The translations under genes were made by a program, and so were the position numbers. DNA of 39,708 nucleotides from a virus. The notes beneath the pieces are model-generated. The model had not been told where the DNA came from. It ran no database searches and saw nothing but the letters and a program-made list of their open reading frames with translations. Location of the stretch: positions 1-39,708 of IMG/VR virus record IMGVR_UViG_3300021142_000079; one strand, written 5' to 3'. Positions 1 through 39,708 of this stretch are shown here, in pieces (position 1 is the first letter of the stretch; each line of letters starts with the position of its first letter).

Positions 1-619
1 AGCCGCGCAAGCCGCAGGTGCTGGTAATACTCCTGCTAGCGTACAACGCATGATTAAGGAACTAACAGAGCCTAAAATGAATTGGCGTGAAATTTTGCGT
101 CAACAAATTCAAAGCACTATTAAAAATGACTATTCATTTATGCGTCCTAACCGCAAGGGTTGGCACATGAACGCTGTATTACCTGGAACACAATTCCAAG
201 AAACTATTGATATCTGTGTAGCAATTGACATGTCAGGGTCTATTGGGGACGAGCAAGCTAAAGACTTCTTAACAGAAATCAAAGGCATTATGGAAGAGTA
301 TAAAGACTTTAAAATTAAAGTTTGGTGCTTTGATACTAAAGTCTATAACGAAGCTGACTTTGACGGCTACAATATCGATGAGTTTGATAGCTATGAGCCA
401 ATGGGCGGTGGCGGAACTGAGTTCGATGCCAACTGGGAATATATGAAGGATAATGATATTCAACCTAAAAAGTTTATCATGTTCACTGACGGTTATCCTT
501 GGGGTAGTTGGGGTGATGAAAACTACTGTGATACAGTATTCATTATCCACGGTAATAACACCATTGTTCCACCTTTTGGAGAATATGCTTATTACGAGTT
601 TGCTAAAGAGGCGGCATAA
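1..619 (+). CDS. VWA-like (DUF2201-type) putative metal-dependent peptidase, C-terminal part
   Basis: The frame is open from the left edge (first full codon at position 2), so the 5' end lies outside the window. The visible part carries a von Willebrand A fold with a complete MIDAS metal site: DMSGS at about nt 227-241, the Thr of a GGGGT motif near nt 414-418, and the Asp of FTDG near nt 488. The sequence before it (NWREILRQQI...) resembles the linker to the predicted metallopeptidase domain of DUF2201/COG3864 proteins. In bacteria and phages such proteins often pair with a MoxR-type AAA+ ATPase, which would lie off the left edge if present; that pairing is family knowledge and is not seen here. 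The stop codon shares one base with the next start (TAATG at 617-621). The VWA call is firm; the peptidase half is inferred. Confidence 0.82.
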   Translation, partial: AAQAAGAGNTPASVQRMIKELTEPKMNWREILRQQIQSTIKNDYSFMRPNRKGWHMNAVLPGTQFQETIDICVAIDMSGSIGDEQAKDFLTEIKGIMEEYKDFKIKVWCFDTKVYNEADFDGYNIDEFDSYEPMGGGGTEFDANWEYMKDNDIQPKKFIMFTDGYPWGSWGDENYCDTVFIIHGNNTIVPPFGEYAYYEFAKEAA

Positions 620-906
620 TGGCATTAAAGAATGGCAAGCCCAATCCTTTGGATTATTTCGATCTTCGGAGGGTTGAGTTTGCCTGCCCTCATTTTAAGT
701 ATACTAGCATAGACAAGTATAACCCAACTTTAATCAAATCTATCGATGGCTGGATACGTAAGAATCTAAATAATAGGTATTATGTAGGACAGGGCCTTAC
801 ACTAGACAATACCAATACAATAATATACACAACACGTATTGGGTTTGAATCGGAAAAAGAACTCAGTTTCTTCACAATTGCCTGTCCTTTTTTACAGACG
901 AGATAA
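619..906 (+). CDS. Small unknown protein, 95 aa
   Basis: The ATG at 619 overlaps the stop of the VWA gene by one base, so translation is probably coupled. The 95-residue product is basic and soluble in appearance. It has two cysteines (one in FACPHFKYTS, one in IACPFLQTR near the C-terminus) and no signal peptide or membrane segment. I do not recognise the family. It is accepted as a gene because it fills the space between two convincing genes, in the same direction and without a gap. Confidence 0.65.
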   Translation: MALKNGKPNPLDYFDLRRVEFACPHFKYTSIDKYNPTLIKSIDGWIRKNLNNRYYVGQGLTLDNTNTIIYTTRIGFESEKELSFFTIACPFLQTR

Positions 907-937
907 ATTATATACGTACTTTACAAAAGGAGATATT

Positions 938-1177
938 ATGACTGATTCAGTACAACAAGCGCCTGCCGCTGAAACACCAAGCACAGACCTAACAATTAAC
1001 GATCTTAACGCAATGAAAGTTATCATCGATATTGCTAGTTCACGTGGCGCATTTAAGCCTAACGAAATGGTAGCAGTTGGACAAACTTATACCAAATTGA
1101 CAGCATTCTTAGACACAGTTGCAGCTCAACAAGCTTCAGCACCAGCGACACCACCAGCACCACCAGCAGGAGCATAA
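938..1177 (+). CDS. Small unknown protein with Ala/Pro-rich tail, 79 aa
   Basis: An in-frame ATG exists at 839, but the start at 938 is chosen because a strong ribosome binding site (AAAGGAGA, 925-932) sits just upstream of it, and because the 839 start would overlap the previous gene deeply. The product is 79 residues. A compact helical core (LTINDLNAMKVIIDIASSRG..., then a conserved-looking FKPNEMVAVG stretch) is followed by an Ala/Pro-rich low-complexity tail (about the last 15 residues). No catalytic motif is visible. The function is unknown. Confidence 0.75.
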   Translation: MTDSVQQAPAAETPSTDLTINDLNAMKVIIDIASSRGAFKPNEMVAVGQTYTKLTAFLDTVAAQQASAPATPPAPPAGA

Positions 1178-1178
1178 T

Positions 1179-1787
1179 ATGGCCCAAGAACTTAAACACG
1201 TGGGTCGTGTTATTGCCACTAATAAAAAATGCTTAGTGGCATATCGCACGTTACCTGGTGAAGCACATTCATGTTTAATTGTGCCAACCGAAAATATGCC
1301 TGACATCTATCATGATGCTATTATTAATCTAGTAGAAAGTCAATCAGGACAAGCTTCGTGGGAATTTGCTGAAGCATTGGATCGTACTCAATTTCCAGAT
1401 GGTTCACGTATGTTGCCATGGTTACATATGAACAATCGATTGATTAAGGCTCCAACTAGTGCTATTGAAATGACACCAGTTCCTGGAACAGGAATCTTGT
1501 TAAGCGAGTTAAATCAAATTATTGCTGAACAACGTGGTGTAGCGGTCGATGATCTAAGCCTTAAAGAAAGTTTAGATAAGAAGATTGAAGACAAAAAAGA
1601 AACAGCTACAGTACAAGAAACACCTGCTATTGTACAAGCTGATGTCACTGTTAATCAACCTACTACATTCGATAGCCCAGACGAAGAAGCTAAATTCTAT
1701 CGTAGTCAAGCCGACAAGCTAGCAAAAGAAGCCGCTAACTATCGCCGCAAGGCAGAGGAATTGGTTCCGACCAAGAAAAAAGTGTAA
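1179..1787 (+). CDS. Unknown protein with C-terminal coiled coil, 202 aa
   Basis: The start at 1179 lies one base after the previous stop and is preceded by AGGAG at 1168-1172. The longer reading from 1119 lacks this support and would read through the Pro/Ala-coding end of the previous gene in another frame. The first ~130 residues look globular (MAQELKHVGRVIATN..., RMLPWLHMNNRLIKAP). They are followed by a charged Lys/Glu linker and a heptad-like helix near the end (ADKLAKEAANYRRKAEEL), suggesting oligomerisation or partner binding. No enzyme motif was recognised. It lies in a tight run with the genes on either side. Confidence 0.75.
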   Translation: MAQELKHVGRVIATNKKCLVAYRTLPGEAHSCLIVPTENMPDIYHDAIINLVESQSGQASWEFAEALDRTQFPDGSRMLPWLHMNNRLIKAPTSAIEMTPVPGTGILLSELNQIIAEQRGVAVDDLSLKESLDKKIEDKKETATVQETPAIVQADVTVNQPTTFDSPDEEAKFYRSQADKLAKEAANYRRKAEELVPTKKKV

Positions 1788-2108
1788 ATGACAAAAACGG
1801 GAAGACCGCTTCCCAAGGATGTCATAGAACATTGGCCAGAAGTATTCGGTGAAGTACACTTAAATGTGTTACCTCTTAGGTATCTCCATACCGTTTTGGT
1901 CAATTTTAAAGACGGCAAGACTTGGGAAGTGAAAATAACAGCAAAAACTAAAAAAGAAGGTTGGAGTGCCTTTGAAAAGAATCTTGCAGAACTCTTCAAA
2001 ACTTATGAATCGACTATTGATAATGTAGATTTTAAGTTGGACACTGAACGTGTTCGTAAAGATATAGAAGCAAGTACTCAGAAATTTTTAAAGAAAAAGA
2101 AGTTATAA
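1788..2108 (+). CDS. Unknown protein, 106 aa, Lys-rich C-terminus
   Basis: The ATG at 1788 directly follows the stop of the upstream gene (TAA at 1785-1787), so the two are probably translated by re-initiation. The protein begins MTKTGRPLPKDVIEHWPEVFGE, continues with a short beta-rich segment (TVLVNFKDGKTWEVKIT), and ends in a basic helix with FLKKKKL. The basic tail could mean nucleic-acid contact, but this is a guess. There is no signal peptide or membrane segment, and I could not name a family with confidence. Confidence 0.72.
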   Translation: MTKTGRPLPKDVIEHWPEVFGEVHLNVLPLRYLHTVLVNFKDGKTWEVKITAKTKKEGWSAFEKNLAELFKTYESTIDNVDFKLDTERVRKDIEASTQKFLKKKKL

Positions 2109-2111
2109 ATA

Positions 2112-2798
2112 ATGAATGTTAGATTACTTAGTTTCTCTCAACCAACAGAAGAGTTTGCATCAATGGGCATCGATGACGCACAAGAACTCATTGCGTATTG
2201 CGCCCGTGTGTCCAATCCTTCCAATCAGCTTAACACAGACACATCAGAAAAGCTCATACAGTATCTTGTCAAACACAAACACTGGAGCCCACTCGAAATG
2301 GTTTCCGCTTGTCTCGAAATCACTACAACTAGAGACATTGCCAGACAAATCCTTAGACACAGAAGCTTCAGCTTCCAAGAGTTCAGTCAGCGATATGCTG
2401 ACCCTACTAAAGACTTGTCGTTTGTATTGCGAGATGCTAGAAAGCAAGACACAAAAAATAGACAAAACAGCATAGAGTTAGATGTTTATAATAATGATGA
2501 AGATCGATTCCTCGCCTATCAGTGGGAACGTATGCAAGAGTTAGTTATTAAACAATCACGTGAAGCATACGAATGGGCTATACTAAAAGGTATTGCTAAG
2601 GAACAAGCTCGTGCTGTACTACCAGAAGGTTTAATCGAAAGCCGTTTGTACATGAATGGTACGTTACGTAGTTGGGTACATTTTATAGAACTACGTAGTG
2701 CGAATGGTACTCAGAAAGAACACCAGGAAGTCGCTATTGCTTGTGCTAAAGTGATATCTGAGATTTTTCCGCTAGCCAACGAACTTCTAGCCAATTAA
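2112..2798 (+). CDS. thyX: Flavin-dependent thymidylate synthase (ThyX)
   Basis: The predicted enzyme makes dTMP from dUMP with methylenetetrahydrofolate, FAD and NADPH, supplying thymidine for phage DNA synthesis. The diagnostic ThyX motif RHR-x7-S is intact as RHRSFSFQEFS (residues 82-92). Other family segments are the N-terminal AYCARVSNP (residues 28-36), ARAVLP (166-171) and the substrate-side LRSWVHFIELR (185-195). The length of 228 residues is usual for ThyX. The start at 2112 is three bases after the preceding stop, with only a weak purine-rich site (AAGAAAAAGAAG) upstream, so it may depend on coupling. The last 53 bp overlap the end of the convergent minus-strand gene. The terminator at 2818-2843 closes the operon. 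Confidence 0.96.
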   Translation: MNVRLLSFSQPTEEFASMGIDDAQELIAYCARVSNPSNQLNTDTSEKLIQYLVKHKHWSPLEMVSACLEITTTRDIARQILRHRSFSFQEFSQRYADPTKDLSFVLRDARKQDTKNRQNSIELDVYNNDEDRFLAYQWERMQELVIKQSREAYEWAILKGIAKEQARAVLPEGLIESRLYMNGTLRSWVHFIELRSANGTQKEHQEVAIACAKVISEIFPLANELLAN

Positions 2799-3426
2799 AA
2801 TCATTTATCTTAGCAAGTGCCTCCTTATTGGAGGCATTTTTTTCTCCGTATTGTCTACCAGATAACGCACCTAAATAAGCATAAAATCCGTATTCAGCAT
2901 TTTCATTTAGTGTACACCATGCGTCTAATCTGAGTAAAGATTCTTCGTTATTAATTACTGCCAGTTTACAAGATTCCCTAAAAGCACTACGCCAAGTACT
3001 AAATGGATCTGTATTAAATGCTGTAATGTTACTAATAGTATCCATTGCTTTAAATTTAGTACTGATATTTGTAGTCATATCTATAGTACTAGTATCCATT
3101 TTTAATGTAAGAGATTTTGGTAATAATTTAACTCCGCCATATCCGTAACTTAAATTATTAACAGGATTTAAACTACGCCAAACATGCACTACATCTAAAT
3201 CCCAATCGCTTACTTCGTAATCAAAATTAAAATCGTTTAATATAACGGCATCAGCATCTACTACCCAAAACATTTTAGTAAATGATTTACGGGCGGCGGC
3301 AATATGAGCTTGGTGTATTCCTTCTACTCCGTGTACACGTTTTGCTAAAGGAAAGCGTTCTTTTAAACTAGCAAAGTTATCGTCAGCATCCGGCTCATTA
3401 TAACTTATAAAGATTATATCATACAT
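2746..3426 (-). CDS. Glycosyltransferase-like protein, DAD motif, 226 aa (paralogue of next gene)
   Basis: This is a probable GT-A-fold protein. It opens with a beta strand and an EPDA motif (DIIFISYNEPDADDN), then KRVHGVEG (residues 29-36) and a hydrophobic strand ending in VVDADA (DAD at 57-59), the usual place for the metal and nucleotide-sugar DxD. YGYGGVKLLPK (94-104) and a DPFSTWRSAFRE segment follow. All four landmarks recur in the same order in the upstream 298-residue protein, so the two are tandem paralogues. The start overlaps the upstream gene by 8 nt (3419-3426). The 3' end overlaps thyX by 53 bp and contains the thyX terminator. The sugar and acceptor are unknown; the fold is inferred from motifs only. 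Confidence 0.8.
   Translation of the reverse strand: MYDIIFISYNEPDADDNFASLKERFPLAKRVHGVEGIHQAHIAAARKSFTKMFWVVDADAVILNDFNFDYEVSDWDLDVVHVWRSLNPVNNLSYGYGGVKLLPKSLTLKMDTSTIDMTTNISTKFKAMDTISNITAFNTDPFSTWRSAFRESCKLAVINNEESLLRLDAWCTLNENAEYGFYAYLGALSGRQYGEKNASNKEALAKINDFNWLEVRWLAEKSQISL
2818..2843 (+). terminator. Rho-independent terminator of the plus-strand thyX operon
   Basis: A perfect 7-bp stem (TGCCTCC at 2818-2824 paired with GGAGGCA at 2830-2836) with a 5-nt loop is followed directly by seven T (2837-2843). It lies 20 bp after the thyX stop. In the opposite direction no U-tract follows the hairpin, so it should stop only plus-strand transcripts. It lies inside the coding sequence of the convergent 226-residue gene. 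Confidence 0.88.
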
Positions 3427-4315
3427 GGCGTTTTCTTATTATACGAGGACTATTATTATAAACTGTTTTAAAAAATCGACTTCCAGCAGAATCTAAATTA
3501 GCTATTTCTAGTTTACATTTGTCTCTTAATTCTGCTCCTAAAAAATTAATGTATTTGGTCATTTCTTCAGGCTCAGCTAATTCGTGTGTAGTATTCCAGT
3601 ATTCTGTTAACCAATCAAAATCTCTTACTTGACTATAGTCCCAATCAGTACAGTTTGTTTTCCAGCATCCTTCTCTAGCACCCATTATACTCCATATACC
3701 ATTTTCTACATCTGTACCCACGCTAGCCCAAACTAATAATCTATGATAATTTTGCCACCAGATAGTTTTAAGATCTACTACCTTAGCTCCTTGATCTAAA
3801 CTCATCTTTACACCTTCACGGAATCCCGCTCTCCATGCTTGAAAAGGAGTTGCGTTGGTAAAACTTTCACTATAACTTTCATTGAACTGATAGTACTTGT
3901 CGTCAAAACAAAATTCAACTAGACCTTTAGTATCTTCTGGATCACTATTTTCATGTGTACGCATTTCATTTACAAACTTACGTGTCCATAATTTTAATCC
4001 ACCATTACCATACATAAGTCCATTAACATGAACACGCCCGCACCAACTAAACACATGTTCAGGAGTTAAACCTAATTTGTCTAAGTCTATTTCTACTTCA
4101 AGAAATTTTGGATCTACAATATTGTCAGCATCTACTGTAACAAAGTATTCTGTTTCACTTAATGCGGCGCAGGCTTTATGTGCGGCATCACTACCTTTAA
4201 CTCCGTGTACACGTTTTGCCCAAGGTACTTTAGTACATAAATCAGCATAGTTTTTTTCAGCATTAGGTTCATCATAACTGAGGAAAATAATGTCTTGTTC
4301 TAAAATTTTAATCAT
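3419..4315 (-). CDS. Glycosyltransferase-like protein, DADN motif, 298 aa
   Basis: The first ~250 residues align by eye with the downstream 226-residue protein: DIIFLSYDEPNAEKN, KRVHGVKG (34-41), VDADN (61-65), YGNGGLKLW (102-110) and TPFQAWRAGFREG. A C-terminal extension of about 50 residues (from roughly LAEPEEMTKYINFL onward, ending in a basic RIIRKRHV) is absent from the paralogue. The DxD-type site suggests a metal-dependent nucleotide-sugar transferase, with unknown donor and acceptor. It overlaps its neighbours by 8 nt on both sides, so translation is probably coupled along the operon that begins at 6930. Confidence 0.8.
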   Translation of the reverse strand: MIKILEQDIIFLSYDEPNAEKNYADLCTKVPWAKRVHGVKGSDAAHKACAALSETEYFVTVDADNIVDPKFLEVEIDLDKLGLTPEHVFSWCGRVHVNGLMYGNGGLKLWTRKFVNEMRTHENSDPEDTKGLVEFCFDDKYYQFNESYSESFTNATPFQAWRAGFREGVKMSLDQGAKVVDLKTIWWQNYHRLLVWASVGTDVENGIWSIMGAREGCWKTNCTDWDYSQVRDFDWLTEYWNTTHELAEPEEMTKYINFLGAELRDKCKLEIANLDSAGSRFFKTVYNNSPRIIRKRHV

Positions 4316-4910
4316 GTTTTATTCCGTAGTAAGTAAAAAACTTTTTAGTGGATACTGATAAATTGTCAATTTGAGATTCAATTGAGCTTTCAAAATCATA
4401 AATGATTTCTCCTGCCTTAAGTATATCATGTATTCTAAGATAAAAAGTTCTAATTAAAAAATCTAAATCTGTAGATAATGTCACAAAAACAACCAGTGTA
4501 TTATCATATCGAGCTCCAGATAGTACACTACGTCCAGCATCAGTAATAGAAAATTTCCATTGTTTATTTTCATTATCCCATGTAACTGTAAATTCTGTAT
4601 TAACATTGATAGGTTCTGTAATCCAAATCAAGTCGTTCTTTTTAAAACTAAACTCGTCAAACATCTGTTTGGTTATTAATTTATGCTCTATTGTACCGTC
4701 AGAATTAACTACACGATCAATAATACAATCATTGAAATTAACTTTAGTAGATGTTAACTCGCCATGTTGATCTTTAGTAATTTTAGCATAGTACTTATGA
4801 GTTGGGTGTAATTCATTAGTAACTAAAAATACTCGATCAGTTAATGGATCAAAATAAGCATAATGCTCAAGTTTAATATTTTCAATTGGATTAAATTTAC
4901 GTTTAGCCAT
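4308..4910 (-). CDS. Unknown protein, 200 aa, within the glycosyltransferase-like operon
   Basis: The protein is rich in aromatic and beta-strand segments (LEHYAYFDPLTDRVFLVTN..., DLIWITEPINVNTEFTVTW) and may be a beta-sandwich. A helical end (DFLIRTFYLRIHDILKAGE) follows. It has no DxD motif, signal peptide or membrane segment. It lies between the two pairs of glycosyltransferase-like genes and overlaps both neighbours by 8 nt (4308-4315, 4903-4910), so it is probably made with them in fixed ratio. I do not recognise a family. An accessory or acceptor-binding role is only a guess from position. Confidence 0.72.
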   Translation of the reverse strand: MAKRKFNPIENIKLEHYAYFDPLTDRVFLVTNELHPTHKYYAKITKDQHGELTSTKVNFNDCIIDRVVNSDGTIEHKLITKQMFDEFSFKKNDLIWITEPINVNTEFTVTWDNENKQWKFSITDAGRSVLSGARYDNTLVVFVTLSTDLDFLIRTFYLRIHDILKAGEIIYDFESSIESQIDNLSVSTKKFFTYYGIKHD

Positions 4911-5742
4911 TTGCTAGTGCCTCTAATCTTTCTAGTAGTTTAGGAGTTATAAAATCCTTTTCTACATAATGAAATATTTTAGATTGATTGATGTTGTTTA
5001 CTATAAGATCGCCTTTAATATTTAAAATACACGATACTGTATCTGTCCATTTTTCTGGATATGTAATCCACCCTTGAAGAGGGCTTTTCATATGTATAAA
5101 TTCTAAAGGACTATGTTTATCTAAAACAGTATTATGACACAACAATAATTCAATTGTTATTGCTGTTGCAAGATCCATACTGGGCCATTTTTGATATTCT
5201 TCAGGAGCAAATTTAGTCCAGCACCATTCCCAGTTTTTACAAACAAACTCTAATGTCTTATAAAACTCTAAAGCACCTTGAGATTTTTTAAAATAATGAA
5301 GAGCAAAATAAGGACTTGTAAGTTTATTAGCTATAAATGCTTTTCTATGTATTGTATCAACAACTGTTTCTAATTTATAATTCTTGATTCTATCGCAAAA
5401 TTTAATTTCGTAATCTTTACAATAATCCCACCAAGTGCTTATATCCTCGACTATCAGCATATCGCTATCCAATACAATAGTTTCATCATATGGACTAGCA
5501 TGAAATAACTTCCATCTATGTTCTACCATTAATGGACTATTTTCAACTTCTTCAAACCATGGGATAGGAATTATGTTATCAAATAACTGTTGATATTTTT
5601 CAGGTACTAGACAATTAGTTACAATAGAAACATTTTTAATTTCTGTTTGACTGTATTTTATACTTAAAGCCAAGGCACAGGCTTGTGTAACATAATCTAC
5701 ATTATTTGTATTTTCGGCAAATATTAAAAATCCCTTAGACAC
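4903..5742 (-). CDS. Glycosyltransferase-like protein, DSD motif, 279 aa, GTG start
   Basis: An ATG start at 5754 is possible, but a GTG at 5742 is preferred for three reasons. A GGAGG site (5752-5748) sits 5 nt upstream of the GTG. The resulting overlap with the upstream gene is 8 nt (GTGTCTAA), like three other junctions in this operon. The protein then aligns from residue 1 with its upstream paralogue (SKGFLIFAENTNNVDY against TQGAIIFAQNNSAVDY). The GT-A-like strand YDETIVLDSDMLI places DSD at residues 92-94. A WPSMDLATAITIELLL helix and a histidine near the end (IFHYVEKDF) could complete a metal site, as in GT8-type enzymes. The donor and acceptor are unknown. Confidence 0.78.
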   Translation of the reverse strand: MSKGFLIFAENTNNVDYVTQACALALSIKYSQTEIKNVSIVTNCLVPEKYQQLFDNIIPIPWFEEVENSPLMVEHRWKLFHASPYDETIVLDSDMLIVEDISTWWDYCKDYEIKFCDRIKNYKLETVVDTIHRKAFIANKLTSPYFALHYFKKSQGALEFYKTLEFVCKNWEWCWTKFAPEEYQKWPSMDLATAITIELLLCHNTVLDKHSPLEFIHMKSPLQGWITYPEKWTDTVSCILNIKGDLIVNNINQSKIFHYVEKDFITPKLLERLEALANG

Positions 5743-6583
5743 CAGAACCTCCATCTATGTACCGACTTAAACTTATCTTGTTCATAACATGAACATCTAA
5801 TCCTGTTGTTTTAACTAACGTATATTCTCCAATATGGTCTTTCTTTTCTACAAGAAATTTCATTTTATTACCATCTGTGTTTATTAGAATATCCTTGTCC
5901 TTGGAATAGGTCATTTTTCCTGGCAACTCAACAGCAAATTGTCCGTTGGTCTTTCCGTTCATAATATGAATGGCAATACTAAAAGCAAAATCATTTCTAA
6001 ATTTAGCATCTACAATACCATACAATGTTCTGAAATACAACCAGTTAGATTTAATATAAACTATAAGATCAAAAAATGCCTGCGTTACAGAATTTTTTTC
6101 AAATATAAATGTAGTTGCCCAGTAAAAAGGAATACTGTATTGATTTATTCTATAAAATTCGTCAGTTGGACGCCAACTAGCAAGATCCATACTTTTACTG
6201 TATATTTGAAAATCGTAATGGTTGTCCATTGCTGGTTTAAACACAGAAGAATTTAAAATATAATCGCTATCTATTACTAGTGTTCTATCGTAAGGAGTTA
6301 AATCGTACACCTGGTCTCTAGTTAAATTTTTCCACTCGGCAGTTTTACTTGCTATAGTACCGTCATGAAATTTTTTATATTGAGTAGTATCGGAATATCC
6401 TATAATTATAATTTGATCAAAACCGTGATCAGGATAGGCGTGGGCAAGCCAATCAGGACTATCTGTAACTATGCTTACAGGAATATCTAAATATTGTCTA
6501 ATGCGACTTGCGGCAAAAACTGCCAGTTTGATATAGTCTACAGCAGAGTTATTCTGAGCGAATATTATTGCTCCTTGTGTCAT
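5735..6583 (-). CDS. Glycosyltransferase-like protein, DSD motif, 282 aa
   Basis: This is the paralogue of the gene just downstream. Both share the N-terminal nucleotide-binding-like strand (GAIIFAQNNSAVDYIKLA), an SIVTD strand (residues 37-41), and the YDRTLVIDSDYIL strand with DSD at 105-107. The rest is more diverged: the middle (FYWATTFIFEKNSVTQAFFDLI) suits an acceptor-side helix. No signal peptide or membrane segment is seen. The start ATG overlaps the stop of the 116-residue gene by 4 nt (ATGA, 6580-6583), and its end overlaps the next start by 8 nt. A GT-A-type transferase is the best guess; substrate specificity cannot be read from the sequence. Confidence 0.78.
   Translation of the reverse strand: MTQGAIIFAQNNSAVDYIKLAVFAASRIRQYLDIPVSIVTDSPDWLAHAYPDHGFDQIIIIGYSDTTQYKKFHDGTIASKTAEWKNLTRDQVYDLTPYDRTLVIDSDYILNSSVFKPAMDNHYDFQIYSKSMDLASWRPTDEFYRINQYSIPFYWATTFIFEKNSVTQAFFDLIVYIKSNWLYFRTLYGIVDAKFRNDFAFSIAIHIMNGKTNGQFAVELPGKMTYSKDKDILINTDGNKMKFLVEKKDHIGEYTLVKTTGLDVHVMNKISLSRYIDGGSGV
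5748..5752 (-). promoter_or_regulatory. Ribosome binding site GGAGG that decides the GTG start at 5742
   Basis: On the minus strand GGAGG lies 5 nt before the GTG at 5742-5740 and inside the would-be 5' codons of the longer reading. The ATG at 5754 has no comparable purine-rich site upstream. This supports the shorter protein. Confidence 0.75.
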
Positions 6584-6930
6584 AGCTCTACAATATCTGA
6601 AATTTTTCTTTTGGTTTTTAACTCTGCGTATTTGGCGGCGTATTCATTTGTTGCTTCGAAATACAAGCCGCTAATGTTATCAAAAAATTGTTGTACGTCT
6701 TTTATAATAACTGGAAAATCATTAGAATCTACAAAAGCTACATCTTCTGTGTAGCCTAGATCTAGTACAGTTTTTGTAAAATTAATTAAGTCGGTTGTAA
6801 TTTTAAAACTAGCGCCGTCGATGTAGTGGACTAATTTTTGATTGTATTCTTCTAAGATAATTCGACGTTGATTAGATAACGTCGACATATAATTGGCCAC
6901 CGCAAAGGCCTTTTCAATTTTCTCATCCAT
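6580..6930 (-). CDS. Unknown protein, 116 aa, first gene of glycosyltransferase-like operon
   Basis: This mostly helical protein starts MDEKIEKAFAVANYMSTLSN and ends in a Lys-rich helix (YAAKYAELKTKRKISDIVEL). It has no recognised catalytic motif, signal peptide or membrane segment. The ribosome binding site is CGGAG (6938-6942 on the minus strand). A near-consensus sigma70-type promoter at 6951-6979 would start the transcript only about 13 nt before the ATG. The 4-nt overlap with the following gene argues for coupled translation. The function is unknown. Confidence 0.78.
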   Translation of the reverse strand: MDEKIEKAFAVANYMSTLSNQRRIILEEYNQKLVHYIDGASFKITTDLINFTKTVLDLGYTEDVAFVDSNDFPVIIKDVQQFFDNISGLYFEATNEYAAKYAELKTKRKISDIVEL

Positions 6931-6950
6931 AACAAACTCCGTAGTGTACT

Positions 6951-6979
6951 ATAATACGCTACTGTAATTAGTTTGTCAA
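6951..6979 (-). promoter_or_regulatory. Sigma70-like promoter for the glycosyltransferase-like operon
   Basis: Read on the minus strand, TTGACA (6979-6974) and TATTAT (6956-6951) are separated by exactly 17 bp. The expected transcript start is near 6944, giving a very short leader before the ATG at 6930. The -35 hexamer is perfect and the -10 has one mismatch to TATAAT. It lies in the 61-bp gap after the 312-residue gene, where no T4-type late box is found. Confidence 0.78.
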
Positions 6980-6991
6980 TGGATATTGGTA

Positions 6992-7930
6992 TTAAGGATT
7001 TGAACTACTAAAATCGTAAGTATTAGCAGTCGCGGTTGGTAAGTAGCTAGAAGCTGAAACTTGTCCAGATCCAGAAGCATAATACAATGTTTGAGTACTA
7101 GTTGTTGCGCCAACTACAGATTCGTCAACACCATATACGCCATAACCTGGACCATAGTTTGTTTGATTAGCAGATATACTTAAATCTTCAAACTCTATTC
7201 TAAAATTAATTGTTGAACCACTAATGCTAGCATAGATGTCATATTGGTTTGGAGTATAAGTTGAATTTTCAGTTCCTTTAGAATAAATTAATTGGAAAGA
7301 ACCTGTAAGCTGATTATATCCTATACTGCTACCAGTACCTGGTGTAGTAGCACCAGCTAGCGTAGTAGTATTATTAACACCAAACGCAATGGTTCCCATA
7401 TGACTTAACATACTAGACCAACTGTTATCTTTAGCACTACCGCTACTGGCCAAACTAGCTGTGAAACGAATTTGTCCGCCTGTGTTGAAAAAATATTGAG
7501 CTACTGTAGTATTGGTAAAAGTTACCGATAAAAAATGTCTTGCTGTACTTTGTCCTGCGTTATTAACACCCCATCCGCCTGGAATACTAATTGAGTTAAG
7601 AGAAGAAGACGCTGAATAGCCTGATAAGAAATTAGTATAATTGGACAAACAACTATTAGCCATTGTTTGATATGCGGCAAAATCGGCAGCCTGAACTTTA
7701 TTACTGGTAGTTGGATAAGTTAAAGAACCGTTGGAAGAATTTTGATGGTTGTAAGCAGTTAAAATGTCAGTGTATAACGCTTGCCATTGGGCTGCAGTAA
7801 TGCGAGAAGTACTAGCTGTAACTTGACTGCTGTTAACTGTTTGGCCATAGTAAGTGCCCATTACTGTAGCAATAGTTGTTTGAACACTATTATATTCACT
7901 TGCTAGTATTTTTGAACCTACTGACGCCAT
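6992..7930 (-). CDS. Probable virion structural protein, 312 aa
   Basis: The protein begins MASVGSKILASEYNSVQTTI with a helical N-terminal third containing many Gln and Tyr (GTYYGQTVNSSQVTAS, ITAAQWQALYTDI). It then becomes Ser/Thr/Gly/Asn-rich and beta-stranded (from about SISIPGGWGVNN), as is usual for exposed tail or fibre proteins. There is no signal peptide, membrane segment or enzyme motif. The ribosome binding site is AGAGG, and a perfect late box TATAAATA lies 26 nt upstream of the start (7956-7963), so it should be made late with the virion genes. A tail-fibre-associated or decoration role is likely; the exact position in the particle is unknown. Confidence 0.72.
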   Translation of the reverse strand: MASVGSKILASEYNSVQTTIATVMGTYYGQTVNSSQVTASTSRITAAQWQALYTDILTAYNHQNSSNGSLTYPTTSNKVQAADFAAYQTMANSCLSNYTNFLSGYSASSSLNSISIPGGWGVNNAGQSTARHFLSVTFTNTTVAQYFFNTGGQIRFTASLASSGSAKDNSWSSMLSHMGTIAFGVNNTTTLAGATTPGTGSSIGYNQLTGSFQLIYSKGTENSTYTPNQYDIYASISGSTINFRIEFEDLSISANQTNYGPGYGVYGVDESVVGATTSTQTLYYASGSGQVSASSYLPTATANTYDFSSSNP

Positions 7931-7955
7931 TATTAACCTCTTATTTTAAGTATTT

Positions 7956-7963
7956 TATTTATA
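7956..7963 (-). promoter_or_regulatory. T4-type late promoter box TATAAATA
   Basis: A perfect match to the T4 late -10 element on the minus strand, overlapping the stop of the 686-residue fibre gene and 26 nt before the 312-residue gene. Late promoters need only this box when the phage late sigma and clamp system are present. Confidence 0.78.
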
Positions 7964-10019
7964 AAACTAGACATTCTACTAGTTTAACACTGATATCGTC
8001 ACTCGATTCCAATGCTACAGCAAATACATCATTTGCGTGTGGAACTGCGGCTACGGCTGTACCGTTAGCGGCAGCAATCAAACGCTGTCCTTTTCGAACT
8101 GCGCCTACAACTTTAACTGGAACTCGACCTTTAAGCGCAATATAAGTGCCGCCTTCTAATCCTTCGTTCATTTTAAAAGCAGGATTAGCACTAACTACAC
8201 CGATAGCTAAATCACCATAATTACACGCTGTAACTTCTGCTTCTCCGCCTACGATAACAACTGTTCCAACTTCGTATTCTTGATCTGCCAAATATTTTTC
8301 TGCCAAGTCAGCATAGTTAGCAGTAGTAGCATTTCCATAAAAAATGTTTGCGTAAATACTGCTTGTTCCATCTCTGGCTACAACTGTGTTAGATGTAGAT
8401 GCTGTTTCCGCAAATTCAAATGATGAACCATTAACTAACAATTTACTAGATTGACTAGCTGTTCCAGTTAAACTTCCTGTAAACGATTTAGCAGTAGCAT
8501 CAACTAGTACACTATTATCAGTAGCTTTCACGTTACCTGTTAAAATACCAGTAACGTTACCTGTTAAATTAGCGGTAATTGTGCCAGCACTAAAATTACC
8601 GCTAGTATCACGTGCTACAATAGTGCTTGCTGTACCTGCGTTTGTTGCGTTTACAAATCCACCGTTAAATGCTAGTGTGTTTGCCTGAGTAGCTGTACCA
8701 GTTAAAATATTAACTGCTGTATTACCGCTAGCATCTCTAGCCATAATTGTACTTGCTGTATTTGTAGTTACTGCTGAAACATAGTTGCCACTCAATAACA
8801 TTTGATTTGCTTTTACAGCAATACCATTTACTTGAGTTACATTAATATTGCCGCCAGCATCTCTAGCAACAATACTTGTTTGTCCAACAGCATTAGCTAC
8901 GCTAGCTTGATTGGCTCCAGACACTGATGTTTGGATTGTAAGAGCATCGGCTTGTTGTGCTGTAGCATATACATAACCAGCATATATATTATTCCAACGT
9001 TGTGGACTAGTACCACCTACACCGCCGCCTGTATTAGAACCTAAATCGCAAGTTAAATCTGAACCTGGTAATACCTGAGTGTTTAATAATTGTAAAGGAG
9101 TTACAATTTGACTGCTTGAATTTGTTGTTTCAAACACAATTGGTGTGCTGTTAACTGTACTTCTAAATGTCGGAGTAGTATTACCATCGTTGAATACTTG
9201 TAACTTAACACTAGCACCAACTGTATATCCTTGATCACTAAAATTAACTTGTGTGCCAAAAACAGCATTACTGGATAATACATATCCAGAAGCACTTACG
9301 CCACCTAATTGATCAGCATTAGTAGCTGTTCCCCAGAATCTAAATAAATTAGTATCGTTTAAATTAGTAGATGTGTCAAGCGTACCATTTGTAACACCGA
9401 TCTGTGAAGGATTATTAGTATTAACTAATGTAACACCTTTATAAATCCAGTCGTAGCCAGTGCTAAATCCTAATGTAGCATTAGCGGTTGAATCTTGTTC
9501 AAACGCAGAATCGCTACTAATTGTAAAAATAACATTTCCGTTATCATACGCGGCAATTACAGCATGAGTTCCGCCTGCTTTATCTGTAAGGCTAATACTC
9601 TGCATTTGTGTATTTTGTGCGCCATTAACTGCTTGAGGACCAATCAATGTAGGAGCTGTTCCATTCCACGCAAATAATTGGTTACTAACTGTGTCAAACC
9701 AAAAATCTCCAACGCTTAAACCTGAAGGTGTTGTAGCACTTACATCTGCTCCACCTACTACACGGAATTTTGTTCCATCATAAAATTTTATTTTGCCTGC
9801 GCCGCTATCAAACCAAATTTGTCCAGTTAATGGATTTGCTGGAGCAACACTATTAGCAAAGTTTTCCAACAAATAAACAAAATTTTCGTTTTGTGCTAAA
9901 CCGTAGCCAGCATAACTTTTACCAATCAATTTAAGATCAGTTGTAGTATCAACTGTACCATCGGCAACTGTAGTTATCGCTGGTAAATTTGGGTTATAGT
10001 GGTAAATTGTATATGACAT
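7959..10019 (-). CDS. Tail-fibre-like protein, 686 aa, with YADLAE-type C-terminal domain
   Basis: The N-terminal ~120 residues carry the module shared by four fibre genes in this window (LKLIGKSYAGYGLAQNENF, LLENFANSVAPANPLTGQIWFD, FYDGTKFRVVGG, then SVGDFWFDTVSNQLFAWNG). The middle is a shaft of Ala/Thr/Asn-rich repeats (TSIVARDAGGNINV, TIMARDASGNTAV, TIVARDTSGNFSA) and TGNVTG-type steps. From about residue 570 a distinct domain (YADLAEKYLADQEYEVGTVV... to the C-terminus) resembles the terminal domain of many phage fibres; some related domains cleave themselves or act as folding chaperones. It has its own late box at 10040-10047. The receptor is unknown. Confidence 0.85.
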   Translation of the reverse strand: MSYTIYHYNPNLPAITTVADGTVDTTTDLKLIGKSYAGYGLAQNENFVYLLENFANSVAPANPLTGQIWFDSGAGKIKFYDGTKFRVVGGADVSATTPSGLSVGDFWFDTVSNQLFAWNGTAPTLIGPQAVNGAQNTQMQSISLTDKAGGTHAVIAAYDNGNVIFTISSDSAFEQDSTANATLGFSTGYDWIYKGVTLVNTNNPSQIGVTNGTLDTSTNLNDTNLFRFWGTATNADQLGGVSASGYVLSSNAVFGTQVNFSDQGYTVGASVKLQVFNDGNTTPTFRSTVNSTPIVFETTNSSSQIVTPLQLLNTQVLPGSDLTCDLGSNTGGGVGGTSPQRWNNIYAGYVYATAQQADALTIQTSVSGANQASVANAVGQTSIVARDAGGNINVTQVNGIAVKANQMLLSGNYVSAVTTNTASTIMARDASGNTAVNILTGTATQANTLAFNGGFVNATNAGTASTIVARDTSGNFSAGTITANLTGNVTGILTGNVKATDNSVLVDATAKSFTGSLTGTASQSSKLLVNGSSFEFAETASTSNTVVARDGTSSIYANIFYGNATTANYADLAEKYLADQEYEVGTVVIVGGEAEVTACNYGDLAIGVVSANPAFKMNEGLEGGTYIALKGRVPVKVVGAVRKGQRLIAAANGTAVAAVPHANDVFAVALESSDDISVKLVECLVL

Positions 10020-10039
10020 GTCGCTCTTTCCTTATTCTA

Positions 10040-10047
10040 TATTTATA
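10040..10047 (-). promoter_or_regulatory. T4-type late promoter box TATAAATA
   Basis: A perfect late -10 box on the minus strand, ending 20 nt before the ATG of the 686-residue fibre gene (10019) and overlapping the stop of the 229-residue gene. Its distance to the start is similar to the other late boxes in this window. Confidence 0.8.
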
Positions 10048-10732
10048 CTGTATTTGGTGTTGATTGATTGCTCTGTACCCAAGTATTAAAGGCTGCCATC
10101 TGAGCGTCATCGTACCCGTATAATTCGGGATATACACTAAGCCACACTGAGCTTAATTCAGGTACTAGGGCTTTAAATCTGATAGATGCGTAGCCTATTT
10201 TGTTCAATTGAAAGGTTACCGCACCGCCGTTTGTTGTCGTGGACTTATAAACACTAGGATCAGCACCGTCGATACTAATAGGAAAATCTAACTTTTGTAG
10301 ATTTTTTACGCCTATTTCTGTAATATCAGTACACTGAACTCCGTTTTGATCTACAATTTGTGGAATAAGAGTAATGAGGTTGTCTACTCCTACAATAGAT
10401 TTCTTTTTACTATCTAAGTAAGTGTTAGGTCCAAAATTTACAATAGCTTTTCTCATTTTAAGAGTATTTTCTGGAGTCCAAAAAGCCATTTGACTTGGAG
10501 CTAAAATACTTTGAGAAATATCATTGTATTGTTGCTGGGTGATAGTTCCTAGATAATGATTTTCTAGATCTGTATCGCTATGCTTAACATCAGCAAAAGA
10601 CGCTAGTGCCCCGTAAAGCCCTGTGATTAATCTAGTAGTCATTGAAAATGTAATACTATATTGTTTGTCTTCTGTCCATCCAGTAGATATTTTAACTCCC
10701 GGTGGTGCTGGTGGTATAGTTGTATCTGTCAT
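10043..10732 (-). CDS. Unknown protein in fibre cluster, 229 aa
   Basis: The N-terminus has a Pro-rich stretch (TIPPAPPGVKIS). A mixed helical/beta body follows, including FWTPENTLKMRKAIVNFGPN and a beta-rich segment with GGAVTFQLNKIGYASIRF. There is no DxD motif, cysteine cluster or membrane segment. Its ATG overlaps the stop of the U32-like gene by 4 nt (10729-10732), and a ribosome site AAGG lies just upstream, so the two are probably made together. It could be a fibre-associated structural protein or a partner of the U32-like protein. I do not recognise a family. Confidence 0.7.
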   Translation of the reverse strand: MTDTTIPPAPPGVKISTGWTEDKQYSITFSMTTRLITGLYGALASFADVKHSDTDLENHYLGTITQQQYNDISQSILAPSQMAFWTPENTLKMRKAIVNFGPNTYLDSKKKSIVGVDNLITLIPQIVDQNGVQCTDITEIGVKNLQKLDFPISIDGADPSVYKSTTTNGGAVTFQLNKIGYASIRFKALVPELSSVWLSVYPELYGYDDAQMAAFNTWVQSNQSTPNTV

Positions 10733-11727
10733 GCTGTAACCTTTATTAATTTATCGTATACTTTGTCGCAATGATCGCATTCAATTCCGCAAACTGTTTT
10801 ACAATTATTAGTTAGCTGATTGAATCCTAGTTCAGTAATATCATTGATTAGTGTTAATGCCAATGGCATGTGACCTGTAGTGCTTAATATTTCACCGAAT
10901 CTAACATTACCACTAGATCTTTGATAAGCGTCTACTACACGGGTCCATCTTTCGATAGGGTAACCTCTTCCGGCTAGTTTAATAACATCAACTAAACCGT
11001 CAAACTTTCCTAAATCATTAGGAAATGTAAATGCTGTTTTAAGCCATTCCGCAGGACGTTCTTTAAAGTAACTAACACATCCTAATTGGTTGTGTACATT
11101 AGAAGTCAACTCTCGCTTGTCGTGTATCTTAACTTGACTTATAATTAAATCGTCCCATTGTTTCCATTTACAATCTACTATACATCCTTCATTAACTAAC
11201 ATGGTAATTTTAATATCATGCTGTTTGGCATACGCACTCATCTTGCGTAAGGTATCTAAGTCTCTATTTAAACTTCGATCTACAATGATATTTGTAAGAT
11301 GTAACACTTCATGCATAAAAATAAAATCTTTAAGTGTACGTACTAAGTTGTTTACACTATTTTTTAATACAATATCAGGTTTATGTTTTTGAAAATCTTT
11401 TATAATGTTAGATCTAAGTAGATACGAATTGTTAAGTGTTATCATATCTACATCAATATTTTTGACATGATCAATTAAATCGAACACTTGACCATAAAAT
11501 TCATTACTGTACAAACTAGGATTAACTAGATAATGTAATTTTATTCCGTATTTTGCTCTTACAGCATACAATTCGTCAAACATTTCTTTAGAGCCAAACA
11601 AACTTCTAGCACTACCAAATTTGTTGTCGCTAAAATACACATCAGAGATAGAATCGGTATCTAAATTCTCTAAAGCTCCAAGAATGCCTTCTGTATAAGG
11701 TATACTAAATTTACGGTGTGTAGACAT
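10729..11727 (-). CDS. TIM-barrel U32/UbiU-like protein with seven cysteines, 332 aa
   Basis: Features recall peptidase-U32-like TIM-barrel proteins (UbiU/UbiV, RlhA, TrhP), several of which bind an iron-sulphur cluster and act in hydroxylation rather than proteolysis. Strand/helix repeats run through the first 170 residues (HYLVNPSLYS, MITLNNSYLL). VNEGCIVDC (C182, C186) sits where the family has its conserved Cys-rich loop, and C217 follows. VIKLAGRGYP (residues 248-257) matches the family's lKxxGR strand, followed by a WTRVVDAY helix. The C-terminus holds four more cysteines (C309, C313, C317, C320), which could bind Fe-S or zinc. AGGAAG precedes the start, which lies 17 nt inside the upstream fibre gene. 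The substrate is unknown; the family call is from pattern only. Confidence 0.68.
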   Translation of the reverse strand: MSTHRKFSIPYTEGILGALENLDTDSISDVYFSDNKFGSARSLFGSKEMFDELYAVRAKYGIKLHYLVNPSLYSNEFYGQVFDLIDHVKNIDVDMITLNNSYLLRSNIIKDFQKHKPDIVLKNSVNNLVRTLKDFIFMHEVLHLTNIIVDRSLNRDLDTLRKMSAYAKQHDIKITMLVNEGCIVDCKWKQWDDLIISQVKIHDKRELTSNVHNQLGCVSYFKERPAEWLKTAFTFPNDLGKFDGLVDVIKLAGRGYPIERWTRVVDAYQRSSGNVRFGEILSTTGHMPLALTLINDITELGFNQLTNNCKTVCGIECDHCDKVYDKLIKVTA

Positions 11728-14614
11728 TGTTTGTTCTGCTTCCTATTCCAATCCAGCTAGCTTCTACACTGGTTCCGTGATAATAATGGTCACCGCTTGT
11801 AGCCGCTGTTACATAGAACCAACCGTAGTAGTAATTATTTCTGTCATAACTCAATGGCTGTACACTAACTGCCCAAGTTACTGCTTCTAATCCGTAATAA
11901 TTATTTCTACCATCATATATAGAAGTGAGGGCAGAGTGAATATTCAAATCGTAGTGACCCTTCCAATATAAACTATTAGGATCATAACTAAGTCCTAAGA
12001 GATATCCTAAGTCTATTGTAATAGTAACAGTTCCGCTTGACTGATTACTATAACCTAAGTTATAATAACTAGTAGTCCATCCACCGTAAGTACCGCTAGG
12101 AGCATACGCATTATTAACAGGCGAGCCGCCCCATTGATGCATGTCAATAGTGCCTACAATAGTTTCAACAATATTTTGTAAATTATTATTAAGATTCTGT
12201 GCTATAATTATAGGATCAGGAATATAAGGCTTGTTACTTAAATCATTATAGTTTCCACTTGTAGCTACGGTAGCTAATAATGAACCAAAGTTAGCATCAG
12301 TTAAAATCTTAGCCCATGGGCTCCAAGTATTAGACACATCTCGACGACTACGGATATAGTTATCAGCGTTTGCTCCAGTTGATCCACTCCAGCCAATCAA
12401 TAGTTCTCCGCCACCGGCTCCGCCAAGTGTAATTACATTACCATAAGCTGTTGGATATCCGTTGTTGTAAACACTACGCAAAGTAAGTTGATAACTAGGC
12501 TCGTTAGTTCCGCTTTCTGGTGCTATTGTACCTTGATTAGTAATAGAACTCGATGTTCCGCTAACATTTCCTTGTACATTACCAATTACAGGACCATTAT
12601 GTGTTCCGTAACTATTACCTGTTACATTACCTGTTAAATTGCCCGTGAACGCCGACGCACTAATAGTGCCATTTAATGCTAAACTACCTCCTGGGCCGAA
12701 CTGTCCAGAATATAACCCATTATTGGCAATGTTAATATAACCATCTCCGCCCCAATAGAAGCCAGTATCCTGAGCGCCGTCGTTATAGAACGCAATACTT
12801 GGATTGGCAGCTGATCCATTTGATAAAAATATTCTACCACCCTGAGCATATATTGTGCCAGTTACGTTACCAGTTACGTTACCTACAACTGGACCAGTAT
12901 GTGTTCCTGCGGTGTTGCCAGTTACATTACCAGTTACATTACCTGTTAAGTTACCAGTTACGTTACCTACAACTGGACCAGTATGTGTTCCTGTAGTATT
13001 ACCTATTACGTTACCTGTTAAATTACCTAAGAAGTAATTTGTAGCAGTATGAATTGCTCCTGTGGCATTACCAGTTACATTACCAGTTACATTACCTGTT
13101 AAGTTACCAGTTACATTACCTGTTAAGTTACCAGCAAAATGGTCGCTAGCTGTATGTATTGCGCCGGTAGCATTTCCTGTAAGATTTCCTGTTATGTTGC
13201 CTACAAAATGGTCAGTGGCAGTATGTATTGTTCCTATAATGTTACCCTGAACATTACCTACAACGTTACCAAATACATCGCCAATTTGTTGTCCCGAATG
13301 ATTGCCAAAGCTGTCACCGTATAAACTACCTGTTACATTTCCAGTAACTGGTCCAGTATGTTGACCTGTTGTGTTACCTGTTACATTACCAATAATACTA
13401 ATATTGTAAGTAGCATTATTGTTAAACACAAAATTATTTGGCTTGTTTGGATAAATGTTATTCCAATCAACTTGATTAGCAACTGTAGCAACATCTGCTA
13501 AAGTGGCATGATCTGCCAGGGTAGCATGATCTGCTTCTGAAGCTGCATCTGCCTTGCCTATAAAATGCGCACTAGTAATAGCACCATTATTATCTCTAAC
13601 AACTACTGTATTAGGATTTCCTGCTACACTAGCAGTTTGATAATTTCCATTGCCATCGTTTAATGTATCCGACTTTTGTGCTGTAGAAAATACATATCCA
13701 GCATATAAATTATTAAATTTAAGGCTAGTACTACCTAAATTTGTAGATAAATTAGCATTAGGTAACACATCGTTGTTAACTAATGTTAATGGAGTATTTG
13801 CTCCAGCATTTGTTTGAAATTGTATCTTTGTCGAAGCGGCTCTTAATGTTGGAGTTGAACTAACATTTAATAATGTTGTTGCCGAACCAACATTAACACC
13901 AGCATCAGGAGTTTGAATACTTGTTAAAAATGTAGGATTAGTAACTGGCGCATAGAAAGCAGGAGGATTATTTCCTAAATTGTCTGCGTTTGTGCTTGTA
14001 CCGTGTACTTTGTAATTTGAATTTAATGTTATTCCCTGATATATTGTAGCAAATCCTGGAATTGAAACTTTAGGAGTAAAGTCACTATAAGAACTGATTA
14101 TAAAATATATATTGCCGTCTACTAGTGCTTGTTGTACAGGATGCGGATTGTTACTAGTATCTATAATAGTAGTACTCAACATTTCTGTTGTGCCAAATCC
14201 AGTAACACTTTGCGGTCCTACTAGTATATAAGTAGATCCGTTGTATACTTTTAATTGATTGTTAGCTGTATCATACCACATATCTCCTAATGTAGGAGTG
14301 CCAGCAGGATTTTGTCCTCCAGCAGATGTAGGACCAACTTGATTAACAGCAAGTGCTTTCCAGCCTCCGCCGTCAAACACATTTAATTTTAAGGCAGAAC
14401 TAGTTGTATTAAACCATGTTTGCCCTATTGTTGTTTTTACAGGTTGACTAGTACTGGCAAAATTTTGTAACAACCATAAAAAATTATCGTTTTGTTTTTC
14501 ACCATAGCCGGCATAGTTTTTACCAATGAACGTAAGACTGCTAGTGGTATTAATTGTGCCGTCTGCTACTATAGCATAAGGTGTTCCATCAAAATTTGTT
14601 ATGTTGTATGACAT
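11711..14614 (-). CDS. Long tail-fibre protein, 967 aa, with TGNV repeats and pyocin-knob-like domain
   Basis: The N-terminus has the shared fibre module (LTFIGKNYAGYGEKQNDNF, LLQNF, IGQTWFN, LGDMWYDTANNQLKVYNG). Residues ~402-589 form a shaft of GNVTG/GNLTG steps broken by two recurring cassettes, TGTHTGPVVGN and GAIHTATDHFxGN. After a segment with SNGSAANPSIAFYNDGAQDTGFYW, a pyocin-knob-like domain spans about residues 707-780 (TLRSVYNNGYP..., NTWSPWAKILTDANF). The last ~150 residues are Tyr/Trp/Ser-rich and may form the receptor-binding tip. It overlaps the U32-like gene by 17 nt. The only upstream box is the imperfect GGTAAATA at 14641-14648, so expression may come mainly from the promoter at 19196. 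Confidence 0.88.
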   Translation of the reverse strand: MSYNITNFDGTPYAIVADGTINTTSSLTFIGKNYAGYGEKQNDNFLWLLQNFASTSQPVKTTIGQTWFNTTSSALKLNVFDGGGWKALAVNQVGPTSAGGQNPAGTPTLGDMWYDTANNQLKVYNGSTYILVGPQSVTGFGTTEMLSTTIIDTSNNPHPVQQALVDGNIYFIISSYSDFTPKVSIPGFATIYQGITLNSNYKVHGTSTNADNLGNNPPAFYAPVTNPTFLTSIQTPDAGVNVGSATTLLNVSSTPTLRAASTKIQFQTNAGANTPLTLVNNDVLPNANLSTNLGSTSLKFNNLYAGYVFSTAQKSDTLNDGNGNYQTASVAGNPNTVVVRDNNGAITSAHFIGKADAASEADHATLADHATLADVATVANQVDWNNIYPNKPNNFVFNNNATYNISIIGNVTGNTTGQHTGPVTGNVTGSLYGDSFGNHSGQQIGDVFGNVVGNVQGNIIGTIHTATDHFVGNITGNLTGNATGAIHTASDHFAGNLTGNVTGNLTGNVTGNVTGNATGAIHTATNYFLGNLTGNVIGNTTGTHTGPVVGNVTGNLTGNVTGNVTGNTAGTHTGPVVGNVTGNVTGTIYAQGGRIFLSNGSAANPSIAFYNDGAQDTGFYWGGDGYINIANNGLYSGQFGPGGSLALNGTISASAFTGNLTGNVTGNSYGTHNGPVIGNVQGNVSGTSSSITNQGTIAPESGTNEPSYQLTLRSVYNNGYPTAYGNVITLGGAGGGELLIGWSGSTGANADNYIRSRRDVSNTWSPWAKILTDANFGSLLATVATSGNYNDLSNKPYIPDPIIIAQNLNNNLQNIVETIVGTIDMHQWGGSPVNNAYAPSGTYGGWTTSYYNLGYSNQSSGTVTITIDLGYLLGLSYDPNSLYWKGHYDLNIHSALTSIYDGRNNYYGLEAVTWAVSVQPLSYDRNNYYYGWFYVTAATSGDHYYHGTSVEASWIGIGSRTNNVYTP
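12850..13410. repeat. Degenerate coding tandem repeats in the fibre shaft, with two perfect 44-bp direct repeats
   Basis: A short unit (roughly GTTACNTTACCN on the plus strand) recurs throughout and encodes GNVT-type steps on the minus strand. Two perfect 44-bp direct repeats are visible: 12866-12909 with 12950-12993 (84 bp apart, 28 codons) and 12918-12961 with 13071-13114 (153 bp apart, 51 codons). The in-frame offsets mean that recombination between copies would lengthen or shorten the shaft without a frameshift. Confidence 0.9.
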
Positions 14615-14648
14615 TTTCGCTCTGCTCTTTTATTATTCAATATTTACC

Positions 14649-16304
14649 TTACAGATTAAACTGGAATGTCCAGATTAATGGTGAACCAGTTAATTGGAAT
14701 TGTCTTACTGACAAATCATCTGTTACAAAAACTCGGCATAATGTGCCTGATTGGTGTTCTGTGTTTGGAAAAATTTTAGACAAATAGTTGGCCGCTAACT
14801 GTGTATTAGATACTGTGCCACCGCTATTAGTTAATGTTACTGCTAAACTAGCTGTTTGTATCGCTGTATCAACATAAGTTTTATTAGTAGCATCAGTTGT
14901 TTGTGTTGGAGTCGCAACACTAGCAATTCTAGCCGAATTAACATTAACTACACCGACACCTTTTGGTTGTAGTACAATGTCGCCGTTTGGTTGTGTTGGA
15001 TTATAATAACTAATAGTATTTGAATTAATATTAATATTAGTTGTGTTAAGACTTGTTAGTCTTCCAAGACTAGTTATACCATTAGCACTAGTAATTCCTG
15101 TACCTAAACTTGAACCGCTTAATACATCTAATCCATTTATTTTAAATGTCTGTCCGCTGGCCAAGTTAATAGTTTCGCTACTATTCCAACCTGTTCCATC
15201 GTTTACCCATGTAAGTGTTTTGTCAGTTGTTCCATGTAGTGTAAATCCGCCACCATTAGCTAGTGTATCTGTTGGACTTGTTACTTTGTTTAGTTCAATA
15301 TTTTTATCTGCTAAAGTAATTACTGTAGAACTAATAGTAGCTGTAGAACCTTTAACTGTTAAATTACCTTCAACAACAACATCGCCTGCTACATCTAGCG
15401 TAGCTGTAGGAGATTGTGTGTAAAGTCCTACATACTGATTAGCAGAATCAATGTACAACGCAGGGTGTGTACCTGAAGCGTTCTTTAGTTGAATTAAAAA
15501 GTTTTGATTAGACGTGTTTGACTTAATTTCAAATATGCTTGAAGTTACGTCAAATTCTGTATTAGCTGCCGGACCTAATAGTAACGGTGTGCTATTTTGA
15601 ATACTCAATGTTCCTGTACTCTGGCTGTTATCACTTGTAGATACAAAACTTTCGGCTGTCTTTAAAGCACCTGTTGCGGAAATTAAATTATAAGCAGACG
15701 TTGTAGGAACATTAAATCTAAAATTAGGTATACTACTACAAGTAAATCCAACACCGACAGTAGCTGGAATGCCAGCAGGTGGTTCATTGAATGTAAATGC
15801 TTCTTTAGTAAACACACCTAGCAACTGTTGTGATAACCACAACATAACTACAGTATGACTAATTTGATTTGTATCTAGATGATCCTCAATAGTGAAACCA
15901 GATACACCTTGTGCAGCAGTATACAACGGACCTGCTAGTAATGTACCAATGCCATCATTAAAATATAATTGTTCACGAACATTATCAATCCACAAGTCGC
16001 CTGAAGAAATACTGCTAGGAATAGTACTCGATACCACTGACCCGCCACTAACAACAAACTGTACTCCATTATACACTTTTAATCGATTAACACTGGTGTC
16101 AAACCATAACTGTCCTTGAATAGGACTGTTAGGAGCACTACTGTTAGAAAAATTTTCTAATAAATGTATAAAATTTTCATTAATATAGTTACCATATCCA
16201 GTAGAATTTTTGCCAATTAAGGTTAAATCTGTAGTGTTATCAACAGATCCATCTGTTATACTAGTTAGTGCTGTACCGTTGGTTAAAAGAATTGAATAAG
16301 TCAT
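14649..16304 (-). CDS. Tail-fibre-like protein, 551 aa
   Basis: The shared N-terminal module is clear (LTLIGKNSTGYGNYINENF, LLENFSNSSAPNSPIQGQLWFD, LKVYNGVQF, SSGDLWIDNVREQLYFNDG). A beta-rich shaft follows, with LDVAGDVVVEGNLTVKGS at about residue 303 and then TISSTVITLADKNIELNK, a segment common in phage fibre proteins near a triple-beta or coiled trunk. The end is short (RQFQLTGSPLIWTFQFNL) and lacks a collar domain, so it may need a partner fibre for its tip. Its ATG shares one base with the stop of the 753-residue gene (TAATG), and there is little ribosome site, so translation is likely coupled. Confidence 0.84.
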   Translation of the reverse strand: MTYSILLTNGTALTSITDGSVDNTTDLTLIGKNSTGYGNYINENFIHLLENFSNSSAPNSPIQGQLWFDTSVNRLKVYNGVQFVVSGGSVVSSTIPSSISSGDLWIDNVREQLYFNDGIGTLLAGPLYTAAQGVSGFTIEDHLDTNQISHTVVMLWLSQQLLGVFTKEAFTFNEPPAGIPATVGVGFTCSSIPNFRFNVPTTSAYNLISATGALKTAESFVSTSDNSQSTGTLSIQNSTPLLLGPAANTEFDVTSSIFEIKSNTSNQNFLIQLKNASGTHPALYIDSANQYVGLYTQSPTATLDVAGDVVVEGNLTVKGSTATISSTVITLADKNIELNKVTSPTDTLANGGGFTLHGTTDKTLTWVNDGTGWNSSETINLASGQTFKINGLDVLSGSSLGTGITSANGITSLGRLTSLNTTNININSNTISYYNPTQPNGDIVLQPKGVGVVNVNSARIASVATPTQTTDATNKTYVDTAIQTASLAVTLTNSGGTVSNTQLAANYLSKIFPNTEHQSGTLCRVFVTDDLSVRQFQLTGSPLIWTFQFNL

Positions 16305-18565
16305 TATAGGACACCAGTGAAAATTATGTAATTAATAGTTTCGTATGGATTCATAATATTAATTGGCACACCATGAGCAGGAGCAATAACGCTACCACTG
16401 TTAGGCAATCCATAACCTGTACTAGAAGAAGGTAAACCTAGACCAGCAACCGCGGCTTGATCGGATGCGGCACCTGGAAGTCCTCCAGCATAATATTGTG
16501 GGTACGGAGGTATTGAACTCTTAAAATCGTGTTGGTGGTCTGGCAAGTTAGTCACGCCAACTGAAATTTGCTGGTTACCCGAACCTGTTCCAATAATATC
16601 AGCTGTAACATCACTTACACGATTAGCGGCGCCGCCGCCTGCTGATATTTGTGTACCAGAACCATCTTTGTAAGGAACAGTTAAATTATTATTCATATTA
16701 TCACGACCTAGCGGGAAACGTCCACGCAAGTCAGGCAAGGCAAACGTACCCTGACCTTGTAACAATATGGCTGCCTTATAATTGTATCCGATTATGTTAT
16801 ACAAGATTGTATATTTTGAAATTTGTACTTCACTACCATCACATAACAAATAGCCTGTTGGCACAACTGTACCAGCAAATGGAAAAATACAACCTACTGG
16901 AACAGTTGGCACATGATTTAAGAATGTTTGTTTAGACATCTGTACCAGTCCAGCACCTGACTGATACACTAGTAACGCATCATTATAACTACTATCTATA
17001 GCACTAGTTCTTGGAGTGTTGTCTGACTTAGTAGTAATAAAGTTTTGATTAATTTGTGTATTAAACACGGCAGTACCTGTAGTACTTTGTCCGTTGAAGC
17101 TAACAATATTACTAACTACGTCACCAGTAAGACTAAATTGCGTTGGACTTGCTAACTTGGCAGCACTACCGTTAACACTACCTGCTAAACTTCCAGTAAA
17201 TGATCCGTTGAATGTTCCAACGAAACTCTGAGCGTACACATTTCTAAAAGGACGAGTAGCAGTACCAATATCATATAAGCCTGCGCCTGCTGTTACATAA
17301 GGAATATTTAAACTTTGTGCTTCCGAAGAATTAATACTATATCCTGGAACAATAACAGCACCGGCAACTGGAGTACCAGCTGACAAGTTATTTAAAATAA
17401 CGCCACCGCCATTGTTATTAGGCTGTGTAGCATAGACAGCTATGTCTTTACCAAAATTGCTATTTAAAGCAACTCCCAATCCGCCCGATGTAACAATGCT
17501 ACCTGTAGTAGTACTAGTACTATTAGTTGTACCAGTTACTACTAATTTGCCAGGACCGCCTGACGGAGTGTTAGTTGTATCAGGTTTGATAGTTAATGTG
17601 CCCATTACATCTAATGTAGATGTCGGAGCAGTATTGTTAAATCCTATACCAACAGTACCGTTAGCTTGAAAGTATACTAAAGATTGTGTTGCTGTACCGT
17701 TGTTTAAATTAAAAGAAACATTATGTCCGCTTGTAATACTTGTAAAAACTGTAGTGCTTGAATTAACGCCAATATTAAAACCTAAAGCAGTACCTAAATT
17801 AATACCTGCGTTTGATTTAATATTAAGTGAACTTGTTGTTGTATTTGTTGTACCTTCTGTTGTAAGAAAGTTAGAAGCTAATAATGTTGTTCCGTTAATC
17901 AACAAAGAATCAGCTGACTGAGCTGTTCCCCAGAATCTAGTTAAACCACTACTAGCATCAACTGAACTTAGGTTAACGCCTTGATTAATTGTTGTAAATC
18001 CTGGAATAGCTAATTTAGGAATGAACGTATCTTTACTAATAATAGTAAGTCTATAACTAGTGCCTGTTGCGGAATTACTTGCGTAATTTGTAACAACACT
18101 ATGAGTTACGTTGCTAGTATCAACAATGTTTTCAACTATAGGACCAGTTAATGTTCCTTGACTAAATTGTGGACCAACTAACAACCAGTTAGAACCTGAA
18201 AACAAATATAATTGACTATTAGCGGTGTCAACCCACAAGTCGCCTTGTAAACTGTTTGAAACTTGAGGAGCAGTGGCAGATTTTTTTAAGTTGCCTGCTG
18301 ATGTCCAAGTAGTACCGTCCCATATTTTAAGACTGCTAGAACTGTTGTCATACCATAACTGACCTTGGACTGGATTGTTTGGAGCAGTCGGTGCGGCAAA
18401 GTTTTCTAATAAATGTAAAAAATCATTAGCAACGATAGGAGCATATCCGTTGTAGTTTTGTCCAACAAAGGTAAGACTTGTTTGGTTGTTAAGACTTTGA
18501 TCTTGAACAACAATAGCTGGTTTAGCTGGATTATTTGATTCGGTATATGTAACTTGATAAGTCAT
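16304..18565 (-). CDS. Tail-fibre protein with phage tail collar domain, 753 aa
   Basis: The N-terminus has the shared fibre module (LTFVGQNYNGYAPIVANDF, LLENFAAPTAPNNPVQGQLWYD, LKIWDGTTW). The middle is a repetitive shaft (FNGSFTGSLAGSVNGSA). From about residue 550 a tail collar domain is plain: VPVGCIFPFAG, PTGYLLCDGSEV, FALPDLRGRFPLGRD, then LPDHQHDF and the closing NPYETINYIIFTGVL, as in T4 gp12-type short fibres and many related tips. The LPDHQHDF histidines may bind metal. AGGAG lies upstream, and only one base separates it from the 202-residue gene. It probably acts in host recognition. Confidence 0.9.
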   Translation of the reverse strand: MTYQVTYTESNNPAKPAIVVQDQSLNNQTSLTFVGQNYNGYAPIVANDFLHLLENFAAPTAPNNPVQGQLWYDNSSSSLKIWDGTTWTSAGNLKKSATAPQVSNSLQGDLWVDTANSQLYLFSGSNWLLVGPQFSQGTLTGPIVENIVDTSNVTHSVVTNYASNSATGTSYRLTIISKDTFIPKLAIPGFTTINQGVNLSSVDASSGLTRFWGTAQSADSLLINGTTLLASNFLTTEGTTNTTTSSLNIKSNAGINLGTALGFNIGVNSSTTVFTSITSGHNVSFNLNNGTATQSLVYFQANGTVGIGFNNTAPTSTLDVMGTLTIKPDTTNTPSGGPGKLVVTGTTNSTSTTTGSIVTSGGLGVALNSNFGKDIAVYATQPNNNGGGVILNNLSAGTPVAGAVIVPGYSINSSEAQSLNIPYVTAGAGLYDIGTATRPFRNVYAQSFVGTFNGSFTGSLAGSVNGSAAKLASPTQFSLTGDVVSNIVSFNGQSTTGTAVFNTQINQNFITTKSDNTPRTSAIDSSYNDALLVYQSGAGLVQMSKQTFLNHVPTVPVGCIFPFAGTVVPTGYLLCDGSEVQISKYTILYNIIGYNYKAAILLQGQGTFALPDLRGRFPLGRDNMNNNLTVPYKDGSGTQISAGGGAANRVSDVTADIIGTGSGNQQISVGVTNLPDHQHDFKSSIPPYPQYYAGGLPGAASDQAAVAGLGLPSSSTGYGLPNSGSVIAPAHGVPINIMNPYETINYIIFTGVL

Positions 18566-18566
18566 A

Positions 18567-19175
18567 TTATACTCCTACTAGTCCGGTTAAACTTTGGATA
18601 CGAACTGTATAATCAATTTGAATCAAACGGTTTAAACTTTTTAGCACTGGGTGAAATATAACGTGTGTTAACAATAATGTAGATCCATCTGAGTTATAGC
18701 TTTTTAATCCTAACTCATCAAACACATAAGTTGCTTCTGTGCTTGTTGCTGTATCATATGCGCCTTGACCGCTAGGCTCGCCGTAATCTAACAAACAAGT
18801 AACAAAAATATCTGTGTAGTTTGTTCCAGTTACGTGGCGGCTTTCAATAAAATTTCTACTAGGGTCTAAGTTAGTACTAGAATTGTTGTTTACAACTTTA
18901 CTATATGTTTCGTTGTAAAGGCTAGCATTAGATCCGCTAGTGTTTGGAGTCAAATATGTAATAATCCCAGTAGGATCGATACTAGTTCCGCCGTTGCCAA
19001 ATGCCATTTGATAAATGAACCCTTGACCACTGTTAGCCATACTTTCAGCTAGTGCTACGCTGATATTTTCATAGTGAATGGCGTTACGTTTATTCACATA
19101 AATTTCTTTAGAAACTGGGTCGTGGATCTTAATATGACCCTCAATATGAATTCCTGTTGCGTCTTTAGTCTGCAT
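18567..19175 (-). CDS. Probable baseplate/fibre-associated structural protein, 202 aa
   Basis: The sequence begins MQTKDATGIHIEGHIKIHDP and continues KEIYVNKRNAIHYENISVALAES, then IYQMAFGNGGTSIDPTGIITYL. The body is beta-rich, and the C-terminus has VIFHPVLKSLNRLIQIDYTVRI. There is no membrane segment or enzyme motif. It is the first gene after a late box (GATAAATA, 19196-19203) and starts the fibre transcription unit just after the giant tail gene. I recall similar small proteins near fibre genes in marine T4-like phages but cannot name one. A role connecting fibre and baseplate is inferred from position. Confidence 0.75.
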   Translation of the reverse strand: MQTKDATGIHIEGHIKIHDPVSKEIYVNKRNAIHYENISVALAESMANSGQGFIYQMAFGNGGTSIDPTGIITYLTPNTSGSNASLYNETYSKVVNNNSSTNLDPSRNFIESRHVTGTNYTDIFVTCLLDYGEPSGQGAYDTATSTEATYVFDELGLKSYNSDGSTLLLTHVIFHPVLKSLNRLIQIDYTVRIQSLTGLVGV

Positions 19176-19195
19176 ATCAATCTCTCTTTATCTTA

Positions 19196-19203
19196 TATTT
19201 ATC
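19196..19203 (-). promoter_or_regulatory. T4-type late promoter box GATAAATA
   Basis: On the minus strand GATAAATA lies 20 nt before the ATG at 19175, in the 47-bp gap after the giant gene. It matches the NATAAATA form of T4-like late promoters and would drive the 202-residue gene and the fibre genes behind it. Confidence 0.75.
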
Positions 19204-19222
19204 AAAGCCATTATCTGGTAGT

Positions 19223-22200
19223 TTAACTCTTGTAATCTGTGTACCAAATACCCGGGCTAACCTTTAAAAACTCAGCAATTTTGCTGTTATCGTTTAAAAT
19301 ATTAACTGGATTATTCTTATCGCCATCCCATGCTGTACCAATTTGTTTGATTACAGTAACATGGGTGCCTTTGTTTAACAAATTAGTTAATCTAATCTGT
19401 CTAGAAGATCCGTCTACCGCAAAATCTGCGTCTAATGTAACATCGCCAGCTGGACTATAAGGATTAACGTTGACGTTATGTACCTTATATGGTTGTTTCT
19501 TCAATCGGATATTACCAATAAAGAATGTCCAGTTTGTGCTGTCAGCATTAAATGTTGCGCCACTTGTATGAGCAGTTGTACATCTGTAAGTATAGCTACC
19601 TATATTAACTATATCTCCAACACTATATTCAATACCACTAGCCCAAGCAGATCCATCGTTGTATCCTCCAACAAATACTTCAATATTATCACATTGTCCG
19701 TATCCTGGCGGAATAGCAGTTGGAGCGATTTTCCAGTGTTTAGTGTCTGTTGGTAATATTGTCACAGAAGTGCTAGCCGAATATGACAAAATATTAACAT
19801 AATATGTATTTTGATATACAACAACAGAGTTAATACTGTACGAAGATAACGGATTATATGTACCCTGGTATGTGTAACCTGATGTTTTAAACCATGCTAT
19901 AACTCCTGTAGGATCGGATTCAGATCCTAATGCTGGAGCAAAACTTAAATTAACTGAATTAGTACCATCGCTGATAATTTGCTCAGTAATAGTAGTTTCA
20001 GTGTATGGAATAGTTTCTGTTGGTCCAATATCTTGTACAAAAGCGCCGGCTTTATGTAGTTTGTAAACTCCTGTGCCCAATGTACCACGACGTAATCTAC
20101 TTACTATATTTCCATTTTTGGCAAAATATTCGATACGTTCGCCACGTATTTCAATGACGCCAGGTTTATTAGCAGTAGGGTTTGGAACATCAAAATTGCT
20201 AGCATCAGTTAGAGTGATACTAGTATCATTCCAATGTAGGTCCGCGGCAAGTGTAGTTCTTTTCTCTAAACTTAAACGTTTGTAAGTTACACGGTTTAGC
20301 ATATCTTTAAACTGCATGTAAGCAATTCCAGATGCTAATATGTTGCTACCAAAAGTAATAAATGTCAGCTGATCTGTCTTGTTAGGTAACGTTGCTAACT
20401 GAACACTTTGTTTGTCATCATTTAATTTATAATCAATAGTTGGTGTCAACAAAGTACCATTTTTTGTAATCCAAACATAGTCATCACTTATAATAGTTCT
20501 GTCTAATTTTATTAATCCAGATGCTAAATTTTTATAGTAATAGTAATCCGCAGTATTTGGAGTCAATGTAACATTCGATGTTACATTAACACTAGAACGT
20601 CGAATATCTAATACAGAATGATTGTAAGAGCTTATCACTTCAACAACATGAGTATTGTTGTATGCCTGTGTGAATGTTATTGTCTGTGCACTAGCATTAT
20701 AGAAATAACTTTCATCTGTAGTGATACTTACTAACAATGTAGTTCCCATATATAAAGTATAGGCATTTTGTGTCAATGTAATGGTAATTCCAGATAAGTC
20801 TACTGTATAATCTGAACCTAAATTCAATTTTACACCGTTAGCTATTACATTAATATTTTGAATTGTAGCTGAATAAGGAACAATTTTTGCTGGGTCAATA
20901 TTATAACTCAACTGATTGTCTTCGATTATAAAATAGTTGTCGTTAGGTCCTTCCAAAATAGTTTGATCCACACGAACTAGCATACTAGACTCATAAGGTA
21001 AACTTGTCCCAACTGGATATGCCAGTGAATAAGTTAAGCTAACTCCATCAGTTGCTAAAATTTCTTTGTTCGTTACAACAAAAGTCTGTTGGCTTCCGCT
21101 TACAATAATGAAATTAATTAAACTGCCTGCTGCCGGCGGAGTTGTAAATTTAAACCCAACTGCGTTGGCGAAATCATATGTTCCATCTGTTTTAAACAAC
21201 TGAGGATTCGCAACAACTCCATCGACATATACGACTGCTGTAATATCTTTTAACCAAGGTGCTTTAGTTACAAATTCTGTAGTAGTAGCATCGCCTACAA
21301 AGTAGTCAAGGTCAAGAATGTTAGAACCAGCAAATCCTATGTTGAAAATAGTTACAATAGTATTAGCAGAAGGTTTTGATGTTAATGTAACTTTTTTATT
21401 TTTATAATCAACTGTATAGTCAGTTTGATAAGTTTTTATAGTATTACCAACTTTAACAATTAATGCTTTTGGACTATTAGGTTGTTGAGATAATGTGTAA
21501 GTTTTTGTTACACCATCGGCGATAAAATTATCTGTTACAATAGTTGCGGCACCGGAATTAGATCTATCAAAAACTTTAATAGCCACAGCATCAACTACTT
21601 GACCTGGCACAACTTCTTCTGGAGCAGGACTTGTGGTTGGTGTAACCATTCCGTCGCCGTCAACGATAATATCGTCTGCTGCCAATCCAGTAGCTGTACT
21701 ATATGCCATGTCTCCGCCCACTAAAGAAGTGTCGTAATCATTGGCATTTGGTAGTATAGAACCGTCGCTGGTGCTACGTCTGATAATAAACTCATCACCG
21801 TTTGAAACTGTATATCCGTTTGGAATAGTAATTGTATACTGATACAATCCTGGAGCAACTTGACTATCAGGAGTTCCAGTAGCAACCGGAGTTGTCATTA
21901 TAGCATTTTTATTTGTTTGTTGCTGTGTTCCATAATGCGGATCGTCTAATCTAACAGGACTAATTTTACCAGTAATATTAAGAACTGTTAAATCAGATAT
22001 TCCTGTTGGGTATGTTGTACTGTTAAGAACCGCAGTACCGTTAGCATTAATTGTAATATCGGCAGGAGTTTCTAATGTTTTTGTAAATGTTAATTCAACA
22101 CTTGGAACAATATCTGTATACAATATTGAATTTATAGAAACTGTTTGACTGTCAATAATTGCTGTAACTGTTGAATTGTAAATCAACGAATTAATTGTAG

Positions 22201-25200
22201 AGCAAGCAACAACATCGCCTACATTGATATATGTAGTGTCTGCTACTGTAAGTTGTGTGCTACCAGAAAAGTTATATGTAAAGATCAATGTTCCACTAGG
22301 TATGCTATCAGGAGCTCTACTCAATGTAACTGTATTTGTACCCTGATTTACACTAACAACTTTATGTATAGCACTACCAATAATAGTACCTGACTGAGTT
22401 TTAACTCCAGTTGCTGTACTTGTGTAGCTAACACTAGTAGTAGTACACGCGGTAACTGTATAAGTTCCACTGTAAGCTACTGGCAGAACGTTGTTAACAA
22501 TAATAGTTTGTCCTATGCTGTATGGAGGTGTAGATACTGCGTCAAATGTCAATGTGACTGTAGTACCATTTCCACTTGCTCCGGTAGTAGTTAACACAGC
22601 TACATTAGAACTAAAGCCTACTCCAATAATTCCCATGCCTGGCAATATTCCACTAGCGTTAGCAACAACTAATGTAGTTTCATAACTGCCGTTAGGATTA
22701 TATGTAGTAGAATGCCCAGCAGTGTTGATATGAGTAATTGTTGTTGCTACAGGACTGCTGTCATTGATGTTATAACTAAATTCTAACTGATTGTTATAAA
22801 CTCCGCTTCTGTTGTCATAACTATCAACGTTGTTTTTAATTTGATAAATGTTGAGTTGTGTATTAGCCGCTGGAACATATGGTAATGTAAAGCTGTGCGT
22901 ATTAGCGGCTACTGTGACATAGTAGTCGTCAAAACTGCTGTCATAGTTATCCCACTTATCTTTATAATAAGGACTAGCACCCCATCCAGTTTGTACGTTA
23001 AATCCGAGCCCGTTAACAATAGTTCCACCGTAATCAATACCTGTCATTACTTGTGCTAGGTCTTTACCTAACATTCCAGAACCTGGTTCGTAATAAAATT
23101 CAACACGATCTGCGGCATTTAACATAGCTGAATTAATTAAGTAAGTTACAGATAATGTAGTGCCTTTAGCTGGCGCATTTCCTACCGCAAATGTAATTAA
23201 TCCAGAGTATTGTGTATAACCGTTCTTAGTTGAAACAACAGTACTTAGAGTATATAATTCTCTTAGTACAGGAATTCCATTAACTGTTATCGAACTTTGT
23301 CCGACTCTAATATCAGGTGCCCAAGTTAACGCAAATTTTAACTGACTACCATCACCTAAGAATGTCTGTTGTTGTTGTAATTGTGTTACATAATTTGTTT
23401 GACTTACTCTATCAAATTTAATACCAATAGTTGTCGAACGAACAACACTTTCTCCAATGATTGCGATTGCTCTGGCCTGTACTCCGGTTGTACTTAGGCC
23501 GCCGTCCAATACAATTTCTGGAGCTGCCAAATATCCACTACCTGGAGTTAGTAAAACTACTCTAGTTACTACACCATTATTGATGAATGCTCGTCCAGTT
23601 GCGCCGGATCCGCTTTCACTATTGAATACCACTTGTGGAGGAATGTTATAACCAGATCCTCCGTCAATTAATATTAACTCGGTTACAATAAATCCAACAT
23701 TGTCTAACCAGAATTTCCAAGGATATGTTTGTATAGCACTATCACCAGCAACAAGTTTTCCATTCTGAACAGTTATATCGATTAGACCCACTTTATCATT
23801 TTCATAAATTGGCATTACATCGAAGTCAGTAATAGGTAACTGGGCAGTATCTAAACTTTCATAATTGCTTACATACTCTCTTACTTTTGTTCTATAAGGT
23901 TTAACTTCAGAAACATAATTTTCAAAGTTAGCCAAGTTTTCAACTGGATAATTTACAGGCTGGTCTAATGCTCCAACATTGTGTTGAGCTTTAACAAAAC
24001 TAGTTTTAAAAATCCAATCTACATATACTTGTTCGCTTAGTACATAATGAACGCTGTTGAAGAATAAATTTAAATATTCTTGTTTTAAACTATCAATAAA
24101 AATATTATTTTTAATAGCTTTTAAAATAATTCTTAGTTCTGTTGCCGCAACAACGTCAAATCCTTCGCCGTCGAAAATACTCGAATCATAACCTACATCA
24201 GTCAAAGCAAAATCATATAATTTACTGCTAAATTGTATGGTTCCATTTTGTATACCAATTGTATTATAACTCTGTGTCCAATCTACGCTGTTAACATCGG
24301 CATATTTTTCTAGCAATATCCAGCCGCCATTATTAGATGTTCTAATTCTAACAATTTGTCCCACTTTTACAGTTATTGAATTTAAATCAACAAATGTATT
24401 GACAGCATAATCTTCTACTGTAAATTGATTATAACCTGATGCGAACCAGTCTGCGTAAGACCAATAATTTCTCACATCGTAGCTTTGTGTTAGCGTTCTA
24501 GACCATTGTTTGTAAACAGGATCGTATGTGTAAACACTCCATTGGTTGCTAGCTTGGCTATCACTGTGTACTAGTACCGCATAGTTTCTAATCGAGCAAC
24601 GAGTATTACTATCATAGCCAGCTCCTGATGAAATAATTGTTGCTCCAGTTACTTGTCCTAAAGCATTAATTGTTGCTCTAACTACGGCACCTGTACCAGA
24701 TCCAATAATTTCTATGTATGGAGATGTAGCTACATTGTTTATAGTAGAAACAAAACCTTTACCCGCAGAATTTATAATGATACCAGTTATAGCGCCATTG
24801 GTAATAACAGGAACTAAACTAGGAGCAGAAAAACTAGATACACTAGCATATGGCAACTCGGCATCGGTATCTAATATCGCATCATATAACCCGCTGCCAA
24901 TTGTTGGTTCTTTATCGTAGCTTTCTAAACTGCTAATGTTTAATTCGGCAATTTGATTAGTAATCATCACTTGGTTAGCATATTCTATTAATTGTTTTAG
25001 TGCTTCAAAACGATTAATAAACATACTTTGTCTTGGACGATTTTCAATACCGTAACGAATCTTAAATGGTAATCTTGGATCAGGTACTACTTTTCCGTTA
25101 GAATCTATTCCACATAGACTATCGAACCATTTTTGTTCAACTATCTTAGGAAGATTAATATTTGGATCATTACTGATCATCTTATACTGTGTATGTATAT

Positions 25201-28200
25201 TTTGATCTGTTTTATCTATAGTCCAGAATTCTACCGATAAGATTACATTAGATGATGTCAAGTACCCCTTAACATTAGTTAGGCTAAATGTATTCAAACC
25301 AGTAATACCTAAATATGTGTAATCTTGGCCTCTTGGATTTGCTATTAAATTAGCAACGTCCATCGCTGACATTTGTCTGCCATTTACATAAGGTATAACT
25401 ACTTTATTTTTAACCCAGAAATAATAGGTATTTTTAAATGTTTTGCTAATTTTATCATAAGACTGAGTTGTACTATAGACAGAATCTCCATACAGACTTG
25501 TTCCACTTATACCACTAGCAAGGCCAGCGTTAGTGTCGGCCTGAGCGTCCCATTGACTTGGTTTGATAGTTGAGCTTACCCATTCATAAACATCAATGCT
25601 TGCGCCTGCGGCCAATTGATTCCATGTTGAATTTCTATAAACAACGTCTTGGTCGTAACTGTTAATAAACTTAGCTGTTCTTAAATCCCACCATAATTGG
25701 CCAACTTGTTTGTTAGACCAGATACTAGCAGTATTAACTACAACATCACTAGTACCAATACTGTATACAGCAGGATCATAAAATGTTTTATATCTAATTT
25801 CTTCTTCAGCTGGGCCTGGAATTTTTCCTTGTAACGGGTCAACTACATCCAGATATTTTAATAAACTGCCACTTGTTTTATCATACAAGAATGCTTTTTT
25901 AATTTTCTTAACATCAGCAACTGGAGTTTGTTGCGTATGAATAGTCCAAGTATAATTGTTTGGCAATTTATAATAATTATAAATCGCACCAGAATTTGTA
26001 AAATTGTTTTCAGTGGTATTAGGAGCTCCGGCAAAAATTTGATTTACTCCTACAGCAAATCCAGCACCAAGTGCGTCGGTAGAATGTCCGGTTGTTGGAA
26101 TCGTTTCGCTATACACCCATTGGGTATCATAACGATCGTATATGTCAATTCTTCCTGAAGAATTTACTGTTGAAAATACTACTAGTGTAGTATATCCGTT
26201 CATAAAGGCAATTTTATTTCCAAATGTTCCAGATACGCTTGGACGAGGATGAATTCCTGTTGTGTGAACTAAATCATATTGTCCATTTGAAAGTAATGGA
26301 TAAATTATAACCCCACTAGAGGAAGCTGTCAAATTACTAATAGCAAGATAATCTGCTGAATCTGAAAGGGCTATACTAGCACCAAATGTAATTCGAGATA
26401 GTGTATCTGAAATTGTTTGACTTAAGGCAAACCCATTACCTGTGTCTTTATATACAAATACTTGTCCGGCAACAGATCCACCGCTAGCGGAAATAGCTAG
26501 TGTTGAACTATCTGTGCTTACTACTATTGAACTACCAAAGTTACTATTAGAACTTGTACCTGTATAAGTTGTAGAATAATGCCAACCAGTTGTAACAAAG
26601 TTTAGTATTCCAGCCGGAGTACTGTCAGGGCTACCTGACAACTCAAGTGTTGTACTATTGATAACCGCTGTAACTGTTTGTCCACTTGTGAATCCCGTAC
26701 CTTGTACAATTAATCCTGGAGTAATATTGGTTGTACTTGTTACTACTAAAGTCGCATAACTACTACCAATAGGGTTGTATGCCGAACTTACGATAACATT
26801 TGATGTATAGGCTAATTTATAAACACGACCAGTATTATTGTTATACCCTATAGCACCTACATACAATTCAGAAGTATTGAAAGTTAATGTCGAACCAAAT
26901 TTCTCACCTGTAACGTGTGTTGGATCAAAACCAATCGATGGGCTAACAATAGAATCAGCTAATAGATAACTGTTACCAAATGCTCGTTTGTAAACACTAA
27001 CAACACCTTGGTTAGTATTTGAACTATTGTTAGCTGTAGTACTAGTATCTACTGGAACGTATGGTATTTGATTCCAAGCAGATGCTCCATAAGGATTAAC
27101 TATTTGGTATCCGATAACAAATCCGCTAATAGGTGTCGGTAATGTGACTAATAAATCGTTAATAATATCCACGCCGCCAACAGCACTACCTTTAATTAAT
27201 ACCTGGTCGCCAGCTAGGTATCCCGATCCTGTAGCAGAAACAGTAACAATATAACTTGAGTTACTTGTTGGAAGTATTGGCTTAACTGTGAATGTTGCTC
27301 CTGAACCTAATATAACATTGCCACTTAAACTGGTATATGTTTGTGAAGGTGTGCTTACACTTGACCAAGTAACACCTGTAATAGCGCCTGGTGATAAAAT
27401 TGTTGTAGAACCATTTATAGCCGATACTGTTACTGTTATATCATTAACTGTATCAATGCCACCAACTTGAGATCCTAAAATAGTAATTTTATTTCCGACT
27501 TTATATCCTGCGCCGCCGGAAACTACATTTACAGTATAAGTTGATCCAATTACTACAACGTTAAATCGTGCGCCTTGTGCTTGATTTTGTGTAACACCTG
27601 TAACACCAGTATATTGATGTAACATTGCTCCGGTTGTTTGATAATAATGTGTTCCGTCTGTAACAATCGCATTAGCAACATAGTCTGTAGAATTAGGAGT
27701 TGAATATACACCTTTGTAATTAGTTGCTACAAAACTAGAAGTAGGACTTCCAATAGCTAGCCATTGTTTATCATTACTAATTGCTACAGTAGTCGCAACT
27801 GAAGCTCTAGAATTTTTGTTTACAGATCCAACTAAAACGCTAAATCCTGTTCCTGTTCCGCCAATACTAGACGAGTTAACTGTTAGCCTATCGCCAACTT
27901 GATAATTTAAACCACCATAATTTAGTAAAACATTTGATACTAATCCGTTAGTCACTGTTACTGTAGCAACAGCAGTTCCGTCACCTGTACCAGAAGTAGT
28001 ATAAATTAACGGAACATTAGCATAAACTGTTGTGCCGACTGATGGAGTATAACCAGATCCACAAGTATTAGATACTTGAACTTCAACAGGTGTGTTTACT
28101 GTGCCGCCAAGATATCTTGCGTCTGCTGTTAATACTTGTCCACTTACATATTGTGTATTATATCTTACCAATTGAACAGTTGTAACTACTCCGTTAAACA

Positions 28201-31200
28201 CAGTTATATTTGCTACAGCACCTGATCCAGTTCCGCCTGTTAATGGCACGTTAGCATATACTTGAGATCCGTTGGCTGGTCTATATCCAGAGCCTCCTGA
28301 AATTAAAGATAATGTTAAACTTAACCCAGTTATGTTAAAAGATTCAATCGTACCTTGTGTTCCAGCGGTAGTATAATTAGTCGAGATAGCTGGCGCTTGG
28401 ATTAACTGATTTCTAGTCCAATTTGTTAATATACCTGCTTTTAAATAGATAGCAGTTTGTCCATCTGAAGAAGTAATTGCCGCAGTATCACCAGCATTAG
28501 TCATAGCAAGAGCACGGCCAAAGTTATGGTTTGTACTTGCTATCTGATCAGTTATAATTGTTGTATTATAAACGGGATTATAAATCCAGCTAGCCCAGTT
28601 AGTATTAGTTGAAGAGATATAGTCAGTCCAAACTAATTGATTAGCAACCGGCGTTGTTGGCAATAAAGATTCTAATTGGTCTATTGACGAATTTAACGAA
28701 CGCTGAGTTACAAAATAAAATACTTCTATAGTAGATAAATCGTTAAATGGTGCTAACACCACACTTGCTGGTAGGTTAAATGTAAATGTATTTGTTGTTA
28801 CAGCAGTGATAGCATAAAAACCATTTATTTTTGCTGTACCAATAATACCAATATAATCACCTACCGCAAATGTTACTGTAGTAGGCACAGTAATTGTAAC
28901 TGTATTAGGTTTAACAGTAGTGTTAGATGTAACTGAACTCACAACACCAGCAGTATATTTTAATGTATATCTATAAACATTCCAATAGTAAGGAGGTGGA
29001 GCAAAAGCACACCAGACATAATTACCGTCAACATATTTTGTTGGATCGTAAGATACTATATCAGATAAATGTCCTATGCTTAAATCAACATCTTTTGAAT
29101 TTACATATCCTGCGCTTGTTAATAATGGTTTATAATTTGTAAGTACTGGCCATGGAGTTGAATCATATCCATTACTAGGCAAATAAACATCACTAGGTAA
29201 AATTTGTACAATGAAAGGATTTAAAGTTGTATCAATCTTATTAGTTAACAAATAACCTTGCGGATTATTTCTTACTAGACCTTCATCAAGAGTAAATTCT
29301 ATTTGTTGGAAACTATTAGCGGCGCCATACTGTCCTGTACGAACTGCCCACTCTTCATAAAATACTAAACTTTCTTTGTCCTCACTGCTTAATACGTTGA
29401 ATAATTTGTTAAGAACATTTTGTGTTCCTTTTTCACGAATCATTCCTTGATAGAATTTAAATTCGCTAACATCGTCTTGAATGATATTATCTAAATATTG
29501 TCTCTTTTGATATCCAATTAAATGCTGGCCCATTGATTGTTGAGCACTATCAAAACTGTCTACATCTAAACCATAAAAGTCTTGGAACTGTGTAGCAATA
29601 TTTGTCCAGTTAGGAAGAATCTGACTAGATGGTTTGTTTGCTAACTCTGTCCATTTGGTTAAATCAAATGTAGCAGTACCTGGCAAGAATTCGTTAGCAC
29701 TATAATAGTACCCTTGATAATTTATAATGTCTCCAAGGTTATAATCTTGCCATTGTTGCCAGCTTTGTATTTTAGCGGCATCAAAAATAAATCCTGGAAT
29801 GTCAAGACCGCCGTACCAATTACTGGTGATATAACCAGATAATTTAATACGTTCTTGTCTATAACCACTTTCTGGATTATAAATTGTATCGTTGAAGATA
29901 GTTGAGTTATTAAGTATAACTACGTGTTCATGTTGTACTAGATAGAAACTTGCTCCATATATTCCATCCTTATTTTTTGGAGTATATGTTACAGTATTAT
30001 TTTTTCTGTAGCTATCTAAGTCTTTTGTATTAATTGCTGTCCCATTTACTTTAAAAATTTCATATCGATTAAAGGAATTATTAATGTCATCTACCACGTT
30101 TAATGGGGTTACAAATTCAATATTGCCTGCGGCTGGACTCAAGCTAATTACACTTGCGCCAGCTACACTTAATCCATCTAATTTATTAAAGTTATTGTAT
30201 TCAAATACATCTGATGCTGGTACATTACGAACAGCACTATAGTACTCTCCATTGTATCTAACAATAGTACCGTATGGGACTACAATGTTAGGAGTCCAGT
30301 CACTCCATTTGTCTTGTCCTGTACTCCAGTTTTGTGTAGTCCAAAACATAAATTCTTTAGCACTAGTTTCCCAGTTGCTAACAACACCTAAATTTGTATT
30401 ATACTGATTAAAGATAAATCCTTGATCTTTTAAATATTCTCCGTAGCCTAATAAAAAGTCTACTACATCTTGTATTTTCTTAAATGTTGCTCCGTACGGC
30501 GCGGTTAGTACTTGTGTTTTGTCCCATGCTTTTCTAAAATTAGCAGTTACTCCGCCAGTGATAGGAAGGAATGGCAGCGCGACAAATTGCGAGCTGTCAA
30601 AATCAGCACCTGTTGTTGTTAAAGTTAATGCTTTAAAATAACTTCCGTTGTATTTTACAATACTACCAGCGGCATATTGTTCATGAGCTGTCCAATTTGA
30701 AAAGTTTTCAGATATTCCGCCAACGTTAATATTAGATCCTGGCTGACTATAACCATAGTAATTAAAGAATGGCTGAGTCAAACTATAACCGCTCACTTGG
30801 AAACCATCCTGTAAACGTGTTATAATAATACCGCTATATGCTAGTTTTCTAGTTGGGCTGGAACTGTTTAAAAATACAGAATAATCTTCTTTTGGAATAA
30901 AGACACTACCTGTACTACTAGGAGTTTTACTTTCTAATAATAGATTAAACTGGTCTTGGTTTGTAAATGATCCAACTCTATATGCTAGACGAATGTTCAT
31001 TGATGCTAGATCACTAGCATATCCATTGTATGATTTTAAATTATTACTAAAAATATAATTTAAAATAAGGTTAACCACATAGTTAATAATACCAGCAGTT
31101 TGTACTCTAGTAGAACTTGAATATGTGCTAGGCAGTACAATATCCTGAGGTCTAACTCTTAATCCAGTGTCTTTATAAATTAATTGTCCTGCTTTATTTC

Positions 31201-34200
31201 GTACGATTCGACTTCTATCCAATAATACACCAAATGTATTAGCTGGTGTTAATAACATACTTGCTATTAGAACGCTAAATGGATAGTGACTACTACGTCT
31301 CCAGCTAGCTTCAACTGGGGCAACATCGCCGAAGACAAAATCAAAATCAATACTAGGAGTTACTTGACCTAATGCTAATGAAGAAAATAACGGGCTCACA
31401 AGATTGCCAGATTCGTCAACTGGAATATGATCAATCAAGAATGGTTTAGCGTAGTCGGCAAGATACACAGGAGGTTTACCTGGTGCTCTTAACATACCAT
31501 CTGAAATATCTTTCCACATAACACGGTTGTCACTAGTATAAGGCGCAGGGCCATAGACACTAGTCCACCAGCTAGGCTCAATGCTAAGTCCTAACATTTC
31601 CCATGGACAAATATTTGGACGGTCGGTGTTTAATAACCAACGATATACACCTCTCCAATATCCTGGTAAACTTGTACCATCTGGAGCACTATTGTTTCTG
31701 TAATTGTAAGTAAAACTATTGCTAATGTCGTAGCTTAACGGTTTGCTGAAATTAACTCCAACATCTTTTGCCCAACGATAAAAATTAGGAGCTAGTACTT
31801 TGTTAAATTCTTCTCTAGTATAGGCATTTGTTTTATTATAGCTTGGTATAACTTTATTAATGTCATAGATATCAGGGTTGTATTCAACTTTAATATTATT
31901 AAATATTCTCTTTTCTAATTCTAAAATTAAACCATCTCTATAATCATTGTAAGCTAAAATTTGACTACCGTCATGCCCTTGTATCATTAACTGTGGAGCG
32001 ACTAATGTAGTATCTAAGTAAATCTTAGGTTCAAATTTTGGATAAATTCCTAGTTTAGTAGGAGTCTCTGGCACAAAACAACCATCTGTACTTTCATATT
32101 CTAAAGTAGTAATGATATCTCCGTTGTTAAAAGATAATGAATTATCTATTACAACAAACCCTTGGTCATTAAATGTATAATCTCGGCCGTATGTCAATTG
32201 AACATCGTTCAAGTATACACCTACTGCTTTACTAGATAATGTATCTAAAGTGAATACCGCACTTAGTGGATATGTTTTAATTCTATAATCAACAACTGTA
32301 ATATCTGTACGTACACTTGCTCCGTAAGGAATCATATCACTAAAGTAATACGGAGCTGTGTTAGGTTTGTTGACGTTTATTTTTTCTAAAATAACATCGA
32401 CTAACTTGACTGGATCTCCGTCAATGCCTAGATTTTCCGCAGTGGTTATAAAAATTCGTTTAAAGTGATTATAATCATCACGGCTTTGTTCAATTGCTCT
32501 TACAATATTATTAGATTCACTAGTAATATGATAGATTGATAAACTCATTGGCCCGCTATGTTGAACAAACTTTGTACCATAGGCCGCAGTATTTCCTAAA
32601 TCTCTAAGGTTAGTAGATGACTGAGGAATATTATCTATAATAGAGTTAACATGATCCGAAATTTCACCTAGTGTAAAATCTCCCATTGAATTATTCAATG
32701 GATTATTTTGTAAATTGATAGGAATTTCATAATAGCCATTACTGTTAATAGGCTGGGCCGCAAATGCTCTAATAGTAAGCACATCGGTCAACGCTATTGG
32801 TGTTACTAACACTATCTGTTTGTACAACTGACCGTCTACAATATTCCAATATTCGGGAGCTAATCTAATACCATTAACATAAACTCGAACAACTAGGTCG
32901 TTAAGATTTGATAAATCATCGAATATATCTAAATTAAAATTATTAGTCTTGTTTGAATTTTCGTAAATTCTAAGTGCGGCTTGTGTATTAGTAACTGTCG
33001 AAGTTTGCCAACCATTTTCGTAAACTGTATTTCCAGCATAGTCTTGTCCAACAATATAACCTACATTGATATTTTTTGTTATCAATGCTGTGCCTTGTTT
33101 GTATTGGAAACTGTCTGTAGCAAGATTAAAATTAAAAACAATGTCGCCGATGTTACTGACATTTTTGTAACTTAACGCAAAGCCTAGAGTTTTATCTGCC
33201 AAACCTAATCCAACTTTATAAGAAAATACTTTAGTTCCTATAAATGTAGATCCTGGATAAAAACTAGTATCACCATAACTAATATTATTATCGTCGACTA
33301 CATCAAATAAAGGTGGTTGGTTAGTGTTAGTTTTTTGCTGGCTCTTAATCCAAGTAGTACCGTTGAACCAATACATTAAACTTTGATTAGCAACTCCTTG
33401 ATTAATTAATACTGTTTGGTTTAATTCCGGAGATGCAATTTCAACAAGGTGTAATTGTTTACTACCTGTGTTAAGATGTTTTACATCTACAAATTCTACA
33501 CGATATACTTTATTTGCTACTAATGGATCAGTATCTGCTGTAAACAAAACTGTCTGATTAGCTGTTAATGGAATACCATCAACGTTATAACCAGCAGAAC
33601 CTTCTATGGTAGAAAATACGTCTGTTGTAAAGTTATCAATTAAATCTATATCTTCAATAGCAGTAGTTCCAAAATTAAATAATTTTAAATCTGCTTCAAA
33701 TTCAATAATAGGACGAGTCGCTCTTGCTAACTGATCTAAGTTAGGCACATCTCCGTTTAATTTTGCGCTGGCAGTAATTACATCTTTATGGAACCAACGA
33801 TTGTAACGACTCCATGGATTGTGATCTCGGCTAGCACGATTAATAACAATATAATCTGCCACGCCGGCATATCCAGTAGCATCGCTAAATGGTTCTTGAT
33901 CAAAAGGTGTGTTATCAAATTCAACTGTTTGTGATAGTGTATAAGGGCTTACAATTTCTAAAACTGACTGAGGCACTAGTTTAATAGCAGTACCTACACC
34001 TTCTACATAATAACTACCAGAAGTATAAGTTACCGGAGTAACATTACCTCCAAATTTAACTTTCATTCCGTTACTCAATGGAGTGCCGTCAGTTAACTTA
34101 TAATTCTTTTTACCTAACACATCTGCTTCTACATCAATATATGTATTTTGATCTATGTCGTAAATTTCAATCACGCCGCCAAGATTAATATCAGTTTCAC

Positions 34201-34954
34201 TTTGATAATAAATCATAGTAGGAGCATCATTGGCGATTGTCCAAGTGATTGTACCTTGCTGTACGGCATAATTATCTATGCCGGCATTTAAATATCTATC
34301 TTGTGGCCCGGTAGTTCTGGCTAGTTTAAAACTAAACGCATTGCCTAGACTATTAATTTCAAACGTGTAAGTTTGACCTCTGTATAATTTTAATACAGGG
34401 TTAGGAGTAAATCCGTTAGGAGTAAACACGTACTGATTATCTTCGCCAACAGCAACTAAATCTACTGTATATGTACTAGTTACTTTTTGTTGTTGACCGT
34501 AAACAGTAATCGACTCAGGTCCGTATGGCAACCAGTAATAGTTTTGAAAATTAGAAATCTTATCCCAGTCAATATGCGGATCCCAACTATAAAACTCTTC
34601 TGAATTTAATCTAGAATGGTTATCAGTGTTGCCCCCAAATACACCTAATTGATTAATATAGTCAATATAATCTTTATAAAAAGTTACATTATTCAAGCTG
34701 TCTTGAATTACTACACTTGGTTCTAATTGGTAATTTTGTCTGTTTTTATCAGAGGCTGTTACATAAATGTCAGCGCCTGTAGCGGCTTTGGCATTTTTTC
34801 TTCCTATAAAACCATTAATCTTTTTTACAGAGCCTGGTTGATATAATTGATCAAGTGTTGCCTGTAAAAACTTTTTATTACTTTTACTTTGATAAAACGC
34901 TGGTAATAAATTTGAAGTAAGGCTGTTGTTTCCAAAAGGCGTATTATTAGCCAT
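19223..34954 (-). CDS. Giant tail/baseplate-associated protein, 5243 aa
   Basis: One uninterrupted 15.7-kb frame follows gp6 with an 8-nt overlap (ATGGCTAA, 34947-34954) and a GGAG site. The N-terminal ~120 residues (SLTSNLLPAFYQSKSN, then RLNSEEFYSWDPHIDWDKI and NYYWLPYGPESI) look like a conserved attachment region. The rest is modular: aromatic CBM5/12-like units near nt 30690-29640 and 19840-19525; seven FG-GAP-like blades within nt 28530-25970; glycine-rich GSGY modules near nt 28300-27140, 24770-24610 and 23680-23500; two related YNPxGS...LVV modules near nt 26770 and 22700; and a C-terminal ERIEYFAKNG / LRRGTLGTGVYKLHKAG segment near nt 20150. No protease or lysozyme motif was seen. Very large tail proteins occur in marine T4-like phages; the role here (baseplate periphery, glycan binding) is inferred. 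Confidence 0.88.
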   Translation of the reverse strand: MANNTPFGNNSLTSNLLPAFYQSKSNKKFLQATLDQLYQPGSVKKINGFIGRKNAKAATGADIYVTASDKNRQNYQLEPSVVIQDSLNNVTFYKDYIDYINQLGVFGGNTDNHSRLNSEEFYSWDPHIDWDKISNFQNYYWLPYGPESITVYGQQQKVTSTYTVDLVAVGEDNQYVFTPNGFTPNPVLKLYRGQTYTFEINSLGNAFSFKLARTTGPQDRYLNAGIDNYAVQQGTITWTIANDAPTMIYYQSETDINLGGVIEIYDIDQNTYIDVEADVLGKKNYKLTDGTPLSNGMKVKFGGNVTPVTYTSGSYYVEGVGTAIKLVPQSVLEIVSPYTLSQTVEFDNTPFDQEPFSDATGYAGVADYIVINRASRDHNPWSRYNRWFHKDVITASAKLNGDVPNLDQLARATRPIIEFEADLKLFNFGTTAIEDIDLIDNFTTDVFSTIEGSAGYNVDGIPLTANQTVLFTADTDPLVANKVYRVEFVDVKHLNTGSKQLHLVEIASPELNQTVLINQGVANQSLMYWFNGTTWIKSQQKTNTNQPPLFDVVDDNNISYGDTSFYPGSTFIGTKVFSYKVGLGLADKTLGFALSYKNVSNIGDIVFNFNLATDSFQYKQGTALITKNINVGYIVGQDYAGNTVYENGWQTSTVTNTQAALRIYENSNKTNNFNLDIFDDLSNLNDLVVRVYVNGIRLAPEYWNIVDGQLYKQIVLVTPIALTDVLTIRAFAAQPINSNGYYEIPINLQNNPLNNSMGDFTLGEISDHVNSIIDNIPQSSTNLRDLGNTAAYGTKFVQHSGPMSLSIYHITSESNNIVRAIEQSRDDYNHFKRIFITTAENLGIDGDPVKLVDVILEKINVNKPNTAPYYFSDMIPYGASVRTDITVVDYRIKTYPLSAVFTLDTLSSKAVGVYLNDVQLTYGRDYTFNDQGFVVIDNSLSFNNGDIITTLEYESTDGCFVPETPTKLGIYPKFEPKIYLDTTLVAPQLMIQGHDGSQILAYNDYRDGLILELEKRIFNNIKVEYNPDIYDINKVIPSYNKTNAYTREEFNKVLAPNFYRWAKDVGVNFSKPLSYDISNSFTYNYRNNSAPDGTSLPGYWRGVYRWLLNTDRPNICPWEMLGLSIEPSWWTSVYGPAPYTSDNRVMWKDISDGMLRAPGKPPVYLADYAKPFLIDHIPVDESGNLVSPLFSSLALGQVTPSIDFDFVFGDVAPVEASWRRSSHYPFSVLIASMLLTPANTFGVLLDRSRIVRNKAGQLIYKDTGLRVRPQDIVLPSTYSSSTRVQTAGIINYVVNLILNYIFSNNLKSYNGYASDLASMNIRLAYRVGSFTNQDQFNLLLESKTPSSTGSVFIPKEDYSVFLNSSSPTRKLAYSGIIITRLQDGFQVSGYSLTQPFFNYYGYSQPGSNINVGGISENFSNWTAHEQYAAGSIVKYNGSYFKALTLTTTGADFDSSQFVALPFLPITGGVTANFRKAWDKTQVLTAPYGATFKKIQDVVDFLLGYGEYLKDQGFIFNQYNTNLGVVSNWETSAKEFMFWTTQNWSTGQDKWSDWTPNIVVPYGTIVRYNGEYYSAVRNVPASDVFEYNNFNKLDGLSVAGASVISLSPAAGNIEFVTPLNVVDDINNSFNRYEIFKVNGTAINTKDLDSYRKNNTVTYTPKNKDGIYGASFYLVQHEHVVILNNSTIFNDTIYNPESGYRQERIKLSGYITSNWYGGLDIPGFIFDAAKIQSWQQWQDYNLGDIINYQGYYYSANEFLPGTATFDLTKWTELANKPSSQILPNWTNIATQFQDFYGLDVDSFDSAQQSMGQHLIGYQKRQYLDNIIQDDVSEFKFYQGMIREKGTQNVLNKLFNVLSSEDKESLVFYEEWAVRTGQYGAANSFQQIEFTLDEGLVRNNPQGYLLTNKIDTTLNPFIVQILPSDVYLPSNGYDSTPWPVLTNYKPLLTSAGYVNSKDVDLSIGHLSDIVSYDPTKYVDGNYVWCAFAPPPYYWNVYRYTLKYTAGVVSSVTSNTTVKPNTVTITVPTTVTFAVGDYIGIIGTAKINGFYAITAVTTNTFTFNLPASVVLAPFNDLSTIEVFYFVTQRSLNSSIDQLESLLPTTPVANQLVWTDYISSTNTNWASWIYNPVYNTTIITDQIASTNHNFGRALAMTNAGDTAAITSSDGQTAIYLKAGILTNWTRNQLIQAPAISTNYTTAGTQGTIESFNITGLSLTLSLISGGSGYRPANGSQVYANVPLTGGTGSGAVANITVFNGVVTTVQLVRYNTQYVSGQVLTADARYLGGTVNTPVEVQVSNTCGSGYTPSVGTTVYANVPLIYTTSGTGDGTAVATVTVTNGLVSNVLLNYGGLNYQVGDRLTVNSSSIGGTGTGFSVLVGSVNKNSRASVATTVAISNDKQWLAIGSPTSSFVATNYKGVYSTPNSTDYVANAIVTDGTHYYQTTGAMLHQYTGVTGVTQNQAQGARFNVVVIGSTYTVNVVSGGAGYKVGNKITILGSQVGGIDTVNDITVTVSAINGSTTILSPGAITGVTWSSVSTPSQTYTSLSGNVILGSGATFTVKPILPTSNSSYIVTVSATGSGYLAGDQVLIKGSAVGGVDIINDLLVTLPTPISGFVIGYQIVNPYGASAWNQIPYVPVDTSTTANNSSNTNQGVVSVYKRAFGNSYLLADSIVSPSIGFDPTHVTGEKFGSTLTFNTSELYVGAIGYNNNTGRVYKLAYTSNVIVSSAYNPIGSSYATLVVTSTTNITPGLIVQGTGFTSGQTVTAVINSTTLELSGSPDSTPAGILNFVTTGWHYSTTYTGTSSNSNFGSSIVVSTDSSTLAISASGGSVAGQVFVYKDTGNGFALSQTISDTLSRITFGASIALSDSADYLAISNLTASSSGVIIYPLLSNGQYDLVHTTGIHPRPSVSGTFGNKIAFMNGYTTLVVFSTVNSSGRIDIYDRYDTQWVYSETIPTTGHSTDALGAGFAVGVNQIFAGAPNTTENNFTNSGAIYNYYKLPNNYTWTIHTQQTPVADVKKIKKAFLYDKTSGSLLKYLDVVDPLQGKIPGPAEEEIRYKTFYDPAVYSIGTSDVVVNTASIWSNKQVGQLWWDLRTAKFINSYDQDVVYRNSTWNQLAAGASIDVYEWVSSTIKPSQWDAQADTNAGLASGISGTSLYGDSVYSTTQSYDKISKTFKNTYYFWVKNKVVIPYVNGRQMSAMDVANLIANPRGQDYTYLGITGLNTFSLTNVKGYLTSSNVILSVEFWTIDKTDQNIHTQYKMISNDPNINLPKIVEQKWFDSLCGIDSNGKVVPDPRLPFKIRYGIENRPRQSMFINRFEALKQLIEYANQVMITNQIAELNISSLESYDKEPTIGSGLYDAILDTDAELPYASVSSFSAPSLVPVITNGAITGIIINSAGKGFVSTINNVATSPYIEIIGSGTGAVVRATINALGQVTGATIISSGAGYDSNTRCSIRNYAVLVHSDSQASNQWSVYTYDPVYKQWSRTLTQSYDVRNYWSYADWFASGYNQFTVEDYAVNTFVDLNSITVKVGQIVRIRTSNNGGWILLEKYADVNSVDWTQSYNTIGIQNGTIQFSSKLYDFALTDVGYDSSIFDGEGFDVVAATELRIILKAIKNNIFIDSLKQEYLNLFFNSVHYVLSEQVYVDWIFKTSFVKAQHNVGALDQPVNYPVENLANFENYVSEVKPYRTKVREYVSNYESLDTAQLPITDFDVMPIYENDKVGLIDITVQNGKLVAGDSAIQTYPWKFWLDNVGFIVTELILIDGGSGYNIPPQVVFNSESGSGATGRAFINNGVVTRVVLLTPGSGYLAAPEIVLDGGLSTTGVQARAIAIIGESVVRSTTIGIKFDRVSQTNYVTQLQQQQTFLGDGSQLKFALTWAPDIRVGQSSITVNGIPVLRELYTLSTVVSTKNGYTQYSGLITFAVGNAPAKGTTLSVTYLINSAMLNAADRVEFYYEPGSGMLGKDLAQVMTGIDYGGTIVNGLGFNVQTGWGASPYYKDKWDNYDSSFDDYYVTVAANTHSFTLPYVPAANTQLNIYQIKNNVDSYDNRSGVYNNQLEFSYNINDSSPVATTITHINTAGHSTTYNPNGSYETTLVVANASGILPGMGIIGVGFSSNVAVLTTTGASGNGTTVTLTFDAVSTPPYSIGQTIIVNNVLPVAYSGTYTVTACTTTSVSYTSTATGVKTQSGTIIGSAIHKVVSVNQGTNTVTLSRAPDSIPSGTLIFTYNFSGSTQLTVADTTYINVGDVVACSTINSLIYNSTVTAIIDSQTVSINSILYTDIVPSVELTFTKTLETPADITINANGTAVLNSTTYPTGISDLTVLNITGKISPVRLDDPHYGTQQQTNKNAIMTTPVATGTPDSQVAPGLYQYTITIPNGYTVSNGDEFIIRRSTSDGSILPNANDYDTSLVGGDMAYSTATGLAADDIIVDGDGMVTPTTSPAPEEVVPGQVVDAVAIKVFDRSNSGAATIVTDNFIADGVTKTYTLSQQPNSPKALIVKVGNTIKTYQTDYTVDYKNKKVTLTSKPSANTIVTIFNIGFAGSNILDLDYFVGDATTTEFVTKAPWLKDITAVVYVDGVVANPQLFKTDGTYDFANAVGFKFTTPPAAGSLINFIIVSGSQQTFVVTNKEILATDGVSLTYSLAYPVGTSLPYESSMLVRVDQTILEGPNDNYFIIEDNQLSYNIDPAKIVPYSATIQNINVIANGVKLNLGSDYTVDLSGITITLTQNAYTLYMGTTLLVSITTDESYFYNASAQTITFTQAYNNTHVVEVISSYNHSVLDIRRSSVNVTSNVTLTPNTADYYYYKNLASGLIKLDRTIISDDYVWITKNGTLLTPTIDYKLNDDKQSVQLATLPNKTDQLTFITFGSNILASGIAYMQFKDMLNRVTYKRLSLEKRTTLAADLHWNDTSITLTDASNFDVPNPTANKPGVIEIRGERIEYFAKNGNIVSRLRRGTLGTGVYKLHKAGAFVQDIGPTETIPYTETTITEQIISDGTNSVNLSFAPALGSESDPTGVIAWFKTSGYTYQGTYNPLSSYSINSVVVYQNTYYVNILSYSASTSVTILPTDTKHWKIAPTAIPPGYGQCDNIEVFVGGYNDGSAWASGIEYSVGDIVNIGSYTYRCTTAHTSGATFNADSTNWTFFIGNIRLKKQPYKVHNVNVNPYSPAGDVTLDADFAVDGSSRQIRLTNLLNKGTHVTVIKQIGTAWDGDKNNPVNILNDNSKIAEFLKVSPGIWYTDYKS
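25970..28530 (-). other. Seven FG-GAP-like blades in the giant protein (possible beta-propeller)
   Basis: In order from the N-terminal side, the blade starts read NFGRALAMTNAGD, RASVATTVAISNDKQWLAIG, EKFGSTLTFNTSELYVGA, NFGSSIVVSTDSSTLAIS, TFGASIALSDSADYLAIS, TFGNKIAFMNGYTTLVV and LGAGFAVGVNQIFAGAP. Most are followed by a strand of the type GQVFVYKD or GRIDIYDR. This is the FG-GAP pattern of integrin-alpha-type propellers, in which seven is the standard number. GSGY-type modules are inserted between blades 1 and 2 and within blade 2. Confidence 0.62.
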
Positions 34955-37900
34955 TAGATGCTCCGTTTGTTGCGCTGGTTATGTTTTGTGTATTAATAAC
35001 TGTGGTTAGTGCGTTACCTGTTATTGTTTTAAGATTAGAACTAGTTAAGCCTGATACAATAACAATGTCGCTAGACTGAGCACAACTTATAAAAATCTGG
35101 TTGCTAGGGCATTGTATTTCAAATAAACTACCAAAATACTGTCCTGCTTGTTTTGGAACAATAACAAAACTAGTAATATCTGGATTCAATTGTGTCAATA
35201 CATAAGTTGATAATTCTGTAAAATAGAATGTGTCGCCAAAGTCCCAGTTATCTAAACTAAAGAATGTATTGATGGCTGTTAAAATACGTGCTATAATATT
35301 TGAACTACTAGCTGTACTGCTTGGGTTTTGAACTACATTAAATGTAGCTTGAAGACTCAAATCAGCTTGTTCTCCAAATAATAATTTATAACTCACAGGA
35401 TGATATACGATCTCATCACTAATAGATTTAATTAAATTCAAGTTAGGGCTTAGTTGAGTATTCAACTGATTACTACTTGGCGGTAACGGTTCTACAGCAA
35501 CCGCTCCTGCTACCCATTGTCTAAAAGCAGTATCGTATGTCTTTGTTAGCACATACACATCCATGATGTTACTTGCGCTAGGGTCAATTCTACTGTCATA
35601 ATCGGCACTATGAGTATATTGGAATTTTAAATTATCGCGGCCAACATAAACTTTATAATCTAATGTTGGTACAAATCCTTCTCCGTTTACATATTTTGAC
35701 ACATAGTTAGCGTCTACAAAATAGTAATATTGTCCGTCGACACCGATACCTGGCTTTGTTGCTAGTATTATAACTAAAGGATTAGAAGGATCATTATACA
35801 CATAGCGATAATCTTCTTCGCCTTGACTAATCAAATATTTTTCCTGTACAATAAAAGTTGTGGCGCCATCTGGAGCAACAATATCTAAAAATAATTGAGG
35901 ATTATCAACAATACCGCTATTGGTACTATCAGCAAAACTAACAACAATTTTACTAGGATCTATATAACCATCTTGGCCGTTGTATTCACTAACAACGTCC
36001 CAATTATAATTTAATGTAAATGGTGTGGTTAAACCTGGCTGTGTGTTTATGTTTAATATCTTTACGTTATCTTTAACAATAGCAGTATTAACTACATCAT
36101 AAATTTTTGTGTTCGTATCAAAATAGAAAGTAACTTGAGCATCACTCTCAAACACATATCTTAACTGTCTAGTAGTCACTGTGTAATATTCGTTATTAGT
36201 TGTAAACAATAAGATCCAGCTAGAATCTTTGTTAGCATTGGTCAAGTCGCCTTGATTACCTAGACTAAACGAATCTGTAGTGTTTAGATTTGTTTCAAAT
36301 ATAATTTGCCAACTTTGTGTGGAACCGTTATAACTCAAGCCAAATGGTTTGTTAGCAAATACTAAATCAATTATTGTTGTTATTACTGTGCTAGAAAACG
36401 TACGAGTAAAACTAGGAATAATTTGACTGATAATCGCACCGTTAGGTACTGATTTGTTTAACATGATAGCGCCGTAGCCGCTTGATAGCACACCGGTATA
36501 AGAACTGTTAACTAGCAATCCGCGGCCATCGCCTGACACAGATACTACCTCGGCCCAAATATAAGAAGTTGCGCCAGCTTGACTTTGATTACCTGTCGCT
36601 AGTACATTATTATTGTTTGTATCAAAATACTGTGTTGAAGGGCTTGGTACTGTAAATTGAATTAACGAACCTGGCGTCAAATATTGTAATGATGTGTTTG
36701 TATAACTGCCAACTTGAAGAGGGCTAGTATTAGAAGTTGTATCAACATAACCTGTAGAATTAGTTGTACTTGAAGTTGTCTGATTCCAAGCAACATTACT
36801 ATTGGTTAATGAAATTACATACTGTTGATAAAAGAAATTTCTTAAATTAGGATCGTTTAATGTATCGTAAATTTGTCCAAAGATAATTCCTTGAATATCT
36901 GTTTGAGTTATGTAACTAAAACTAGATGACGATATAAATGGCTCTTTATAGATAACGCCGTCATCAGCAAATAAATTTGTACTTGAATATTTTCCAGTTG
37001 GATCTACTAAATCAAAGTATCGGCTAATACCGCTACTTGTTCTGTTTAAGGCTTTAACTTTAGCAACATCTGTACTAGCACTCAACGGACTAATGTTATA
37101 GTCCTCGCCAGTAATCATACGATTTTGTGTATAGTATGTTTGTGGTGCGTTTGTTTTAACACTAGCGTTTGTTTCACTTGTGGCAGAATTTGATACTGTA
37201 GTTTGTAAAGATAAACTGATACTTAAAATTTCACTTGTACCTGTGGCGCTAGTATATGGAATACTAATGTTTACATTTCTGATATCTGTTGGAGAAACTG
37301 TATAGGTTAGATTATTACTAACTCTATAATAAGTTCTAAAATTACCTAATGGTAAATCTCCAAATGTGCCATCACTAAATTGTAAACTAATAGCATCAGT
37401 TGCTCTAGTAACTACACTATAAATTGTTTTAATTTTACTGTTTAAACTATTATAGATAATATTATTACCTACTGTCGATGGCACTTGTGTCCATAATGTT
37501 GATTCAAGTCCGTTTGAATCTAACTGATATAGCCAAAGGTCTGTATCATTTATGTTTTGTGTAGCAATATCAATTTGTTGATTGCTACTAGGTTGGGTAA
37601 CTGTAAAATTACCTACTCCAAGAGAACCTTGTGTAAAATTAAAAAAGAAACCAGTGCCTGCGCTACCTGCACCATAGCCGTCATCCTTGTAAACACAAGC
37701 TATGCTATTGGCAATCTTTGGAGGTTCTTCGTAGATGTATGTTTGATTTTTAAATGTAGTACTAGTAATTTCAAAATTCATATTGCGCCCAGCAACAGGT
37801 TTAGTAAAACTGTATACTGGTACGTCTGAATTAGTTGCGTTAAATCTGTACTGAGCAGTCGGTACTCCGTAGATTGTTGCTTTGTCTGATGGATTACCGT

Positions 37901-38408
37901 ACTGTTGTGTCTGAGGCATTGCGGCATTTAGAATGCTGATAAATTGGTCATACCAATTAGGATTACTACTGTCATTCCAAGTAATATACTGTCCTGACAA
38001 ATTTCTACCGTTGCTATCTAAAACAGATTCTGTAGTAGAAATGACATTAAATTTTAATAAGCCAGTTGCCGCGGTGTTACGCTTTGCGTTGTAGCCAATC
38101 ATACGTGCTAGACGTAGTACGCTATCGCGACGGCTAGCAAGTTCTAGGAAGTTTTCACGAGCATTTAAGTCAACACGGAAAGCTATGCTTTGGCCCACAT
38201 ACGCAATAAGGTCAATTAGGGCAAGGTATTCGCTAGACTCAATATAATCGTTAAAATCTTCAGGGAAATTTGTACGGATATAATCAATCATTGTACGACG
38301 CAAGTTGTCAAAGTCATAGCTTTGGAAGTCTGCGTTCTTAAATGATTGATAAATTTTCTGCCAGTCCTCACTGACTAACAGGTTGTTTAGTCTATCCGTT
38401 GAGCTCAT
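34947..38408 (-). CDS. 6: Baseplate wedge protein, gp6-like, 1153 aa
   Basis: The N-terminal ~120 residues match the T4 gp6 / baseplate-J type: YDFDNLRRTMIDYIR, FPEDFNDYIESSEYLALIDL, VGQSIAFRVDLNARENFLEL and RRDSVLRLARMIGYN. A typical core follows (YDRLVDPTG-like YFDLVDPTGKY and TGEDYNISPL segments). gp6 forms the ring that ties baseplate wedges together. T4 gp6 has 660 residues; this one is much longer, with extra beta-rich Ser/Thr/Asn-rich stretches in the middle and C-terminal half. It has an AGGA ribosome site and a late box AATAAATA at 38427-38434. It lies in the order gp5, gp25, gp6 and overlaps the giant gene by 8 nt. Confidence 0.92.
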   Translation of the reverse strand: MSSTDRLNNLLVSEDWQKIYQSFKNADFQSYDFDNLRRTMIDYIRTNFPEDFNDYIESSEYLALIDLIAYVGQSIAFRVDLNARENFLELASRRDSVLRLARMIGYNAKRNTAATGLLKFNVISTTESVLDSNGRNLSGQYITWNDSSNPNWYDQFISILNAAMPQTQQYGNPSDKATIYGVPTAQYRFNATNSDVPVYSFTKPVAGRNMNFEITSTTFKNQTYIYEEPPKIANSIACVYKDDGYGAGSAGTGFFFNFTQGSLGVGNFTVTQPSSNQQIDIATQNINDTDLWLYQLDSNGLESTLWTQVPSTVGNNIIYNSLNSKIKTIYSVVTRATDAISLQFSDGTFGDLPLGNFRTYYRVSNNLTYTVSPTDIRNVNISIPYTSATGTSEILSISLSLQTTVSNSATSETNASVKTNAPQTYYTQNRMITGEDYNISPLSASTDVAKVKALNRTSSGISRYFDLVDPTGKYSSTNLFADDGVIYKEPFISSSSFSYITQTDIQGIIFGQIYDTLNDPNLRNFFYQQYVISLTNSNVAWNQTTSSTTNSTGYVDTTSNTSPLQVGSYTNTSLQYLTPGSLIQFTVPSPSTQYFDTNNNNVLATGNQSQAGATSYIWAEVVSVSGDGRGLLVNSSYTGVLSSGYGAIMLNKSVPNGAIISQIIPSFTRTFSSTVITTIIDLVFANKPFGLSYNGSTQSWQIIFETNLNTTDSFSLGNQGDLTNANKDSSWILLFTTNNEYYTVTTRQLRYVFESDAQVTFYFDTNTKIYDVVNTAIVKDNVKILNINTQPGLTTPFTLNYNWDVVSEYNGQDGYIDPSKIVVSFADSTNSGIVDNPQLFLDIVAPDGATTFIVQEKYLISQGEEDYRYVYNDPSNPLVIILATKPGIGVDGQYYYFVDANYVSKYVNGEGFVPTLDYKVYVGRDNLKFQYTHSADYDSRIDPSASNIMDVYVLTKTYDTAFRQWVAGAVAVEPLPPSSNQLNTQLSPNLNLIKSISDEIVYHPVSYKLLFGEQADLSLQATFNVVQNPSSTASSSNIIARILTAINTFFSLDNWDFGDTFYFTELSTYVLTQLNPDITSFVIVPKQAGQYFGSLFEIQCPSNQIFISCAQSSDIVIVSGLTSSNLKTITGNALTTVINTQNITSATNGASNG

Positions 38409-38426
38409 AATATGTCCTAATAAGTG

Positions 38427-38434
38427 TATTTATT
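38427..38434 (-). promoter_or_regulatory. T4-type late promoter box AATAAATA
   Basis: On the minus strand AATAAATA lies in the 50-bp gap between gp25 and gp6, 18 nt before the gp6 ATG. It fits the NATAAATA late consensus and the spacing seen at three other gaps in this window. Confidence 0.68.
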
Positions 38435-38458
38435 GAATAAAATTATGTGCGTAGTTTA

Positions 38459-38890
38459 TTATCCTGTCAGCAATCCGTTCTGTTGATCGAACTTTAACTG
38501 TAGGTTTTGTTGTATATTATATGGCAAATACGTTAATTTACATTCAATTTGTATGCCCTGGTCATACGGGGTAATAAGGATGTTACTAGCTTGTACTCTA
38601 GGATCGTAATTAAACACTTCATTGACATTTTGTAGTATAAGATTTTGTATTTCAGGTGTAAGAGGCTCAAAAAGCAAGGTCCAGATAATACTACCAAACG
38701 CAGGCTGCATTAGACGCTCGCCCTGACGTACATAAAAGTGATTTAAAATATCCTGTTTAATTAATTCAAAATCATACAGAGCGAAATTTTGATTGTTAGC
38801 GTTAACTGTACTAAAACCCCTGTACTTTTGAGGCGGTGGAGGATTGCCAGACTGCGCTGTAGTAATTGTTAGTTTGTTGTGTATAGTCAT
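38459..38890 (-). CDS. 25: Baseplate wedge protein, gp25-like, 143 aa
   Basis: The protein shows the GPW/gp25 family core: LIKQDILNHFYVRQGERLMQ (residues 43-62), PAFGSIIWTLLFEPLTPE, then NVNEVFNYDPRVQASNI. gp25 is a small lysozyme-like-fold structural protein of the inner baseplate that starts sheath assembly; it is not thought to act as an enzyme. The N-terminal Pro-rich stretch (GNPPPPQKY) precedes the core. AGGAG lies upstream, and the ATG overlaps the gp5 stop by 4 nt (ATGA, 38887-38890), so the two are translated in series. The length is close to that of T4 gp25 (132 residues). Confidence 0.93.
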   Translation of the reverse strand: MTIHNKLTITTAQSGNPPPPQKYRGFSTVNANNQNFALYDFELIKQDILNHFYVRQGERLMQPAFGSIIWTLLFEPLTPEIQNLILQNVNEVFNYDPRVQASNILITPYDQGIQIECKLTYLPYNIQQNLQLKFDQQNGLLTG

Positions 38891-39708
38891 GAATTCTCCT
38901 GATTTTTAGTAAACGTATCGGTAGTAGTTGTATAAGTTTGCCAAGCATCTGGAACTGGAATTGCTGTAGCATTTTCTCTATCAGTAGCATCAGGTTTAAA
39001 CATTGTAGCGTCTAAATTTTCATGATGCGGATAGGGTTCTGTAGTTGGCACACGAGCTAGTATACTTGTTAATGTTACCCCGTCTGTTTCTGTTGGATTA
39101 TCAATTGTAGGCAATGGATCTGGAGCAGTTGCGGCAGTTGCCGATCCAGCACTGGCAGCGTCAGGCCCGTTAAAATTAATATTGCCGCCACTAATAGTTG
39201 TATTAGCGGCATTTATATCCATATCTCCGCCTGAAGTTAATTTGTTGCCGCCACTTGTATTAAGATCAAATCCTGCGCCAATAGTTATATTAGTTTGATC
39301 ACCGATTGTAGCATCCCAGGTAGATTCATACGATTCTGCTACAGCTCCTGAAATTGTTTCATCTTGTGTTCCATCAACTTTAATAGCAACATTGCCATTT
39401 ACAATACAAATTTTATCTCCGCCAACTTCAGTTTGGTGACGTTCAGCAACTTTAAGATTAAAGTTACGACCAGCTTCCATATTAATATCGCGGTCAGCAT
39501 AAAAGTTTATATCGTTCTGGGTACGAACACTAATACTATCTTGAGCATAGATATCTATTTTACCATCACTAGTTAATTCTATCCAAGCAGTTCCTCTGCT
39601 GTTAGTAATATAAATTAAATCTTCGCTGTTATGTAATAATATTTCATGTCCAGTACGTGTACGAATTCTAACTAATTCGTTGTGAGGACGAGTATTGTCG
39701 CCACTAGT
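38887..39708 (-). CDS. 5: Baseplate hub/spike protein, gp5-like, C-terminal part
   Basis: The frame is open to the right edge, so the N-terminal OB-fold and any lysozyme domain lie outside the window. The visible 273 codons hold the triple-stranded beta-helix of the membrane-piercing needle: NELVRIRTRTGHEILLHN, EDLIYITNSRGTAWIEL, GKIDIYAQDSISVRT, NDINFYADRDINMEAGR, followed by repeats with DMDINAANTTISGGNINF. The last ~80 residues (APDPLPTIDNP..., ARVPTTEPYPHHENLD) are Pro/Thr-rich and lie beyond the helix; such tails can carry the site for a spike-tip partner. A start at the internal ATG 39480 is rejected because the beta-helix clearly continues upstream of it. Confidence 0.92.
   Translation of the reverse strand, partial: TSGDNTRPHNELVRIRTRTGHEILLHNSEDLIYITNSRGTAWIELTSDGKIDIYAQDSISVRTQNDINFYADRDINMEAGRNFNLKVAERHQTEVGGDKICIVNGNVAIKVDGTQDETISGAVAESYESTWDATIGDQTNITIGAGFDLNTSGGNKLTSGGDMDINAANTTISGGNINFNGPDAASAGSATAATAPDPLPTIDNPTETDGVTLTSILARVPTTEPYPHHENLDATMFKPDATDRENATAIPVPDAWQTYTTTTDTFTKNQENS

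Follow-up and report, generated by a model that had tools for sequence, protein, structure and literature searches.

The sequence studied comprises positions 1 to 39,708 of the IMG/VR virus record IMGVR_UViG_3300021142_000079 (39,708 nucleotides, hereafter the window) and comes from a T4-like phage of an uncultivated freshwater group. Baseplate genes, including wedge and hub genes of the T4 type, tail-fibre-like genes and other structural genes occupy the minus strand, and thyX lies on the plus strand. In the related records G002 and G004, scanning of 10 proteins identified major head protein, DNA polymerase, clamp loader, terminase and ssDNA-binding protein. The tail-fibre gene cluster of the window includes a 312-aa gene (6992..7930, minus strand) whose transcript would read into an operon of six minus-strand genes: p116 (116 aa, 6580..6930), gtB (282 aa, 5735..6583), gtC (283 aa, 4903..5754), the fast-evolving o4308 (200 aa, 4308..4910), gtE (298 aa, 3419..4315) and gtF (226 aa, 2746..3426). 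Neighbouring genes of this operon overlap, head to tail, by 4 to 20 nt in the window. A terminator-like stem-loop follows thyX on the plus strand (2815..2839), within the 3' end of gtF and between the two convergent operons. Relatives of p116 are encoded by 102 stretches in IMG/VR, the best 80 of which were used as loci. Among the loci listed, and as far as each contig extends, the order was constant (fibre genes, p116, gtB, gtC, o4308, gtE, gtF, convergent thyX), and in all 76 loci scored p116 and gtB overlap by 4 nt with the gtB start 347 nt after that of p116. A tblastn search of a cultured-phage collection returned no match to p116 (E up to 0.1) and none to gtE or gtB, and p116 was encoded in none of 36 pattern-matching stretches of bacterial genomes.

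The p116 protein yielded a confident helix/beta model (pLDDT 91.6) whose likeness to DUF4376-type phage proteins is confined to the fold: a viral fold library gave five matches at E up to 0.001, mostly DUF4376, and the Pfam DUF4376 sequence match was absent in 24 of 24 members. Matches of p116 to Pfam and PHROGs were marginal, and its model had no PDB counterpart at E up to 0.001. The products of gtB and gtC are related to each other, the former being glycosyltransferase-like and the latter having a weak match to a glycogenin (GT8) profile (E 0.003); no Pfam match at E up to 0.01 was found in 20 of 20 gtC members. A GT-A type glycosyltransferase-like fold is predicted for gtE (pLDDT 81.6), to which gtF is related; the top Foldseek match of the gtE model was a viral glycosyltransferase with an E of 1e-4 but a TM score of only 0.29. 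Sequence searches of gtB and gtE against the PDB gave nothing useful. The earlier note suggested that the cassette acts on the host or on products of replication; glycosyltransferase-like products could equally modify virion parts.

p116 is preceded by a 61-nt gap (6931-6991) between ORFs 6992..7930 and 6580..6930, both on the minus strand. A near-consensus host-type promoter had been proposed at 6951-6979, and we found it there, on the minus strand, matching 11 of 12 consensus positions across a 17-nt spacer. Its hexamers, TTGACA (-35, 6974..6979) and TATTAT (-10, 6951..6956), and their distance are those of a sigma70 promoter, with hexamers near TTGACA/TATAAT and a spacing of 16-18 nt. The position of the -10 predicts transcription to start at 6944 (about +/-2), giving a leader of ~14 nt. 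On one strand of 61 nt, an 11/12 match is expected by chance about once in 1000 shuffles (4/4000 shuffled window pieces, 5/4000 gap shuffles); four other sites in the window also reach 11/12 or more, including one 12/12 site. To follow the promoter among relatives, the locus set was enlarged by two more queries, and leaders that were identical or had less than 62 nt upstream were left out, which gave 95 distinct 62-nt leaders, window included. The promoter score was at least 10/12 in 92 of these (exceptions L080, L119 and L232). The -35 hexamer was exact in 75/95 and began TTGAC in 86/95, the spacer was 17 nt in 84/95, and the -10 conserved a TAnnAT form. In 53 loci, mean identity was 78% across the 29 nt from -35 to -10 versus 38% in the preceding 40 nt. 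Because the promoter at 6979..6951 is conserved in place and spacing among relatives, this comparison of sequences settles that it is real.

The same note had stated that the gap has no late box and that the neighbouring virion genes do, and both statements held. ATAAATA occurs five times in the window (28.2 +/- 5.3 expected) and is absent from 6931-6991. Four of the five precede virion-side genes, beginning on the minus strand 25-32 nt before the genes that start at 7930, 10019, 19175 and 38408; the box of the gene upstream of p116, TATAAATA, has its core at 7956..7962. On the plus strand, TATAAATA abuts the thyX start codon (2105-2111), too close for a normal thyX late promoter. In the best 80 of 102 loci, an ORF start follows 117 of 127 ATAAATA at 10-45 nt, the distance being 11 nt for 27 of the 117, and the 100 nt before p116 contain none in 77/80; L064, L065 and L070 have one each at -71 from p116. 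In 57 loci, the fibre side had 60 sense-strand ATAAATA in 247 kb, and the part beginning at the p116 leader had 4 in 306 kb.

Folding of the leaders revealed a feature that the earlier note had missed: an RNA hairpin is encoded by the same 50 nt that hold the promoter. The 5' arm is contained in the promoter, the loop overlaps the -10, the last bases of which fall inside it, and the 3' arm covers the Shine-Dalgarno sequence up to the ATG. Most leaders show two stems: in the outer one, the promoter spacer pairs with the bases immediately ahead of the ATG, and the inner one encloses a small loop. In the window (predicted fold, -17.7 kcal/mol, all on the minus strand), the outer 5' arm GACAAACT (6970..6977), inside the promoter, is predicted to pair with the 3' arm AGTTTGTT (6931..6938), which overlaps the Shine-Dalgarno GGAG of p116 (6937..6940) and reaches the ATG; this stem would be extended by pairing of CCAT (6979-6982) with the start codon region (6927-6930). 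The predicted inner stem joins GTAG-C-GTAT (6954..6962) to GTAC-A-CTAC (6941..6949). A scan of the window against Rfam at the gathering score found no known RNA family. As a terminator the hairpin was rejected: it lacks a U run, and neither strand of 6931-6991 has a terminator-like site.

A covariance model of the element (R1), built from 16 leaders, matched the window at 6931-6980 on the minus strand with 69.5 bits. Of 126 matches, 48 antisense ones were removed before counting; in the sense orientation, R1 was then found in 78 of 81 sources (L064, L065 and L069 were missed) and always before p116. All 16 of 16 whole records contained it once, ahead of p116 and nowhere else; the same site also gave a weaker antisense echo. 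The covariance alignment was preferred because a MAFFT alignment (A1) misplaced the arms of the divergent clade. Across 48 distinct rows in the sense orientation, standard pairs filled 91% of pair cells and 11 of 19 pairs showed two-sided changes, counts that overstate the independent events since the rows were fitted to the structure and are related; sliding the partner by 1-3 columns lowered pairing to 31-49%. Divergent relatives (L074, L111/L112, L145, L178/L179) each have an outer stem of their own and keep the architecture. L080, L081 and L119 have lost the -35 and kept a hairpin, with no recognisable promoter overlapping it in L080 and L119 (L119:2861-3012). Scored against shuffles, the hairpin was modest (median z 2.4, minimum -1.1). 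Because stems are rebuilt with new sequences and the hairpin outlives loss of the -35, these comparisons indicate that the pairing is selected in its own right and is no by-product of the promoter.

What would the hairpin do to translation? We computed the energy needed to open the stretch from Shine-Dalgarno to ATG in a long RNA, beginning 115 nt upstream or as far as the contig goes, and in a short RNA beginning at the predicted start. Across 95 leaders, the predicted median cost was 9.4 kcal/mol in the read-through RNA versus 2.1 kcal/mol in the promoter-started RNA (10.2 and 2.1 kcal/mol in a smaller set of 51 leaders; 12.3 versus 2.2 kcal/mol in the window). The difference was at least 5 kcal/mol in 82/95 leaders and below 3 kcal/mol in six (L023, L064, L124, L132, L202, L254). 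In 156 other genes of the same loci, taken as controls, the median difference was 0.9 kcal/mol, reaching at least 5 in 3/156 and at least 7 in none. The geometry is that of a nested promoter, with the predicted start at 6944 lying 3' of the 5' arms of the hairpin. Thus, because the opening costs differ in the leaders and hardly in the controls, the models predict that the read-through transcript should be closed and the promoter-started one open.

We consider it probable that this sigma70-type promoter, nested in the hairpin at the p116 ribosome site, serves to block translation of read-through RNA. From the promoter, the pairing, their conservation and the gene overlap, all present in the sequence, we infer a start site, read-through, a translational effect, coupling and timing as follows. 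Late fibre transcripts that read through would carry both arms, so that the hairpin would form and shut the Shine-Dalgarno sequence. RNA from the nested promoter would begin past the loop without the 5' arm and leave the Shine-Dalgarno sequence exposed. Since the six genes overlap, the first start likely gates the whole operon, and a closed p116 start would probably lower translation of all six by coupling. The operon would then rely on its own host-type promoter for expression, probably early in infection, and be silent late. The shortness of the nested-promoter leader, ~14 nt, counts against this mechanism.

Could the promoter act by itself? A reading in which it is a chance A+T-rich match, with the cassette expressed alongside the late genes, would fit the observation that sites of at least 9/12 are no commoner in the window than in shuffles, but the ~1 in 1000 expectation for the gap and the conservation of place and spacing in 92/95 leaders make it exceedingly improbable. 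Alternatively, the promoter may be simply a strong early one, the hairpin being incidental or acting on RNA stability. The promoter is indeed the most conserved part of the leader, and sigma70 promoters are enriched in G004; however, the hairpin persists despite loss of the -35 in L080, L081 and L119, paired changes rebuild it, and the 156 other genes hardly show the ribosome-site difference, so that we regard this explanation as unlikely.

Two further alternatives assign the element to a protein. The inverted repeat over the -10, present in nearly every leader, could be a DNA operator through which a repressor dimer controls the promoter, and PMC2988022 describes an operator over the promoter of T4 I-TevI itself. 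Yet the arm spacing differs by one to several bases among relatives, which would be atypical of a dimer site. In addition, another pair of arms, the outer one, extends to the ATG, entire arm sequences are replaced in pairs, and symmetric scoring gives 111 G-T and 23 A-C pairs versus 4687 and 3509 in shuffles. In these alignments, the variable arm spacing and the excess of G-T over A-C favour RNA over DNA. The G-T excess is partly due to column make-up, because shuffles of the covariance rows are also G-T-rich (means of 137.7 G-T and 28.5 A-C versus 120 and 9 observed), and related rows inflate the counts. We judge a DNA operator to be improbable, and have similarly little confidence in a hairpin that serves as the target of an RNA-binding repressor, with autoregulation as for T4 gp32 and gp43 in place of a plain block of read-through. 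One element per genome, before p116 only, would suit such a repressor, and PMC3014915 describes autoregulated leaders of this kind in T4; against it, the nested-promoter RNA would lack the 5' arm and hence the target, and loop and arm sequences differ between clades as the pairing stays, which does not point to a fixed protein target. The read-through block by a nested promoter is the explanation that we favour.

As to the timing of the operon, exact TTGACA-(16-18)-TATAAT sites number 10 in G004 against a shuffle mean of 0.17, and none was found in the part of G002 examined, which holds head, packaging and replication genes. These counts indicate that host-type promoters are concentrated in part of the genome, as early promoters would be, and that they belong to the early programme of this phage group. 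Because sigma70 promoters are far above chance in G004, early use of the p116 promoter is likely; it may also be active later. Of the proposal that host polymerase transcribes the cassette early, the host-type promoter and the lack of a late box stand, in the window and in nearly all relatives, and early transcription is likely. The proposed separation from the fibre genes in time is likewise likely and would go further than suggested, since the conserved predicted hairpin would add a translational layer to it.

How does the p116 leader compare with known systems? In IS10 and IS50, RNA started outside the element folds over the transposase ribosome site and RNA from the inner promoter does not. 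Translation of IS10 is regulated, and the logic of protection from read-through is shared with the p116 leader, but there it concerns the transposase of a mobile element and no phage operon. The closest systems are T4 e, soc, 49 and I-TevI, together with segB and Aeh1 mobE, as described in PMC3014915 and PMC2988022. According to these texts, a hairpin silences the early RNA of T4 e, soc, 49 and I-TevI and a late promoter lies inside the hairpin; all genes regulated by such hairpins are, according to PMC2988022, late genes on early or middle polycistrons. Common to these systems and, as predicted, to p116 are a hairpin of the long RNA that hides the Shine-Dalgarno sequence or the AUG and a nested promoter giving a short translated RNA without the 5' arm. 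In these known systems the nested promoter is late and the silent RNA early or middle, whereas the nested promoter of p116 is of the sigma70 type and the surrounding transcripts are late; the gap has no TATAAATA-type box and hence no late-type nested promoter. p116 also differs from them in heading a six-gene overlapping operon. The leader operators of T4 gp32 and gp43 (PMC3014915) likewise place structured RNA at the ribosome site of a T4-type phage, but repression there requires the protein, and their design does not centre on a nested promoter. The p116 leader, by its predicted structure, works like the T4 switches but with reversed polarity, one of their defining features being absent. Among the literature titles listed, in a search that left most subscription papers outside, none described a ribosome-site hairpin that contains a host-type promoter and lies among late genes.

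If the read-through block is true, it reverses the T4 rule as reviewed, in that an early-type operon would be protected from late RNA. It would also imply that late production of the glycosyltransferase-like proteins is costly, which bears on their role. About a hundred distinct leaders from this uncultivated group of freshwater phages have conserved the element, and a prediction that reporters can test was obtained from sequence alone. A wider reading, which we offer tentatively as possible though short of probable, is that the T4 lysozyme switch in mirrored form is a fixed feature of this group and that the p116 operon and a facing operon form an early island insulated from late transcription by promoter-built hairpins; the p116 operon, lodged among late genes, would in this extended form be an early operon translationally locked whenever late RNA reads through it, with its own host-type promoter as the sole means of opening it.

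The facing operon lies ~7.6 kb from the p116 operon, outside the window, and has a perfect sigma70 promoter whose 17-nt spacer is itself a GC-rich hairpin capped by a UUCG-like loop, TTGACA-CCTCC-TTCG-GGAGG-TGTTATAAT (for example L087:1501-1529 and L085:1501-1529). Each of 15 related records has one such site, located in the gap that separates a MoxR-like ATPase gene from the plus-strand gene after it, and its stem variants GGACC/GGTCC and CCACC/GGTGG covary. This promoter-hairpin may be a terminator fused to a promoter.

Other observations concern the structural genes of the window. A fibre-like protein with many GNVTGN-type repeats is encoded at 11711-14614 (minus strand) and adjoins a 332-aa gene (10729-11727) with a weak PHROG 'peptidase' match. 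Between the fibre and baseplate genes lies a 5243-aa ORF (19223-34954, minus strand), and related records also have very large ORFs, e.g. 4167 aa in L099 and 3508 aa in L107. Inside the 5243-aa ORF, at 26304-26332 on the minus strand, is the 12/12 sigma70 promoter of the window (TTGACA-17-TATAAT), a site of which ~0.1 is expected per window by shuffling.
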